NCBI GenBank assembly: GCA_029978905.1
Contig: JAPOIM010000009.1
Coordinates: 244-64,243 of the forward strand
Reading direction: 5' to 3'
DNA: 64,000 bases
From: Planctomycetota bacterium
Lineage (GTDB): Bacteria > Planctomycetota > Planctomycetia > Pirellulales > UBA1268
Shown: one piece after another, positions 1 to 64,000 of the stretch
Layout of the letters: each line of letters begins with the position of its first letter
How positions within the stretch are numbered: the first letter of the stretch is position 1
Made by a program: the position numbers and the translations under genes
Notes under the pieces: model-generated
What the model saw: the letters and a program-made list of their open reading frames with translations, nothing else
The model's database searches: none
Told to the model about the DNA's origin: nothing

Positions 1-2
1 CC

Positions 3-668
3 ACGTTTGTCTGTCCTTCCAGCCCGAACCGCATCGGGACTGGCGAGTCGAATCACACCTATTCCATCAACATGGGCACCTCACATAATGCCCCCCACAC
101 GACGTCGGGTGCGTCTCATGCTGGCGAGACGAGGCACAACGGGATCGCCTCATATCGGCATGAGAACAGCGGCTATGGTGACGCCCCGGTGACCTTCGGC
201 TCGATCAGCGACGGTACCAGCAAGACTGCTGGCTACTCGGAGTTTGTGATCGAGAAGTGGCATGGCAACATCGTGGGTGACAAGAAGTTGCAGCGTAGCC
301 AGGTCTACAGTTGGGCTCGCGGCAACTCGACGGCTGAAATGCGTCAGTCGTGCCTCAGCCAAACGGCACTCAATGATGGCGGTGGCGGACGCATCATGCG
401 AGGTGGCGGTTGGTCCTGGTCGTTCATGGCGGCTGGTGGTGCGTATTCGCACACCATGATGCCGAACGAGAAGAGCTGCCAGACGTGGGATGGCCCTGGT
501 GGTGGCGACTGGTATGGTTCGAATCTGCTTACCGCGACCAGCGAGCATCCCGGCGGTGTGAACGTCGGCATGATGGACGGGGGTGTGCGGTACGTGACCG
601 ACGATGTCGCCAATGAAGTCTGGTGGGCGATGGGGACTCGCAACTGCGGTGAGGCAACCTCCTACTAA
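3..668 (+). CDS. DUF1559 domain protein, C-terminal part (5' cut by window edge)
   Basis: The reading frame is open from base 3, upstream of the ATG at 72 used by the ORF track. The upstream residues TFVCPSSPNRIGTG fit the family's 'CPS/CPSD' region, so the gene begins outside the window. The C-terminus has the family's ending: HPGGVNVGMMDGGVRYV, then a VWWAMGTRNCGE block. DUF1559 proteins are abundant planctomycete surface proteins that usually start with a type IV pilin-like prepilin leader; that leader would lie off the left edge. Family placement is strong. The molecular role is unknown, and pseudopilin-like assembly is inference from the family. A strong hairpin follows the stop codon. 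Confidence 0.85.
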   Translation, partial: TFVCPSSPNRIGTGESNHTYSINMGTSHNAPHTTSGASHAGETRHNGIASYRHENSGYGDAPVTFGSISDGTSKTAGYSEFVIEKWHGNIVGDKKLQRSQVYSWARGNSTAEMRQSCLSQTALNDGGGGRIMRGGGWSWSFMAAGGAYSHTMMPNEKSCQTWDGPGGGDWYGSNLLTATSEHPGGVNVGMMDGGVRYVTDDVANEVWWAMGTRNCGEATSY

Positions 669-745
669 GCCGCCTGCACTCACACAGGATCGGTACATCT
701 GATGCGACAACGCTTTCTTTTGAAAGCCTGTCTTCAGGAAAACGA

Positions 746-775
746 AACGGGGCGGCCGGCAACGGTCGCCCCGTT
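746..775 (+). terminator. Hairpin terminator after the DUF1559 gene
   Basis: A 12-base stem (AACGGGGCGGCC / GGTCGCCCCGTT, one G-T pair) with a 6-base loop lies 78 bases after the DUF1559 stop. The T-tract is poor (CTGCTTC), so it may not be a classical rho-independent terminator. It sits inside the first part of ORF 702-2066, which argues that the next gene starts downstream of it. Confidence 0.6.
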
Positions 776-809
776 CTGCTTCGCGGGGCTTGTGCCCCGT
801 GAGAGCGGG

Positions 810-2066
810 GTGAAGGCGGGGAGAGCACGCGGTCTTGTTCTGGGAGCCCTCGGGCTTGCCACGTTGGCTGTTGGTGTCTTGTGGGTCGCCGCGAGTCGAG
901 GCTTGGCAACCGCGGAAGGATTGGCTCGGCATGGGCTCTGGGAAGATGTCCACGCGCCGATCACTCGTTATCTCTGGCTCTTTCCGGATGATCCGCGGGC
1001 GAACCTTTTGGCGGCGGAGGCACTTGTCAAAGATGATTCCCTCCCGCTCGTGAAACGCATCACAGAGTCGCTGGGCTGCTTGGCTCGCATCCCAGATGAC
1101 TCATCAGGTGCGGTTGCTGCGCGGATCGCCGAAGCGAGGGTGAAGCTGTTTCTGCGATACGAGCCGATTGCAGCCTCGCGTTCGCTTGAACGAGCGATTC
1201 AACTGGACCCAAGCGCGCTTGAGCTCCGACTGCTGCTGTGGAAGCTGTTGGAGCTCACTGGCCGGGCCGAGGAAGCGGAAGAAACGTTTTGGGCGAGCTA
1301 TGAACTTTCTCCTGATGCTGAGAAGCCCAGACGACTACGGGAGTGGTATGTCAGTCAGTTCTTCCCGCTGACCTCGACGGCAGAAATCGATCGCTTGATG
1401 GGCTTCCGCACCACGGCTTCCGAGGCTGGAACCGCGGTGGAGATGAAGCGTTTCCAGCGGTTTCGACTAGCCGAGCCCGCGGAGCCCGTGCCGCATGCGG
1501 CGCTCGCCGAGTTTTTTCTTCGCGAGAATGAGCCAGAGCTTGCTTTTGAGGTGCTTGACGAGGCGGCGGGGCAGATCCCGCAGGTCCAGCAAACCAACCC
1601 CTTTATTCTTGGCGTCGTCGTGGAAACGCTGCTCGAGTTGGGCGAAACCGAGCCCGCTCGTGAGACGTTTGAGCGGTGGCCGCAACCTGCGTCCGGACGG
1701 CGATACGCGCTCGTGAAGGGGCGTGTGCTGCAGGAGGCGGCTGAGGATGCAGGGGCGGCTGCGGAGGCCTATCGTGAGGCACTTTCTACGTGGCCGGGGG
1801 AAATCGACTGGCGGACGATGAATCGCCTGGCGGGTTGCCTCGCGCGCGTTGGGGACACGGAGGGGGCGGCTGCAGAGCGACAGTTGGTGCAGCAGGTGCA
1901 GGATCGGATTCCGCAGGATCGGCTACAAGCGCTGCTCGATGGTCTGGGCACTCCAGACGATCCGCTGGTCGCCGACGCGATGGCCGACTTTTACCGCGAG
2001 ATCGGTCGGCCGCGGGAGGCGGATGCGTGGGCGGGCGTGGCGTCGATTGCCAGAGAGGGTCGCTAG
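810..2066 (+). CDS. Membrane-anchored TPR-repeat protein
   Basis: I place the start at GTG 810 rather than ATG 702. The first 36 codons of the ORF overlap the terminator hairpin, and from 810 the protein opens as a textbook signal anchor: basic KAGRARG, then about 20 hydrophobic residues (LVLGALGLATLAVGVLWVAA). GTG 792 is an alternative. The rest (418 aa in all) is helical and Ala/Glu/Leu-rich with degenerate TPR units, such as the stretch around DPSALELRLLLWKLLELTGRAEEA. It probably sits at the membrane with its repeats outside the cytoplasm, as a protein-protein scaffold. It matches the minus-strand TPR gene at 2409-3692 in plan (one N-terminal helix plus TPRs). The function is unknown. Confidence 0.7.
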   Translation: MKAGRARGLVLGALGLATLAVGVLWVAASRGLATAEGLARHGLWEDVHAPITRYLWLFPDDPRANLLAAEALVKDDSLPLVKRITESLGCLARIPDDSSGAVAARIAEARVKLFLRYEPIAASRSLERAIQLDPSALELRLLLWKLLELTGRAEEAEETFWASYELSPDAEKPRRLREWYVSQFFPLTSTAEIDRLMGFRTTASEAGTAVEMKRFQRFRLAEPAEPVPHAALAEFFLRENEPELAFEVLDEAAGQIPQVQQTNPFILGVVVETLLELGETEPARETFERWPQPASGRRYALVKGRVLQEAAEDAGAAAEAYREALSTWPGEIDWRTMNRLAGCLARVGDTEGAAAERQLVQQVQDRIPQDRLQALLDGLGTPDDPLVADAMADFYREIGRPREADAWAGVASIAREGR

Positions 2067-2212
2067 ACCGAGGCGTGCCTAGGGATACACTGTGTTCAGC
2101 GGGAGGAGCGTGGACCAGCCGAACTTCTAGGACTGAATCTGCGCTCAATCCGCTGCTTGGCCGCCTTGAGTCGGCTGAGTTTTCTCAAGCGAAAACATTC
2201 GGGGAGAAAGCA

Positions 2213-2395
2213 ATGAAGAAGATGTTTTTGATGCTGATTGCCGTGGCAATGTTGGGTGTTGTGGGCTGCTCAGAGCCAAGCCCCGAGCCCACGATCGAGG
2301 CCGTGCAGCAGCCCGGGCAAAGTGCGATGGAGCGGGCGATGCAGGGCATGCCTCAAGACCAGCGCGAGAAGTACGAGCAGCAGAAGCAGAACTAA
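2213..2395 (+). CDS. Small lipoprotein, 60 aa
   Basis: This lies inside the longer ORF 1790-2395, but the only convincing start is ATG 2213, preceded by GGGGAG at good spacing. MKK is followed by a hydrophobic run and a lipobox (GVVGC, Cys19), so the mature protein is about 42 residues, lipid-anchored, Gln/Glu/Pro-rich and highly charged (DQREKYEQQKQN at the end). It resembles many small planctomycete lipoproteins of unknown role. It is tail to tail with the minus-strand TPR gene, with a gap of only 13 bases. Confidence 0.75.
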   Translation: MKKMFLMLIAVAMLGVVGCSEPSPEPTIEAVQQPGQSAMERAMQGMPQDQREKYEQQKQN

Positions 2396-2408
2396 TCAGT
2401 CGCGGGGG

Positions 2409-3692
2409 TCACGGCTCGTTCACGGGAACGGCGTCGAGCGAGGGAAGCGGGCCACGCTTCTCAACCGCGGAGCGAAGATCCTGCACGAAGGGCTCCCCAT
2501 CAAAAGATGACGGGAGCCCTTCCAGCAGGTCATTGGCCTGCTGCCAGTTGCCCGCGGCTGCAAACTGATGGGCTCGTACCGCGACTGCCCAAGGGTTTGT
2601 GGGAGCGGCGACCACAAACTGCTCGATGAGGCGGCTGCGTTGCTGCCGCCCGCGAGCGGCATCGGCAATGGCTTTCCAGCGAGCAAAGCCTGCCTGGTCG
2701 TCGCTGCTCGCCGCCAGTCTTTGGAAGAGATACGCGGTCTCTGGTCGCTCGGCGGCCACCTCTTCCAGCGGGGCGAGCCATTCGCGGGCCGCCTCCGCAT
2801 CGCCGTCGGCGAGCGCCACCTCGGCGAGCGCCTCACGCGGGGAGACGCTCGCAGGCTGAATCGCGACGGCGTCCTTCCAAGCGTTCACCGCAGCCTCTTG
2901 GTCACCTGTTTGGGCGGAGGCCCGACCAAGCCGGAAGGAGGCTTCGCCGGTTGGCGTGATCGCAAGGCTCCGCTGAAACTGCGTGCGTGCGGCCTCCGCG
3001 TCTCCTTGGTCGAGCAGCGTGTTGCCGTACTGCAAGAAGACTTCGTGTGGAGGGAGCTGGAGGTCCACCGCGTCTGGGCTGGCAGCAAGCGCGCGCTGGT
3101 AGGCAGCTGCCGCCGATGCCGAGTCGCCAAGGTCTTGGTAGAAGATTGCCTGGAGAAGATTGCCCTGGGCCTGCATCCCAGAGAGGTCGGTGTAGCGGGC
3201 GGCGAGTGCGATCGCGTCCTTCAATCGCCCTAGCCGAGCGGTGCATGTGGCGAGTTCGTAGGTGGCGTCGGCGTCGCTTGGCTGCATTCGCAGGAACTGA
3301 TCGAGGAGTCGCGAGGCCCGCGACCAGGATTCGGTCATCAGGTAGCCGGCCGCCCAGGCGTGCACATCCTCAGCAGACGCGGCTCCGATCTCTTCGTAGA
3401 TCGCCACGGCTTCAGCCCCACGTCTCAGTGCGACAAGCGATCGTGCTCGCAGCGACATTCCGCGAGGATCGTCTGGATGGGAATCGAGATAGAAGCCCGC
3501 AAACGCTTCGGCCCTTTCAGGATCTCCCGCGGCAAGCGAGGCCTCGCCCTGTCGCAATGGCCAACTTTGCCACCGCTCGATGCCCCACACAATGACCAGC
3601 GCCGCCCCCACGGCGAGCAAGGCAGCGAGAAGAAGTTTGGTGGTCTTGGAGCGTGGCGACTGAGAAAGTGTCGCCGCCTTGGGGTCGCTCAT
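2409..3692 (-). CDS. Membrane-anchored TPR-repeat protein (last gene of the CRTAC1/PSD1 operon)
   Basis: 427 aa. There is a short cytoplasmic N-terminus (MSDPKAATLSQSPRSKTTK), one transmembrane helix at about residues 20-41, then TPR-type helical repeats to about residue 400. Repeat signatures are visible, for example the Asp/Ala-rich unit ending GRLKDAIALAARYTDLSG, and DLGDSASAAAAYQRALAASPDA. It starts by a 4-base ATGA overlap with the CRTAC1-like gene upstream (3689-5551), so translation is probably coupled. TPR proteins next to CRTAC1-like ASPIC/UnbV proteins are a recurrent planctomycete and acidobacterial arrangement. A scaffold role for the secreted partners is inference. Confidence 0.8.
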   Translation of the reverse strand: MSDPKAATLSQSPRSKTTKLLLAALLAVGAALVIVWGIERWQSWPLRQGEASLAAGDPERAEAFAGFYLDSHPDDPRGMSLRARSLVALRRGAEAVAIYEEIGAASAEDVHAWAAGYLMTESWSRASRLLDQFLRMQPSDADATYELATCTARLGRLKDAIALAARYTDLSGMQAQGNLLQAIFYQDLGDSASAAAAYQRALAASPDAVDLQLPPHEVFLQYGNTLLDQGDAEAARTQFQRSLAITPTGEASFRLGRASAQTGDQEAAVNAWKDAVAIQPASVSPREALAEVALADGDAEAAREWLAPLEEVAAERPETAYLFQRLAASSDDQAGFARWKAIADAARGRQQRSRLIEQFVVAAPTNPWAVAVRAHQFAAAGNWQQANDLLEGLPSSFDGEPFVQDLRSAVEKRGPLPSLDAVPVNEP

Positions 3693-5551
3693 GGCGTGGT
3701 TTCTCCGAGACTCCTCGCGGCGGTGATCGGCTCCGCTGTCGACCCCTCCATGATCCGCCAGTAGTGGTCACCTGCGAGGGTCATCTCATCAACGCGACCA
3801 CTTGGCCAATAGATGGTGACTTGGGCTGGGGTGTCGGCGGACTCGAGTGTGAAGAGGAGGCGAGGGTCATGGCTTGCCTGATAACTCCCACCGGCAGCGA
3901 TCGGCCGCAGCATCCGGATGGCACCCGAAACCACTTCGACACGCCCGCCGATCGGTGGAATCCGGGAAGGGGTCACGAGTTCCAAACCGAGGAATCCACC
4001 GCCGGCCTCCGTGTGGTTCGCCAGCAGCGCGGAAGGAGAGTTGTTGTGGGCGACGGCGATATCCAGATCACCATCGTTGTCGAAGTCACCTCCCGCCACG
4101 CCGCGGCCAAGCCAAAGCTCGGCGAAGTAGTCGCCTTCCACTTCCTGCGACACATCCTCAAACCTCGTGCGGTCCACCCGGCGCAGGAGCTGCGGTGCCA
4201 TCTTCTCCGGAGGGGCGTTTGGCCCCAAAACATGCCCCGTGGTCACGAAGAGATCGAGGAGCCCATTGCGGTCCCAGTCGAGGGCCACCGAGCCAAACCC
4301 CAGGTTGTCGAAACTCGTGGCCGCGATCTTCGTGCGGCGGCTCTCGTCGGCGAACTGCAGGCCACCGAGGTTGCGATAGAGCGTGTTTTTTGCCTTGTGG
4401 AAATGGGCGAGAAACAGGTCTGGCAGGCCGTCGTCGTTGAGGTCCTCACAGACAATGCCCATCGTCGCTTCATTCTCTCCCTGGTCGCTCAGCGCGCACC
4501 CGGAGGCGATCGCGATCTCGCGGTATGTCGTTGACAGCGGTTCGTCACCTCGAAGGTCGCCAGCGGGCTCTGGCGTGTAGAGCAGGTTTGGGGTCATGTC
4601 ATTGCCAACATAGATCTCCGGTCGCAGGTCGTGGTCGAAGTCGACAGCAACCACGGCGAGCCCCTTGCCGGCACCGTCGGGCTCCACGATCCCAAGGGTG
4701 CGCGACTGCTCAAGAAACGTGCCATCGCCTTGGCTGAGAAACACGGAATCCTGAATCCCTTTGTAGGTGCCAGGCCCGCAGTAGCCCGTGTCTCCACCGT
4801 AGTCACAGGGACGCACATTCTCGGGCGTCTGGTCGAGGAAGTTGGCGACGTAGAGGTCGAGTTGGCCGTCGAAGTTCAGGTCGGCGAAGAAGGCTGCGGT
4901 GCTCCAGGCGGGATCGCCAACACCAGCGGATGCCGTGACGTCCGTGAAGGTGCCGTCGCCGTTGTTGAGCAGAAGAAGGTTGGTGCCGTAGTTGGTCACA
5001 TAGATGTCGGGAAATCCGTCGGCGTCGTAGTCGCCAACAGCCACGCCTTGCCCGTACCCGCCATCGGTGATGCCGGCGGCCTCGGTGACGTTCTTGAAGT
5101 GCACCTGCCCTGTGGCGTCAGGGCCCTGGCTGCGGAAGAGTTGGTCTGGAGCGGTGCGGTCAGGTCCTTTGCCAGGCTCGATTGGACCACCATTGGTGAA
5201 GAAGAGATCGAGCCACCCGTCGAGATCGGCATCCAGCCAGGCGACCCCACCTCCCATCACTTCCACGATCAGCCACCGCCCCTCCACAACATCCCGGTCG
5301 TAGGTAAAGTCGACACCTGATTCCTGTGCCACGTTGTCAAACACGGGACGCACGGTCGGGGCGGCGGGGGCTTGCGTGGCCTCGGGGCTCCCGGTCGCTG
5401 TGGGCGAGGCTGGTTCACGTAGGGCAGCGCCTACGGGATCTGGTGGGGAGGGCGGTTTGGGGGCAGGCTCCCTACATCCTGAGAGGGTGGCGGCGACAAG
5501 AATCGCCAGCCAGAACGGCCTTACGAGCGGAATCCAGTCGAGCCACCTCAT
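3689..5551 (-). CDS. CRTAC1-like FG-GAP/VCBS and ASPIC/UnbV lipoprotein
   Basis: 620 aa. The N-terminus has a hydrophobic stretch and lipobox (LSGC, Cys26), then a Pro/Ala linker, so it is probably a surface or periplasmic lipoprotein. The body is an FG-GAP/VCBS beta-propeller with calcium loops of the DxDxDG type: DADLDGWLD, DYDADGFPD, DLNFDGQLD, DLNDDGLPD, DWDRNGLLD, DFDNDGDLD, plus a degraded DFDHDLRPE. The C-terminus is an ASPIC/UnbV domain (GGSYQASHDPRLLF and IYWPSGRVDEM). It overlaps both neighbours by 4 bases. CRTAC1-like proteins are presumed calcium-binding adhesion or ligand-binding proteins. No enzymatic residues are evident. Confidence 0.92.
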   Translation of the reverse strand: MRWLDWIPLVRPFWLAILVAATLSGCREPAPKPPSPPDPVGAALREPASPTATGSPEATQAPAAPTVRPVFDNVAQESGVDFTYDRDVVEGRWLIVEVMGGGVAWLDADLDGWLDLFFTNGGPIEPGKGPDRTAPDQLFRSQGPDATGQVHFKNVTEAAGITDGGYGQGVAVGDYDADGFPDIYVTNYGTNLLLLNNGDGTFTDVTASAGVGDPAWSTAAFFADLNFDGQLDLYVANFLDQTPENVRPCDYGGDTGYCGPGTYKGIQDSVFLSQGDGTFLEQSRTLGIVEPDGAGKGLAVVAVDFDHDLRPEIYVGNDMTPNLLYTPEPAGDLRGDEPLSTTYREIAIASGCALSDQGENEATMGIVCEDLNDDGLPDLFLAHFHKAKNTLYRNLGGLQFADESRRTKIAATSFDNLGFGSVALDWDRNGLLDLFVTTGHVLGPNAPPEKMAPQLLRRVDRTRFEDVSQEVEGDYFAELWLGRGVAGGDFDNDGDLDIAVAHNNSPSALLANHTEAGGGFLGLELVTPSRIPPIGGRVEVVSGAIRMLRPIAAGGSYQASHDPRLLFTLESADTPAQVTIYWPSGRVDEMTLAGDHYWRIMEGSTAEPITAARSLGETTP

Positions 5552-7368
5552 TCGCGATACTCCCGCATCGGGAAGACGAGGGGTTGGGTGTCGCCAGCAG
5601 GTTCGACAATGAGGTAACTCCCGCCTGCGGCAAGCCCGTCCACTCGCGAGTTGGTGCCATTGGGCCAGCGAATCGAAATGGCAGCTTCGGCGTCTTGGTC
5701 CACCGCAAAGAAGAGGCGAGGATCTCGCGTCGACTGGTAGCCGCCTCCACCTTTGATCTGTCGTATCTGCGAAGGGGTGCCGGTAAACGTGACCACCGCG
5801 CCAATGGCGTCGCGGTTGCTCGATGTGCCAACAAGCTTGAGCGACAGCGGGAGGCGGTTGGGGGCCGCAACGTTGGCGCGATCGTTTGCGAGCAAGGTGG
5901 CGTCTTCGTCGCGATGATTGAAGACAAAATCTTCATCCCCGTCGTTATCGAGATCCACGGCAATCAGGCCGCGCCCCTGGTGCGGCTTGAGAAAGTAGTC
6001 GCCCGCCTGTGCTGCGGCGACCGGCTCAAACCGCCCGCGCTGGTTGTGCAGCACAAGTCCGCTCTGCCTGAGGTCGGCGTCGGCGTCGCGCTCATCACCA
6101 ACATGCCCACTGGTGACGATCGCATCTTCTTGGCCGTCGAGGTCGAGGTCGGCGAACTGCACGCCCCAACTCACCAGCTGCATGCCGGCGGGGCCCACGC
6201 CACTCGCTTCGCTTGCATCGACAAACATGCCACTTCCGGAGTTGGCAAAGAGGAGGTTGTATTCGCGCTGAAAGTCAGTCACGAGCAGATCGAAGCGGCC
6301 GGTGCCACGCGTGTCGGCGGCATCGATCCCCATGCTTGACTTCACCCGGCCAAGTGAATCATAGGCGGCCCCCGACAGATCGCTCTTGTCGGTGAAGGTG
6401 CCCGTGCTGCTGCCAGCAAAGAAGACGTTGTGGTTTAAGTCGTTGGCAACGTAGAGGTCGAGGGAGGTGTCGTCGTCAAGATGTGCGGCCAGCACGCACA
6501 GCCCACGTCCTGGGGGGACGAGGATGCCGGAGGTGTCGCTTGCGTCTGCGAAGCGACCGTCGCCCACATTTTGAAAAAAGGCGTCGGCGACAGGCTCGAC
6601 CGTCAGCGGGCTACAAAAAACGCGGGCGTTGTTTGCCGCATCTCCGCAGAAGGGATTGTCGTCGAGCGACCAGTTGCCATAGTGGCAGACGTACACGTCG
6701 AGCAGCCCGTCGAGATCGGCATCGAAGAAAGCCGCGCTCGAACTCCACCGAGCATCCTCAAGGCCCACCTCCACTCGCTCGAAGCGGCCGTCACCGAGAT
6801 TGTGGAAGAGAGCGTCTGGGCCGTAGCCGGTGATCAACACGTCTGGAAAACCGTCGGCGTCGTAATCGGCAACCGCCACGCCGTGGGCGTAGCCCCGATA
6901 GCCGAGGCCAGTTTTTTCGGTGGTCTCAGAAAACTGCCATGCACCGAGGTTGCGGTAGCACCGATTGCGCTCAGTTGAGGTTTCCGGCAGGACCGGGAAG
7001 TCGTTGCCGGTGGCAAACAGGAGGTCCATGCGGCCGTCGAGATCGTAGTCGAAGGCGGCGAGGCCGCTGCCGTTGGCCGACGGGAAGGGTTTCTCGGGCG
7101 AATCGCCAGAATGGTGCCGAAACGCGATGCCCGAGGCAGCGGTTCGGTCGCTGAACCAGGCGGGGCCCGTCGGTGTGGAGGCAGGGGAGGACTCAACGGT
7201 CGCGGCAGGGGAAGGCTCGGCGGTGGCCACAAGCGTGCTGGGTGGCGGGGCGTCATGCTCGTTGACGGACTGTGGTGTGGGCGGGGAGGGCCGGTAGAAC
7301 AGCATCAGCACTCCAGCGGCCACCATGATGGCGGTCGTACCGATGACCAGCAGCATGACTCGAGGCAT
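5548..7368 (-). CDS. CRTAC1-like FG-GAP/VCBS and ASPIC/UnbV protein
   Basis: 606 aa, tandem paralogue of the downstream gene. The N-terminus is a membrane helix (MLLVIGTTAIMVAAGVLMLFY) without a lipobox, then a Pro/Ser/Ala-rich linker, so this copy is probably helix-anchored where its neighbour is lipid-anchored. Calcium loops include DYDLDGRMD, DYDADGFPD, DADLDGLLD, DLDLDGQED and DLDNDGDED; one repeat has the weak HLDDDTSLD. The ASPIC/UnbV tail shows GGGYQSTRDPRLFF and IRWPNGTNSRVDGL. The two copies differ widely outside these motifs, so the duplication is old. Twelve bases separate it from the upstream WD40 gene. Confidence 0.92.
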   Translation of the reverse strand: MPRVMLLVIGTTAIMVAAGVLMLFYRPSPPTPQSVNEHDAPPPSTLVATAEPSPAATVESSPASTPTGPAWFSDRTAASGIAFRHHSGDSPEKPFPSANGSGLAAFDYDLDGRMDLLFATGNDFPVLPETSTERNRCYRNLGAWQFSETTEKTGLGYRGYAHGVAVADYDADGFPDVLITGYGPDALFHNLGDGRFERVEVGLEDARWSSSAAFFDADLDGLLDVYVCHYGNWSLDDNPFCGDAANNARVFCSPLTVEPVADAFFQNVGDGRFADASDTSGILVPPGRGLCVLAAHLDDDTSLDLYVANDLNHNVFFAGSSTGTFTDKSDLSGAAYDSLGRVKSSMGIDAADTRGTGRFDLLVTDFQREYNLLFANSGSGMFVDASEASGVGPAGMQLVSWGVQFADLDLDGQEDAIVTSGHVGDERDADADLRQSGLVLHNQRGRFEPVAAAQAGDYFLKPHQGRGLIAVDLDNDGDEDFVFNHRDEDATLLANDRANVAAPNRLPLSLKLVGTSSNRDAIGAVVTFTGTPSQIRQIKGGGGYQSTRDPRLFFAVDQDAEAAISIRWPNGTNSRVDGLAAGGSYLIVEPAGDTQPLVFPMREYRE

Positions 7369-7380
7369 GGGCTGCTCCGC

Positions 7381-8460
7381 TTAGGCGACGTCGTAGACTT
7401 CGATGCGGCCGAAGTCGGCGATTCGCCCATCTTTGTCTTTGTCGGGCTGGCCTTGGCCTCCGACCAGGATCATTTTCTGACCGTCAGCCGCGAACAGTAT
7501 CTCGGTGACACGGTATCCCGACTTGATGCTGCCCACTTTGGCACCATCGCTGATGCCAAACATCCCAACGTTCAGGTTCCCCCCCCGCAGCCTACCGCCC
7601 ATCGCAAACCAACTGCCATCGGGATGGACCGCCAAGGCTTCCATCAGGCCTTCTCCCGCGTCGCCCTCGTGGGTCTGATCGTCTTTGGTGGGAGGGTCGG
7701 CTCGCCAGTTCCACCGCTGCCAAAGTTGCTTGCCATTGCCCGCCATCGGATCGTGCATTGGCCCCATGCCGCACATCAGAAGGGCGGAATCGTCGGGAGT
7801 GAAACGCAGGGCGAAGATCCCGCCGAGGTAGCAGTGGCTCTTGATGATGCCCCAACTGGTGAAGTCGGGCGTGGTCCAGGTGGCCACCTGCTCGCCGCTG
7901 CGAGCATTCCAGATGCGGATCTCTCCCATCAAGTTTCCGGCGGCGACGAACTGGCCGTCGTTGCTGAAGGCGACAGCCTGAACGGAGGGGACGTGCGGCA
8001 GACTGTGAAGCATTTCGCCACTGGCAACATCCACGATCCTGACTGAAGGCTCCCGCTCTGGCGCCGGCTCATACTTGTAGCCGCCGGCGAGATACTGCCC
8101 GGTGACCGATGCCACAAGCGATTCGTCTGGCGAGACGGCCATGTCCCACGACCAGAAGTCGTGAAGCGTGAGCGACCGCACGCGCTCGTCAGTCGCCAGG
8201 TCATACCAGTGCAGCATCCCGTCGTAACCGGCGGAGAGATACTGGCCACGCTGTGGCAACACGGCGACGGAACTCACGTAGCTCGTGTGTTGACCAACTT
8301 TTCGGAGGCTTTGCTCTTCAAGGTTGACGCGGTAGACGCCGTCGAAACACCCGGCCAGAAGCTCTGTTTCATTGATCCGAGCCGCTGCCAGCACGGCGGT
8401 TGGCAGTTTGAAGTCTTTGACTCGGTTTGGGCTGGATGGAGGCATCGGCGTGAAGGGCAT
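7381..8460 (-). CDS. WD40-repeat protein
   Basis: 359 aa, apparently without a signal peptide, so probably cytoplasmic unless exported with a partner. WD40-type blades are visible: SVAVLPQRGQYLSAGYDGMLHWYDL, then AVAFSNDGQFVAAGNLMGEIRIWN, FALRFTPDDSALLMCG, and ILFAADGQKMILVGG near the end. It overlaps the DUF1501 gene upstream by one base (8460). Separate WD40 proteins beside DUF1501/PSD1 pairs are a common planctomycete arrangement. Elsewhere in this window the WD40 blades are fused to the cytochrome-like proteins (18866-24031 and 50440-53613), which suggests the same partnership. No catalytic motif is seen. Confidence 0.85.
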   Translation of the reverse strand: MPFTPMPPSSPNRVKDFKLPTAVLAAARINETELLAGCFDGVYRVNLEEQSLRKVGQHTSYVSSVAVLPQRGQYLSAGYDGMLHWYDLATDERVRSLTLHDFWSWDMAVSPDESLVASVTGQYLAGGYKYEPAPEREPSVRIVDVASGEMLHSLPHVPSVQAVAFSNDGQFVAAGNLMGEIRIWNARSGEQVATWTTPDFTSWGIIKSHCYLGGIFALRFTPDDSALLMCGMGPMHDPMAGNGKQLWQRWNWRADPPTKDDQTHEGDAGEGLMEALAVHPDGSWFAMGGRLRGGNLNVGMFGISDGAKVGSIKSGYRVTEILFAADGQKMILVGGQGQPDKDKDGRIADFGRIEVYDVA

Positions 8461-9812
8461 CAGCCCGCAGTGAGGAGAGACGTGATCGGCTCGGCGTTGC
8501 CTTCCACGCGATGGAAGGTCGGCAGGTCGCCCAGGTCGTATTCAGCGTTGGGATCAATCCCGAGCGCCGTAAAGAAGGTGGCAAACAGCTGGCGGTTGTC
8601 GACGGGGTCGCTGGCGACATCAAACCCACGCTCATCGGTGGCACCGTGCACCACGCCCCCACGGATGCCGCCTCCCGCCATCGCCATGCTCCACGCGGTC
8701 GCGAAGTGGTCGCGGCCTCGAGCGTCGTTGAGCCAGGGGGTACGGCCAAACTCGCCCATCGCGATCACCAGGGTGTCGTCGAGCATGCCACGTTGCTCAA
8801 GATCGCTCACCAACTGATAGATCACGTTGTCGAGTTCCGGAACCAGCATCTGGTGCATTTCATGCTGGAAGACATGGTTGTCCCACGGCATCCCGTTGGC
8901 CACCATCACGAAAGTCGATCCATTTTCGATCAGGTTTCGGGCCAGGAGCGCGTGCTGGGCAAAGGCCCCTGGTCCATAGCGGCGACGGTCGTCGTCGGGA
9001 AGGCGTTCGATATCGAATAACGGGGCGCAGCTCATGAGCCCCTTCACGCGGGCGAATGCAGCGTTGTAGCCAGCAGCCGCGACGCTCGCCTGATCGTTCT
9101 CAAACTTGCGGCTGAGGAAGGCACGCAAAGCTTCTCGGTCGGCGTGGTCTGTCTCCGTGATCGATTCCGGGCGGAGGATGTTGGGGATCGAGTATTCGCC
9201 ACCCGCCCGCACGGGGCCGTATTCCGCACCAAGCCAGCCCGCCCAATTGCCGGCCTTAAACGACTTAAACTCGTTCCCCTCTGGGCACGGGTCGAGCAGC
9301 ACAAACTGCGGAACGGGGCTGTCAAGTTGACCGAGCTGCTGGGCGACGACCGATCCGAGGATCGGTCGGGTGAAGGGAGGGCGAGGGCCATCTCCGCGGG
9401 TGAGCACGTCGATGCCTTGGAAGTGTTCGCTCGGCTCCGTCTTCATCGAACGGATGATCGCGAGTTTGTCGAGAATGCCCGCGCACTGCGGCATCAACTC
9501 ACTGACGTGCACACCAGGAATCACCGTGGGGATCGATGCGAAAGGGCCTGCCGTTTCCGTGCCCGGCTTCGGGTCCCACGTTTCAAACTGGCTGGGGGCT
9601 CCGCAGAGCCAAAGAAGGATGCATTTCTTGCCTTGACGTTTGACCTCCTCGGCCATCGCTTTCGCCGAAAAGAGGGCGGAGAAACTTCCCATCGAAACTG
9701 CGCCGGCGGCAAGCGAGCCTTCGAGGAAGAGGCGGCGATGCATGCCGTGCTCAGGGCTGCCGCAGTCGCGACGCGCACGAGACGAACGTGGCTGGTGAGG
9801 GCGGATCGGCAT
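8460..9812 (-). CDS. DUF1501 protein
   Basis: 450 aa. The N-terminus carries CGSPEHGMHRRLFLEGSLA, the family's usual 'CGxPEH...RRxFL' leader, which resembles a twin-arginine signal. I therefore keep the start at 9812 rather than the internal ATG at 9743. The core has the alkaline-phosphatase-superfamily-like pieces seen in DUF1501: LLWLCGAPSQFETWDPKPG near the start, and late in the protein AMGEFGRTPWLN and GRDHFATAWSMAMAGGGIRGG. The family lies in the phosphatase/sulfatase-like fold group, but no substrate is known. It is the partner of the DUF1549/DUF1553 gene just upstream (10-base gap). Confidence 0.9.
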   Translation of the reverse strand: MPIRPHQPRSSRARRDCGSPEHGMHRRLFLEGSLAAGAVSMGSFSALFSAKAMAEEVKRQGKKCILLWLCGAPSQFETWDPKPGTETAGPFASIPTVIPGVHVSELMPQCAGILDKLAIIRSMKTEPSEHFQGIDVLTRGDGPRPPFTRPILGSVVAQQLGQLDSPVPQFVLLDPCPEGNEFKSFKAGNWAGWLGAEYGPVRAGGEYSIPNILRPESITETDHADREALRAFLSRKFENDQASVAAAGYNAAFARVKGLMSCAPLFDIERLPDDDRRRYGPGAFAQHALLARNLIENGSTFVMVANGMPWDNHVFQHEMHQMLVPELDNVIYQLVSDLEQRGMLDDTLVIAMGEFGRTPWLNDARGRDHFATAWSMAMAGGGIRGGVVHGATDERGFDVASDPVDNRQLFATFFTALGIDPNAEYDLGDLPTFHRVEGNAEPITSLLTAG

Positions 9813-9822
9813 CAGTCGGGTT

Positions 9823-11514
9823 CTAGTGGTGAAAGCGGAACTCGGCAGAGGTGACGATCGCCCAGGCGACGTGGCTCAGCCGCGCGAGGCTTGCTGTTGA
9901 CGCCTCTTGGGAAGGTGCGGTCTGGTTGTGCCCAGCCAGAAACGCGGCGATCGTCGCCATCTCCTCGGGGGAGGGGGCCCGACCAAGCGTCGCCAGGAAG
10001 AGGCTGCGAGTCGCGTCGTCTGCGGAGGGAAGGGCGGCGATGGCGGCGAGGGCATGCGGCGGTTGCAAGCCTTGCTGAATCAGTTCCTCGAGGGCTGACC
10101 CGTTCGAGAGAAAGAGGGGCTCCGCAATGCCCGTCACGCTCTCGTCGGGCAGCACGTCAGGCATTGCACGGCTGATGGAGTCGAGCACCTGAGGCGGGGT
10201 TTCGCTTGTGCCCACCAGGGCGAGGTGAACGCTGCGGGCAAACTGCTCTGCGGAGAGCGGCCGCTCGAGATACCAGGCGAACGTTGCAGGGTCTTCAACG
10301 CCATCGGGTTTCCGGGCCGACCGCTGGTAGGCCCGCGTCGACGCGATCGCCTGGAGCGTGCGGCGAATATCGTGGCCATGTGCGCGAAAGTCATCCGTCA
10401 GCAGGTCGAGCAGCTCGGGGTGCGACACGCTGTGCGCGGAATCCATTTCATCGAAGGGATGTACCAACCCCCGCCCCATGAGCATCGCCCAGAGCCGGTT
10501 GACCATCGCGCGGGCAAGCAGCGGATGATCGCGGACAACGTCTTCCACAAACCGCTCGCGGCGAGAGAAGATCGGTTGGCGCGGTTCACCTTCGCGGCTT
10601 GCGGGTTCGTAGAGTTCGTCGGAGTCGGGTTGTTCGGCGTCTGCCGCAGGGCGACTTTCTTCGACCGTGTCGGCCTCAAGGAAACTCAGCAGGTTGGGAG
10701 AACTCGTCCCTTCGATGTCGGCAAACTCCGAAAATCCTCCGATCGCAGACTCCACGATGCGGGGGCCGCTCCCCGTCATCTCGTTCTTGCCGCGATTGAA
10801 AAACGCCACAAGCCCCCAGTAGTGGGCTTGCTCCACTTCGGCGGCCGTCATCGAATCGTGGCACTGGGCACACTCGATGCGGAAGCCAAAGAATGCGGGG
10901 GCGACCGCCTCGGCGATCTTCTGGTAGTCGTTGTTGCGTTCGTAAAGGAACCAGGTGGCCGCATCGTCCTCAGGCGTGGAAGGACGGGCGAGCAGCATCG
11001 TCTCCGCCATGTCGTTCCACGGACGGTTGTCGCGGAATGCTGCCTCCAGCCAGCGCCGCCAGCCATGTTCGTGGCGTTCTTGTGTCCGCCTGCCTGAGGC
11101 TCGCCCCATCAGCAGCACATCAAATACGTCCGCCATGTGCTGAGCGTGGTCTTCGGAGGCGAGCAGGGTCGTGATCAGCACGCGGCGGCGGTCACTCGCG
11201 GCGTCGGCGAGAAAGGCGGCCCGCTCCGCGGTGGAAGGGATGCGGCCCGCTAGGTCGAGGTACACCCGACGGACAAAGGCTTCATCGGTGATGTCGTCTG
11301 CTGGCGCAATGCCGGCGTCTGACCAGGCCTGCTCAAGCACTGCGTCGATGGCCGCGGAAAGGTCTGCCGGCCGAGGGGATGCCTCCGGGGATTCTGGCTC
11401 GTCAGCCCAACCGTTCGACACGATGCCGACTGCCATGATGCCGACGACCGCGAGGTGCCACGCCGTCGTGGCATGGCGCGGGGTTTGTCGACGCGTCCTA
11501 GACTTCGCAAGCAT
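9823..11514 (-). CDS. Short DUF1549/DUF1553 (PSD1-type) protein without an N-terminal cytochrome domain
   Basis: 563 aa from the ATG at 11514; the ORF track starts at 11586, but MLAKSRTRRQ followed by a hydrophobic stretch ending SNGWADEP makes a better exported N-terminus. DUF1549 is shown by DEAFVRRVYLDLAGRIPST and by CAQCHDS, a CxxCH heme-type site. DUF1553 is shown by HPLLARAMVNRLWAMLMGRG and RRTLQAIASTRAYQRS. Family members usually have 700-1100 residues because a PSCyt1 domain precedes DUF1549. Here that domain is absent, making it about the minimal form. It is the first gene of a tightly packed set (DUF1501, WD40, two CRTAC1-like, TPR). The gap of 118 bases upstream could hold a promoter. 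Confidence 0.88.
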   Translation of the reverse strand: MLAKSRTRRQTPRHATTAWHLAVVGIMAVGIVSNGWADEPESPEASPRPADLSAAIDAVLEQAWSDAGIAPADDITDEAFVRRVYLDLAGRIPSTAERAAFLADAASDRRRVLITTLLASEDHAQHMADVFDVLLMGRASGRRTQERHEHGWRRWLEAAFRDNRPWNDMAETMLLARPSTPEDDAATWFLYERNNDYQKIAEAVAPAFFGFRIECAQCHDSMTAAEVEQAHYWGLVAFFNRGKNEMTGSGPRIVESAIGGFSEFADIEGTSSPNLLSFLEADTVEESRPAADAEQPDSDELYEPASREGEPRQPIFSRRERFVEDVVRDHPLLARAMVNRLWAMLMGRGLVHPFDEMDSAHSVSHPELLDLLTDDFRAHGHDIRRTLQAIASTRAYQRSARKPDGVEDPATFAWYLERPLSAEQFARSVHLALVGTSETPPQVLDSISRAMPDVLPDESVTGIAEPLFLSNGSALEELIQQGLQPPHALAAIAALPSADDATRSLFLATLGRAPSPEEMATIAAFLAGHNQTAPSQEASTASLARLSHVAWAIVTSAEFRFHH

Positions 11515-11632
11515 GGTATGGGCGATCGCCGTGCACTCGGAAAGCCGTACCACCACGGCAACCTGGATCCGTTGAGGCAGCCACACTGGGCTCTCTCTTC
11601 TTCATCCTAGTATACCGCCCAAGATACGAGGA

Positions 11633-13408
11633 CTATTCCAACGCAGGCTGAAGGAACCAGCCGCTGACGCCGAAGGTGAGCGTTTCGACCCTTTCCCAAG
11701 GCTCGCCGGTGATCTGCTCAATGGCCCACAGGCAGGCGAGCCCGACGGAGTCGATCGGACCATGCTGCGCGGCAAAAGTGCGAAGCGTGGGGAGTTGGCT
11801 CTCGGACTTCATCCGCCCGAGACTGATGGCTGTCATCGTGCGAACGATTTCTTGCTCAGGGTTCGGAGAGGCCACGTCCGCCAGGCGGGCGGCAAAGGCT
11901 TCCGCGAGTTGCTCATCTGGGGAGGCTGCTTTGAGGTGACCAAGCGCCCAGCACGCGGCAGCCCGGGCGTCGGGAAGAAGCGTTGACTTGGGAACAAACT
12001 GCCGCATCAGCGCTTCGCTTGGTTCGTACCGCATTTCGCCGAAAAACTGAAAGAGCTGACTGACCTGCAGGCCCACGTGCCGCGGTGCACTAGATTCGGC
12101 CATGACTTTGTGAGCCTGCTCCGCAAAACTGAGCAATGGGGCGAGCGTGGATTCGACGGCGAGTTTTCGCAGGGCCCAGGCGGCTGCAAGGGCAGCTTCG
12201 GGCCGCGGATTGTTCATGAGCTCAAGGAGCCGGTCGGCCGCCGGTTCGTGGTCGAGCGTGCCGAGCACGAGCGATGCCTGTTCGAGCCCTCGCCAGCCGG
12301 TGCCGCCGAGCACCGTCATCGAGCCGGTGAGCACGGAGTCCGTGAGCGCCTCGTTGGCAGCGAAGGCCACGAGCGCTCCGGCAACATGGCCGCGGACGCC
12401 AGGATTGCGGTCGTCGAGCAGCGGACAGAGTGAGTCGATCGCCGCGGCATCTCCTTGGACGATGAGGATCTCCGCCCCGACGCGCCGCAGGCCGGCATCG
12501 GGGCTTGTGATCGCGGCACGCGAGAGGGGCAACGCCAGGTCGTTATCGATCTGGCGGAGCCGATCGAGTGCTGCGGTGGCGACGGTAGGTTCGATATCCT
12601 CGGCAAGCGACGTCAGCAGTTCCACGCTCGCGGGATCGTCGTGCCGTGCGAGCAAGATGGCGGCGAGGAGTGGCCCAACATGTCGCGGACGCAGCCTGCG
12701 GCTCGCGAGATCGACCGCGGTTTCGGTCAGCCCTGTGGGCTGCAACTGACCGCAGGCGGTGGCTGCGGCCACGCGGACGGCCAATGGTTGGTCGTCATCG
12801 ATGACGCTCGCCAAGAGGGCGTCCTTTGCGTCACTGGCTCCGACGGTCGCCAGGGATTCAATGGCCAATCGGCGAAGGGCCGGTTCGCACTGGGGGTCGG
12901 CGAGTCTTGCCAGCCAGACGTCGCGAGCAGCACGCTCGCTCCAGCGGGCGAGAGCAGGCTCCACGATCTCGGCCATCAAGAGCCCGTCGGCTGCAGCCGC
13001 GGCTTGCAGTTCGGCTGCGGCATCGCGTGCGTTGAGGGCCACGAGGGCGGAGGCGGCGCACCGCCGAACCACCGGGTCATCGTCTCCAGTGAGAATCGCC
13101 CGCAGGGGCTCGATCGCCGGTTCGAGATCGGGCATCGAACGACTTGCGGCAATCGCAAACGTGCCCGCCGCCATGCGGCGTGTTTCGGCTTCGGGGCGTG
13201 CGAGGGCTTCCAGCCACATAGGCACGAGCGTCTCGGAAAACTTCGGGAGCCAGGTTGGCAACTCCAGCAAGGGATCCTGCCACATCACGTCGTCGACAAC
13301 CGGTGGCACGATCGCGGCCGCATCCGTGTCCGCCCAAGCCGACGTGGTGCAGAAGGCGGCTGCGAAGACCGCGGCAGTTCTCAGGAAACGATTGAAACGC
13401 GTGCGCAT
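11633..13408 (-). CDS. Exported HEAT-repeat protein
   Basis: 591 aa from ATG 13408, which gives a clean signal peptide (MRTRFNRFLRTAAVFAAAFCTTSAWA before DTD) and avoids overlap with the ABC permease gene. The ORF track extends to 13528, inside that gene. The body is a chain of HEAT-type helical pairs with typical pieces: DDDPVVRRCAASALVALNARDA, ADPQCEPALRRLAIESLATVGA, DDRNPGVRGHVAGALVAF. HEAT solenoids bind proteins. This one would act outside the cytoplasm, perhaps linking the ABC module upstream with the PSD1/DUF1501 set downstream, but that link is positional inference only. Confidence 0.8.
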   Translation of the reverse strand: MRTRFNRFLRTAAVFAAAFCTTSAWADTDAAAIVPPVVDDVMWQDPLLELPTWLPKFSETLVPMWLEALARPEAETRRMAAGTFAIAASRSMPDLEPAIEPLRAILTGDDDPVVRRCAASALVALNARDAAAELQAAAAADGLLMAEIVEPALARWSERAARDVWLARLADPQCEPALRRLAIESLATVGASDAKDALLASVIDDDQPLAVRVAAATACGQLQPTGLTETAVDLASRRLRPRHVGPLLAAILLARHDDPASVELLTSLAEDIEPTVATAALDRLRQIDNDLALPLSRAAITSPDAGLRRVGAEILIVQGDAAAIDSLCPLLDDRNPGVRGHVAGALVAFAANEALTDSVLTGSMTVLGGTGWRGLEQASLVLGTLDHEPAADRLLELMNNPRPEAALAAAWALRKLAVESTLAPLLSFAEQAHKVMAESSAPRHVGLQVSQLFQFFGEMRYEPSEALMRQFVPKSTLLPDARAAACWALGHLKAASPDEQLAEAFAARLADVASPNPEQEIVRTMTAISLGRMKSESQLPTLRTFAAQHGPIDSVGLACLWAIEQITGEPWERVETLTFGVSGWFLQPALE

Positions 13409-13449
13409 GTGCCGGTGCTCAGTGTCTAGTGCCATCACCCCAACGCTCA

Positions 13450-15105
13450 CTACGAAGGCCGCATCAGTCGCCAGATGCGAGCGGACAGGATCGCGAACGA
13501 GAAGCAGGTCACGCCTCCTGCAACCCACCAGGCCAAGGGGATGAGTTCGTACTGTTCAAATCCCGGCATCCCAATCACCGACAGGGCCGCGGGGGCCGGG
13601 GTGATCGAGAGGGCAGCTTGAACGAGGTCATAACCGAAGGGGGCGTCTCGGCCGAGCCAGATCAGCAGTGGGCCAAAAAACAACACGAGGAGTACCACAT
13701 ACGCTGTGACGGTCGATGTCGTTGTCTTGGAAAATAGGCTGCCCACGGCCGCACTCACTGCAAGGGTGACGAGTGTGCTCAGCAGCAGGCAGACCACCAC
13801 CAACGACACCTGCAGCCACATCACAGGCTTGATGGCGATCATCACGACGTATCCCGGGAGGGTGGCCAGGAGCACGAGCAAAAGCGTCCAGGCGACGCTT
13901 ATCAGTTTGCCGATCGCGATTTGCAGGCCGGAGAGGCGGGTCATTCGTAGGAGGTCCCAGCCGCCACTCTCACGCTCACCGCTGACGAGGCCTGCGGCCA
14001 GGCTCGGCGTGAGCAGCACCATCAGCAGCACCTGAAAGATCACCAGGAGGCCACCAATCGTTTCCACGCCCCAGTCAACAGTGCCGGTCGTGGCTGCGAG
14101 CGTCGTGAGGAGCGACACCACGGCGCACGCGGCGACGAGCCGCAGGATCCAGTGCAGTCGCCCAAAACGGCGCGTACGAAACTCCTTCACCATCACGGGG
14201 TTGAGCCAGAAGGGGATTCCGGCGGAGCGTCGCTGCGGATCGACGAGGAAAAACACCCGGCGAGCCGCTCGCACTCCAAGCGATTGCTCGTCGGTGATCG
14301 CGCCCTGCGACCGGGAGCGGTCAAAGAGGCCCGAGTGCAACTGCACCAGCGTGGCAGCCATCACGGAGAGCGTGACGACAACGCTGGCGAACAGATACTC
14401 AGGCAGCCCAGAGCCCGCTTCCATCAGCCCCTGCCCGCCCACGCTTCCCTGCCCAACGAGATGCATCAGCACCGGCAGCGGCGAGGTGCGTCGCAGCCAC
14501 TCGGCAGCCAGCGGCATCCACCCTGGCTGTCCCTGCAGGAAGTAGTGCGGACCGAGTGAGAGGAAGCAGAGAGAGAAGACCGTCGCGTAGGTCGTGCGGA
14601 CTGCGGAGTCGGTGGAGTTGGCAAAGGTGCTCACGAGCAGGCCCACAGCCACGTACTCGACCGTTGCCACCGCGAGGACCAGGCCCACGCTCCCCAGGTC
14701 CTGCCAAAGGTCTACGCCCCCCATCGCGTAGCAGGCTGCTGCTGCAGGCAGGCTTGTGATCAGCAGCAGGCCAACGAACGACAGCACGCCGGAGAGTTTG
14801 CCCGCGTAGATCGCAAACTTGGAGAGTGGCGTATTGAACAGCAAGGCCAGCGTGCCTCGGCGACGCTCTTGCACGAACGACGTCGCGGGCCAGGCGGGGG
14901 CCAGCAGGAGCACGCCCGCGAGCATGCCGTAGGTGAAGATCCGAAAGACCTGCCTGGCCTGACTGCCGGACAGGTCGACGAGCCCTTCGGAGGGCCAGCG
15001 AGCCAGCACTAGCAGGCCGGAGCAGATCGCCATCGCCACCATGGCCACGAGGGCCCGGCGAAGCCGCAGGATTCCGAAAAACTCGCGTTGGAAGATCGCG
15101 ATCAT
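13450..15105 (-). CDS. ABC transporter permease (ABC-2 type)
   Basis: 551 aa, about twelve hydrophobic segments in two halves, with a soluble loop around residues 240-280 (SQGAITDEQSLGVRAARRVFF). The N-terminal REFFGILRLRRALVAMV and the later FVQERRRGTLALLFNTPLSKF are typical ABC-2 permease features, and the second half repeats the motif as SGERESGGWDLLRMTRLSG, so it is a fused double-length permease. It starts through a 4-base overlap with the ATPase gene (15102-16064). The substrate is unknown; this class exports polymers, lipids or proteins, or powers envelope processes such as the Gld system. Confidence 0.88.
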   Translation of the reverse strand: MIAIFQREFFGILRLRRALVAMVAMAICSGLLVLARWPSEGLVDLSGSQARQVFRIFTYGMLAGVLLLAPAWPATSFVQERRRGTLALLFNTPLSKFAIYAGKLSGVLSFVGLLLITSLPAAAACYAMGGVDLWQDLGSVGLVLAVATVEYVAVGLLVSTFANSTDSAVRTTYATVFSLCFLSLGPHYFLQGQPGWMPLAAEWLRRTSPLPVLMHLVGQGSVGGQGLMEAGSGLPEYLFASVVVTLSVMAATLVQLHSGLFDRSRSQGAITDEQSLGVRAARRVFFLVDPQRRSAGIPFWLNPVMVKEFRTRRFGRLHWILRLVAACAVVSLLTTLAATTGTVDWGVETIGGLLVIFQVLLMVLLTPSLAAGLVSGERESGGWDLLRMTRLSGLQIAIGKLISVAWTLLLVLLATLPGYVVMIAIKPVMWLQVSLVVVCLLLSTLVTLAVSAAVGSLFSKTTTSTVTAYVVLLVLFFGPLLIWLGRDAPFGYDLVQAALSITPAPAALSVIGMPGFEQYELIPLAWWVAGGVTCFSFAILSARIWRLMRPS

Positions 15106-16064
15106 GACTCGCGTGTGACCGTAAGGAAGGCATCTTCGAGGTCGGTGGGCACCTCGCGAAACTGGGACACGCCAAGATTGGCACGCACGAGGCCACCGAG
15201 GAGGTCGGCCAGGTCCGCGTCGGAACGGCTGGTCTGAAAGCGGACCATTGCTTCGGCATCGTGGGCAGCGACGCTCCGCTGCTCAGCCTCGTCGAGGCCG
15301 CCGGAGACGGCCGCGGCCACCGCGGCTGCTTGCGTGCCTTCCACCAACTGCACTTCAAACGTCCGTCGCTGACGGATCGCTTGCATGATCTGATCCAAGG
15401 TGCCGAAGGCCCGCAGTTTGCCCTTGGTCATGATGGCGACCACGTTGCAGATCCGCGACAGTTCCGGAAGGATGTGGCTTGTCACAATGAGGGTTTTGCC
15501 CATGTCGGCAAGCCGCAGGAGCAGTTCGCGCATCTCAATTCGCGCTTGCGGGTCGAGGCCGTTGGCGGGTTCGTCGAGAATCAGCACGTCGGGATCATGC
15601 AGCAGCGTGCGGGCCACGCCGATCCGCTGCTTCATCCCGTGGCTGAGACTCTCGACGTAGCGATCCTTCATGTATGTCGAGCCGGTCGTTTCGAGGACTT
15701 CCTCGATCCGTCGTGTCCGCTCTCGGCGACCGATGCCAAAGGCCGCGCCGAAGAAGTCGAGGTATTCCCGGACACGCATGTTGTCGTAGGAACCGAACGT
15801 GTCGGGCATGAAGCCGACTAGCCGTTTGATGCGGCGTGCGTCGCGAACACAGTCTGCTCCTGCGATGCTCGCCGAGCCACTCGTGGGCCGCATGAGCCCC
15901 ACGAGGATCTTGATCGTGGTCGTCTTGCCGGCGCCGTTTGGCCCAATGAAGCCGAGGATCTGCCCGCGGTCGAGCGTAAACGAAAGGCTGTCGAGTGCGG
16001 TGAACTCGCCATACCGCTTCGTGAGTTCATGGGTGACCACGACGGGCCCCGCCGTGCTGATCAT
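15102..16064 (-). CDS. ABC transporter ATP-binding protein
   Basis: 320 aa. All the ATPase motifs are present: Walker A GPNGAGKTT (residues about 40-48), signature LSHGMKQR, Walker B VLILDEPANGLD, and the switch histidine in TLIVTSHILPE. The segment after Walker A reads VGFMPDTFGSYDNMRV, as in many ATPases of the GldA/ABC-2 type. The last about 100 residues form an extra C-terminal domain. It is cytoplasmic and pairs with the permease encoded next. It overlaps the large membrane-protein gene upstream by four bases, so the three genes form one unit. Confidence 0.93.
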   Translation of the reverse strand: MISTAGPVVVTHELTKRYGEFTALDSLSFTLDRGQILGFIGPNGAGKTTTIKILVGLMRPTSGSASIAGADCVRDARRIKRLVGFMPDTFGSYDNMRVREYLDFFGAAFGIGRRERTRRIEEVLETTGSTYMKDRYVESLSHGMKQRIGVARTLLHDPDVLILDEPANGLDPQARIEMRELLLRLADMGKTLIVTSHILPELSRICNVVAIMTKGKLRAFGTLDQIMQAIRQRRTFEVQLVEGTQAAAVAAAVSGGLDEAEQRSVAAHDAEAMVRFQTSRSDADLADLLGGLVRANLGVSQFREVPTDLEDAFLTVTRES

Positions 16065-18601
16065 GGTTCGTCTCTCGCGGGTAAGGTCGCACCGGTCAGC
16101 GTCAGCCGCGCGTAGTCGATCTGCCAGCCGGTGTCTTCAAAGTCAGGAAGTTTGTCCTCGGACCATTCTTCTTCTGCGGAGTTGGCGGCGGCACGCTGCA
16201 TGTCACTGACCAGGATGGCCAGCCGCACGCCTCCGGCGCTATCTAGCATGAGATGCTCCGAGGTGAGCGGAATCGTCAACACGCCGCTGGGATTGGCGCG
16301 GGCAAAGATCTGCTGTGGCTCGGCGTTGCCAGCCGTCCACACTTCCAGTTGCCTGGACGGGATGTTGCACCGCAGCGACAGCGTGCCTCCATCGAGGGCA
16401 CACGGACGCACCTGAACGGGAAGTTCAAACCGTAGCACGGTCTCGCCCCCTCTCGTCAGTCCTTTCACCCACTGTCCGGTGCGGGCGCTGTAGGCGGTAG
16501 AGGTACCGCTCCGTCCCGCCTCGATCGTCGGCTTGAGGAATGTGGCCGGGACGGTAAAGCGGGTGTTGGCGGGAGTGTGCTCGAGCGTGAGCGGGACGAC
16601 GCTGAGAGATGCCCCGATGGTTTCGAAGCCTTCAGGAAAGCTGGAAGCAAAACCGAGTTGCTCTGACCAGGACAGGATGGAGGGCTCGCGGGGAAATACC
16701 CAGCCATCCTCGGGGGCAAGCAACTGCTGGAGCACGCCATGCCGCCGCGCCTGCTCGTCGGAGAGCAGGCCCCCCGCCACATACTCGCCAGGAGCCAAGA
16801 GTTCATCGGCTGCGGCGGTGAATGTCCCTTCAACGCCGGTGGTCACTGGCAGTGCCGGCATCGCCGCCTGCACAATCACCGCATCGGTTGGTGCGGCCGA
16901 TCCGCCCACGGCTGCGGGAAATGCCCCTTCAAGGCCGTTGGGGCCGAAACGAGCCGTTACGCGTAGTGGGACGGGTGACACGGTTGCAGCGCTGAGCCTC
17001 GCGGTGCCCACACTTCCTGCCGCGGTCGTTGCATTTGCGGGAATCACCGTGTCGTTATCGAGCCACACGAGCCGACGCACCTCACCGTCGGACGGAGGGG
17101 TCGGGAGTGCCCACTCACGCTGGCTGGTTTCCCAGTCGACGTCGCGCGACTGCGAGTCGTAGATCGCGGCCAACCCTTCTGTACGAATCTCGTTGGTACC
17201 TGGCAGCACCCGATTGATCTCAAGGGCAGCAATCGTGGGTGGCACACTCGTCGAGTTGGCAAGCCCCGTGCCAATGAACACACCTGCTGTCGCGAGGACG
17301 ATCACGGGAACAATCCAGGCGAGGTGCTCGAGTTGATTGCGGCGAGAAAGCAATAGGCCGGCGCCTGCCATGCAGCCGCAGCACGCGGCCAGGATCGCCA
17401 CGGCGAAGCCACGGCTGGGGATCGAATAGCCGATCTGTTGGGTGACAGCCGTCTCCATCAGGCTCGGCTGAAGACGCCCTTCGGGCACGTTAAAGAAGCG
17501 GGTCGTCAGTTCCTGCAAGGCTTCGGTGGGCGCCTCGTCGAACTCGCCCATCCAGCCGCGGGGGCCAAGCGTGGTCAGCAGGACTTCGCCTTCCCCAAAC
17601 GGGAACCAGATCGCTGCAGGCCAGCCGTTGATGGTGGCCGTGACATCATCTTGATTGGTGGCGACCCGCACAAAGTCGACCGGGACCTCAAAATCACACT
17701 GATCGCTGAGCAGCTCGCCCGTTCGGCGGTTTGGCGATTCGATCGTGTACTGATCGAGTTCCACTCGGTCCACGACCGTGAGGTCGAGCTCATTGCCAAG
17801 AATCGCAGAGAGCATCTCGGGAGGTGTGCGGTCTGCCATGATCCAGAGTCGGCCGCCGTCGCGAATCCAGCCGCGGACTGCGGCGAGCCCCGCGGCGTCG
17901 TGACCGAGTCGATCTCCGCAGAGCACCATCGTGTGGTACTGCTCAAAGGCCTCGGGCCATGGGGGGAGGAAGTCTTCCTGGTAGGAGGTGACGTTCGTGG
18001 AGAGTTTTGCGGTTTGACGGGCCACGAACAACATGTCGATGGCGTCGGTGTCGGGAGCGACCATGCGGTGCCGGCTGTCGATGTAATGGCGACGGTAGAT
18101 CGCCATCGTTTTCACCGGATCGTGGTCGACAGAGAGCAAGATGCTTTCGGTGAGCGGATCGCCTTCGGTGCGGCGGAAGACCTCTCGATCGTCGGGGCCC
18201 ACATCGATCGAGGCCATCTGCAGTTCCACACTGCCTTCGCCGCGGGGGATCCCGGCGGGCATGCGGAAGGGAAGAAACGAAAAACGCTGCCCCCCCTCCG
18301 GCACCCAGATCCGGCGAACGTATTGCTGATCGGGCGTGGCCGGGAAGAAGACGGTCACCATCCCCTCGCCGCCGGCCCCGTCGCCAGGGGTTTTCCGCGA
18401 GTCCACGGCCTGGACGCTTAAGACGGACCAGGCGTCGCCCCGGTGTTGCCGCACAATCGACGCCGCAGCACGCACGCTGACCCCACCGGTCGCGGCACCG
18501 TCACCGCTCTCGTCTTGAGCGCGGCAGAGTATCTGCTGGTGGAAACCCAGCAGCAGAGCACAGAGAAACAGTAGTCGCCGTGCGACGCGGAACGAAGCCA
18601 T
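16061..18601 (-). CDS. Large exported/membrane auxiliary protein of the ABC module
   Basis: 846 aa from ATG 18601, chosen because MASFRVARRLLFLCALLLGFHQ is a good signal peptide and a G-run (AGGGGGGG) precedes it; the track's start at 18916 would cross the divergent gene. The first half is soluble and contains a glutamine-amidotransferase-like or DUF4350-like segment (YHTMVLCGDRLGHDAAG, VRGWIRDGGRLWIMADRTPP). Two transmembrane helices follow at about residue 430-480 (FAVAILAACCGCMAGAGLL; HLAWIVPVIVLATAGVFIG), then a long beta-rich soluble C-terminus. ABC-2 systems such as gliding GldA/GldF carry an auxiliary GldG with a related fold, so an analogous accessory role is plausible. That is inference. 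Confidence 0.7.
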   Translation of the reverse strand: MASFRVARRLLFLCALLLGFHQQILCRAQDESGDGAATGGVSVRAAASIVRQHRGDAWSVLSVQAVDSRKTPGDGAGGEGMVTVFFPATPDQQYVRRIWVPEGGQRFSFLPFRMPAGIPRGEGSVELQMASIDVGPDDREVFRRTEGDPLTESILLSVDHDPVKTMAIYRRHYIDSRHRMVAPDTDAIDMLFVARQTAKLSTNVTSYQEDFLPPWPEAFEQYHTMVLCGDRLGHDAAGLAAVRGWIRDGGRLWIMADRTPPEMLSAILGNELDLTVVDRVELDQYTIESPNRRTGELLSDQCDFEVPVDFVRVATNQDDVTATINGWPAAIWFPFGEGEVLLTTLGPRGWMGEFDEAPTEALQELTTRFFNVPEGRLQPSLMETAVTQQIGYSIPSRGFAVAILAACCGCMAGAGLLLSRRNQLEHLAWIVPVIVLATAGVFIGTGLANSTSVPPTIAALEINRVLPGTNEIRTEGLAAIYDSQSRDVDWETSQREWALPTPPSDGEVRRLVWLDNDTVIPANATTAAGSVGTARLSAATVSPVPLRVTARFGPNGLEGAFPAAVGGSAAPTDAVIVQAAMPALPVTTGVEGTFTAAADELLAPGEYVAGGLLSDEQARRHGVLQQLLAPEDGWVFPREPSILSWSEQLGFASSFPEGFETIGASLSVVPLTLEHTPANTRFTVPATFLKPTIEAGRSGTSTAYSARTGQWVKGLTRGGETVLRFELPVQVRPCALDGGTLSLRCNIPSRQLEVWTAGNAEPQQIFARANPSGVLTIPLTSEHLMLDSAGGVRLAILVSDMQRAAANSAEEEWSEDKLPDFEDTGWQIDYARLTLTGATLPARDEP

Positions 18602-18784
18602 GGGCAAAAGCCCCCCCTGAAGGTGACGATGCCGCAGCATCGGCGAGAGGCACGATACCGGGCCAGTGCGTCGTCCGCAACGTTCGGCCCTCGCGTCCCG
18701 CGTGTGCCTGGGCGGCTTTGGAGATGAAAATCCGGGGTGGGGCGTCTTTGACGAGAAGAGGGTAGACTTTAGCGGGTGGGGAAA

Positions 18785-18794
18785 CTGTCGACAG
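18785..18794. promoter_or_regulatory. Palindrome CTGTCGACAG, candidate operator
   Basis: A perfect 10-base palindrome in the 264-base divergent gap between the ABC auxiliary gene (-) and the 1721-residue protein gene (+). It ends 71 bases before the ATG at 18866. Its core TGTCGACA recurs at 34025-34040, the other divergent PSD1 promoter region. Nothing else in 18602-18865 stands out except a small hairpin at 18627-18642. Confidence 0.4.
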
Positions 18795-18865
18795 GCCGAC
18801 GACTCAGGTTGGGTTGGCGACCTTTCCACGCAAGACACGAGATATGTTGCAACGAGAGGTGCCGC

Positions 18866-21800
18866 ATGCGGTGGGCGAGGAAGTGTGCGACCGGGGGCCG
18901 TAAGGCTGCCCGGCAAGTGGCGTGCAGGGCCTTTTCTGTGGCTTCACGTGGGATTGCTGCGTCGGTGGCGGTTCTGGGTGCTGTTCTCTGTGTGCCCTCG
19001 GCTGCCGATGAGTCGCCACAGCCGGTGAGTTTTCATCGCGACATCCAGCCGATCATCGCCCGCAACTGCGTCGGCTGCCATCAAGAAGCGAAGCCTCAAG
19101 GCGAATACGTGATGACTCGCTTCGACCGTCTGCTGGCGGGCGGGGAATCGGGCGAGCCGGCGGTGGTGCCAGGCGACCCCGACGCGAGCGAGCTCGTGGC
19201 GCAGATTGTGCCGGTCGACGGGGTGGCGGCGATGCCCAAGAAAGGCCCGCCGCTTCCCGAAGGGGACATTACCCTGATCCGTCGCTGGATCGCGGAAGGC
19301 GCACACGACGATTCCCCCGCGGCTGCGATCGCCTTCTCACGCGAGAATCCTCCGGTCTACACCCGCGCGCCCGCGATCACGTCGGTCGATGCCACCTCGG
19401 TCGGCAACCTGATCGCGGTTGCTGGGTTCCACGAGGTGATTCTTCTGCATGCCGACACGGGCGCGACCGCAGGGCGACTCGTGGGCATGAGTGAGCGGAT
19501 CGAGTCGGTGCGGTTTAGCCCAGACGGGTCGCGTCTTGCGGCCGTGGGAGGCGAGCCGGGCCGCTCCGGCGAAGTGCAGATCTGGAATGTCGCCAATCAG
19601 GAACTCGAACTGTCGGAAAGTTTCACGTTCGACACGCTGCGCGGGGTGAGTTGGTCGCCAGACGGGGCCCTCGTGGCCTTTGGTGGCGTCGACAACGTGG
19701 TGCGGGCGATTGATGCGGCCACCGGTGAACTCCGGGTGTTTCAAGGGGCGCATGAAGATTGGGTGCTCGGCACGGCCTTCATCTCCAACGGCACGCACAT
19801 CGTCTCGGTGGCCCGCGACATGACATGCAAACTGACCGAAACTGCTACGGAGCGGTTCATCGACAACATCACGTCGATTACGCCGGGGGCCTTGCGGGGA
19901 GGACTTTCTGCCGTCGTGCCGCTCCCGGGCCGCGATGAGATCCTCGTGGGTGGGGCCGATGGCACTGCCAAGGTGTACCGCGTGTTTCGCGCAAGCCCTC
20001 GCAAAATTGGGGACGATGCCAACCTGCTGCGAACACTGCCGGTCATGCCGGGGCGGATTTTTTCCGTCGACATCAGCGACGACACGCGGGTGCTCGCGGC
20101 TGTCTCCACGATCGATGGTGCCAGCGAACTCTGCCTCTGGAAGGCTCGCGAACACACCGCGGTGTCCGACGAGATCATGGCGATTCTCTCGAAAGAGGGT
20201 GGGCAGCGTTCCGCGGAAGAGAACGAAAAACTCGCGGCGTTTATGAAGCCCACCGACGAAGAGTTGGCCCGCGTGCCGCTTCCCGTGGCAGCCTACGCAG
20301 CCTGTTTCCTGCCAAGCGGTGAGTTCGCGGTGGGTGCGGCCGACGGGTTGATTCGGGTCTTCGATCAGGCGGGGGCGGAAGTGCGGTCGTTCCCAGCAGT
20401 GGTGGTGGAAGACGCTGCTCTTGCTGGAGCCGGCCGCGTGTACGAGCCGGCGGCCTGGCAGGTGCGAGCCGCGGAGCTCGAGCCGGCAGAGGAGGGGGCG
20501 GTGACGCTCGCCTTGGATCAGATCGAAGGCATCGAGTTGTCGCCTGCCCAGAGCGTGGTGCTCGACGGTCCGTATGCCTACACGCAGCTGCTCGTACATG
20601 CGACCATGCGCGACGGCACGCGCGCGGATGCCACCCGGCAGGCAGCGTATGCCTCAACCGATGTGGTGGCAGTGAGTTCGTCGGGCTTGCTGCGGCCGCT
20701 GGCGGATGGTGCGGCTACGGTGACGGTGACGGTCGGTTCGCATCAAGCGACGCTGCCTGTGGAAGTGGTGGGCGTGGGCGGTGACGTGGCCATCGATGTC
20801 GACTTCATCCGCGACGTGAATCCGATTCTCGCCAAGGCAGGGTGCAATCAAGGCACGTGCCACGGGGCCCAGAAGGGGAAGAACGGTTTCAAACTGTCGC
20901 TTCGCGGTTACGACCCGCTGTTTGACATCCGCGCGCTGACAGACGACTTGGCAGCCCGTCGCGTGAACGTCTCTTCGCCCGACGACAGCCTGATGCTCTC
21001 GAAGGCCCTTGGACGCGTGCCGCATGAAGGGGGTGTGCGGCTTGAGGCCGGTTCGCCACACCACGGCATTCTGCACCGCTGGATCGCCGAGGGGGCGAAA
21101 CTCAACATGGAAACCCCGCGGGTGACCGGAATTGAGGTCGAGCCTGAGAACCCAGTCGTGGAGCAGATCGGCAGCACGCAGCAGATTCGCGTGGTGGCCA
21201 CGTACGCCGATGGCACCTCGCGAGATGTCACTCGGGAGGCCTTCATGGAGAGTGGCAATACGGAGGTCGCCACCAGTTCGCCGACTGGCGTGCTCACTGC
21301 GGTCCGTCGCGGTGAGGCTCCGGTGCTCGTGCGCTACGAAGGGCGGTACGCCGCCACGACGCTCACCGTGATGGGACCACGTGATGGGTTTGAGTGGGCG
21401 AATGTGGGTTCGTATGGTCGGATCGACGACCTCGTCGCCGACAAGTGGCAGCGGATGAAGATCCGCCCGTCTGGGCTCTGCGACGATGCCACCTTCCTGC
21501 GGCGGGTGACGCTCGACCTCACCGGGCTCCCGCCGACGCCAGACCAGGTCCGTGACTTCCTTGCGGATAGCCGGCCGGCGCGGGAGAAGCGTGACGAAGT
21601 GGTCGACCGCTTGCTGGCGAGTCCGGAATACGTGGAGTACTGGACCAACAAGTGGGCCGATCTGCTGCAGGTGAACGGGAAGTTTCTGGGCGGGGAGGGT
21701 GCCGCGGCGTTTCGTGATTGGATTCGCCAGGCAGTGGCTGAAAACCGACCCTACGACCAGTTCGCGCGGGAAGTGCTCACGAGCAGCGGCTCCAACAAGG

Positions 21801-24031
21801 CGAACCCCGCGGCCTCGTATTACAAGGTGCTTCGCGATCCTCAGTTGATGATGGAAAACACGACGCACCTCTTCCTGGGTGTGCGTTTCAACTGCAATCA
21901 GTGCCACGACCATCCCTTTGAGCGTTGGACGCAGGACCAGTACTTCCAGACCGCCGCGTTCTTCGCCAAAACAAAGTTGAAGAAGGCGGAGGAGGCGGGC
22001 GACAAGACGATTGGTGGTACGGCGGTCGAAGGGGCCAAGCCACTCTACGAAGAGGTGTTTGATGCCAAAGAGGGAAGCATCGAGCATCCGCGGACTGGGA
22101 AGCCGGTGGAGCCAGACTTCCCGTATGCGTGTGATTTTGAAGTGGCCGAAGGAGCCAGCGAGCGCGAGCGGCTGGCAGCGTGGATCACCTCACCTGACAA
22201 CCGCTACTTCGCCAAGAGCTATGTGAATCGTCTCTGGGGATACCTACTGGGCGTGGGGCTGATCGAACCGATTGACGACATCCGCGCTGGCAATCCTCCC
22301 ACCAACCCGGAGTTACTTGAACACCTCACCCACGACTTCATCGAAAGTGGCTTCAACGTGCGGCAGGTGATGCGGGCGATCTGCACGAGCCGGACGTATC
22401 AGCTGTCGGTGGAGGCCAATGACTGGAACGCTGACGACGCGATCAACTACAGCCATGCCAAGCCTCGCCGGCTGCCGGCGGAGGTGCTGTACGACTCGAT
22501 TCATCGAGTCACCGGGGCGACGTCACACATTCCCGGTGTGCCGGAGGGCACGCGGGCAGCCGCACTTCCCGATGTGGGCGTTGCCACGCCAGATGGGTTT
22601 CTCGCAAATCTCGGTCGGCCGGTGCGTGAGTCGGCCTGCGAATGTGAACGCTCGAGCGATCTGCAACTGGGGCCGATCATGGCCTTGGTGAGCGGGCCGA
22701 CGGTGGGCACCGCAATCGCGAGTGAGGGGAACGAACTCCACGAACTCGTGCAGCAGGTTCCGGGGAACGCGTCCCTTGTGGAAGAGCTCTTCGTGCGAAT
22801 CCTCAATCGTCTGCCGACGGCCGCAGAGATCGACGCGTTTCAGTTCTCGCTCGATGCGATCGACGATGACCATGCCGGCTTGGTGGAGGCTCTGGCAGCC
22901 GCGGAGGCCGAGTGGTTGGTACGGCAGCCGCAGCTCGAGGCCGAGCAGCAGGCGGCCATTGCGGCTTCGGAGCAGGCGCTCGCCGAGTTGACCGAGTCGC
23001 TGCGGCCAGCACGCGAGCAGGCCGAGAAAGCGCGGGCCGACAAGATCGCCGCTGCCGAGGCGGCAGTGATTGAGGCGAAGTCCAAACTTGGTGAGAAAGT
23101 GCCCGATTGGGAGCAGGCGTTCGCCACCGCACCGGAGTGGTTTCCTCTGCGGCCCAAGGCGGTTTCAGCCAGCGGAGGCAACACGCTCGCTGTGCGCGAG
23201 GACCGGTCGGTGTGGGCGAGCGGCAGCAAGGAGAAGGGGATCTACGAGGTCGTGATCGAGACCCGACTTCCGCAGATTACGGGCTTCCGATTGGAAGCGC
23301 TCTCGTCGCCAGACCTGCCAGGCAATGGCCCGGGCTTGCCTCCCAATGGCAACTTCGTGATCACCGAGTTTGAGGTGACGGCCGCGCCGCTTACCGAAGG
23401 GGAGCCGGCAGCGGTGAAGATCGCCTCCGGCAAGGCGAGCTTCACGCAGGAAAGTTTTGCGATCGAACAGGCGTTCGACGGTGACGTTGGCAATCAACAG
23501 GGGTGGGCGGTGCATCCCGCGACGGGCGTTCAGCAGTGGGCTACCTTCACGCTTGCTGAGCCGCTCGCCAACCCTGACGGCCTGCGGCTGACGTTCAAGA
23601 TCCATCAGCAGCACAACGCCGAAGGGCATCGGCTAGGCGCCTTCCGGCTCTCTGCCACGTCAGTGGCGGGACCGCTACCGCTTGGTGTGCCGGAGGCATT
23701 TGCCAGCGTGTTGTCGGTGCCTTCCGAGGCCCGTTCGCCAGACGCGGTCGCACCGCTCCTCGCGTTTCTTGGAAAGACCGACGCCGGCGTTCGGGAACTG
23801 GAAAAGCAGGTTGCTGCAGCGCAGGCTCCGGTGCCGGTCGATCCCGGGATCACGACCATCGAGCGGCAGCTCACGGAACTCCGCAAGCCGATCCAGACCG
23901 ATGCGGCACTGCTGAGGCTCCGGGAAGATGTGAAGCAGAGCGAAGCCCAGCTCGGGAATCTGCGGCTCACGGCCGCCGAAGACCTGACGTGGGCATTGAT
24001 CAACAGCCCGGCGTTCCTGTTCAATCATTAG
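18866..24031 (+). CDS. 1721-residue PSCyt1 + WD40 + Big2 + DUF1549/DUF1553 protein
   Basis: Start at ATG 18866 (GAGAGG six bases upstream; the track's 18776 adds 30 unlikely residues). Signal peptide to about residue 47. Then: PSCyt1 with NCVGCH (C68-H72); WD40 blades, about 170-510 (RFSPDGSRLAAVGG, GVSWSPDGALVAFGG); a Big2-like domain, about 555-640; a second cytochrome-like site CNQGTCH at 660-666; another Big2-like domain (RVTGIEVEPENPVVEQ); DUF1549 (FLRRVTLDLTGLPPTPDQ) with CNQCHDH at 1010; DUF1553, with ESACECERSSD. Unusually, about 360 residues (coiled coil plus a beta-rich, discoidin-like segment) lie between LFVRILNRLPTAAEI and the terminal DLTWALINSPAFLFNH, which are close together in ordinary members. 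Probably periplasmic and possibly heme-binding. It pairs with DUF1501 downstream. Confidence 0.9.
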   Translation: MRWARKCATGGRKAARQVACRAFSVASRGIAASVAVLGAVLCVPSAADESPQPVSFHRDIQPIIARNCVGCHQEAKPQGEYVMTRFDRLLAGGESGEPAVVPGDPDASELVAQIVPVDGVAAMPKKGPPLPEGDITLIRRWIAEGAHDDSPAAAIAFSRENPPVYTRAPAITSVDATSVGNLIAVAGFHEVILLHADTGATAGRLVGMSERIESVRFSPDGSRLAAVGGEPGRSGEVQIWNVANQELELSESFTFDTLRGVSWSPDGALVAFGGVDNVVRAIDAATGELRVFQGAHEDWVLGTAFISNGTHIVSVARDMTCKLTETATERFIDNITSITPGALRGGLSAVVPLPGRDEILVGGADGTAKVYRVFRASPRKIGDDANLLRTLPVMPGRIFSVDISDDTRVLAAVSTIDGASELCLWKAREHTAVSDEIMAILSKEGGQRSAEENEKLAAFMKPTDEELARVPLPVAAYAACFLPSGEFAVGAADGLIRVFDQAGAEVRSFPAVVVEDAALAGAGRVYEPAAWQVRAAELEPAEEGAVTLALDQIEGIELSPAQSVVLDGPYAYTQLLVHATMRDGTRADATRQAAYASTDVVAVSSSGLLRPLADGAATVTVTVGSHQATLPVEVVGVGGDVAIDVDFIRDVNPILAKAGCNQGTCHGAQKGKNGFKLSLRGYDPLFDIRALTDDLAARRVNVSSPDDSLMLSKALGRVPHEGGVRLEAGSPHHGILHRWIAEGAKLNMETPRVTGIEVEPENPVVEQIGSTQQIRVVATYADGTSRDVTREAFMESGNTEVATSSPTGVLTAVRRGEAPVLVRYEGRYAATTLTVMGPRDGFEWANVGSYGRIDDLVADKWQRMKIRPSGLCDDATFLRRVTLDLTGLPPTPDQVRDFLADSRPAREKRDEVVDRLLASPEYVEYWTNKWADLLQVNGKFLGGEGAAAFRDWIRQAVAENRPYDQFAREVLTSSGSNKANPAASYYKVLRDPQLMMENTTHLFLGVRFNCNQCHDHPFERWTQDQYFQTAAFFAKTKLKKAEEAGDKTIGGTAVEGAKPLYEEVFDAKEGSIEHPRTGKPVEPDFPYACDFEVAEGASERERLAAWITSPDNRYFAKSYVNRLWGYLLGVGLIEPIDDIRAGNPPTNPELLEHLTHDFIESGFNVRQVMRAICTSRTYQLSVEANDWNADDAINYSHAKPRRLPAEVLYDSIHRVTGATSHIPGVPEGTRAAALPDVGVATPDGFLANLGRPVRESACECERSSDLQLGPIMALVSGPTVGTAIASEGNELHELVQQVPGNASLVEELFVRILNRLPTAAEIDAFQFSLDAIDDDHAGLVEALAAAEAEWLVRQPQLEAEQQAAIAASEQALAELTESLRPAREQAEKARADKIAAAEAAVIEAKSKLGEKVPDWEQAFATAPEWFPLRPKAVSASGGNTLAVREDRSVWASGSKEKGIYEVVIETRLPQITGFRLEALSSPDLPGNGPGLPPNGNFVITEFEVTAAPLTEGEPAAVKIASGKASFTQESFAIEQAFDGDVGNQQGWAVHPATGVQQWATFTLAEPLANPDGLRLTFKIHQQHNAEGHRLGAFRLSATSVAGPLPLGVPEAFASVLSVPSEARSPDAVAPLLAFLGKTDAGVRELEKQVAAAQAPVPVDPGITTIERQLTELRKPIQTDAALLRLREDVKQSEAQLGNLRLTAAEDLTWALINSPAFLFNH

Positions 24032-24084
24032 TGTGCTGGAGTGAGGCACGCGGGGTGTCAGTGGGTGTGGGGATTGGGTGGCGT

Positions 24085-24108
24085 CCACCAGCGATAGGTT
24101 GCTGGTGG
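24085..24108 (+). other. Intergenic hairpin inside the giant-protein/DUF1501 pair
   Basis: A perfect 8-base stem CCACCAGC / GCTGGTGG with an 8-base loop, in the 106-base gap between the 1721-residue gene and its DUF1501 partner. No T-tract follows, so it is more likely an RNA-processing or partial-attenuation hairpin than a full terminator. It ends 29 bases before the DUF1501 ATG. Confidence 0.45.
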
Positions 24109-24137
24109 GGCATGAAACTCGAGAGGGAGATTGTTCA

Positions 24138-25607
24138 ATGCTGAGTTTTCAGGGCTTTCCGGCTCGTGACCTCTGTGACCCACACCTCCGCCCCACCCGG
24201 CGGGCATTTCTCCGCGTGGGGGCTGCGGGCAGCCTTGGCATCTCCCTGCCAAACGTCCTCGGCCTGCAGGCGCAAGCGTCTGCCTCAACGCTCGCGGGCG
24301 GCCCTGGCTGGGGTAAGGCCAAGAGCATCATCATGGTCTACCTGCAGGGTGGGCCGAGCCATCTCGATCTCTGGGATCCAAAGGAGAATGTGCCCGACAA
24401 CGTGAAGAGTGTTTTCTCGCCAATCTCCACGAAACTGCCGGGCATCAAGTTCACTGAGAACCTGCCGAAGCTCGCGCAGGTGAACGATCGTTTCACGATG
24501 ATCCGGTCGCTGTCGTACTCCCCCAACGGGCTCTTTAATCACACGGCCGCCATCTACCAGATGATGACGGGCTACACGACCGACAAGGTCAGCCCGTCGG
24601 GGCAACTCGAGCCACCGAGTCCGAAAGACTTTCCAAACTTTGGCAGCAATCTCGTGCGGCTGAAGCCGGTGGACGAGCCGATGCTGCCGTTCGTGATGCT
24701 GCCGCGGCCGCTGCAGGAGTCGAACGTGGTTGGGAAGGGTGGGTCTGCCGGATTCCTCGGCAAGGCCTTTGATCCCTACACGCTCTATCCTGACGGCGAC
24801 GACATGGACATGGAGAAGATGAGCCGCATCAAGATCGACGACTTGAAGCTGCGGCCGGAAGTCTTCAGCGTCCGTCTGCGTCGGCGGGCGAAACTACGAG
24901 AGTTGCTTAATGAACAGATGCCCGTGATCAATAAAGCGGTTGAGTCGTATCAACTCGATGGCTACTACGATCAGGCGCTCTCTTTGGTGGTCAGCGGACG
25001 TGCTCGCGATGCCTTCAATCTGGAGGCCGAGTCAGTCGCGACCCGCGAGAAGTATGGTCGTAACACCTTTGGCCAGAGCTGCCTCCTCGCTCGGCGACTC
25101 GTCGAGGCTGGCACGCGTGTGGTGGAGGTGATTTGGCCGAAGGTGGCCAACAGCGACAACCATTCGTGGGATCATCACGTGGGCCTCTCCGACCGCATGA
25201 AGAAGCAGTCCGGGCCCATGCTCGATGCGGGGCTCTCGGCGCTCATCGAAGACCTCGACGACCGTGGTTTGCTGGAAGAGACGATGGTAGTGGCTGTGGG
25301 TGAGTTTGGTCGCAGTCCCCAGCGTGGAGTGAGCACGAGCGGCAACGGCAACAGCGACGATGGTCGCGACCACTGGCCGTATTGCTACACCGGGATCATG
25401 GCCGGGGCCGGCATTCAGCGTGGGTACGTCCACGGTGAGAGCGATCAAACCGCCAGTGCGCCGCTGACCGACCCCGTGCACCCCAGTGAAATCTTGGCGA
25501 CGATTTACCACGGTTTTGGAATCGATCCGGAGACGATCGTCTACAACCACCTCAATCAGCCGCGAGAACTGGTCAAGGCGCAGGCCGTGACCAAACTCTT
25601 CGCGTAA
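24138..25607 (+). CDS. DUF1501 protein, exported (Tat-like leader)
   Basis: 489 aa from ATG 24138; a GAGAGGGAGA tract upstream supports this start over 24078. The N-terminus contains [17 protein letters not shown], a good twin-arginine-type leader, then a hydrophobic run. Family motifs: [19 protein letters not shown] near residue 70, VGEFGRSPQ, and [21 protein letters not shown] near the end. The C-terminus ([12 protein letters not shown]) is like that of the DUF1501 gene at 53672 rather than those at 29614 and 37862, so the paralogues fall in at least two groups. It is probably co-exported with the 1721-residue protein. No substrate is known. Confidence 0.92.
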
Positions 25608-25624
25608 GCGTTGGTCGACGTCGA

Positions 25625-25870
25625 TCACACATAGCCAGCGGGATCGTCGGGAGCTGGTGGCTGGTGCTCCAGTTGCTGGACAATCGTGTGCACATGCTCG
25701 AGGGCCTGCGACACGCTGAGGTGCGAGTGGCCGCGCTGCACGCATTCCGTGCCCCCGCCCACATGATCGACGACGAGTTCCCAGTGCGTCATGCCGTCCG
25801 ACGCGCCGGCCCACGCCGACGCCTTGTAGGTCTTGCCGTGCTTGCCGTGAATCGTGACGGTTCGCGTCAT
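25625..25870 (-). CDS. Hypothetical small protein, 81 aa
   Basis: A short ORF filling the gap between the DUF1501 gene and the sulfatase. It has a good ribosome site (GGAG, 8 bases from the ATG). The sequence is MTRTVTIHGKHGKTYKASAW at the start, a His/Gly-rich middle (HVGGGTECVQRGHSHLSV) and a helical end (QALEHVHTIVQQLEHQ). There is no signal peptide or membrane segment, so it should be cytoplasmic. I do not recognise a family. It is probably real because the start signal is good and no other frame explains the stretch. Its 5' end is only 31 bases from the divergent sulfatase. Confidence 0.55.
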   Translation of the reverse strand: MTRTVTIHGKHGKTYKASAWAGASDGMTHWELVVDHVGGGTECVQRGHSHLSVSQALEHVHTIVQQLEHQPPAPDDPAGYV

Positions 25871-25878
25871 CGTCTCGT

Positions 25879-25886
25879 CTCCGGAG
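25879..25886. promoter_or_regulatory. Palindrome CTCCGGAG shared by two divergent ribosome sites
   Basis: The 31-base gap between the minus-strand small gene and the plus-strand sulfatase contains CTCCGGAGGAGG. Read on the minus strand it gives GGAG 8 bases before the ATG at 25870. Read on the plus strand, GGAGGAGG lies 11 bases before ATG 25902. One palindrome thus serves as Shine-Dalgarno for both genes, and the promoters must overlap the coding regions. Confidence 0.5.
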
Positions 25887-25901
25887 GAGGATTCATCCTA
25901 C

Positions 25902-27395
25902 ATGCTTACGGAAACCGTCTTCTACATCTGCCGGCGACTGGTCGTGGTGGCTCGGGGTATTGCGAAGCGCGGGTGGCGGAGCGGCTGCGGGGCCTGCCTG
26001 GTCCTGTGCGTTCCCGCAGGCGTGGTCGCCGAGCAACGGCCGCCCAATGTTGTGGTGCTGTTGGCGGACGACCTCGGCTACGGGGAACTCGGCTGCCAAG
26101 GGAGAGAGGACATCCCCACGCCCCACATCGATGCGCTTGCCCGCAGCGGAGTGCGATGCACCGCCGCGTATGTCACCGGGCCGAACTGCAGCCCGTCCCG
26201 TGCTGGCCTCCTGACGGGGCGGACGCCCACGCGTTTTGGCTATGAGTTCAACCCGATTGGTGCCAAGAACGAAGCGGAGGGGCATGGCTTACCTGCGGCT
26301 GAGGTCACGCTTGCCGAAACGCTGCACGATGCCGGCTACACCACGTCGGTGATTGGCAAATGGCATTTGGGTGGCACGGCTGCCTTTCATCCGATGCGAC
26401 ACGGATTTGATGAGTTCTTCGGCTTCACACACGAAGGACACTTCTTTGTTCCGCCGCCTTGGGAGGGCGTCACGACGATGCTCCGCCGGAAGGCGCTACC
26501 TGAGGGGAGTCGCGGACGGTGGAGCGGCTCGCGAGGGCTGATCTACACCGACCACATGGGGCACGACGAGCCGGCCTACGACGCCAACAATCCCATCGTG
26601 CGCGGCGGGCAGCCCGTGGAGGAGTTGGCGTATCTCACCGATGCATTCACCCGTGAGGCCGTGGACTTCATCGCTCGCCACGACGACAAGCCTTTTTTTC
26701 TCTATCTCGCCTACAACGCAGTGCACAGCCCGTTGCAGGCTCCGCATGCCTCGCTAAAGAAGTTTGCCCATATCGAGGACGTGCATCGTCGCATCTTTGC
26801 CGCCATGCTCACCCACCTCGACGACAGTGTGGGCGCGGTCGTGGCTCAGCTGCGTGCCTCAGGAGTCGAGGACAACACGCTCGTGATTTTCTTGAGCGAC
26901 AACGGTGGGCCCACGCGTGAGCTGACCTCTTCGAACCTGCCGCTGCGTGGCGAGAAAGGGCAGATGTACGAAGGGGCGGTGCGTGTGCCGTTCATCGTGC
27001 AGTGGAAAGACACCCTGCCTGCGGGCGAGGTGTACGAGCACCCCGTGAGCTCGATGGACATCTTCGCGACGGCGGCCGCTGCTGCGGGAGCGGCGCTGCC
27101 CGAGAGCGTGGAGGGTGTCGATCTCGTGCCCTTCCTCACCGGGGAGCAATCAGGGCGACCGCATGAAACGCTGTTTTGGCGGCAGGGGGAGCGGACGGCG
27201 ATCCGCCACGGGGACTGGAAGCTCGTGCGGATGGGCCCGGTTTCAGGGCCGCGGCAGGCTGGCTGGGAACTCTACGACCTCTCCTCGGATCTCGCGGAGG
27301 AACACAACCTCGCGGACGCCCAGCCCGAGCGACTGGCCGAACTCATCAGGCGATGGAAAGCGCTCAACGATGAGATGAGTGACCCAGTATTCTAG
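25902..27395 (+). CDS. Type I sulfatase (formylglycine-dependent), exported
   Basis: 497 aa from ATG 25902 (GGAGGAGG upstream). A signal sequence (SGCGACLVLCVPAGVVA) precedes the mature start EQRPPNVVVLLADDLGYGELG, which holds the paired metal aspartates. The catalytic site is CSPSR (Cys96), the Cys-type formylglycine motif, followed by LLTGRTPTRFG. GKWHLG carries the further active-site Lys/His, and FLSDNGGP carries the second metal pair. It hydrolyses sulfate esters, likely on sulfated polysaccharides, in the periplasm or outside. Planctomycetes carry many such genes. The formylglycine-generating enzyme is not in the window. It is the only recognisable enzyme of polysaccharide breakdown here, so a link to the PSD1 modules cannot be drawn. 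Confidence 0.95.
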   Translation: MLTETVFYICRRLVVVARGIAKRGWRSGCGACLVLCVPAGVVAEQRPPNVVVLLADDLGYGELGCQGREDIPTPHIDALARSGVRCTAAYVTGPNCSPSRAGLLTGRTPTRFGYEFNPIGAKNEAEGHGLPAAEVTLAETLHDAGYTTSVIGKWHLGGTAAFHPMRHGFDEFFGFTHEGHFFVPPPWEGVTTMLRRKALPEGSRGRWSGSRGLIYTDHMGHDEPAYDANNPIVRGGQPVEELAYLTDAFTREAVDFIARHDDKPFFLYLAYNAVHSPLQAPHASLKKFAHIEDVHRRIFAAMLTHLDDSVGAVVAQLRASGVEDNTLVIFLSDNGGPTRELTSSNLPLRGEKGQMYEGAVRVPFIVQWKDTLPAGEVYEHPVSSMDIFATAAAAAGAALPESVEGVDLVPFLTGEQSGRPHETLFWRQGERTAIRHGDWKLVRMGPVSGPRQAGWELYDLSSDLAEEHNLADAQPERLAELIRRWKALNDEMSDPVF

Positions 27396-27462
27396 TGCTT
27401 GCGTCGACCCAGATGTGATGCGGCGTCGGCGTACCCGAATCATCACCGACGAAGGAGCAGGT

Positions 27463-27942
27463 ATGTCGGAGTTGCCCACTGCTGATGAGGTTGCCCTGTG
27501 GCAGAAGCGTCTGGCCGGTCAAGCCAATAACCGGGCATGGACGCTGGCTGAGCAACTCTCCCGATCGGCGGCCGAAGACGATGAGATGCTGCAGGCAGCC
27601 CATGCCGCTATGTACTTCTGGGCCATCGTCGGTGATGAGAGCCAGCAGGCCCACGCAGCCCAGCTCCTTGGACACGTCTATGGGCTCTTGAACCAGCCGG
27701 AGGCGGCTCTGCGGCATCTGTCTCGATCGGAGCCGCTCTTCTTTGCAGAGTCGGCGGAAACCTGGGAGCGGGCCTTGGCGCACGTTGTGGCGGCCAATGT
27801 GGCGGCGGCGAAGGCCGACCTTGTGGCGTATCAGGTGCACTTTGATCGGGCGACGGAAGAGATGACACAGATCGCGTCGGATGACGAGCGCGGGATTGTG
27901 CATGCGGCGCTCCAGGCCGTTCCCGCGCCACCTCGCCGGTAG
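27463..27942 (+). CDS. Hypothetical helical (TPR-like) protein
   Basis: 159 aa from ATG 27463, with GAAGGAG at good spacing; the track's start at 27379 overlaps the sulfatase end. All-helical and Ala/Glu-rich without a signal peptide. Helix pairs such as QAAHAAMYFWAIVGDESQQAHAAQLLGHVYGLLNQPEAALRHL look like one or two TPR units. The alternating hydrophobic pattern and the short length suggest a small cytoplasmic adaptor. It is followed after 10 bases by the DUF1569 gene, so the two are probably co-transcribed. The function is unknown. Confidence 0.7.
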   Translation: MSELPTADEVALWQKRLAGQANNRAWTLAEQLSRSAAEDDEMLQAAHAAMYFWAIVGDESQQAHAAQLLGHVYGLLNQPEAALRHLSRSEPLFFAESAETWERALAHVVAANVAAAKADLVAYQVHFDRATEEMTQIASDDERGIVHAALQAVPAPPRR

Positions 27943-27952
27943 GAGCAGCGAA

Positions 27953-28456
27953 ATGGCGGAACGTGACCGGAGACCAATCCCTGTCCGCACACTGCGATTC
28001 GAGACCGTGGAGGCGTGCGTACGCGAAGTTGAGCGGATCATCGAGGCGGACCGCAGCGGGACGCTGCACGCGCACGGCAACTGGACGGCCGGGCAGGTAA
28101 TGGCCCACGTGGCTGCGTGGGTGGAATATGGCTACGAAGGCTTTCCGATCGGGCCGCCGCCTTTTTTCGTGCGATGGATCCTGCGTTGGCAACTCAAGGG
28201 CATTCTGACCAAGGGTATGTCGCCCGGCGTGCGGATTCCTCGGGTGCCAGGCGGCACCACCGGCATGGATGCCATGCAGACGCAGGCTGCGGCCGAGCGG
28301 CTGCTCGCAGCCCTGCGACGCCTGGAGACCAACGAGCCGGCCCCGTACGACAGCCCCGCGTTTGGTCCGCTCTCAGATCAGGATCGGGTGCGTCTCAACC
28401 TGCGGCATGCCGAACTGCATCTCGGCTTTCTCTTGATTCAAGACGATGGCAGCTAA
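27953..28456 (+). CDS. DUF1569 (DinB-like) protein
   Basis: 167 aa from ATG 27953 (GGAG nearby). Family signatures are GNWTAGQVMAHVAAWVEYGYEG near residue 45 and LNLRHAELHLGFL at the end, which supply the histidines typical of the DinB-like four-helix fold (metal-binding in many members). PPPFFVRWILRWQLKGILTKGMSPG in the middle is also typical of planctomycete DUF1569. Probably cytoplasmic. The biochemical role is unknown; DinB-like proteins include metal-dependent thiol transferases. It overlaps the next gene by 11 bases. Confidence 0.85.
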   Translation: MAERDRRPIPVRTLRFETVEACVREVERIIEADRSGTLHAHGNWTAGQVMAHVAAWVEYGYEGFPIGPPPFFVRWILRWQLKGILTKGMSPGVRIPRVPGGTTGMDAMQTQAAAERLLAALRRLETNEPAPYDSPAFGPLSDQDRVRLNLRHAELHLGFLLIQDDGS

Positions 28457-29636
28457 CCAGCTTCGATGGCCTGGCATCGCGACAGAACTTCGCGTTCGAC
28501 CGCACCCTCGGTTCACGGGCTTGGGCCAAGCCATTCTGTGGTGCTGCCTCGTGGCGGGGCCAGGGATCGCGTGCGCCAACGTCGGACCGCCTTTCTGGGG
28601 CGGGCAACTCGTTGCTGAACCCGGAGGCGTGGCGAACATCGATGTGGTGCATGAAACACTGTCGATCGATCTGCGACCGCTCGCTGTCGGGAAACCGGTG
28701 CTGGTCGACGCGGTTTACCTTCTTGAGAACCCCGCAGATGAGAGAGAACTAGAACTCGTCTTTGTCAGCGGCGCACCTGGTGTGACTGAATTTCACGTGC
28801 GGCTTGATGGTCAGGTGCTGGCGAGTGAGGCACGGCCCGAGATGGAGCTGCCAGAACGGTGGCAGCCGCCGTTTGTGACACCAGCTCTTCGCGGGCGAGA
28901 TCTTGACTACCTCTCGCATCGCAGGAGGGAGGTGGTGCCCTTCGCCTTTCGCGCGGTCATCGGCTCGGGCAGGCACGAACTGAAGGTGCGCTATGCTGCC
29001 GAGGCCGCGGGATACCACGTGGGTGAGCCCACGGTGGTGCGGCAGTTTGCCTACGTGCTCGCTCCTGCGACGTCGTGGAAGTCATTTCGCGGGTTGGATC
29101 TGCTCGTGCAGGTCCCTCCAGGCTGGCTCGCCGCGGTCACGCCTCCACTCGAACGCCGTGGTGATGTGTTGCGCGAACGATTTTCAGCGTTGCCGGCCGA
29201 CTCGCTCGCGCTTTCCGTCCAGGCGCCCGTGCCGACCCTGTATTGGGGGGCGCGTGCGGTGGGCGTGCTGATGCTGGTGCTCGCGGTGGTGGGAGGGGGG
29301 CCGGGCTGTTGGCTTGCTGCGGACCGTCTCGACAAGCGGCGACGGCAGCAGGGACGCCCCCGGCCCACCTGGCGGCTCTGGGGTCGTTCGCTTGGGCTCG
29401 CGCTCGTGTGGGGAGGGGCTGTCCTGGCCTGCGGGCTGGCTGCGATCTTTGGCCCCTCGCTGTTTCTGCCACGCGGGCAGGTCAGCCAGTATGGCTATGG
29501 CGTGCCGTTGGCCTTGTTTGGCCTGCTTGTGCTCGCAGGCCTGACCACGCTTGCGGGTATTTCGGTCAGCCTGACGGCCGTGCTTGTGGCGAACCGCAAG
29601 GAGCGTGCGAGGGCTACGCCAGGATCTCTCGGATGA
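28446..29636 (+). CDS. Hypothetical membrane protein with exported N-terminal domain
   Basis: 396 aa. A signal-like helix (LGQAILWCCLVAGPGIACA) is followed by a soluble beta-rich domain to about residue 255 (for example HETLSIDLRPLAVGKPVLVDAVYLLENP and LKVRYAAEAAGYHVGEPT). Three transmembrane helices then follow: LYWGARAVGVLMLVLAVVGG, LGLALVWGGAVLACGLAAI, ALFGLLVLAGLTTLAGISVSL. The cytoplasmic tail is short and basic. The start overlaps the DUF1569 gene by 11 bases and the end overlaps the convergent DUF1501 gene by 23 bases. I do not recognise a family. Planctomycetes have several such envelope proteins with a large external domain and a few C-terminal helices. Confidence 0.7.
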   Translation: MAANQLRWPGIATELRVRPHPRFTGLGQAILWCCLVAGPGIACANVGPPFWGGQLVAEPGGVANIDVVHETLSIDLRPLAVGKPVLVDAVYLLENPADERELELVFVSGAPGVTEFHVRLDGQVLASEARPEMELPERWQPPFVTPALRGRDLDYLSHRRREVVPFAFRAVIGSGRHELKVRYAAEAAGYHVGEPTVVRQFAYVLAPATSWKSFRGLDLLVQVPPGWLAAVTPPLERRGDVLRERFSALPADSLALSVQAPVPTLYWGARAVGVLMLVLAVVGGGPGCWLAADRLDKRRRQQGRPRPTWRLWGRSLGLALVWGGAVLACGLAAIFGPSLFLPRGQVSQYGYGVPLALFGLLVLAGLTTLAGISVSLTAVLVANRKERARATPGSLG

Positions 29637-31050
29637 CGCGGCCGGCAACGTCGGTCAGCCGGAAGTCACGCCCTGCGTGGCGGTAGGTCAGTCGCTCATG
29701 GTCGAGGCCGAGCAGGTGCAGCACGGTGGCGTGGAGGTCGTGCATGTGGGTGCGGCCCTCGATGGCCATGTGCCCGAACTCATCGGTTCTTCCATGGGAG
29801 AAGCCCGCCTTCACTCCGCCACCGGCAAGCCACACCGTGAAGCCATCGGGATTGTGGTCCCGACCGGTGCCGTTGCTCTGGGCGTAGGGATTTCGTCCAA
29901 ACTCGCCCCCCCACCAAACGAGCGTGTCTTCGAGCAAACCCCGCTGCTTGAGATCCGCCAGCAGGCCCGCGATGGGGCGGTCAACCGCCTTGGCATGGGT
30001 GGCATGCTTGGGCATGTCGGTGTGTTGGTCCCAGGCGGGGTTGTTGGAGTTGTCGGTGTAGTTGACCTGGATAAAGCGCACGCCCGCCTCGGCCAGCCGC
30101 CTTGCCATCAGGCACTGCCGGCCATAGCCGTCGGTGGCTTTCTCCCCGATGCCGTAGAGGGCCAGGGTCTCCGCGGTTTCCCCGGAGAGGTCGAGCACAT
30201 CGGGGGCGAACTGCTGCATCCGCCACGCCAGTTCGTATGACTCGATCACGGCCTCGAGGTTTGTGTCGGCTGAGGGCCGGGCGGCGAGCTGAGCTCGGTT
30301 GAGAGACTGCACGAGGTCAAACTGCGTCTGCTGCGCGGCAGCGGTGCGAGCAGGATTACCGAGAAAACGGAACGACGCCTCCGCTGCAGGAATCCCAGCC
30401 CGCCCGATCGCCGTGCCTTGATGCACTGCCGGCAGGAATGCACTGCCATAGTTCCGCGGGCCCCCGTTGCCACTCGAGGGAAGCAGCGACACAAACGCGG
30501 GGAGGTTCTCGTTCGCGTTACCGAGGCCGTAACTCACCCATGACCCCATGGAGGGTCGGATCTGGGTGGTCGTGCCGGTGTGCAAGAAAATCGTGGCTGG
30601 GCCGTGGGCCACGCCTTCGGTGTGCATGCCGTGGAGGAAACAGAGGTCGTCGACATGCTGCGACATCTCCGGGAAAAGTTCGGAGGTCTGCTTGCCGGTT
30701 TCGCCACGTGGCCGAAACGGCCACAGCGACTTCATCACCCGCGCCTTGGTGCCCTTCTCGCCATGGGCGATCGTGCGGGCGTCGGCAAACTCAAGACTCT
30801 CGCCATCTCTCTGATCGAGCAGCGGCTTGTGGTCAAAGCTGTCGACCTGGCTCACCCCTCCGGCCATGAAGAGGAAGATCACCGTCTTCGCCCGCGGTGC
30901 GTGATGCGGGCCCGCGAGGGCTGCCGCAGCGCGTGCGTCGGCGCTGGCGAGGGCGGAGAGCGCGAGCGAACCAAACCCACAGCCGGTCGACTGCAGCAGC
31001 TGCCGACGGTTGAGGTGCGAGAGAGGGGCTCCAATGCGGATGGAGGACAC
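29614..31050 (-). CDS. DUF1501 protein, exported, GTG start
   Basis: 478 aa from GTG 31050. The track's ATG at 31209 lies inside the preceding PSD1 gene; the GTG follows that gene's stop by four bases with GGAG (spanning the stop) at good spacing. The leader is NRRQLLQSTGCGFGSLALSALASADARAAA, Tat-like though without the canonical Phe-Leu. Core motifs: VIFLFMAGGVSQVDSFDHKP, WWGGEFGRNPYAQ and GRDHNPDGFTVWLAGGGVKAG. It ends YRHAGRDFRLTDVAGRVIREILA, almost the same as the DUF1501 at 37862, so these two are closest relatives. It partners with the PSD1 protein just upstream and overlaps the convergent membrane-protein gene by 23 bases. Confidence 0.92.
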   Translation of the reverse strand: MSSIRIGAPLSHLNRRQLLQSTGCGFGSLALSALASADARAAAALAGPHHAPRAKTVIFLFMAGGVSQVDSFDHKPLLDQRDGESLEFADARTIAHGEKGTKARVMKSLWPFRPRGETGKQTSELFPEMSQHVDDLCFLHGMHTEGVAHGPATIFLHTGTTTQIRPSMGSWVSYGLGNANENLPAFVSLLPSSGNGGPRNYGSAFLPAVHQGTAIGRAGIPAAEASFRFLGNPARTAAAQQTQFDLVQSLNRAQLAARPSADTNLEAVIESYELAWRMQQFAPDVLDLSGETAETLALYGIGEKATDGYGRQCLMARRLAEAGVRFIQVNYTDNSNNPAWDQHTDMPKHATHAKAVDRPIAGLLADLKQRGLLEDTLVWWGGEFGRNPYAQSNGTGRDHNPDGFTVWLAGGGVKAGFSHGRTDEFGHMAIEGRTHMHDLHATVLHLLGLDHERLTYRHAGRDFRLTDVAGRVIREILA

Positions 31051-31054
31051 GGTG

Positions 31055-33958
31055 TTACTCCAGGGTTCGGAAGTCGATGCATCCAAAGAGCGACTGAAAA
31101 ACCATTGCCCAGGCAGCATGGATGGCCGCCTCGTCATCGCCGCCTTGTTCAATGAACTGCCGCACAGCCTCCCTTTCGGCGGAGGAAGGCTCCCGCCCAA
31201 CGCATTCACGGAAGACGTGGTCGATGCGCGTGGTGGTGTCGTGCGGGGTGGCGAGCAGCCGCTCGGCAGCGGCAGCGGCCTGCTCCATCACAAACGGGCT
31301 GTTGAGGAGGTAGAGCCCCTGCGTGGAGACGGTGCTCACCGGGCGCTGGCCGACAACAGCATTGGGATTGGCCGCATCAAAGACTTCAAACAGTTCCAGC
31401 CGACGGTTGCGAAATGCGGGCGTGTAGATGCTCCGCCGCGTGTCGGAAAACTCGAACGTGTATTCGGAAGGTGTTTCGCTCCCTGCCTGAGCGAGTACGG
31501 CAGGATCACTGATGCCGGGGCCACCCATCCGCTGGTCGAGGGTGCCCGCGATCGAAAGGATCGCGTCGCGTAGACACTCTGCATCGAGCCGACGGCGTGT
31601 GACGCCCGCGAGCAGGGCGTTGCTCGGATCGCTTGGGGGAGGGGCGTCGCTGGCAACGGCCTGACGGTAGGTCCGCGAGAGCGTGATCTCGCGAATCAAC
31701 GTTTTGGCGGACCACCCCCCATCGGTGAACTGGCGGGCGAGGAAGTCGAGCAGGTCGGGGTGAGAGGGAGGCTGGCCCGTCGTGCCAAAATTATCCGGCG
31801 TGGTCACGAGACCTTGGCCGAAGAGGTGTTGCCACACGCGATTCACGAACACGCGAGACGTGAGCGGATGATCGCGGTCGGCAATCCAGCTCGCGAGTTC
31901 CACGCGGCCGCTTTGCTCGGCGGGCATCGTGGGGGGGGAACCGAGCACCGCAACCTGGAGCACGCCACGCGGCACGACACGACCCGAATTGTGGACGTCG
32001 CCACGGATGCACACGGCACAGTCGTGCATCGATTCGGCATCCTCAGCGGCCATCGCCTGAGGCACTTCCGGACGTTTGGCGTCGAGTGCTTTCTTGGCGT
32101 CTTCCAAGCGAGCCACCTCGGCCTTCGCGGCCGTCAGGGCGTTTTCCGCCTCGGGCATTTCCGGCATCGGTTTGGCGGCAACGGTCTCTGCGCCGACGGG
32201 CAAAAACTGCAACCCATCGACCACCACATGACCGTCGGTTCCTTCGTTGGAAATCAGCACGAACCACTGGTCGGAGGTGTCGAAGGCGAAGGTGCCGAGT
32301 GAGACAAAGTGGCCGTCGAGGCTCGGTGGCTCGCGCATGTTGACGGTCACGGTGGCATCACCGTCGAGCGAGAGCAGCGACACGGGCACGTTGGTCGCGC
32401 GGTTCTGGCCGGTGGTGTACGCCAGCCGAACGTCGTATCGACCGGCCTTTTCCAGCCGCGGCTGGAAGGTCAGGGTGCGGTTCCCCTTTTCACCGTCGGC
32501 ATCGTGCACATACCCCTCGCCGATGAAGGGCTTGGTGAAGGTGGAGGCGGTCCATTCTCCGACGCGGACCGCGTCGGAATCATCGAAGACAAGGCCCACA
32601 AAAGAGCCTGGACTGCGGGGGGCCTGATTGCCGGCCTTCGGGTCGAGAGCCGCAAGATGCTGCTTGGCGTCCTCGAGTTGCTGGGCAAGTTTGCTGGCCT
32701 CGGCATCGTGCATCGCCACGGCCTCCGCGAGCGGCGATGGCATCGGCAAGGGTTGCTCGGTCCAGGTGGAGACGTTGCGGTGGATGAGCGTTTTCGTGCT
32801 CTTGAGAATGCCAGCGAGGGCGTAGTAATCGTCGGTGGGAATCGGATCAAACTTGTGGTCGTGGCAGCGGGCGCATCCGAGAGTCATGCCCATCAACCCT
32901 TGCCCGAGGGTGTCGAGCTGTTCGTCGATCACATTCATTTCGAGGAAGCGTTTGTCTTGCTCCTCGTAGTTGATCGCGCCGAGCATCAGGTAGGCGGTGG
33001 CAATCAGCTGCCGCGAGCGGTCGTCGGGCGATGCGGCCGGGAGCAGGTCGCCGGCGAGTTGTTCGACAATGAACTGGTCGATCGGCATGTCGCTGTTGAA
33101 GGCATCGATCACGTAGTCGCGGTAACGCCATGCTTCTTTAAACACCAGCGACCGGCCGCCGCCGCTCGACTCCGCAAAGCGGGCCACATCGAGCCAGTGC
33201 CGCGCCATCCGCTCGCCAAACTGCGGCGACGCGAGCAGCCGATCGACGACGGTGGTGAAGGCCTCGCTCGACGCGTCTGCCAGAAACGCGTCGATCTCAG
33301 TGGGCGTGGGAGGCAAACCCGTGAGGTCGAACGTCACGCGGCGGAGCCAGGTAGCGCGATCGGCATCCGCCGTCGGCACGCGGTCAGCGGCCTCGAGCCG
33401 TGCAAGCACAAAGTGGTCGAGGCTCGTCAGTGGCCAGGCGGCGTCGGCTATCGGTGGCAGATCGGGGCGACGGATCGATTGAAACGCCCAGTGCTGACGA
33501 CCTGCTTCGATGTCGATCTGGCCCCGCGGTGCGGGCGTACTGGCTCCATCGCGTGGATCGGTCGCTCCAGACGAAATCCAGGCTGCGAAGTCTTCAATGA
33601 CGGCTGCCGGAAGCCTGCCGGAAGGAGGCATCTCAAAGCCATCGTGGCGAAGCGCTGCCAGCAGCAGGCTCTCGTCGGGCTTGCCCGGGACCACCGCGGG
33701 GCCCGAGTCGCCGCCTGCCAGCAGGGCCTCACGCGAGTCGACCCGCAGGCCACCGCGGAGGGCGTCGGACGTGTTGGAGTGGCATTCCTCGCAGTGCTCC
33801 ACGAGCACCGGGCGAATCCGAGACTCGAAGAAAGCGAGGTCGGCGGGGTGACTTCCCTCGGCCGCAAGAACGGGCTGTCGGCCCGCGAAGCACAACACCC
33901 AGGCAGCCGACGACACGATGCACGCACGCCACCGCGGAAATCGACCTCTGTTTTGCAT
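31055..33958 (-). CDS. PSCyt1-DUF1549-DUF1553 (PSD1) protein
   Basis: 967 aa from ATG 33958; the track's 34177 start would overlap the divergent regulator. Signal peptide (ACIVSSAAWVLCFAGRQPVLAA). PSCyt1 heme site CEECH (56-60) with GLRVDSREALLAGGDSGPAVVPG. DUF1549: WLRRVTFDLTGLPPTPTEID, and CARCHDHKFDPIPTDDYYAL. Between the two DUFs is a beta-rich segment with GRYDVRLAYTTGQNRATNVPV and DGHVVVDGLQFLP, like the golvesin/xanthan-lyase carbohydrate-binding type. DUF1553: RVFVNRVWQHLFGQGLVTTPDNFG. Length and order match the usual architecture. Probably periplasmic. Electron transfer by the CxxCH sites is not proven for this family. Confidence 0.93.
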   Translation of the reverse strand: MQNRGRFPRWRACIVSSAAWVLCFAGRQPVLAAEGSHPADLAFFESRIRPVLVEHCEECHSNTSDALRGGLRVDSREALLAGGDSGPAVVPGKPDESLLLAALRHDGFEMPPSGRLPAAVIEDFAAWISSGATDPRDGASTPAPRGQIDIEAGRQHWAFQSIRRPDLPPIADAAWPLTSLDHFVLARLEAADRVPTADADRATWLRRVTFDLTGLPPTPTEIDAFLADASSEAFTTVVDRLLASPQFGERMARHWLDVARFAESSGGGRSLVFKEAWRYRDYVIDAFNSDMPIDQFIVEQLAGDLLPAASPDDRSRQLIATAYLMLGAINYEEQDKRFLEMNVIDEQLDTLGQGLMGMTLGCARCHDHKFDPIPTDDYYALAGILKSTKTLIHRNVSTWTEQPLPMPSPLAEAVAMHDAEASKLAQQLEDAKQHLAALDPKAGNQAPRSPGSFVGLVFDDSDAVRVGEWTASTFTKPFIGEGYVHDADGEKGNRTLTFQPRLEKAGRYDVRLAYTTGQNRATNVPVSLLSLDGDATVTVNMREPPSLDGHFVSLGTFAFDTSDQWFVLISNEGTDGHVVVDGLQFLPVGAETVAAKPMPEMPEAENALTAAKAEVARLEDAKKALDAKRPEVPQAMAAEDAESMHDCAVCIRGDVHNSGRVVPRGVLQVAVLGSPPTMPAEQSGRVELASWIADRDHPLTSRVFVNRVWQHLFGQGLVTTPDNFGTTGQPPSHPDLLDFLARQFTDGGWSAKTLIREITLSRTYRQAVASDAPPPSDPSNALLAGVTRRRLDAECLRDAILSIAGTLDQRMGGPGISDPAVLAQAGSETPSEYTFEFSDTRRSIYTPAFRNRRLELFEVFDAANPNAVVGQRPVSTVSTQGLYLLNSPFVMEQAAAAAERLLATPHDTTTRIDHVFRECVGREPSSAEREAVRQFIEQGGDDEAAIHAAWAMVFQSLFGCIDFRTLE

Positions 33959-34024
33959 CCCCGCGTCCTCCCGTCCCCCAAATGTACCTGACGTCTCTGG
34001 GGCCAGAAAGCCAGCGAGGCCGCC

Positions 34025-34040
34025 AAATTGTCGACAGTTT
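34025..34040. promoter_or_regulatory. Candidate GntR operator, AAATTGTCGACAGTTT
   Basis: A 16-base palindrome with a single mismatched pair, in the 188-base divergent gap between the PSD1 gene (ATG 33958) and the GntR/FCD gene (ATG 34147). It lies 67 bases from the first and 106 from the second. FCD-type GntR proteins generally bind short palindromes with a central GT-N-AC arrangement, which TTGTCGACAG fits. The core TGTCGACA also occurs upstream of 18866. I find no convincing -35/-10 pair in this gap. Confidence 0.5.
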
Positions 34041-34146
34041 TTGTCCCCCGAGAGTAGGATACTGGTCTGTTCGCGAACGCCGAAATCCTCAGCGGTGATG
34101 CTTTGGCGGCATTCGGGGCACTCCTCTACGAAAGTCTTGTCTCTGC

Positions 34147-34833
34147 ATGTCGCTTGTGCCGTCATCAAAGCGTTCATCGTCTCGTTCGGTCGCCCGTCGC
34201 CAGACCCTTGCCCTCTCGATCACCGAAGCGTTGCGGCAAGAGATCGTCAGCGGCGTGCGTTCGCCTGGTTCCAAGGTAAGTGAGCCGAGTATCGCCGGGT
34301 CGCAGAATGTGAGCCGCGCGCCTGTGCGGGAGGCGCTGCGTCAACTCGAACGAGAGGGGCTCGTGGTGTTCGATGCGGTCGGACGCTGCCGGGTGGTGGA
34401 ACTGACGTCAGATGATGTGGAAGACATCTGTGGGCTTCGCGTATCGCTGGAGTCCACGGCTGCTTCGCACGCCGCCGCCCGCTTCAGCGACGCCACCCAA
34501 CGGGTGCTGCACGACAATCTGGAACAGATGGAGTCGGCCACCACCCTCGACGAGGTCAGCATGCTCGATCTCGCGTTTCATGGCGAGGTGATGGAAGCCT
34601 CTGGACGTCGACGTTTGATTGCAGCCTGGAGGGCGATTGAGCCGCAACTCCGCTTATGGCTGGGCACGCTGCAGCGGCGGCGCGAGGCGATCTCGGCAGA
34701 CGTGTTGGCGTCGACGGTGGCGGCGCATCGCCAGCTGATCGAGGTGCTCGCCTCAGGCGACCGGACCCGAGCCCGGGAGTTTGCAGCCTTTCATGTTGCC
34801 TCGTGGGTGGATGGGAACGACACCACGATGTGA
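34147..34833 (+). CDS. GntR-family regulator, FCD (FadR-like) subgroup
   Basis: 228 aa. N-terminal winged helix-turn-helix: LALSITEALRQEIVSGVRSPGSKVSEPSIAG, then NVSRAPVREALRQLEREGLVVF, a near-canonical recognition region with the RxPVREAL motif. FCD domain from about residue 95: DICGLRVSLESTAASHAA; the metal-site residues are consistent with ...LDLAFHGEVMEASG and VAAHRQLIEVLASGD. These domains bind small carboxylates in characterised members; the effector here is unknown. It is divergent from one PSD1/DUF1501 pair and sits 10 bases before another, so it may control both. A palindrome lies in its upstream region. Confidence 0.93.
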   Translation: MSLVPSSKRSSSRSVARRQTLALSITEALRQEIVSGVRSPGSKVSEPSIAGSQNVSRAPVREALRQLEREGLVVFDAVGRCRVVELTSDDVEDICGLRVSLESTAASHAAARFSDATQRVLHDNLEQMESATTLDEVSMLDLAFHGEVMEASGRRRLIAAWRAIEPQLRLWLGTLQRRREAISADVLASTVAAHRQLIEVLASGDRTRAREFAAFHVASWVDGNDTTM

Positions 34834-34843
34834 GGTGGCGGTG

Positions 34844-37828
34844 ATGCGTGCACGGGTTTCCCTTCCTCGTTTCGTCGCAGCAGCGTTGACTGCGGGGGTC
34901 ATCGCGCTGCCGGCGGTGGCGAGCGAGCCACCGGGGAGTGAGGCCTATTTCGAGTCGCACGTCAGGCCGGTGCTCGTGCAGCGATGCTACGACTGCCATG
35001 CCGGCGACAAGGCCGGAGGGGGGCTGTCGCTCGACACCCGCGAGGGCTGGGCGCTCGGGGGCGAGCGTGGGCCGGCGATTCTTCCTGGTGATGCCGAGTC
35101 GTCGCTGCTGATTCAGGCCGTGCGGGGCGACGATCCAAGTTGGCGGATGCCCCCAGAAGATGACGGCCCGCCGCTCTCGGACGATGAAGTCGCAGCGCTT
35201 GTGCAGTGGGTGAACGCCGGTGCGACCGACCCCCGCGCAGGCCTGGCCGCGATCGGAGGGATGAGCGTTGAGGAAGCGGCCGGGTGGTGGGCGTTTGCCC
35301 CGCTTCCTGAGGCAGACACGACCGGCGGCCCGGAGCGAATCGACGCCTTCCTCAACGCACGCCTCCAGGCGGAAAACCTGGTGCCGGTCGAGCCGATTGA
35401 TGACCGTGGTTTGATTCGGCGAGCGACGTATGACCTCACGGGGCTGCCACCAACCCCCGAAGAAGTCAGGGCGTTTGTCGCAGATCCCGCGAGCGACAAG
35501 GTGGCTCGGCTGGTGAACCGCCTGCTCGATTCACCGGACTATGGAGTGCAGTACGGCCGCCACTGGCTTGATGTCGTCCGCTATGCCGACACCGCGGGAG
35601 AAAACACCGATCGCCCCCTGCCGCATGCCTGGCGGTATCGCAACTGGGTCTACGACGCGTTTGATCGTGACCTTCCTTACGACGAGTTCGTGAGGTTGCA
35701 GCTGGCGGGCGATCTCGTGCGGGAGGATGCCGCAGCCGACGCACGCAGCGAGGGAATCATCGCCACCGGCTATCTGGCGATCGCCAGGCGGTTTGGCCAT
35801 GACATCACCAAGGATCGCCACCTCACGTACGAAGATGTGATCGACAATGTCGGCAAGACTTTCCTCGGTCTCACCACAGGCTGCGCCCGCTGCCACGATC
35901 ACAAGTACGACCCTGTTTCGGCGGAGGACTACTACGCCCTCTCCGGCATCTTGGAGAGCACCCGCTTTGCGTTTCCTGGATGCGAGCCTCAGGGGCAGCC
36001 TCGCGACCTCGTGCCGCTCGTTTCGGAGGCCGAGCGTGAGGAGCTGCGCCGCCCCTGGCTCGCGGCAAAGGCGGCGTACGACGAGGCGCTCGCGGGCCGC
36101 ATGCAGACGGCGTCGCGCGCGTCACTGACCGAGGCCGCAGGTGACACGGCCGTTGAGTTGGCCGCGGGGGCGGTGGCCGAAGGGGAGACGCTCCCCCTGG
36201 GTTCTTCAGAGGCAGGCATGCCTGACGTGGCGATGCGAAAGGGAGAGGTGCTGATGCTCACCGTGCTCCCCAATGGCAATCATGGCGCCGACACCACGCG
36301 GGTGACGTGGGCCATCGAAAGAGGAGACGGTGACACGGCGGATCGCTGGAGCACCGACGAACTGATTGACAACTTTGCGCTCGGGACGCTTCGGCACCAG
36401 CGTGGGGCGGCGTGGTGTTTCCTGGAGAAGACTGCGGAAGGCCCCGGCTTTCTCACCCAGTTCGAGTCCGCCGCCGGGGGCGTGGCGCCGCTGCAGGCCT
36501 GGAGTGATGGCGATACGCCGAGCGTGTGTGTCAATCCTTCCACGGAACCAGTTGCGGCCTGGACCACCCTCCCGCCGCGGTCGTTCTTCGTGCATCCAGG
36601 GCCAGAGCATCCCGTGGCTTTGGCGTGGATCTGTCCTGCGGATGGTCTTTACCGCGTGCAGGGCACAGTTGGCGACGCCCATCCCGCCGGCCTCGATGGC
36701 GTGTCCTTTGTGCTCACCCACCATCGCGAGCCAGCCTTTGGGACGGCGCTAGAAGACGCAGGTCGGCTGTTTGCCGAGCCGCTGCCGCCCGAGCCAGGAC
36801 CGGAGCCGGCCTTTCCGGTGGCCTACGCGGTGGTGGATGCTCAGCCGACAGATGTCGCGATTCAGCAGCGAGGTGACCCCGAGCAACTGGGTGCCGTAGT
36901 GCCGCGTCGGTGGCTGGAAGTCTTCGGAGGGGAGCCGGTCTCGGCAGACGCGGGCAGCGGCCGCCGTGAACTTGCCGAGTGGATTCTTGCCGAACCGCTT
37001 GCGGCGCGGGTGATCGTGAACCGTGTTTGGCAGTGGCACTTTGGGCGCGGGCTCGTGGCGACGGCGAATGATTTTGGCTCGCGTGGCGACGCCCCTTCGC
37101 ACCCCGAACTGCTCGACTGGCTTGCGGCAAGGTTTATTGCCGAGGGGTTTCGCCTGAAGCCGTTGCATCGGCTGATCATGCAGACCGAGGCTTATCGCAG
37201 GAGCAGTCGAGCCGATGCGGCCTTGGTGCGGGCAGATCCAGAGAATCGCTGGCTTGCGCGGTTTTCGCGGCGGCGGCTGACGGCGGAGGAGATTCGCGAT
37301 GCCCTCCTCGTGGTGAGCGACTCGCTCGACGGTTCGGTTGGAGAAGCCCATCCGTTTCCCCCAGAGGCGACCTGGACCTACACGCAGCACGGGCCGTTCA
37401 CGGAGATCTATGCCACGAATCGTCGCAGCGGCTACGTGATGCGACCGCGGCAGCGGCAGCACCCCTTCTTTGCGCTCTTTGATGGAGCCGACCCCAACGC
37501 CAGCACGCCACGTCGCGACACCACGACCGTTCCCACGCAGGCGCTCTACTTCCTGAACTCGCCGTTCTTTCACGAGCGTTCGGAAGCGTTCACGCGGCGT
37601 CTCTTGGCGGAGCGTGAGCCCCGGCCGGCAGTGGATGCCGACCCGCAGGCGGGTGTGCGTGACGTGATTCAGCGCGCATTTGAGCTGGCCCTCCAGCGAG
37701 CACCGACTGCCGAGGAGGTGGCGGTGCTCGAAATGCTCCTGGAAGGGGCCACGGCAGACGACGCGAGCGGATGGGCTGGCCTGGCACGCGTGGTGCTGGC
37801 ATCCAATGAGTTTCTCCATGTGGACTAA
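34844..37828 (+). CDS. PSCyt1-DUF1549-DUF1553 (PSD1) protein
   Basis: 994 aa from ATG 34844, ten bases after the GntR stop; the track's 34781 start overlaps the regulator. Signal peptide (RFVAAALTAGVIALPAVA). PSCyt1 site CYDCH (48-52) and LSLDTREGWALGGERGPAILPG. DUF1549: LIRRATYDLTGLPPTPEEV, and CARCHDHKYDPVSAEDYYALSG. A middle segment of about 280 residues is beta-rich (KGEVLMLTVLPNGNHGADTTRVTW; HPGPEHPVALAWICPADGLYRVQGTVGDAHP). DUF1553: RVIVNRVWQWHFGRGLVATANDFG, and TQALYFLNSPFFHERS. Same architecture as 31055-33958 but clearly divergent. It is co-directional with DUF1501 after 33 bases. Confidence 0.93.
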   Translation: MRARVSLPRFVAAALTAGVIALPAVASEPPGSEAYFESHVRPVLVQRCYDCHAGDKAGGGLSLDTREGWALGGERGPAILPGDAESSLLIQAVRGDDPSWRMPPEDDGPPLSDDEVAALVQWVNAGATDPRAGLAAIGGMSVEEAAGWWAFAPLPEADTTGGPERIDAFLNARLQAENLVPVEPIDDRGLIRRATYDLTGLPPTPEEVRAFVADPASDKVARLVNRLLDSPDYGVQYGRHWLDVVRYADTAGENTDRPLPHAWRYRNWVYDAFDRDLPYDEFVRLQLAGDLVREDAAADARSEGIIATGYLAIARRFGHDITKDRHLTYEDVIDNVGKTFLGLTTGCARCHDHKYDPVSAEDYYALSGILESTRFAFPGCEPQGQPRDLVPLVSEAEREELRRPWLAAKAAYDEALAGRMQTASRASLTEAAGDTAVELAAGAVAEGETLPLGSSEAGMPDVAMRKGEVLMLTVLPNGNHGADTTRVTWAIERGDGDTADRWSTDELIDNFALGTLRHQRGAAWCFLEKTAEGPGFLTQFESAAGGVAPLQAWSDGDTPSVCVNPSTEPVAAWTTLPPRSFFVHPGPEHPVALAWICPADGLYRVQGTVGDAHPAGLDGVSFVLTHHREPAFGTALEDAGRLFAEPLPPEPGPEPAFPVAYAVVDAQPTDVAIQQRGDPEQLGAVVPRRWLEVFGGEPVSADAGSGRRELAEWILAEPLAARVIVNRVWQWHFGRGLVATANDFGSRGDAPSHPELLDWLAARFIAEGFRLKPLHRLIMQTEAYRRSSRADAALVRADPENRWLARFSRRRLTAEEIRDALLVVSDSLDGSVGEAHPFPPEATWTYTQHGPFTEIYATNRRSGYVMRPRQRQHPFFALFDGADPNASTPRRDTTTVPTQALYFLNSPFFHERSEAFTRRLLAEREPRPAVDADPQAGVRDVIQRAFELALQRAPTAEEVAVLEMLLEGATADDASGWAGLARVVLASNEFLHVD

Positions 37829-37861
37829 CAGGCCGGCTTCGTTTGCCAGAGGGCGATCGCG

Positions 37862-39304
37862 ATGACAACACCACGCTCAGCATCTGACGCCTGGAGGCCG
37901 GGCCTCGTCACGGGGACGCCGCGACGCCAGTTTCTTCGCAGTGGGGTGGCGGGCTCGGCGCTCTTTTCCGGAGTGGTCCGCCAGCTGCTTGCCGAGGAGG
38001 CGGGCGAGGCAGCCGATCCCCTCGCGGTGCGTTCGCCGCACTTCCCGGCGAAGGCGAAGCGGATCATCTTCCTCTTCATGACCGGGGGCGTGTCGCATGT
38101 CGACACCTTTGATCCCAAGCCCGCGCTCACCCGAGATCATGGCAAGGAGATTCAGGCCGACCATCCGGAGATCAAGGACCGCCCCGGATACGAGCGGATC
38201 TTTTTGAAGCGGCCCCAGTGGGAGTTTTCCCCGCATGGCGCGTGCGGCATGGAGGTGAGCACGCTCTTTCCGCACGTGGCGGAGTGTGTCGACGACATTA
38301 CGCTGATCCGTTCGATGCACACGTCGCACTCGAACCATTACAACGCCACGCTCGGCATGCACACGGGGTCGTTCGCATTTTCGAGGCCGAGCATCGGATC
38401 CTGGATGAGCTACGGTCTCGGCTCCCAGAATGCGAATCTGCCAAGTTTCGTGGTGATTGCGCCGCAGCAGACCTACGCCGGCACGCAGGTGTACGCGAGT
38501 GATTTTCTTCCGGGAGCGCATCAGGGCACGCTCGTGGTGCCAGGGGACATGCCGGTGGCCAACGTCACTCCGCGCATTCCTGCTGAGCGTCAGACGTCGG
38601 AACTCGCGGCCCTCGAGGTCCTCAACCGCCGGCACTTGGCCGAACGGGATGGGGACCCGTTGCTGCAAACGCGTCTGCGAAGTTTCGAAACGGCCTTCGG
38701 GATGCAGATGGCCGTGCCAGAGGCGTTTGACCTCTCTGGAGAAGACGCCGGCACGCTCGATCTGTACGGCTTGCAGCCTGGGCAGAACACGGGCTTCGGT
38801 TGGCAGTGCCTTGTCGCGCGTCGCTTGGCTGAACGTGGCGTGCGGTTTGTGGAACTGATCGACACCGGCTCTTCAGGAAACTGGGATGCGCACGGCGACA
38901 TGCTCACGCATGAGCCCCTGGCAAAGAATGTGGATCAGCCGATCGCCGGGTTGCTCCGCGACCTCAAACGCCGCGGCATGCTCGACGACACACTCGTGGT
39001 CTGGACGACCGAGTTTGGCCGCACGCCGTTTAACAACACGGCCGACGCCTTGGGTCGCGAGCATCATCCGTGGGCGTTTAGTTCGTGGCTGGCGGGAGCT
39101 GGCGTGAAGCAAGGGTATGTCCATGGTGCGACGGATGAGCATGGGCTGCGGGCTGTTGAACAGCCGGTGCACGTGCACGATCTCCACGCCACGATCCTGC
39201 ACCTCATGGGCTTTGACCACGAGCGACTCACCTATCGGCATGCAGGACGCGACTACCGACTGACGGATGTGCACGGGACGGTGGTCCGGGAGGTGCTCGC
39301 ATGA
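37862..39304 (+). CDS. DUF1501 protein, exported
   Basis: 480 aa. The leader is TPRRQFLRSGVAGSALFSGVVRQL, with RRxFLR as in Tat signals. Core: IIFLFMTGGVSHVDTFDPKPAL, TTEFGRTPFNN, and GREHHPWAFSSWLAGAGVKQG. It ends YRHAGRDYRLTDVHGTVVREVLA, closest to the DUF1501 at 29614. It pairs with the PSD1 protein upstream. Its last four bases overlap the start of the DUF1592-type gene (ATGA), so translation is coupled and the run from GntR to DUF1552 looks like one operon. Confidence 0.93.
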   Translation: MTTPRSASDAWRPGLVTGTPRRQFLRSGVAGSALFSGVVRQLLAEEAGEAADPLAVRSPHFPAKAKRIIFLFMTGGVSHVDTFDPKPALTRDHGKEIQADHPEIKDRPGYERIFLKRPQWEFSPHGACGMEVSTLFPHVAECVDDITLIRSMHTSHSNHYNATLGMHTGSFAFSRPSIGSWMSYGLGSQNANLPSFVVIAPQQTYAGTQVYASDFLPGAHQGTLVVPGDMPVANVTPRIPAERQTSELAALEVLNRRHLAERDGDPLLQTRLRSFETAFGMQMAVPEAFDLSGEDAGTLDLYGLQPGQNTGFGWQCLVARRLAERGVRFVELIDTGSSGNWDAHGDMLTHEPLAKNVDQPIAGLLRDLKRRGMLDDTLVVWTTEFGRTPFNNTADALGREHHPWAFSSWLAGAGVKQGYVHGATDEHGLRAVEQPVHVHDLHATILHLMGFDHERLTYRHAGRDYRLTDVHGTVVREVLA

Positions 39305-42300
39305 ATCATCACGAGGAAGCAACGATGCGGTCTGGACGGAGCGACCTGATCACGACGGCAGCGATCATCATGATGCTGCTGTCTGCGGCGATGGAGGTGC
39401 GTGCGGAAGAGGCGGCCGCAGCGCTTGTGGCCCGCTACTGCCATGGCTGCCATGCCGGGGATGTGGTCGAAGGAGATGTGGATCTCACGGGAGCTGGGTC
39501 GCCCGACGCGATGCGGCAGGCGCTGCGGCACTGGCAGCGAGCGGCGGACGTGGTGTCGGATGGGCAGATGCCGCCTCAAGATGCTGATCAGCCCAGTGAA
39601 GCGGAGCGAACCCAACTGGCAACGTGGCTGCGTGATTTCCTGCGGGGTGAGGCTGAGGCCCATGCCGGCGATCCTGGGCGGGTGGTGCTGCGGCGTCTCA
39701 ACAACGCGGAATACACCTACACAGTGCGCGAACTCACCGGCGTAGACTCGCTCGACCCTGCCCGCGAGTTTCCAGCAGAGGGGGGAGCAGGCGAAGGCTT
39801 CACCAACACGGGGGCGTCGCTCGTGATGTCACCTTCGATGGTGGTGAAGTATCTCGATGCGGGCAAAGACATTGCTGAGCATCTGGTTCTGCTGCCTGAT
39901 GGGATGCGATTTTCCGCCGGGCAGTCGCGGCGCGACTTCACCGACGAACTGCTCGAAGAGATTCGCGACTTCTACCGACGGTACACGTCGCCGCTGTCTG
40001 ACACAGCGGTGCAAGCACAGACCACCGTGGAGCAGGGGATCACCCTCGACATGGGCCGCGAGGGATTTCTGCCGCTCGCCGCCACCTTTCAGGCGGCGCG
40101 CGAACTTGCGAAGGGCGAGCCCACGCCTGATCGCGTGGCGGACATTGCCGCCGCGCACGGCATCTCGCCGAAGTATCTCAGCACGGTGGCCACGGCGATG
40201 GCAGCCCAACCGTTGACCTCGTCGCCGCCGGCAGGCGCCGACGGTTCGCTGATCGTCGACCGGCTCCGCGATCTCTGGGAGCAGCAGTCGGTGCTGCCGG
40301 AATCGGTGCTCGTGGCTGAGGTGGAGGCGTGGCAGCGGGTGCTCTGGAAGTTCAACAAGGTTGGGCAGATCGGCCGGCACCTCGGCCGTGAAGATGGCCC
40401 TGCTTCTTGGATGGAGGCCGTGTCTCCGCTGGTGGCTCGCAAAGAGTTCCGGCTCCCGATGCCCTCGGCTGATGCGGATGGCTGGATCACGCTCCATCTT
40501 GCTGCGAGTTCGGCTGGCGACGGAGCCGCAGACGACCTCGTGATGTTTGAGCGGCCGCGTCTCGTCGCCCCGGGGCGTGGCGATCTTCCCCTGTCGGCAG
40601 TCGAAGATCTCGCCGATGCCGTGGGGGAATGGCGGACGATGCTCTCCGAGCAAACCGTTGGCTGTCTTGAGGCCGCTGCCGAACTGCTCGACCACACACG
40701 GCATGCCACCGCGGAGACTGCGCCGACGATCGAGGAACTGGCGACGACGCATGGCGTCGATCCTCGACTGCTGCAGGGGTGGCTGCAGGCGCTTGGGGTC
40801 GAGGCGCGGGGAGTCGTGAGCCTCGGTGAGCCGATCGTTGGTCGGGCGGAAGGTGTCGAGGCATGGCCCTTCATTACCGGGTGGACTGGCGCGGATGCCC
40901 TCTCGGTGCTGGCCAACTCGTCTGATCAGGAGGTGCAGATTCCCGGCACAATGCGACCGCACTCCGTCGGTGTCCATCCCGCCCCCAACCGGCGTGTGGT
41001 GGTGTCGTGGGTGAGCCCTAGGGCGTGCGATGTTGGTGTGGAGGGGAGCGTGCAGCGGGCGCACATCGGGTGCGGCAATGGCGTTGCCTGGAGTGTGCAG
41101 ATTCGTCGCAAGGGCACGCGGCAGGTGGTTGCCGAAGGGCTCGCGGATGGTGGTGATGCCCGGGCCTTTGCGCCGCCGGAGCAGTTGCCACTCCAGGCCG
41201 GCGATGCAGTGAGCCTCGTGATCGATCCCCGCGATGGCAACCATTCGTGCGACATGACGGCCATCGCCTTGACGGTCACGTCGGCGGATGGTGTGTGGGA
41301 CCTGGCGGCCGACGTGTCGGACAACATCCTCGCTGGCAACCCGCATGCCGACGGCCAGGGGCACGCAGGGGTGTGGCACTTCGCGAGCGAACCGGTGGGG
41401 GAGGAAGCGCAACCGTTGATCCCCTCTGGCTCGCTGGCGGCTCGCTGGCTCGCGAGCGGAACGCGCGAAGACAAGCAGGAGATCGCAGCGCAGCTCGCGG
41501 CCGTGCTCTCGTCTGAGGCCGACGGGCCGCCGGCTGGATCTCCCGACGCAGCCTTGCGGACGCTCTTGCGGGCTCCGTCTGGGCCGATCCTTGCGCCCTC
41601 GATGGCGGCCTGGCTGGCGGAGCGGTCTGTGGTTGCGGCCGAGGAGAATCTCCGCCTGCAGGCACCAAGTGTCCGCACGTTTCGGATGCCTGCCGAACTG
41701 GTGGCGGGGTGCGAACTCGTCACGGCCGCGGTGATTGCGGAGGAGGCTGGTGAGCAGGCGACCGTGCAGGTGTCGGTGGGCGGTGGGGATTTCAATCCCA
41801 ATGTCAGCCTGCAGCCTGATCTGCCCGTCGTGGCTCGCGAGGGGACGGCGGGTTGGGATCGCATGAACCGTTCATTTGATGCGTTTCGCGACCTGTTTCC
41901 GCAAGCCTTGTGTTACGTGCGGATCGTGCCGGTCGACGAGGTGGTGACCCTTAACGTGCTCTACCGAGAAGACGAGCACCTGCGACGACTGATGCTCACC
42001 GAGCAGGAGTCGGCAGATTTGGAACGCCTCTGGGACCAGCTGCTCTTTGTGAGTGCCGAGCCACTGAAGTTGGAAGCGTCGCTCGAGCAGATTACGGAGT
42101 TCGCCACCCAAGATCGACCAGACCTCGCGATACCTTTTCAGAAAATGAAGCCAGCCGTTGAGGCACGGGCGGAGGCGTATCGCGAGCGGTTGGTGGCGAG
42201 TCGTCCTGCACAGCTGGAGGCCTTGATCGGCTTCGCTGAGCAGGCGTTTCGGCGACCACTCCATGGGGACGAGGCAGAAGACCTCCGCAACTTGCACGCG

Positions 42301-43473
42301 ATGCTGCTCGGCGAGGGGCTTCCGCACGAGGAGGCGATGGCGATGCTCGTGGCTCGCGTGCTCGTGTCCCCTGACTTTCTCTACAAACTCGAAGTGCCTC
42401 CTGTGGGTGAGTTGCCGCAGCCAGTTGACGGGTATGAGTTAGCGACGCGGTTGAGTTACTTCCTGTGGTCGTCACCGCCGGATGCAGAGCTGCTCCATGC
42501 GGCTGCCGATGGCAGCCTGCTTACGGAGGCTGTGCTGAGGGCCCAGGCGGAACGCATGCTGCGGGATCCGCGTGCGAGGCGGCTGGCGATCGAGTTTGGC
42601 ACGCACTGGCTCCATGTCTCAGGCTTCGCCCGCGATGCGGAAAAGAATGAAGCACTGTTTCCGGAGTTTGCGGCACTGCGAGGGGCGATCGAAGAGGAAA
42701 CCGTGCTCTTCCTCACCGACTTCTTCCAAGAAGACCGCTCGATCCTGAGCCTCTTGGATGCCGACCACACCTTCCTCAACCCAGAACTTGCGGCGCATTA
42801 CGGTATCGCAGGTGTGGAAGGGGAGGGCTGGCGGCGGATCGACGGCGTTCGGTCGCACGGACGTGGTGGGGTGCTGACACTCGCCTCCACACTGGCGACG
42901 CAGGCAGGAGCCTCGCGGACGAGCCCGATTCTGCGCGGCAACTGGCTGTTTGAAACGATCCTTGGCGAGAAACTCCCCAAGCCGCCAAAGGACGTGCCAC
43001 TCTTGGCCGAGACGGTGCCGGCGGGCCTGACCGAGCGGCAGCTGATTGAGCTGCACTCAGAAAACGCGTCGTGCGCTCGTTGCCACCAAAAGATTGATCC
43101 GCTTGGCTTCGCGCTCGAAGAGTTTGACGCGGTGGGTCGTTTCCGAGCGGCGGATGCTGCCGGGCAGCCGATCGATGCCGCCACGAAGCTCCCCGATGGC
43201 ACAACGATTGATGGGGTCGAGGGCCTTCGAGCCTGGCTCCTCTCGACGCGGCGTGAGGACTTCACACGGCAGTTCTGTCGCAAGCTCCTCGGCTATGCGC
43301 TCGGGCGTGCGGTGCAGCTCTCCGATGAGCCACTCCTCGACACGATGCTCACCGAACTCGCCGCCAACGACGATCGCATCGGGCATGCGATCGAGATGGT
43401 GGTGATGAGCCCGCAGTTTCGCATGACGCGAGGACGCGACTATCACGACCCGCTCGCTGCAGATGATCATTAA
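39301..43473 (+). CDS. Large DUF1587/DUF1592/DUF1588/DUF1585 cytochrome-like protein
   Basis: 1390 aa; starts in an ATGA overlap. Signal peptide (LITTAAIIMMLLSAAMEVRA). PSCyt-type site CHGCH (47-51). DUF1587: VVLRRLNNAEYTYTVRELTGVD. A middle region of about 700 residues follows; it is longer than in the usual members and contains two copies of a helical motif (VADIAAAHGISPKYLS near 278 and IEELATTHGVDPRLLQ near 475). DUF1592: GYELATRLSYFLWSSPPDAELL. DUF1588: GVLTLASTLATQAGASRTSPILRG. A further CxxCH, CARCHQKIDPLGFALE. DUF1585: TRQFCRKLLGYALGRAVQLSDEPLLD. Likely periplasmic. The pairing with DUF1552 parallels PSD1 with DUF1501. Confidence 0.92.
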   Translation: MNHHEEATMRSGRSDLITTAAIIMMLLSAAMEVRAEEAAAALVARYCHGCHAGDVVEGDVDLTGAGSPDAMRQALRHWQRAADVVSDGQMPPQDADQPSEAERTQLATWLRDFLRGEAEAHAGDPGRVVLRRLNNAEYTYTVRELTGVDSLDPAREFPAEGGAGEGFTNTGASLVMSPSMVVKYLDAGKDIAEHLVLLPDGMRFSAGQSRRDFTDELLEEIRDFYRRYTSPLSDTAVQAQTTVEQGITLDMGREGFLPLAATFQAARELAKGEPTPDRVADIAAAHGISPKYLSTVATAMAAQPLTSSPPAGADGSLIVDRLRDLWEQQSVLPESVLVAEVEAWQRVLWKFNKVGQIGRHLGREDGPASWMEAVSPLVARKEFRLPMPSADADGWITLHLAASSAGDGAADDLVMFERPRLVAPGRGDLPLSAVEDLADAVGEWRTMLSEQTVGCLEAAAELLDHTRHATAETAPTIEELATTHGVDPRLLQGWLQALGVEARGVVSLGEPIVGRAEGVEAWPFITGWTGADALSVLANSSDQEVQIPGTMRPHSVGVHPAPNRRVVVSWVSPRACDVGVEGSVQRAHIGCGNGVAWSVQIRRKGTRQVVAEGLADGGDARAFAPPEQLPLQAGDAVSLVIDPRDGNHSCDMTAIALTVTSADGVWDLAADVSDNILAGNPHADGQGHAGVWHFASEPVGEEAQPLIPSGSLAARWLASGTREDKQEIAAQLAAVLSSEADGPPAGSPDAALRTLLRAPSGPILAPSMAAWLAERSVVAAEENLRLQAPSVRTFRMPAELVAGCELVTAAVIAEEAGEQATVQVSVGGGDFNPNVSLQPDLPVVAREGTAGWDRMNRSFDAFRDLFPQALCYVRIVPVDEVVTLNVLYREDEHLRRLMLTEQESADLERLWDQLLFVSAEPLKLEASLEQITEFATQDRPDLAIPFQKMKPAVEARAEAYRERLVASRPAQLEALIGFAEQAFRRPLHGDEAEDLRNLHAMLLGEGLPHEEAMAMLVARVLVSPDFLYKLEVPPVGELPQPVDGYELATRLSYFLWSSPPDAELLHAAADGSLLTEAVLRAQAERMLRDPRARRLAIEFGTHWLHVSGFARDAEKNEALFPEFAALRGAIEEETVLFLTDFFQEDRSILSLLDADHTFLNPELAAHYGIAGVEGEGWRRIDGVRSHGRGGVLTLASTLATQAGASRTSPILRGNWLFETILGEKLPKPPKDVPLLAETVPAGLTERQLIELHSENASCARCHQKIDPLGFALEEFDAVGRFRAADAAGQPIDAATKLPDGTTIDGVEGLRAWLLSTRREDFTRQFCRKLLGYALGRAVQLSDEPLLDTMLTELAANDDRIGHAIEMVVMSPQFRMTRGRDYHDPLAADDH

Positions 43474-43524
43474 ACAGAGCCGGACACGTCCGCTCGACAG
43501 GGGTATCCTTCAAGGGAGTCTTTC

Positions 43525-44886
43525 ATGAATACACCGCCGTTGGCATGCACTGCCGGTCTCCGCGCTTCGCGTCGCGCCATCCTGCGAGGGATGGGGGTGT
43601 CGATGACGCTGCCGTGGCTTGAGTCTTTCCGGCCCCGCGGTGTGGTTGCGGCCGAGGAGTTTGCGTCTGCATCTGGGCCACCAACGCGCCTTGCCGTGCT
43701 GTTTGCGGGCAATGGATTCCATTCGCAAGAGTGGTGGGCCGAGGGTACAGGCTCCGAGATGAAGCTCGGCCGCGTGCTGCAGCCGCTGCATGATTTTCGT
43801 GAGCAGTTTCTTCTGGTGAAGGGGCTCTATCACGAAGAGGCGCGGAAGGGAAACATCCACAGCTCGCAGACGGGCAACCTGCTGTCGGGAGCTCCGCTGG
43901 CCAGTGGTGGTGAGATCCGCTCTGGTACGAGCTTTGATCAGGTGATCGCCCAGTCACACCGCCACGCGACGAAGGTGCCGAGCCTGGTGTTGGGGTGCGA
44001 GCGGGCAAATCCGTCGGTGCACAAGAACTATTCGATGCTCTACAGCTCCCATATTTCATGGAGCTCACCCACGACGCCGACTCCGCTCGAGCTCTATCCC
44101 GCCCTCGCCTTTGATCGGCTCTTCAAAGATGACGTGGAACGGGGAGATGCCAGCGTGCTCGATGCGGTGATCGAGGATGCAGCCGATCTTCGCAGGCGGA
44201 TTAATGTGGCCGATCGCCGCAAGCTCGATGAGTATCTCGACAGCGTGCGAGATGTGGAATCGCGGATCGAAGGCGCAGGCAAGCGTGGGGAACTGCAAGG
44301 CTGGCGGCCGCCGTTGGCGGCCCCAGATCGCCCCAGGCCTCCAGATGGGGTGCCGCAAGACATCGCCGAGCATATGCGGCTGATGTGCGACATCCTGGTT
44401 TTAGCCTTCCAGACCGACACCTCGCGCGTCGTGACGTTGAAGCTCAATAACGATCACTCGGCTTTGCGGTTTCCCAACCTCACGCGCGTCGACAATCCCA
44501 CGCAGGGGATCGACTACATGATCCATCACCTGCTTTCGCATTCGGACGGTGAAGACTGGCTGAAAGTGAATCAGTTCTTCGTCGAGCAGATGGCCTACAT
44601 CGCGCGGCGGTTGGCGGCGACGCAGGAAGGGGACGGATCGGTCCTCGACAACACGGTCGTGATGCTCTGTTCGAGCATGATGGCGGGAGCCCGACACGAC
44701 AACGACCAGTTGCCTGTGGCGATGGTTGGTGGCGGGGGCGGGCGGCTGGCGGGTGGTCGGGTGCTCGACTACGCCGGCGCCGAGCAGCGGCAGATGTGCC
44801 GCCTCTTCCTGTCGTTGTTGGATGTGATGGGCGTGCCGCTGCAGGCCTATGGCGACGCAACCATGCCGTTGACAGAGATCGCGTAG
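43525..44886 (+). CDS. DUF1552 protein, exported
   Basis: 453 aa; AAGGGAG precedes the ATG. The leader SRRAILRGMGVSMTLPWLESF is the standard DUF1552 start and is RR-type. Core features: LAVLFAGNGFHSQEWWAEGTG, YHEEARKGNIHSSQTGNLLSG, IHHLLSHSDGEDWLKVNQ, and ALRFPNLTRVDN. The family occurs beside DUF1592/DUF1588/DUF1585 proteins, as here, 51 bases downstream of that gene. Like DUF1501 it appears to be a secreted partner of a cytochrome-like protein. The enzymatic function is unknown. The following 115 bases are the leader of the next unit. Confidence 0.92.
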   Translation: MNTPPLACTAGLRASRRAILRGMGVSMTLPWLESFRPRGVVAAEEFASASGPPTRLAVLFAGNGFHSQEWWAEGTGSEMKLGRVLQPLHDFREQFLLVKGLYHEEARKGNIHSSQTGNLLSGAPLASGGEIRSGTSFDQVIAQSHRHATKVPSLVLGCERANPSVHKNYSMLYSSHISWSSPTTPTPLELYPALAFDRLFKDDVERGDASVLDAVIEDAADLRRRINVADRRKLDEYLDSVRDVESRIEGAGKRGELQGWRPPLAAPDRPRPPDGVPQDIAEHMRLMCDILVLAFQTDTSRVVTLKLNNDHSALRFPNLTRVDNPTQGIDYMIHHLLSHSDGEDWLKVNQFFVEQMAYIARRLAATQEGDGSVLDNTVVMLCSSMMAGARHDNDQLPVAMVGGGGGRLAGGRVLDYAGAEQRQMCRLFLSLLDVMGVPLQAYGDATMPLTEIA

Positions 44887-45001
44887 CTGGCTGCCCGGTT
44901 TCTGTCAGTTTGTGACGGTCTGTTAAACTTTTGTGATCGGGGAAGCATACTCGAGTCGTGCAGCGAAGGCCCTGCGGGGCCGTCGTCGAGGAGGAGCAGC
45001 G

Positions 45002-47494
45002 ATGCGGATGCGTTTTAGAACTCTCGCAGCGGTATGTCTTGCGTGCGCGGGGTCGTTTGGGGTCGCCGTCGCCGAGGATGGCGTCGTTCCGAGCCTCACG
45101 GTCGACGTGTCGACGGGGCAGCCGGAGCCGGGGCCGCTGCGTCTTGTCGGAAGTCGTGATCGTCGGCAGCTCATCGCCACGGCCCTCTCGGCCGGCGTGC
45201 CTGATGTCGATGTGACGGCCGCGGTCGCCTGGCGTGTCGAACCCGCGACGCTCGCTACCGTGGAGCCCGGGGGAATGCTTGTTCCCTTGGCGGATGGTGA
45301 AGGGCAGGTCGTGGCCGCCTTTGAAGGGGCGGGCGAGGTGGCTGTGCCGCTGATTGTGGAGCGGATCGGAAATGATCCGCCGATCGACTTCATCAGCCAG
45401 ATCGTGCCGGTCTTTACCAAGTACGGCTGCAACGGTGGCGGCTGCCACGGCAAGAGTGGTGGCCAGAATGGCTTTCGTCTGTCGCTGCTCGGCTTTGAGC
45501 CCGCCGAGGATCACGAACACCTGGTGAAGGAAGCGCGCGGGCGACGCATTTCTCTGGTGGCGCCTGAGACGAGTCTGCTCCTTGAGAAGGCGGCGGCCGA
45601 GGTCCCACACGGTGGCGGCAAACTGATCGAAACAGGGTCGCCTTCCTACGAACTGATCGCTGAATGGATCCGCGAGGGCGCAAGGCCGAGTGGGGCGGAG
45701 CCGCCGCGTGTGTCGCGGATTGAGGTCTTTCCAACCGAACGCACGCTCTTTGCAGGGCAGCGGCAGCAGCTGCGGGTGATGGCCTTCTTTGATGATGGTC
45801 GAATCGAAGACGTCACCCGCATGGCGCAGTATGAGGTCAATGCTCCAGATCTCGCTGAAGTGGCCGTCGATGGGTTGGTGACGGCAACCGATCAAGGGGA
45901 TGGTCCGGCTCGCTGTGGAACCGTGGCGGTGATGGTCCGCTACCAGAGCCACGTGGGCGTGTTCCGCGGCACGACGCCACTGAGCACGGATCCCGGGCTG
46001 ATCCCTTCTCCCGAATCCTTTGCTCGGAACTTTGTTGACGAGCAGGTGCTTGCTCATCTGCAGAAGCTGGGTCTGCCACCGTCGCCGGTCTGCGACGACG
46101 CAACGTTCCTGCGGCGGGTGACGATCGACATCGCGGGTCGGCTGCCCACGTCTGAAGAAACGGCGGCCTTCCTGGCGAACACCGATGGGGATAAACGCGA
46201 TCGACTGATCGATCAGCTGGTGGACTCCGAAGACTACGCCCACAACTTTGCCACGAAGTGGTCGGCCATCCTGCGGAACAAGCGCGCGGGAGGGGAGATC
46301 CATCGCCACGGAAGCTATGCCTTCTACGATTGGATTCGGCACAGCATCGCGGAGAACAAGCCCTACAGCGAGTTTGTCCGCGACATCATCACAGCGACGG
46401 GGGAGGCGAATGCCAATCCTGCGGTGATTTGGTACCGCCAGGTGTCGGACATCAACCAACAGGTTGAAGACGCCTCGCAGCTGTTTCTCGGCCAGCGTTT
46501 GCAGTGTGCGCGATGCCACCATCACCCGTTTGAGAAGTGGGGCACCGACGACTACTTCGAACTCGCCGCCTTCTTCTCGCGCGTGGGCCGTAAGAAGGGC
46601 CTGCAGCCAGGTGAGGATCGGCTCTTCCACAATCGCGGGGTGGCTTCTGCGAACGGTCCGAAGGGAAGCCATAAGGCTGCGGTACTCGGTGCCGAGCCCG
46701 GTGACATGCCGATCGATTCCGATCCGCGACAAGAGCTAGCCGATTGGATGGTGGCTGCAGACAACCCCTTCTTCGCCCGTTCGCTCGTGAATCGCTACTG
46801 GAAGCACTTCTTTGCCGTGGGGCTTGTCGAACCGGAAGACGATATGCGGGTCACCAATCCCGCAACCAATCCGGAACTGCTCGACGCCTTGGCGACCGCG
46901 TTTACCGAGCATGGCTACGACATGAAGTGGTTGGTGCGGACGATCTGTCGCTCCACGACGTATCAACTCTCGGCCGTTCCCAACGACTACAACTCCCAAG
47001 ACCGGCAGAGCTACTCCCGGTTCTTCGCGCGTCGCCTTCCCGCAGAGATCGCTCTGGATGCGATCGACGTGCTTACCGGGAGCCAGACCAGCTTTGCGGG
47101 AACACTGCCGGGCACTCGTGCTGTGGAGTTGCCCGACCCGAACTTCGACAACTACTTCCTCACGGTGTTTGGTCGGCCGAATGCCGACAGTGCCTGCGAG
47201 TGCGAGCGTGGGTCTGAGGCCAACCTCGCCCAGAGTCTGCACCTGATCAACTCTGCCGACATCTTGGGCAAACTCTCTGGCAGCCGTGCCAGCACGTTCG
47301 CGGAGGATGCGGCAACACCGACGGCGAGCAAGATCGATCAGGTGTATCTGGTGGCCCTTTCGCGTCATCCCTCTCCGGAAGAAACGGCAGAGATTGAGGC
47401 GTACCTCGCAGCGCGGGCGGATCGCTCCAAGGAAGCTTGGGAGGATGTCGTCTGGTCGCTGCTGAACACCAAAGAGTTTCTCTTCAACCATTGA
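45002..47494 (+). CDS. Big2-like + DUF1549/DUF1553 (PSD1) protein
   Basis: 830 aa from ATG 45002 with GAGGAGGAG upstream. Signal peptide to about residue 24. An Ig-like or Big2-like domain comes first (LRLVGSRDRRQLIATA), then a cytochrome-like site CNGGGCHGKSGGQNGFRLSL, a second Big2-like domain (SRIEVFPTERTLFAGQRQQL), DUF1549 (FLRRVTIDIAGRLPTSEE; CARCHHHPFEKWGTDDYF) and DUF1553 (FARSLVNRYWKHFFAVGLVEPEDDM; DSACECERGSE). It ends VVWSLLNTKEFLFNH, the normal DUF1553 ending. Order and motifs match the C-terminal half of the 1721-residue protein at 18866. The gene 12 bases downstream encodes a PPC-domain protein. Confidence 0.93.
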   Translation: MRMRFRTLAAVCLACAGSFGVAVAEDGVVPSLTVDVSTGQPEPGPLRLVGSRDRRQLIATALSAGVPDVDVTAAVAWRVEPATLATVEPGGMLVPLADGEGQVVAAFEGAGEVAVPLIVERIGNDPPIDFISQIVPVFTKYGCNGGGCHGKSGGQNGFRLSLLGFEPAEDHEHLVKEARGRRISLVAPETSLLLEKAAAEVPHGGGKLIETGSPSYELIAEWIREGARPSGAEPPRVSRIEVFPTERTLFAGQRQQLRVMAFFDDGRIEDVTRMAQYEVNAPDLAEVAVDGLVTATDQGDGPARCGTVAVMVRYQSHVGVFRGTTPLSTDPGLIPSPESFARNFVDEQVLAHLQKLGLPPSPVCDDATFLRRVTIDIAGRLPTSEETAAFLANTDGDKRDRLIDQLVDSEDYAHNFATKWSAILRNKRAGGEIHRHGSYAFYDWIRHSIAENKPYSEFVRDIITATGEANANPAVIWYRQVSDINQQVEDASQLFLGQRLQCARCHHHPFEKWGTDDYFELAAFFSRVGRKKGLQPGEDRLFHNRGVASANGPKGSHKAAVLGAEPGDMPIDSDPRQELADWMVAADNPFFARSLVNRYWKHFFAVGLVEPEDDMRVTNPATNPELLDALATAFTEHGYDMKWLVRTICRSTTYQLSAVPNDYNSQDRQSYSRFFARRLPAEIALDAIDVLTGSQTSFAGTLPGTRAVELPDPNFDNYFLTVFGRPNADSACECERGSEANLAQSLHLINSADILGKLSGSRASTFAEDAATPTASKIDQVYLVALSRHPSPEETAEIEAYLAARADRSKEAWEDVVWSLLNTKEFLFNH

Positions 47495-47506
47495 TGGAGT
47501 GCGCGC

Positions 47507-50443
47507 ATGACCACCTCGTATTCGTGGAGGGCGGCCCGTGCCCAGTGGCGTCGCGGCGTAGTGAGATCGGTTTCTCGCCTGTCCGTGCTCCTTGTCGTGT
47601 TGGCGGTGGCGCTGGCCGCCTGGCTGCCCATCGCGGTCGCGGAACTGCCTGAGCCGATCCTGACCGCGATCGCGCCGCCTGGTGGCAGGCAAGGGGAGAG
47701 CGTCGAGGTTGTGCTCGCAGGCGAAGACCTCGACGAGGTGCACGCCATGGTGTTCTCGCATCCGGGGATCTCGGCCGCTCCGGTCATGGCCGACGCGACG
47801 GAGTTCGATCCGGAGCCGAGGCCCTTGGCGGGCAAGATGACCGTGGCGATCGGGGCTGACGTGCCTCCCGGAATCTATGAAGCCTCGGCGATCGGCCGCT
47901 TTGGCGTGAGCAGCCCCAGGCGATTTGTGGTGGGACGCTCGCAAGAGTTTCGAAAGACAGGGCCGATCGAGGCGGCCGAGAAGGCGCTGCCACTGCCGCT
48001 CGATGCGGTGGTCAACGCGGCGGCCGATGCCAATGCGGCGGACCACTATGCAATAGAGTGTCAGGCCGGGCAGCGGCTGCACCTCGAACTGTGGGCCAAC
48101 CGGCTCGACTCGCGCATCGATCCGCTTCTGGAGGTGCGAGGGCCTGACGGTCGGTTGGTTGAAGTCGCCGCCGACGTGATCCATGGCGATCCGGTCATTG
48201 ACCTGACGACCGTGGCCTCCGGCCGGCATGTGGTGCGGGTGCACGATCGATACGCCCGTGGCGGTGGGGAGTTTTTCTATCGGCTTGGTGTCTCAACGGG
48301 GCCTGTCGTGGTGGCCGTGTTTCCGGCCGCAGCAGAGCCGGGGCAGCCAGCAAAGATCACGCTGATGGGGCGTGGCCTGGGCGAAGGGGCCGTGCCCATG
48401 CCTGGCGACGACGGACGAGGACTCGAGCAAAAGTCGATCGACGTCGATCCTAGTCAGATCGGCTTCGACGATCCTGCAACCCCGCCTGGTCGGTTGCTCG
48501 CACCGCGCGATGCGGCTGCCGATCTGGTGCCGCTTCGCGGGGGGCTGTTTGACGAGCTCCCGAGCCCACCCACCGTGTTGCAGGTCGACCTCGATATCGT
48601 GCCAGAGGTGGAGCCCAACGATGGCGAGGATCAGCCACAGCTTGTGCCACGGCCGGCGGCGATTGCGGGGCGTTTTCACCCACGCGGTGACCGCGACTGC
48701 TTTGCGTTCGATGCCGCAGCCGGGGAGGTGATCACGCTCGATCTCTTTTCACGGAGGTTGGGGAGTGAGAGCGATGCGGCGATCAAAGTGGAGCGGTTGT
48801 CGTTTGATGACAACGGTGGAGTGACTGCCCACGAGATCTCCTTTGCTGACGACGGCCCGCAGGAGTTTCAGGGGGCGATGGTCGATCAGCCCACACTCGA
48901 TCCTCAGATCACCTTCACCGCGGACACGACCGCAACCTATCGAGTGACGGTAAAGGATTTGGCGGTGGACTCGGTGGCCAGCCCGGCTGCGAGCTACGTG
49001 CTCTCCATCAGGCCCCCGGCACCAGACTTTGAACTGCTCGCCCTGGTGGCCCGACCCGATCGAGGCGATGCCAGCAAACTGTATGCCTGCGCTCCGACGC
49101 TCGCGGCTGGCGGGACGGTCGCGCTTGATCTGCTGCTCGTGCGGCAGGACGGCTTCGCTGGAGACGTGACGATCACCGCAGAGAACCTGCCGGCTGGCGT
49201 CACGGCGGTGCCGGTGGTGATCGCGGGCGGGGCTCGTCGTGGGGTGGTGGTGTTGCAGGCTGCCGACGATGCCCAACCTCTCGAGCAAGAGATTCGCATC
49301 GTTGGTCGAGCGATGGTCGCTGGCAGCGAGGTGGCCAAGGTGGCACGGTCCGCCACGCTTCGCTGGAAGGTCAACAACGCCAACGAACCGCAGTTGGTTC
49401 GGCAGACGGAAGGGGTGCGTGTGGCGGTGACGGCCGATGCGGCTCCGGTCACCCTGCGGCCGAAGGAGTCGACGACTTTTGAGACGTCGCGCGGTGGCAA
49501 ACTTTCGATCCCCTTCGACGTGATTCGACGGCCTGGCGTGAAAGGTCCGTTGGCGTTGACGCCGATCGCGTACCCCGCCGAGATGAAACTGCCCGACGCC
49601 CTGAAGGTGCCGGAGGTGAAGTTTGAAGAACCGCAACTCGCCGAAGGGGAAACGTCGCCGCCGCCCGCGAGCGGGGAAGTGGCCGTGGATGTCGAACCAG
49701 GTGTGGCCCCCGGGGTGTACACCGTCACGCTTCAGGGGGTGGCGAAGTACGCCTTCTCGCGAAACCCTCAAGCCGCCGAGCGGGCCAAGGCCGATCTCGA
49801 ACGAGTGACGGCGGCCACCCAGCAGCGGGCGGAAGCGGTTGAGGCATCGAAGACGGCGCTGGCGACTGCGGAGAAGGTGGTCGCCGACGCGCAGGCGGCT
49901 GGCAACGAGCCTCCTCCCGAGATGCTCGCCACACGTGATTCGGCTCAAAAAGCGGTGGCCGACGCGGAGGCGGCCTTCAAGGCTGCTGAGGAGGAGCGGG
50001 GGCGCCGTGAAAAGGTGGCGACGGATGCGGCCGCGGCTTCGGCTGCGAAAGACATCGATGTGCCTGTGTTGCTGCCACCACTCACGGTGGTCGTCGCCGA
50101 TGCTCCTGTGTCGATGACGACAAGCCCGGATGGGGTGGCCGTCGCCGCGGGCACCGCCGGGGAAATGAAGATTGCCGTGGAACGGAAGTACGGGTTTGCC
50201 GGGCCCGTCACGATCGAGGCGGTCGCCGCCTCGCCAGTGGAAGGCCTTGGTCTGGCGGCCGCGACAGTTGCTGCAGAAGCCACAGAGGGAGTTGTGGCGA
50301 TCACCACCACGGAGGCCACGCCTCCCGGAAGCCACACGGTCACACTCAAGGGGAAGGTGAGTTTCTTCGACAGGGAAGTCGCGTTTGAGCGGCAGGTGCC
50401 GCTGATTGTTTCTGCCCGAGTCCAGGAGTCGCCGCAACCATGA
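47507..50443 (+). CDS. Exported PPC-domain (pre-peptidase C-terminal) protein with an inserted coiled coil
   Basis: 978 aa. Signal peptide (LSVLLVVLAVALAAWLPIAVA). An IPT/Ig-like opening (PEPILTAIAPPGGRQGESVEV) is typical of planctomycete PPC proteins. PPC-like domain 1: NAADHYAIECQAGQRLHLELWANRL. PPC-like domain 2: DRDCFAFDAAAGEVITLDLFSRRLG. Further beta domains follow. About residues 754-848 are a charged Ala/Glu/Lys coiled coil (QAAERAKADLERVTAATQQR; VADAEAAFKAAEEERGRREK) set inside an otherwise beta-rich stretch, between YTVTLQGVAKYAFS and DIDVPVLLPPLTVVV. Probably secreted or surface-bound and non-enzymatic. It overlaps the next gene by four bases. Confidence 0.88.
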   Translation: MTTSYSWRAARAQWRRGVVRSVSRLSVLLVVLAVALAAWLPIAVAELPEPILTAIAPPGGRQGESVEVVLAGEDLDEVHAMVFSHPGISAAPVMADATEFDPEPRPLAGKMTVAIGADVPPGIYEASAIGRFGVSSPRRFVVGRSQEFRKTGPIEAAEKALPLPLDAVVNAAADANAADHYAIECQAGQRLHLELWANRLDSRIDPLLEVRGPDGRLVEVAADVIHGDPVIDLTTVASGRHVVRVHDRYARGGGEFFYRLGVSTGPVVVAVFPAAAEPGQPAKITLMGRGLGEGAVPMPGDDGRGLEQKSIDVDPSQIGFDDPATPPGRLLAPRDAAADLVPLRGGLFDELPSPPTVLQVDLDIVPEVEPNDGEDQPQLVPRPAAIAGRFHPRGDRDCFAFDAAAGEVITLDLFSRRLGSESDAAIKVERLSFDDNGGVTAHEISFADDGPQEFQGAMVDQPTLDPQITFTADTTATYRVTVKDLAVDSVASPAASYVLSIRPPAPDFELLALVARPDRGDASKLYACAPTLAAGGTVALDLLLVRQDGFAGDVTITAENLPAGVTAVPVVIAGGARRGVVVLQAADDAQPLEQEIRIVGRAMVAGSEVAKVARSATLRWKVNNANEPQLVRQTEGVRVAVTADAAPVTLRPKESTTFETSRGGKLSIPFDVIRRPGVKGPLALTPIAYPAEMKLPDALKVPEVKFEEPQLAEGETSPPPASGEVAVDVEPGVAPGVYTVTLQGVAKYAFSRNPQAAERAKADLERVTAATQQRAEAVEASKTALATAEKVVADAQAAGNEPPPEMLATRDSAQKAVADAEAAFKAAEEERGRREKVATDAAAASAAKDIDVPVLLPPLTVVVADAPVSMTTSPDGVAVAAGTAGEMKIAVERKYGFAGPVTIEAVAASPVEGLGLAAATVAAEATEGVVAITTTEATPPGSHTVTLKGKVSFFDREVAFERQVPLIVSARVQESPQP

Positions 50444-53400
50444 CCTGCATCGTGATGACCGCTCACTTTCGGCGCACGCCCCTCTTTGCCCGTCTTTCCT
50501 TCACCGCCTGTGCCACGCTCACTGCCGTCGTGGTCGCCTCGTTCGTGGTTCCTCACCCCGTACAGGCTCAGGAAGAGGGGCTGCCTGTGGCGGTCATTGA
50601 GCGGGATGCTTCGGTTCGCTACCAGGACGAGATTGTGCCGATGCTGTCGGCCAACTGCACCGCGTGCCACAACGAAAAGGTGACCGAAGGTGGGCTCTCG
50701 ATGGATTCGCTCGAGCGGATTGTCGCTGGAGGTGATTCTGGGCCGGGCGTCGTGGCAGGCAACGCGTCGGAAAGCCTGCTCTTTCTCAGGGCCGCCCACC
50801 GTCTCGACGATGCGATGCCGCCTGAAGACAACGGCGTTGGTGCGGTGAACCTGTCGCCCGAGCAGCTTGGGCTCCTCCAACGGTGGATCGACGAAGGGGC
50901 TCAGGCTGGGCCGTTAGCGATGCGGCCCGTCGACTGGAAGCCGCTTCCGCCCGGGGTAGGCGGGGTGTTGGCGGTGGCGCTCTCCGGTGATGGGCGGGTG
51001 ACGGCCGCGGCACGCGGTGGGCGGGTGACGCTCTACGACACGCGGTCCGGGGGCAGGCTTACGTCGGGGGCGGGAGAGGCTGCTGCCACCTCGAGTCTGG
51101 TCGACCCCACGCTCGTGACGGCAAGTGACGAGGGGAGTGGGCTGGCTCACGCGGATGTGGTGACCGCGATGGCTTTTTCGCCCGTGGACGATCTTTTGGC
51201 GACGGGCTCGTTTCGCACGATCAAACTCTGGGCTCGGAATGCGGTGGGGAAACTTGCCGACATCCCAGGGTCTGGAGGCGGGGTGTTGCTGGGCGTGGCC
51301 GACAGCCCCAAGGGAATCGCCGCGATTGGCCTCGCAGATGGCCGGGTCGCCATCGCCGACGTTGCCGCACCGAACGTCGCCGAGACGCTTCGCATCCTTG
51401 GCACCCCTGGCCCAGCGGCGGTGGCGGGAGTGCTGTCAGCGGATGCGTCCACGCTCTACGTTGCCGCACAAGACAACTCCCTGACGGCCTACCGCCTTGA
51501 GGATGGTGCGATCATTGGTCGCCTGCTGCGGCCACTGGCGATCAGCGCCCTCGTCCTCGCGCACGGTGAGAGCCAGTTGGTCAGTTCCGAAGCCGACGGC
51601 TCGCTGCGCTGCTGGAAACTCCCCCTGCCTGCTGTCGAGGAAACCGCGGCGCCGGCGGAACTGGTGCGCGAGATTGCTGGAGCAGCCTTCCCGGTGACTG
51701 CGATGCGGGAAGTGCCAGGTTTCTCTGGCCAGGTGCTTGCGGGGTGTGCGGATGGGGTGGTGCGGCTTTGGAACCTCGCCGACGGGGGACTGGTCCGCGA
51801 GTTTCCCCACGGTGGGGCTGTCGCGTCGTTGGCGGTCAACCACGATGGCACGCGGTTGGCCACGGTGGGGGGCGTGCCTGGCGTGAAGGTCTGGAGTCTC
51901 GCTGATGCCGCGCTCATCACGCACACCCAAGGCGATCACGAACTCGCGGATCGCTTGGCTCGCCTCGATGCCGACCTGCGGGTGCTCGGCCAGGACGGCG
52001 ACTATGCCAAGGCTCAGGTGACGGCGGCCGAAGAGGCGAAGACGAAGGCAGCCGAAGAACTGAAGCAGATGCAGGAAAAGCTCGCGGCGGCGGAGAAAGA
52101 CGCCACGGAAAAAGGAGAGACAGCTGCTGCGGCCACGGCGGCTCGCGAAGAAGCCGATCGCGTGGCGGCTGGTGCCGTGGCCGCCGTGCCATTGGCTGAA
52201 GCCGCTGTTGAGGCGGCCAAGATGGTTGTGGCAGAAGCGACCGCAGCCGTGGAGGCTGCCGCTGCCAGCCGGGCAAGTTTTGTGAAGGCCACGGAAGGTG
52301 CTGCGGATGCGGCCGAGGCCTTAAAGCCGCTCGATGCGGCAGTGGAGGCGGCGGCTGCAGCCAAAGCGGCAGCCGAGGCTGCGGTGGCAGCAGCCGAAGG
52401 TCAGGTGCCGCGGTCGAAGGCTCGCGTCGATGAGACCGCGAAGATGGTCGAGGAGCAGAAGAAGGCCGAGACGGCGGCCGTCGACGCCTCCAAGGCTTCC
52501 GAAACCGCGCTCACATCGGCTCGACGCGACCACGATTTCGCTACCGCACAGGTGGCGCGGGCCGACGAGGCGTTGCCGCAGCGACAGGCTGAACTGACCG
52601 CGCTTGAGGCCAAGCGAACAGACGTCGAAGCGGAACGGAACGGACTCGCCGAGGGACAACCGGCAGCGATGCATCCTTTTGTGAGCGTGAGCTTTCGACG
52701 GGATGGAAGTCGCGTGCTGTGCCTTGACCCGCACGGGAGCGTGCTTGAGTGCGGCGGGCTCGATGGCCTTCCGCGGCGGCGGATGTCGGTGGCCGCGGGT
52801 GCCGTCACTCTCGCGGCCACGGCTGATCACCGGCTCCTGGTGTGTGGTGGGCCCGATTTTGCTTCGGTGTGGGATGCAAGTGATCGGTGGACGCTGCTGC
52901 GCACCATAGGTGGTGAGCAGGTTCCGCCAGCGATCGACGATGACCCAACGGGCCCGCCGGTCGATGCGGTGCTCGCGCTTGCCTTTTCTCCCGACGGAAC
53001 GTTTCTGGCCTCGGGGAGTGGCCGCGCGAGTCGTGGTGGCGAGATCAAACTCTGGAACGTGGCCGACGGCACGCTTGTGCGGAGCCTTGTTCAGCCCCAC
53101 TCCGACACCGTGGTCTCGCTCGCCTTTTCGCGAGACGGAGCCTCGCTCGCTTCCGGAGGGACCGATCGGCTCGCCAAGATGCATGACGTGGCCAGTGGAG
53201 CCACGGTGAAGAGCTTTGAAGGCCACACGGGCCACGTCCTGGGAGTTGCCTGGCAGGCCAATGGTCGACGGCTGGTGACTGCCGGAGCCGACAATGTGCT
53301 CAAAGTCTGGGACGTGACGACGGGTGAACAGCAGCGAACGATCGGCGGCCTCGGACGCGAGGCGACGGGTGTGCGGTTTCTCGGCGAAGGAGAGGAAATC

Positions 53401-53613
53401 GCAGCCACCTCAGGCGATGCCACCGTCCGCGTCTTCAACGCGGCATCCGGCGGCGAGGTCCGGCGGCTGCAGGGCGCGGGCGACTTCGTGCAGTCCATCG
53501 CGGTTGCTGGTTCGACGCTCGCAGTCGGAAGCCAAGACGGCCGCATGCTGATCTGGGCGGTCGAGAACCCGCAGCCCATGCACACCCTCGAACCGTCGCC
53601 GGCTCGCGACTGA
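50440..53613 (+). CDS. PSCyt1 + WD40 protein split by a long coiled coil
   Basis: 1057 aa; ATGA overlap with the PPC gene. Signal peptide ending near VPHPVQA. PSCyt1 site CTACH (73-77) followed by GGLSMDSLERIVAGGDSGPGVV. WD40 blades 1 (about 165-490): AMAFSPVDDLLATGSFRTIKLW and SLAVNHDGTRLATVGG. A coiled coil from about 497 to 740, almost entirely Ala, Glu, Lys (EEAKTKAAEELKQMQEKLAAAEKD). WD40 blades 2 (about 745-1050): LAFSPDGTFLASGSG, LAFSRDGASLASGGTDRLAKMHD, and GVAWQANGRRLVTAGADNVLKVWD. The N-terminal half resembles the N-terminal half of the 1721-residue protein. Likely periplasmic. Confidence 0.9.
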   Translation: MTCIVMTAHFRRTPLFARLSFTACATLTAVVVASFVVPHPVQAQEEGLPVAVIERDASVRYQDEIVPMLSANCTACHNEKVTEGGLSMDSLERIVAGGDSGPGVVAGNASESLLFLRAAHRLDDAMPPEDNGVGAVNLSPEQLGLLQRWIDEGAQAGPLAMRPVDWKPLPPGVGGVLAVALSGDGRVTAAARGGRVTLYDTRSGGRLTSGAGEAAATSSLVDPTLVTASDEGSGLAHADVVTAMAFSPVDDLLATGSFRTIKLWARNAVGKLADIPGSGGGVLLGVADSPKGIAAIGLADGRVAIADVAAPNVAETLRILGTPGPAAVAGVLSADASTLYVAAQDNSLTAYRLEDGAIIGRLLRPLAISALVLAHGESQLVSSEADGSLRCWKLPLPAVEETAAPAELVREIAGAAFPVTAMREVPGFSGQVLAGCADGVVRLWNLADGGLVREFPHGGAVASLAVNHDGTRLATVGGVPGVKVWSLADAALITHTQGDHELADRLARLDADLRVLGQDGDYAKAQVTAAEEAKTKAAEELKQMQEKLAAAEKDATEKGETAAAATAAREEADRVAAGAVAAVPLAEAAVEAAKMVVAEATAAVEAAAASRASFVKATEGAADAAEALKPLDAAVEAAAAAKAAAEAAVAAAEGQVPRSKARVDETAKMVEEQKKAETAAVDASKASETALTSARRDHDFATAQVARADEALPQRQAELTALEAKRTDVEAERNGLAEGQPAAMHPFVSVSFRRDGSRVLCLDPHGSVLECGGLDGLPRRRMSVAAGAVTLAATADHRLLVCGGPDFASVWDASDRWTLLRTIGGEQVPPAIDDDPTGPPVDAVLALAFSPDGTFLASGSGRASRGGEIKLWNVADGTLVRSLVQPHSDTVVSLAFSRDGASLASGGTDRLAKMHDVASGATVKSFEGHTGHVLGVAWQANGRRLVTAGADNVLKVWDVTTGEQQRTIGGLGREATGVRFLGEGEEIAATSGDATVRVFNAASGGEVRRLQGAGDFVQSIAVAGSTLAVGSQDGRMLIWAVENPQPMHTLEPSPARD

Positions 53614-53671
53614 GTTGTCGGCGTTCGCGTTGCGTTCGAGCGTTCGCCGGCTCTTCGCTGCCGTGCGTCTG

Positions 53672-55018
53672 CTAGATCAGTTCCGAGATGGGCTGATGTT
53701 CGACGAGGTACTGAGGCCGCCCGGTCATATCAATGATCGTCGTGTTGGCGGTGGACAGGCCCAGTGCGTGGTAGAGGGTCGCGGTGATTTCTTGCATGTG
53801 CACCGGGCGATCGGTGGCGTGTTCACCAAGCCGGTTGGTAGCACCGATGACCTGGCCGGTTCGGAGCCCGCCGCCGGCCAACAGGGCGGTGCTCACCTGA
53901 GGCCAGTGGTCGCGGCCGGCTTGCGGGTTGATCTTGGGCGTCCGCCCAAACTCTCCCCAGACCACAATGGTGACGTCGTCGATCATGCCGCGTTCGGTCA
54001 AGTCGTCGATCAGCGCTGAGAGACACTGATCCAGTTTGCCGCCGTGGTCGCGGACGAGGTCAAAGTTCTTGCCGTGGCTGTCCCAACGCCCGTAGCTCAA
54101 ACTGACGACGCGAACGCCAGCCTCGATCAGCCGACGGGCGATCAGCAAGTGGTCGTTGCAGGTCGGGGCACCGTCGTACTGATACTGATACGGCTTCCCG
54201 TCTCCGTAGGCCGCGCGGACTTTCGGGTCTTCCTGCTCAAGATCGAGGGCGTCGAGAAGCCGGCTTCCGGTGAGCACATCAAAGGCTCGCTGGCCGAAGC
54301 TGTCCATGCCGTCGAGGATGCCTGAGGCATCGACATCCCGGCGAAGCGTGTCGAGACCGGCGAGGAGTTGCTGCCGGTCGCGAAGCCGGTCCAGCGACAT
54401 CGATCGCAGGGTCATGTTTTCGAGGTCGCGTCCTTCCGGCTTAAACGGAGCAAAGGCTGGGCCGAGGAAGCCCGCGGTGCCCGAGTCCGACCAGGGGCGG
54501 TGGCTCGTCGGGGCGGCGAGGCCGACGAATGGCGGCACGGAGGGGTCGACGGGGCCCGCCAAGCGCGACACAACCGCGCCCATCGAGGGGCGACCACCAA
54601 TCGATCGCAGGCTGCTCTCAGACCACCCCGTCATGCACTGAAAAGAGGCGTGGGCACCTTCGCAGCCAACCACCGACCGGATGACGGCACAGCGATCCAT
54701 CCGCTGCGCGAGTTGCGGAAACACTTCACAGATTTCGATGCCGGGCACGTTGGTGCCGATTGGGCGAAACTCGCCGCGAATCTCACTCGGGGCGTCGGGC
54801 TTGAGGTCCCAGAGGTCCTGATGCGGCGGGCCACCACCCAGGAAAATGTTGATCAGTGCCTTGTGACGATGGGCCGCAGGAGAAGACGACGCCTCCGCCT
54901 GCCGCATGACTTGAGCCAGGGAAAGCCCCCCACAGCCAAACGAGAGTCCACCAATCGTCAGGAAGTCACGGCGACTGCCCCTGCAGAGCCGCTGCTTTCC
55001 TCCAAAAAATGAGAGCAT
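53672..55018 (-). CDS. DUF1501 protein, exported (Tat-like leader)
   Basis: 448 aa. The leader GSRRDFLTIGGLSFGCGGLSLA has the classic S-R-R-x-F-L Tat pattern. Core: LINIFLGGGPPHQDLWDLKP, VVWGEFGRTPKINPQAGRDHWPQVSTALLAGGG. The ending GRPQYLVEHQPISELI is nearer to the DUF1501 at 24138 than to those at 29614 and 37862. It faces the PSCyt1-WD40 gene tail to tail with a 58-base gap, so it is not in that operon, although it is the nearest DUF1501 partner for the 45002-53613 set. The gap holds only an imperfect GC-rich inverted repeat. Confidence 0.92.
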   Translation of the reverse strand: MLSFFGGKQRLCRGSRRDFLTIGGLSFGCGGLSLAQVMRQAEASSSPAAHRHKALINIFLGGGPPHQDLWDLKPDAPSEIRGEFRPIGTNVPGIEICEVFPQLAQRMDRCAVIRSVVGCEGAHASFQCMTGWSESSLRSIGGRPSMGAVVSRLAGPVDPSVPPFVGLAAPTSHRPWSDSGTAGFLGPAFAPFKPEGRDLENMTLRSMSLDRLRDRQQLLAGLDTLRRDVDASGILDGMDSFGQRAFDVLTGSRLLDALDLEQEDPKVRAAYGDGKPYQYQYDGAPTCNDHLLIARRLIEAGVRVVSLSYGRWDSHGKNFDLVRDHGGKLDQCLSALIDDLTERGMIDDVTIVVWGEFGRTPKINPQAGRDHWPQVSTALLAGGGLRTGQVIGATNRLGEHATDRPVHMQEITATLYHALGLSTANTTIIDMTGRPQYLVEHQPISELI

Positions 55019-55165
55019 GCTTTCCCTCCCGATGGCAGAAATCGCCGCACCTGCGGGACGATCACCAGCCTCAAAGTATACCCCAGCGGCGGCTGGCCCG
55101 GCGACCGGACTTGGCCGCCCTTCGTGCGGAAGGGGAACCCGCGAGGGGGAGAAAAGCCTGCGGCA

Positions 55166-55732
55166 CTACTGGCTGGTGAGCCGATTTCGCAGCGACCAGC
55201 CGCCCGCCGCAAAGGTGATGCCGCTCGAGAGCAGGTTGATGCCGATGAAAATTCCTAGCAGGACCTCCTTCTCGGCCGGTTCGCTCACCAGCAGCACGAT
55301 ACCCAGGGCCGCAGTCACGATGCCGTCAAACAGGAGCCATCCTCGCGGAAAATCGCTGCCGATAAGCATGGTCGCCGACAGTTTTGTGCTCGCTTCCATC
55401 AGCAGGATGATCGCCAGGAAAATCACCAGCGCGCCGGCGGCCTCGTGGGGCATCAGGAGCATCGCCACGCCGAGCATGGTGGCCAGCACCCCGGACACGA
55501 GGGTCAGCCAGAAGCCGCGCCAGGTGAAGGTCATCGCCGTCATCGCGATCTGAGAGGCGCCACCCATAATCAGGGTGATCCCACAAAATGCAGCCACCGC
55601 GGCAGCAGCCACCCAAGGGGCGGCGATTGAGGCCAGGCCCAAGACGATCAGCACGCCCCCTAAGCCCATCGACCACGTGGCAAGCCGGACGAGCATGGAG
55701 GGGGGAGAGTCGGGGGAGGATGAAAGACTCAT
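55166..55732 (-). CDS. DUF308 (HdeD-like) membrane protein
   Basis: 188 aa from ATG 55732; the track's longer form to 55999 has a Pro/Arg-rich front that overlaps the divergent kinase. Six hydrophobic segments follow, in the paired pattern of HdeD/DUF308: LATWSMGLGGVLIVLGLASIA, VAAAAVAAFCGITLIMGGASQI, FWLTLVSGVLATMLGVAMLL, AAGALVIFLAIILLMEASTKL, GWLLFDGIVTAALGIVLLVSEP, VLLGIFIGINLLSSGITFAAG. An inner-membrane protein; the E. coli relative is linked to acid resistance, but the role is poorly known. The 147-base gap before the next minus-strand gene is plain. Confidence 0.88.
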   Translation of the reverse strand: MSLSSSPDSPPSMLVRLATWSMGLGGVLIVLGLASIAAPWVAAAAVAAFCGITLIMGGASQIAMTAMTFTWRGFWLTLVSGVLATMLGVAMLLMPHEAAGALVIFLAIILLMEASTKLSATMLIGSDFPRGWLLFDGIVTAALGIVLLVSEPAEKEVLLGIFIGINLLSSGITFAAGGWSLRNRLTSQ

Positions 55733-55896
55733 CACGGCAGTTCCTCGGTGATCCTTCGGGGGGAAACCGTGCGAGAGTTTAGCAGACGGCGGGGTTCGTC
55801 CACTGCCGCCAGCAACGCGAATCGCGTCTGCCGACTCGGGTGTTCGTTGACCCTTGGTCGAAAGTCGTGCTACTGTCGAATTCAAGGAGATCGCGG

Positions 55897-58383
55897 ATGA
55901 CACGGTTCGTGCCGTCGGTATTTTCGGCGGATGATCGGCACGTCTTGGTGCTGCTGGCGGGGGACGACACAACCCAGAGTGTGGCGCCCCCATCCGCACG
56001 TCCGCCGTCGCGCCCCATGCACGACGTCACGCCGCTGCCTCACGGTCCGGCGGACCGCGACGTGGAAGCCACCGTGATTTCTCAGCTTCCGACTGGGGAT
56101 GGCCAGCTCAGCGACGCGAGCGAGCAGGACTCCGAGCAGGGAACTCGCCGCCGGCCGCATACCGCGGTCGCCGATGTGGGACGGGCCCTCGAGGGCAAGC
56201 GGCTCGGTGTCTACGAACTGCAGGAGTTTGTTGGCGGCGGTGGAATGGGCGCGGTCTTTCGCGGTCGTGATACGACGCTCGATCGGACCGTGGCGGTCAA
56301 GGTGCTTTTTCAACACCGCACCGACGATGCCGATCTTCTACGGCGTTTTAAAAATGAGGCCCAGTCGGCCGCGCGACTCGACCATGAAAACATCGGCCGC
56401 GTCTACGCGGTCGGCAGTGAAGGGGGCTGGCACTACATCGTCTTTGAGTTCATCGAGGGGGTGAACCTCCGTGATCTCGTCAACGATCGAGGGCCCTTTG
56501 ATGTCGCCCGCACGATCACCATCACGTCGCAGCTGGCCGATGCGCTCGCCCATGCGGAAACCCGCAATGTCGTGCATCGCGATATCAAGCCGTCAAATGT
56601 GATCATCACGCCGACGGGGAAGGCACGCTTGGTCGACATGGGCCTCGCCCGGCTGCATCAGATGACGGGCGACCGTGATCTCACCGTGAGTGGAATGACG
56701 CTGGGCACCTTCGACTACATCTCGCCGGAGCAGGCGCGTGATCCAAGGCTTGCCGACGTGCGCAGCGACCTCTACTCGCTCGGGTGCACGGCCTACTTCA
56801 TGCTGATTGGCCGCCCGCCCTTTGCCGACGGCACGATGGTGCAGAAACTGTTGCAGCATCAACAGCAGCAGGCCGTGCCGGTGGATCGGTTGCGCCCCGA
56901 TATTCCCCGCGAAGTCGCCCTCGTGATTGGTCGGCTGATGGAGAAGGATCCGGCCGATCGCTACCAGCATCCGGCGGAACTGGTGGAGGCGCTCTCGCGG
57001 ATTGCCGAAGACCGCGGCATTGAGTTGCCCACGACAGCCGCCGCCGTGGTGCGACGGCCAAAGAAGCGCCAGTTTCGGATCGCGGATCACCTGCCTTGGC
57101 TTGTGCCCACGCTGGGCTTTGCGGCAATCGTGACGGCGCTCTGGCTCTCGACAGGTGAGCGTGGGCGTGAAAATCGAGTGGCGAGTGCCACCGATCCAGC
57201 CGGCCTCCGCACCGACAACCCGTCGGAAATTGAGGGTGGCGTGGTCATGCACCGTGTGGTCGATGCGCCCAACGCGGAGGCGGAAGCCTGGACGGAGCAT
57301 GTGTCTCTGGCCGACGCGGTGGCCGCGGCTGACGATGGAGACGTGATCGAACTTGCGTTTTCGGAGGTTCGCGACGAGCCGCCCATCCAGGTTGAGGGCA
57401 AGAAACTCACCATTCGAGCGGCGCAGGGAACGCGTCCTGAGGTGCGATTTAGTGGCTTTGCCACCGAGTCGTTGGCACGTGAGCGAGCGGGTTTTGTGCT
57501 CGATGCCTCGCAGGTGACACTTCAGGATGTGTCGATCACCCTGGCTGTTTCCTCGGAGTCGCTTGAACCGGCAGCGCGGCTGTTCTTGCTCAGGGAAGAA
57601 AGCCACCTGGTCCTTGAGAGGAGCCGACTGGGCATCGAAGGGACATCGGAAGGCTCCGTCGAATCCCGTCGGCCCCGGTGTGTTGAGGTGGTGGCGTCTC
57701 CTGCTTCCGCCGTTGATGCGGCACGCATGCCGCGAACTGCGGAGGCCGAAGAGGCGACCGCCCCATCCACGCGGATCGAACTTGTGGAAACGACGGTTGA
57801 GGGAGACATGACGTTTCTGGAAGTCACGGGTGCGGGACGCGTCGACCTTCTTTGGACTGGCGGCTCGTTAAACACGGGTGGCCGGTGCATCGTGGTGGAA
57901 GGTGCTGGCCGCGACGTGGAAGAAGGCACCGTGCTTACCGTCACCACGAGGGAGGGACTGTTTGCCTGTCGCGAAGGGTTTGCCTGCCTGCTCGATTCTC
58001 CTGCGAGGCCAACGGAGCCGCGTCTCGAGGTGACGGCCACGTCTTCACGCTTCCTGACACCGGAAGGGGTGCCGCTGATCGAGCAGTCGGGCATCGAAGA
58101 CCCGGAGGTGTACCGGGGTCGTGTCCGCTGGATCGACGCCGGAAGCCGGTATGAAGGCAGCCCTGTGTTTCGCCGCATTGATGGGGCGGCTGAACGGGTG
58201 GAAATCGACTTTGCTTCGCTCGCCCAGTCGATGCAGTTCCTGCCTCAGATCGAGGCCTGGCCTGAAGCTGAGATCGGCGCCGGCGACAAACAACGTTCGG
58301 TGCCCGCGGCAGGAGAAACGCTGCAGGAAAACGCCGCTCCGCCGACTGCTGTGCCTTCAGGCGGCGTCCCGTCGCGGTCGTAG
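55897..58383 (+). CDS. Serine/threonine protein kinase, membrane-anchored
   Basis: 828 aa from ATG 55897 (AAGGAG seven bases upstream; track start 55840). An unstructured N-terminal segment precedes the kinase domain, about residues 105-365: glycine loop VGGGGMGAVFRG, lysine in VAVKVLF (K135), catalytic HRDIKPSN (H227-D229), DMG instead of DFG (D247-G249), and the SPEQ activation-segment end. One transmembrane helix lies at about residues 396-415 (LVPTLGFAAIVTALWLS). The C-terminal about 400 residues are exported, with a beta-helix-like segment (GKKLTIRAAQGTRPEVRFSGF; QVTLQDVSITLA). It may sense an envelope ligand. DMG is frequent in planctomycete kinases by general knowledge, so it need not mean loss of activity. 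Confidence 0.93.
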   Translation: MTRFVPSVFSADDRHVLVLLAGDDTTQSVAPPSARPPSRPMHDVTPLPHGPADRDVEATVISQLPTGDGQLSDASEQDSEQGTRRRPHTAVADVGRALEGKRLGVYELQEFVGGGGMGAVFRGRDTTLDRTVAVKVLFQHRTDDADLLRRFKNEAQSAARLDHENIGRVYAVGSEGGWHYIVFEFIEGVNLRDLVNDRGPFDVARTITITSQLADALAHAETRNVVHRDIKPSNVIITPTGKARLVDMGLARLHQMTGDRDLTVSGMTLGTFDYISPEQARDPRLADVRSDLYSLGCTAYFMLIGRPPFADGTMVQKLLQHQQQQAVPVDRLRPDIPREVALVIGRLMEKDPADRYQHPAELVEALSRIAEDRGIELPTTAAAVVRRPKKRQFRIADHLPWLVPTLGFAAIVTALWLSTGERGRENRVASATDPAGLRTDNPSEIEGGVVMHRVVDAPNAEAEAWTEHVSLADAVAAADDGDVIELAFSEVRDEPPIQVEGKKLTIRAAQGTRPEVRFSGFATESLARERAGFVLDASQVTLQDVSITLAVSSESLEPAARLFLLREESHLVLERSRLGIEGTSEGSVESRRPRCVEVVASPASAVDAARMPRTAEAEEATAPSTRIELVETTVEGDMTFLEVTGAGRVDLLWTGGSLNTGGRCIVVEGAGRDVEEGTVLTVTTREGLFACREGFACLLDSPARPTEPRLEVTATSSRFLTPEGVPLIEQSGIEDPEVYRGRVRWIDAGSRYEGSPVFRRIDGAAERVEIDFASLAQSMQFLPQIEAWPEAEIGAGDKQRSVPAAGETLQENAAPPTAVPSGGVPSRS

Positions 58384-58436
58384 CGACGGCGCGAGGCGCG
58401 ACTCTGGGTCTTTTACCGAATGGAGGGAGGCAGAAG

Positions 58437-58472
58437 CGGCCTTGTTCCGAGAAAAGAGGGCCGTTCTTTCTT
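58437..58472 (+). terminator. Rho-independent-type terminator after the kinase gene
   Basis: Stem CGGCC / GGCCG with a 17-base loop, followed by TTCTTTCTT, 54 bases after the kinase stop. The stem is short but the T-rich tail is good. It fits the end of the kinase transcript before the small cytochrome gene at 58594. Confidence 0.5.
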
Positions 58473-58593
58473 GACACGGCCTCATGCCTCGATTCTCCTT
58501 GTGCCGAAGACTTGCGGGTCACGAAGGCCCGCCGCGTGCCGGAATCGACTGACGGGCCGGTGGGCGCTGAAATCCTCCAGGAGAGCATCACCT

Positions 58594-59028
58594 ATGTTGC
58601 ATGGCATGCAGTGCAAAGATTCTGGTTCATCGGTCCGGACGCGTCGCGTGCTGACGGTTGTGGCCGGTCTGGCCGTGGCGATCGTGGCGACCACCGCCGC
58701 ACGCCCCGCCTTCGCGATCAAGCAGTTCAGTGACCAGTTCGTGGAAATGTACGTGAAGGCCGACGGAACCGAAGCCGAGAAGGCCCTCGCTGCTGCCGTG
58801 GAGACGGCCAAGTGCAACGTCTGCCACTTCGGCAAGAGCAAGAAGGACCGCAACGCCTACGGTGAGGCGCTTGCCGACCTGCTCGACAAGAAGGAAGACA
58901 AGGACAACGTCGAGAAGATCCGTGCGTCCCTTGAGAAAGTGGCTGGCATGGAAGGCCCCGATGGCGCCACCTTCGGCGACCGCATGAAGGCAGGCAAGTT
59001 GCCCGCCGACGCTCCTGAGGGCAACTGA
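58594..59028 (+). CDS. Small exported cytochrome-like protein (single CxxCH)
   Basis: 144 aa from ATG 58594 (AGGAG upstream; 58606 is possible). The N-terminus has a basic patch (RTRRVL) and a hydrophobic stretch ending ARPAFA, a signal peptide, then IKQFSDQFVEMYVK. One heme-type motif CNVCH (C74-H78) lies in a Lys/Asp/Glu-rich helical protein (KKDRNAYGEALADLLDKKEDKDN). No Met ligand can be singled out with certainty. Probably a small periplasmic c-type cytochrome or heme-bearing accessory protein. It lies alone, with a strong hairpin just after its stop. The function is unknown. Confidence 0.8.
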   Translation: MLHGMQCKDSGSSVRTRRVLTVVAGLAVAIVATTAARPAFAIKQFSDQFVEMYVKADGTEAEKALAAAVETAKCNVCHFGKSKKDRNAYGEALADLLDKKEDKDNVEKIRASLEKVAGMEGPDGATFGDRMKAGKLPADAPEGN

Positions 59029-59042
59029 GCCGACGGCTCCCC

Positions 59043-60368
59043 TTAGTCGCACGCATCACGCACGGCCTCGAGGATCAGTTCCTCGAGGCCGTTGCTGTTT
59101 TGGATCACGGCAGCATCGTCAACGGCGGCGAACAGCCGCACCTGTTTGACGAGATCGTCAAACTGCTCGTGGGCGAGTGCCCGAACCACCGGCGAGAGCG
59201 ATTCAAGGCTCTTCCAGGGCGTCGTCGATCGCGGTGGCATCCGCACATCAAGTCGGAACTCCACCTCGCGTTCCGATGGCGGGGCATCGAGCAGAAGGGA
59301 GGCAGGCGCGATCGGACGGTGGAGCTTGGCGGAGAGCCGTTCGGCGAGTCGCTCGCTGATGGCCACGAGTTCCCAGTACTGTCGACCGGCGACGGCGGCA
59401 TGGAGTTCGGGATGCTCGCGGGCATCGAACGCGGCCGCGCGTTTGGTCAAGGATCGCCTCGCCCCAAACAGGCCTTCGGCGAGCGGTGCTGCTGGGGTGC
59501 CAACGGCGGCCTCTCGGATCCAGGTCACAAACTCTGCATCGTCAAAACGCACCAGCCGCCGCGGCTCCACGCGATCGCGAAGGAGCCAGATCGCGCGCTG
59601 CAGCATCGCGGTGGCTGAGCGAACGGTGTGGTGCCAGTAGACCTCGCGAAACATCACGTAGCGGGCGAAGACAAGGAGTTCTGCAGCCGACACGCCTTTG
59701 GAAGTGATTGCGAGCGAGCTCCCCTCCGGGGCGACGCAGAGGCTGGCGAGCAGGCGTTCTTCGTCAAAGTGCCGCCCGTAGGGCACTCCCGCGTGTAGGC
59801 TGTCACGGGTGAGGTAGTCCATCTTGTCGACATCGACGGGGCCCGAGAGCAGCGACGCCAGCAGGCGGCCTGCGGGATCATCGGCAGATCCCTCCACGAG
59901 CGAAGCGACTCGTTCTGGGGCCACGCCCCACTCCCGCGAGAGCACCTCAGCCAGTTGACTGGTCAGGATGATTTCCCGCAGGAACGATTCGTGCCGCGGA
60001 AACTCTTCCAGTCTCATGTCTTCGATGGGATGACAGAACGGCCAGTGCCCCACGTCGTGCAGCAGTGCCGCCGCCAGAAACGCCGATGCGTCCTCTTCCG
60101 TCACGCGGCTAGCAAAGGCTTCGTCTGTCTGCAGGCGATCGACGAACGCAACGGCAAGGCGGAACACGCCGAGCGAGTGTTCGAAGCGGCTGTGCACCGC
60201 CCCAGGGTAGACCAGCGCCACGAGGCCAAGCTGGCCCACTCGCGAGAGGCGACGCATCTCGGCCGTGTCGATCGCTGCCTGCAGCCGAGGGGTGAGCGGC
60301 AGCGAGAGCCCAGGTGGAATCCGCAGGCTTGAGCGATTCCTCGCGGGCTCCAGTTCGGGGATGCGCAT
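59043..60368 (-). CDS. HD-domain phosphohydrolase (dNTPase/SAMHD1-like)
   Basis: 441 aa, soluble. Metal-site and catalytic residues: HSRFEHSLGVFRLA (H59, H64), LLHDVGHWPFCHPIED (H104-D105, H108, H113) and DKMDYLTRDSLHAGVPYG, which carries the second conserved Asp. This set, with length near 440, is that of bacterial HD hydrolases such as YwfO and the dGTPase/SAMHD1 group, so the likely substrate is a deoxynucleotide triphosphate or related nucleotide. It is cytoplasmic. Its 3' end contains a 13-base perfect inverted repeat that looks like the terminator of the convergent gene. Confidence 0.9.
   Translation of the reverse strand: MRIPELEPARNRSSLRIPPGLSLPLTPRLQAAIDTAEMRRLSRVGQLGLVALVYPGAVHSRFEHSLGVFRLAVAFVDRLQTDEAFASRVTEEDASAFLAAALLHDVGHWPFCHPIEDMRLEEFPRHESFLREIILTSQLAEVLSREWGVAPERVASLVEGSADDPAGRLLASLLSGPVDVDKMDYLTRDSLHAGVPYGRHFDEERLLASLCVAPEGSSLAITSKGVSAAELLVFARYVMFREVYWHHTVRSATAMLQRAIWLLRDRVEPRRLVRFDDAEFVTWIREAAVGTPAAPLAEGLFGARRSLTKRAAAFDAREHPELHAAVAGRQYWELVAISERLAERLSAKLHRPIAPASLLLDAPPSEREVEFRLDVRMPPRSTTPWKSLESLSPVVRALAHEQFDDLVKQVRLFAAVDDAAVIQNSNGLEELILEAVRDACD
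59062..59092 (+). terminator. Terminator hairpin for the small cytochrome gene, inside the HD gene's 3' end
   Basis: A perfect 13-base stem, ACGGCCTCGAGGA / TCCTCGAGGCCGT, with a 5-base loop, followed on the plus strand by TGCTGTTTT. It begins 34 bases after the cytochrome stop and lies entirely in the coding sequence of the convergent HD gene, encoding part of NGLEELILEAV there. Confidence 0.75.
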
Positions 60369-60395
60369 AGGCGAAGCGGCCTGCGGGTGGGCGTG

Positions 60396-61061
60396 TTAGA
60401 GCGGGGGAGAGAATCCGGCGATCCAGCGAAGAGCCACCGTCACCAACACATAGAGCGAGAAGTGCACGACAGCTGGTCCCCAGTCAAGCTCTAGGCTGAC
60501 CAAGGCGGCGAGTGCCCCGATGCCAAAAAAGATCGGGCCGATGAAGAGCCACTGCCACATCTCCTGGGTCGACTCTGGCGGCAGGAAGGCATGGGCGCCC
60601 CACAGGCCGGCGTAGACCACCGAGCAGATCAGCCCGCGAAGCAACAGGCTTCGCCCCATGTAGGGCTCGAGATCACGGTTGCGCACCATCGCATAGCCGA
60701 TCAGCACGCAGGGAATCGCGACAAGGAAGGCGGTGGACCCGAGGAGGGCGGCAGGGATCTCGTTGGCGGGCCACACAAACCGAACGGCCGCTGCTGCGGC
60801 AAAGGCCCCCAAAGCCAAGCCGAGGCACAGCAGGAGCGATCCGGTCGAAACAGGTTTGTCGCGTTTGGGGAGCGGTTTGGTGGGGAACTGACCGCCGGCC
60901 GAGGTGGCGGTGGGGGCGTCGGGCTCGTGGACCTTGACCGCGTCTGCTTTGGGGACCGTGAGCGGTTTTTTGCACTTCGGGCAGGCACCCGTCTGCCCCG
61001 CGAACTTGTCGCTCACGGAGAACCGGGTTCTGCAGTGACCGCACGTGACGGAAATTGCCAT
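60396..61061 (-). CDS. Zinc-ribbon membrane protein
   Basis: 221 aa from ATG 61061; the track's 534-residue form to 62000 is a shadow of the divergent gene. N-terminal zinc ribbon CGHC...CPKC (C7, C10, C27, C30) with FSVSDKFAGQTGACPKCKKPL, then an acidic/Pro linker and five transmembrane helices from about residue 74 (SLLLCLGLALGAFAAAAAV; AFLVAIPCVLIGYAMV; LICSVVYAGLWGAHAFL; IFFGIGALAALVSL; FSLYVLVTVALRW). A membrane protein with a cytoplasmic metal-binding head. It faces the zinc-ribbon gene at 61218 across a 156-base gap. Confidence 0.78.
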   Translation of the reverse strand: MAISVTCGHCRTRFSVSDKFAGQTGACPKCKKPLTVPKADAVKVHEPDAPTATSAGGQFPTKPLPKRDKPVSTGSLLLCLGLALGAFAAAAAVRFVWPANEIPAALLGSTAFLVAIPCVLIGYAMVRNRDLEPYMGRSLLLRGLICSVVYAGLWGAHAFLPPESTQEMWQWLFIGPIFFGIGALAALVSLELDWGPAVVHFSLYVLVTVALRWIAGFSPPL

Positions 61062-61217
61062 TTCGTGTTGATCCACAGCGAACGCTCGAGCCAGGGCCCG
61101 ACTTCCGGCCCCTCCAACCGATGGCAGTGTCGAACCACGGTCGCCGGTCGTCAAGCGGCGTTGCTGCCGACACTGCGTCGGTTCGCGGTTTACACTATGC
61201 GAGAGAAAGGGGTGCCG

Positions 61218-62048
61218 ATGAGTGATCTTCCCACAACCGTCGCCACGGATCAGCCAAGGGCGGCCGATCCCAAGGGGATGCACCGCCCGCAGCCGATCGC
61301 CTTTGAGTGCCCCAACGGCCATCGCATCGTGGTCGATGCGGCCTTGGCGGGGAAAAAAGGACGCTGCAAGGAGTGCAAGGAGATCGTCACGATCCCTGGG
61401 CCTCCTCCTCGGCCTCCGCAGCCTGCGGCGGGCGAGCCGCCCCAGGCGAGGGTCGTTGTGCCCGTGGCAACGACAGATGCTGCAGCCGAAGAGGAGTCGC
61501 GTGCCCTGCATCGTGAGCCTGCGGACGGCCCCTCGCTGATCATCAACGAGCCACCCCCACCTCTCCGTCGTCAGCAGACGGCAACGGGGAGGACGGTCAT
61601 CGGCGAGCCCTTGATTGAAGGGGAATCCGCGCTGGTGGGCCCGTCGATCGATCCCAATGAAGTGCGGATTCACTTCGCGGATGTAGCACCGTCGGCAGAC
61701 GTCTCTCAGGCGGTGGGCCGGCCAGATGAGGAGTCGCTCGTCGTTGACGATGGGGCTGGCGTGGCCACCACTCTTCTGAATCCCACGGCTCGGTTGATGG
61801 AGCGGCTCTGGTACGAGCGGCGACACGGCGGCGTGATTGAAGTGCACCTCGCGGGCGCGGTCAGTCCGATTCTGCCGTCCTACTTTTATCCGGGGTGGTC
61901 TGACGGATCGCACGGCCTTTTCGCGAGTATCGCCGCGGATGGCACCGTGACGCTCACTGCGGTCGCCTGGGAATCGGTACAGAAGATCGTGGTCCGGCAC
62001 GTCGACTCGATACCACCAGACTTCCTCGACATTGGGCTCGACGAGTAG
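61218..62048 (+). CDS. Zinc-ribbon protein with a conserved C-terminal domain
   Basis: 276 aa from ATG 61218 (AAAGGGG upstream). N-terminal zinc ribbon: CPNGH (C31, H35) with KGRCKEC (C50, C53) and the linker VVDAALAGKKGRC, clearly related to the divergent gene's ribbon. A low-complexity Pro/Ala/Arg linker (PPPRPPQPAAGEP) follows, then from about residue 155 a compact, charged domain (DPNEVRIHFADVAP, ARLMERLWYERRHGGVIEVHLA, VTLTAVAWESVQKIVVRHVDSI). Cytoplasmic, no helix in the membrane. I do not recognise the C-terminal domain. Partner to the convergent ACT gene by a 20-base tail-to-tail gap. Confidence 0.75.
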   Translation: MSDLPTTVATDQPRAADPKGMHRPQPIAFECPNGHRIVVDAALAGKKGRCKECKEIVTIPGPPPRPPQPAAGEPPQARVVVPVATTDAAAEEESRALHREPADGPSLIINEPPPPLRRQQTATGRTVIGEPLIEGESALVGPSIDPNEVRIHFADVAPSADVSQAVGRPDEESLVVDDGAGVATTLLNPTARLMERLWYERRHGGVIEVHLAGAVSPILPSYFYPGWSDGSHGLFASIAADGTVTLTAVAWESVQKIVVRHVDSIPPDFLDIGLDE

Positions 62049-62068
62049 GCGCCAACGAGGTCGCGGCC

Positions 62069-62569
62069 TCAGTGATCCTCGTTGAGGTCATCCTCGGTGA
62101 TCATGGAGAACCGCTCCCGCTTGAGCGTCTCGATTGCCATTTCCGTGTTGTCGACCATCAGTGCCACAGCAGGGCGACCACGTGGGTGGACCAAGATCGG
62201 GTAGGTCTGGATGATGTTGACTTCTGCTTGGAGCAGAGCCGTGCAGATTCGCACCAGAGGCTGTGGGACATCTGGCAGTTCCACGCCGATCAGGTCGCTC
62301 TCAATGAGCTTCACGCCCGAGCGTTCGAGAATTTCCCGGCCTTGTTCGGGGTGGCTCAAGAGAAACCGTACAAAGGCGCATTCGCCAGCATCGCTGATCG
62401 AGAGCGCGACGATCCGCACTTTGGAGCCATCGAATCGTCGAACCACGGCCAACAGTTGGCCAACGCGGTTCTCCAAGAATACCGTGAACTGCCGCAGGGC
62501 GGGCCAGGATCGACCACGGCTCGTTGCGTATCCGAGGCCTGCGCCTTCGCCCGAGTCACCGACGCTCAC
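62069..62569 (-). CDS. ACT-domain protein (tandem ACT)
   Basis: 166 aa, GTG start at 62569 with GAAAGGAAGG about seven bases upstream. Two ACT units: RQFTVFLENRVGQLLAVVRRFDGSKVRIVALSISD from residue 26, and LVRICTALLQAEVNIIQTYPILVHPRGRPAVALMVDN from residue 105. Tandem ACT proteins of this length are amino-acid-sensing regulators of the kind found free-standing or as part of acetolactate or aspartate pathways. No enzyme domain is attached. Cytoplasmic. The ligand cannot be told from the sequence. Confidence 0.88.
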   Translation of the reverse strand: MSVGDSGEGAGLGYATSRGRSWPALRQFTVFLENRVGQLLAVVRRFDGSKVRIVALSISDAGECAFVRFLLSHPEQGREILERSGVKLIESDLIGVELPDVPQPLVRICTALLQAEVNIIQTYPILVHPRGRPAVALMVDNTEMAIETLKRERFSMITEDDLNEDH

Positions 62570-62746
62570 GCCAAAACCTTCCTTTCTCCGGGGCGATCAT
62601 CGACCGAACCCGTCTGTGCGGTGTAGCCTCGGTGAAAGATACGGGCAAGCACGCCAGATGGTCAACGCGGCAACCGGGAAGCCTCTCGGTCGACGGCCAC
62701 GATGGTGCCGGGAGCCGGCAGGTGACCACACGAATAAAGGGAATGA

Positions 62747-63130
62747 ATGAGCGAGTTGGTGCACGAAGTTGAAGTCCGCGTCCGCTACCAAGAGACCGAT
62801 GGACAGCGGAGGGTTCACCACGCCAATTATCTGACCTGGTTTGAGATCGGCCGAACCGAGTTTCTCCGATCCCGTGGTTATACGTACCGGGCGTTTGAAG
62901 ACGCGGGGTTGTTTATGGTCGTCTCCGATGCGACGGTCAGATACAAGGCTCCCGCTGAGTATGATGACCTGCTCACGATCCGCACCCGCGTCGAGCGGGT
63001 GGGCTCGGCCCACATCAAGCATGCCTATGAGGTGATTCGCGGCACGCAGATCATCGCGACTGGCGAGACGACCGTGGTCTGTGTCGATCCCGAAGGAAAG
63101 ATTCGCCGCCTGCCGGATTGGGTGAAGTGA
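62747..63130 (+). CDS. Acyl-CoA thioesterase, 4HBT (hot dog) family
   Basis: 127 aa, typical of YbgC/FadM-like thioesterases. The core is VRVRYQETDGQRRVHHANYLTWFEIGRTEFLRS; the ETD carries the catalytic Asp position and the later Glu in WFEIGRTEF fits the helix. DATVRYKAPAEYDDLLTIRTRVERVGSAHIKHAYEV is the conserved second part. The position that is Gly in most members (TDGQGxVHH) is Arg here. Likely hydrolyses acyl-CoA thioesters in the cytoplasm; the substrate is unknown. It is divergent from the ACT gene with 177 bases of plain DNA between them. Confidence 0.92.
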   Translation: MSELVHEVEVRVRYQETDGQRRVHHANYLTWFEIGRTEFLRSRGYTYRAFEDAGLFMVVSDATVRYKAPAEYDDLLTIRTRVERVGSAHIKHAYEVIRGTQIIATGETTVVCVDPEGKIRRLPDWVK

Positions 63131-63142
63131 CGAGGCGCAAGC

Positions 63143-63167
63143 CGCCGCGGTGGAAGCCTCCGCGGCG
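63143..63167. terminator. GC-rich hairpin between convergent genes
   Basis: Stem CGCCGCGG / CCGCGGCG with a 9-base loop, followed by TTTG on the plus strand, 13 bases after the thioesterase stop and 34 before the stop of the minus-strand gene. Suitable as a bidirectional terminator. Confidence 0.6.
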
Positions 63168-63200
63168 TTTGAGCGACAGGCGCGCGGAATCCTTCCAGCG

Positions 63201-63770
63201 TCACGTGAACCAGCAGATGTACCAACCCCCGCCCATATCTTGGCACTTGTAGTACGTGCCCCCAAACAAGTCAGAGAGTTGGTTGGCGTGGATCGCATCC
63301 CAGTCTTCCATGCGGTTGATTTCGGCGATCCTGCCGGATGGGTCGTACACGACGACTGAATAGTTGTCGAGAATCCCGCGCTGCCAATACAGCCCGTGGA
63401 TCACCGGTGGGCCAAGATCGGTGCAGCCAAACTCATCTGGCACATGCCCGAGTTTTTCTGCCTGAGCGAGTTGGCGAACGTAGGTCGGTTTTCGGATCTG
63501 AAAGAGGACCACGCGTCCCCAGCGAAAGCCCACGTTGGATGCGTACAAACAGCCCGCGAGCGCGAGGATGCCGAGGACTGCCGCAGTCCGACGCCAGTCT
63601 CGCTTGGCTGTGACGACCGCGACGATGGCGAGGAGGCTCCCGGTGACGAAAAACACCATGAGCAGCATCGGGAACAAGAGGAACAGCAAATCGGCGAGCG
63701 GGGCTGTGAACACAAAGAGTGCGAATAGCAATGCGAGCCACACTATCGTGAGAGGGATGAGCAGTCGCAT
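63201..63770 (-). CDS. Hypothetical membrane protein
   Basis: 189 aa from ATG 63770 (GAAAGG eight bases upstream; the track starts at 63806). Three hydrophobic segments in the first 90 residues: LLIPLTIVWLALLFALFVFTA, LLFLLFPMLLMVFFVTGSLLAI and AAVLGILALAGCLYAS. The C-terminal half is soluble (YVRQLAQAEKLGHVPDEFGCTDLGPPVIHGLYWQRG), ending in GGTYYKCQDMGGGWYICWFT, and includes YDPSGRIAEINRMEDWDAI. Three paired cysteines near the end may form a disulfide. I do not recognise a family. Convergent with the thioesterase gene. Confidence 0.65.
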   Translation of the reverse strand: MRLLIPLTIVWLALLFALFVFTAPLADLLFLLFPMLLMVFFVTGSLLAIVAVVTAKRDWRRTAAVLGILALAGCLYASNVGFRWGRVVLFQIRKPTYVRQLAQAEKLGHVPDEFGCTDLGPPVIHGLYWQRGILDNYSVVVYDPSGRIAEINRMEDWDAIHANQLSDLFGGTYYKCQDMGGGWYICWFT

Positions 63771-63883
63771 CAGAACAACCTTTCTGGCACAGACGGCCTT
63801 CAACAATTGGCCCTCAAGGTGACCACTTCAGCGGACGAAGCAGCCAAATCGAATAGTAAACCAGGCTCAATTTCTTGGGGGAT

Positions 63884-64000
63884 TTAGACGAAGGGCGTTT
63901 TTTCACCACGGATGCGAACCCGTACCGGACCAAACGCAATCAATCGGGCAGCGAGCTTGCGGACGCCAGGCAGGCGAAGAATCCATGGCGGCCGGAAAGG
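63884..64000 (-). CDS. C-terminal end of a gene running off the window (possible FAD oxidoreductase)
   Basis: This frame is too short for the ORF track. Read on the minus strand from base 64000 it stays open for 38 codons to TAA at 63884-63886: PFRPPWILRLPGVRKLAARLI then AFGPVRVRIRGEKTPFV. The pattern (LP-x-V-R-K-L-x-A-R-L-I-x-F-G) resembles C-termini of some FAD-dependent oxidoreductases, where a similar Arg-Leu-Ile/Val-Gly/Phe-Gly helix ends the protein. That call is weak; being coding is more secure, because the stretch has no stop and protein-like composition. The 113 bases between this stop and the next gene (63771-63883) show nothing else. Confidence 0.4.
   Translation of the reverse strand, partial: PFRPPWILRLPGVRKLAARLIAFGPVRVRIRGEKTPFV

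Follow-up and report, generated by a model that had tools for sequence, protein, structure and literature searches.

Background

In a survey of Verrucomicrobia genomes, PSCyt domains were reported together with WD40 and further domains in exported proteins of unknown function, and a carbohydrate role of PSCyt proteins was proposed from context (PMC5615132). The planctomycete-specific PSCyt1, PSCyt2 and PSD1 families have the same domains and combinations as the locus analyzed here, including PSCyt with WD40; the word 'coiled' is absent from the main text of that survey, and we noticed neither a PPC-WD pair nor a paired change of arm length in it (PMC5615132). A survey of prokaryotic WD40 proteins found DUF1501 genes among the WD40 neighbours in Planctomycetes, and its main text gave no match to 'coiled' (PMC5587647). 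The families that host the insertions are known but uncharacterised, and our literature search, with most subscription journals outside its reach, found no paper describing these coil insertions.

The closest parallel for a constrained arm length is the SMC arm. As in the proteins described here, its chain leaves a folded domain and returns to it as an intramolecular antiparallel coiled coil, and its lengths are multimodal and functionally periodic (PMC5344682). Arm length in SMC proteins varies in steps of about 100 residues, close to a single superhelical turn (PMC5344682), whereas the steps found here are 21 residues per arm; unlike SMC proteins, the PPC and cytochrome-WD40 (WD) proteins have no ATPase head or hinge and are exported. 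Periplasmic adaptors (membrane fusion proteins) also resemble them in having a long periplasmic α-helical hairpin within a beta-rich protein; the coil of EmrA measures 127 angstrom (PMC4158417). Pfam gave no match to periplasmic adaptor domains in the PPC and WD proteins. Adaptor hairpins dock by a conserved tip, whereas the tips of the PPC and WD coils are not specially conserved. The tandem WD40 proteins 2ymu, Utp21, Pwp2 and AIP1 have two linked propellers like the WD protein, and to our knowledge none of them carries an exported cytochrome domain or has its propellers separated by a hairpin of about 240 residues.

Two Adjacent Genes Encode Proteins With Predicted Helical Hairpins

The window (the whole stretch of 64,000 nucleotides that was analyzed) contains two open reading frames whose stop and start codons overlap in ATGA. 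The sequence-only reading had placed a long coil in each of them, and both frames and both coils were found where it put them.

44933-47494, + strand: DUF1549/DUF1553 (PSCyt2/PSD1) gene, directly upstream of the PPC gene (Pfam)
47507-50443, + strand: PPC protein gene, 978 aa (open reading frame)
49766-49897, + strand: outgoing helix of the PPC coil, residues 754-797 (AlphaFold2)
49898-49915, + strand: turn of the PPC coil, residues 798-803, holding prolines (sequence and AlphaFold2)
49916-50038, + strand: returning helix of the PPC coil, residues 804-844 (AlphaFold2)
50440-53613, + strand: cytochrome-WD40 (WD) gene, 1057 aa (open reading frame)
50656-50829, + strand: PSCyt1 cytochrome c domain (PF07635), residues 73-130, haem motif CTACH (E 1.2e-13, 51.9 bits against a cut-off of 22)
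50971-51927, + strand: first WD40 propeller, residues 178-496 (Pfam match and AlphaFold2)
51937-52290, + strand: outgoing helix of the WD coil, residues 500-617 (AlphaFold2)
52291-52308, + strand: predicted turn of the WD coil, residues 618-623, lowest confidence, about 61-68 (AlphaFold2)
52309-52653, + strand: returning helix of the WD coil, residues 624-738 (AlphaFold2)
52684-53589, + strand: second WD40 propeller, residues 749-1050 (Pfam match and AlphaFold2)

The PPC protein has a signal-like N-terminus. Its AlphaFold2 model, built on 49 related sequences, reached a mean pLDDT of 88.0 and a pTM of 0.80, and showed a chain of beta-sandwich domains with a helical hairpin in the penultimate one. 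The match to PF04151 (PPC) scored 22.8-24.0 bits, below the Pfam cut-off of 25.9. The 91-residue coil is set between strands 742-750 and 848-855, both of one beta-sandwich domain, and its prolines lie at the turn only.

The model of the WD protein, built on 53 related sequences, gave a mean pLDDT of 87.7 and a pTM of 0.77. Both cysteines and the histidine of the CxxCH motif were invariant among 53 sequences; by these matches the protein is a member of the PSCyt1 planctomycete cytochrome c family, with haem binding and electron carriage as putative functions. WD40 matches flank the 239-residue coil, and each half of the model has 27-28 strands, forming a tandem of two complete seven-bladed propellers. 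Because the flanking halves are two such propellers, the WD coil extends the linker that joins two domains and does not interrupt a single fold, and armless homologs have a 13-residue linker at this place. The confidence of the hairpin was above 90 at the base and fell to about 61 near the turn. The models thus strongly support for both coils an antiparallel hairpin of two long helices and a short turn, as the sequence-only reading had expected of them. That reading had also allowed prolines only at turns, which is correct for the PPC coil and fails for the WD coil, whose arms hold four prolines (584, 630, 657 and 713) outside the predicted turn. The same genome has another cytochrome-WD40 gene with a coil (G000:C163; L002, L003), in a 1569-residue open frame at a contig end.

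The genes around the pair were also read. The region 39301-44886 before it encodes a DUF1587/1595/1592/1588/1585 protein with a cytochrome domain, followed by a DUF1552 (HXXSHH) protein whose N-terminus is Tat-like, a second planctomycete-specific module. A putative DUF1501 protein, taken as the DUF1501 reference when neighbouring genes were searched, is encoded at 53672-55018 (- strand), convergent with the WD gene, and a serine/threonine protein kinase-like frame with a long C-terminal extension lies at 55840-58383.

Across planctomycete families and in Verrucomicrobia, each of the two coils keeps its position. Their hydrophobic periodicity was 3.45-3.5 residues, with a power of 4.5-4.8 compared with about 1.45 for shuffled sequences (about three times the shuffled maximum). 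Conservation was highest at the bases, low on the outer arms and low to modest at the tips; low conservation on outer arms and high conservation at bases are as expected of spacers. In NCBIfam the coils matched SMC_prok_B and polynuc_phos far below the cut-off; these matches track coil composition and were rejected. The turns of relatives in both coils are often like D-P/A-x-N-x-x-L.

Arm Lengths Change in Matched 21-Residue Steps

We compared coil lengths among relatives, leaving the extra residues free to split anywhere between the two arms. Coil length differences of 42 residues split exactly into 21 + 21 in 12 of 17 comparisons for the WD coil and 17 of 19 for the PPC coil, counts that are not independent because the comparisons share ancestry. 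When all length differences were taken, the result was much noisier, with a split near the middle in 31% and 37% of cases compared with 21% for shuffled coils; the clean matched-arm split is confined to the 42-residue steps. The alignments showed the extra residues as one 21-residue insert per arm at mirrored heights, and by counting on the alignment both WD inserts lie about 59 residues from the base.

The lengths themselves recur. Within 1 residue of 176, 218, 260 or 302 were 44 of the 70 WD coils, and a minimum of 5 shifts from one of these classes to another is required on the tree. The PPC coil lengths recur at 144, 186, 228 and 270, a clustering that is weak by itself (p about 0.04). Heptad register alone would permit 14-residue steps as well, and the 42-residue step dominates nonetheless. 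A matched 21 + 21 change in two different insertions is strong evidence that both coils do fold as antiparallel hairpins.

The Pair Is Conserved, Once Fused, and Usually Has Both Coils or Neither

PPC relatives were found in 355 of 398 scanned genomes of the class. Gene order was read at about 200 loci, and in most of those checked a cytochrome-WD40 gene came immediately downstream of the PPC gene; a number of WD genes with a coil, several of which are verrucomicrobial, had no recognisable PPC neighbour. Among 110 divergent PPC-WD pairs clustered at 75% identity, both coils were present in 71 and neither in 35; three pairs, all from one family, had the WD coil only, and the WD gene of the single apparent PPC-only pair is cut by a contig end. 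The co-occurrence of the coils in other genomes, which the sequence-only reading had suggested as a check, was therefore seen, with 4 of the 110 pairs discordant and few independent changes. On a tree of the PPC N-terminal region each coil trait changes 3 times, together in 2-3 of the 3 and never oppositely, which is too few for significance (sign test, p 0.25-0.5).

In one metagenome assembly (L129, 672-6098; same record as L193), PPC and WD form a single 1809-residue open reading frame in which both coils are kept, the cytochrome domain directly follows the PPC beta domain, and exactly the WD signal peptide is lost. This clean fusion and the gene adjacency support a physical unit of PPC and WD. 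Together with the signal-like N-termini and the CxxCH cytochrome domain, the fusion and the near-universal adjacency also support the earlier proposal that the two proteins are partners outside the cytoplasm. At a second locus outside the 110-pair count (L289, 1855-6879), a PPC protein with a short coil and a coil-less cytochrome-WD40 protein share one frame; this is a possible, ambiguous fusion, in which a signal-like stretch still stands at the junction. The further long frames and loci L286, L287, L288, L290 and L291 gave no other fusion. Strict co-occurrence of the coils is ruled out by the WD-coil-only family and by L289.

A PSCyt2/PSD1 gene lay within 6 kb of 60 of the 71 two-coil pairs compared with 6 of the 35 coil-less pairs, in a search that took the window's own protein as reference and may miss distant relatives.

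The Arms Are Probably Spacers in an Exported Assembly

The gene pairing, predicted hairpins, paired length changes and co-occurrence are computed results; the physical complex, the strut role of the arms and the redox function are inferred. It is very probable that PPC and WD function as a single exported unit whose arms are rigid and constrained in length. In the more specific form that we favour, which we hold to be reasonably probable, they would be subunits of a single exported assembly with a redox or binding role, in which the arms serve as spacers or struts and the pair is held mainly by its folded parts. Coil-less pairs occur in many genomes, and hence the arms are not essential to the pair.

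An alternative, which we think less likely than not, takes the coils to be independent spacers that came to be fixed in shared lineages, so that the pair cooperates while the roles of its arms are unrelated. The small number of independent changes, the differing lengths and insertion sites, and discordant cases in both directions agree with it, whereas the concordance of the presence/absence changes that are seen and the same step of 21 residues per arm in both families speak against it.

The sequence-only reading had proposed assembly through the coils. Here the complex would be held by contact between the two hairpins, packed either side by side or tip to tip, as might be suggested by the adjacent, once-fused genes and by coils that are usually present or absent together. 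The comparisons of partner coils did not bear this out. Their lengths showed no match (rho -0.25, p 0.06), and their net charges were positively correlated (rho 0.75), ruling out charge complementarity. Conservation along both coils showed conserved bases and no conserved docking tip. In addition, one family keeps the WD coil without the PPC coil, the possibly fused L289 pair combines a short PPC coil with a coil-less WD protein, and pairs without arms are still found side by side. We consider a complex held by coil contact unlikely.

It is highly improbable that the coils do not pair as hairpins and are Ala-rich low-complexity or single-helix stretches: arms with a strong bias to Ala, Glu and Lys and with little sequence conservation would suit this reading, and AlphaFold2 can be biased toward helices in such sequence, but the 3.5-residue periodicity is gone after shuffling, and unpaired arms would have no reason to change length in a matched way.

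In the spacer assembly that we prefer, each subunit would project a rigid antiparallel coiled-coil hairpin from its folded domains, with arms of about 6 nm (PPC) and 17 nm (WD) at 1.5 angstrom per residue, and the two proteins would be joined mainly through their folded parts. The assembly would be found in planctomycetes and Verrucomicrobia and would usually be encoded beside the PSCyt2/PSD1 multihaem protein. Most likely, the arms would fix how far apart parts of the assembly lie, or how far they lie from a third component, which may be the PSCyt2 protein, the cell wall or a membrane. More tentatively, and with a small chance of being right, the arms may be molecular rulers of an exported cytochrome assembly, with selection permitting growth in both subunits mostly by 21 residues per helix at a time (about 3 nm), which would keep the position and facing of whatever is attached at the far end fixed.

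The Third Coil in the Giant Protein

The sequence-only reading had counted a third coil of the same kind in a giant protein elsewhere in the window.

18776-24031, + strand: giant protein, PSCyt1-WD40-Big_2-PSCyt2-PSD1 (Pfam and sequence)

Paired helical inserts are present at about residues 1381-1440 and 1681-1722, and they flank a domain in the PSD1 C-terminus that reads as discoidin-like, for which Pfam gave no significant match. Relatives of this C-terminus (L267-L282) show three nested states, namely no insert, the discoidin-like domain alone, and the domain with paired helical segments, which would form a series of stepwise insertions. The third coil looks like a paired stalk under a folded domain, unlike the two free hairpins, and the giant gene is not beside the PPC-WD pair.

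Significance

Planctomycete-specific cytochrome proteins reach dozens of copies in a genome (PSCyt1 is found at 52 places in this one), and our literature search found no paper assigning them a tested function. The conserved, once-fused exported pair with rigid arms is a concrete complex to purify, and the paired 21-residue steps offer a simple genetic test of whether arm length is important, as has been shown for SMC proteins.
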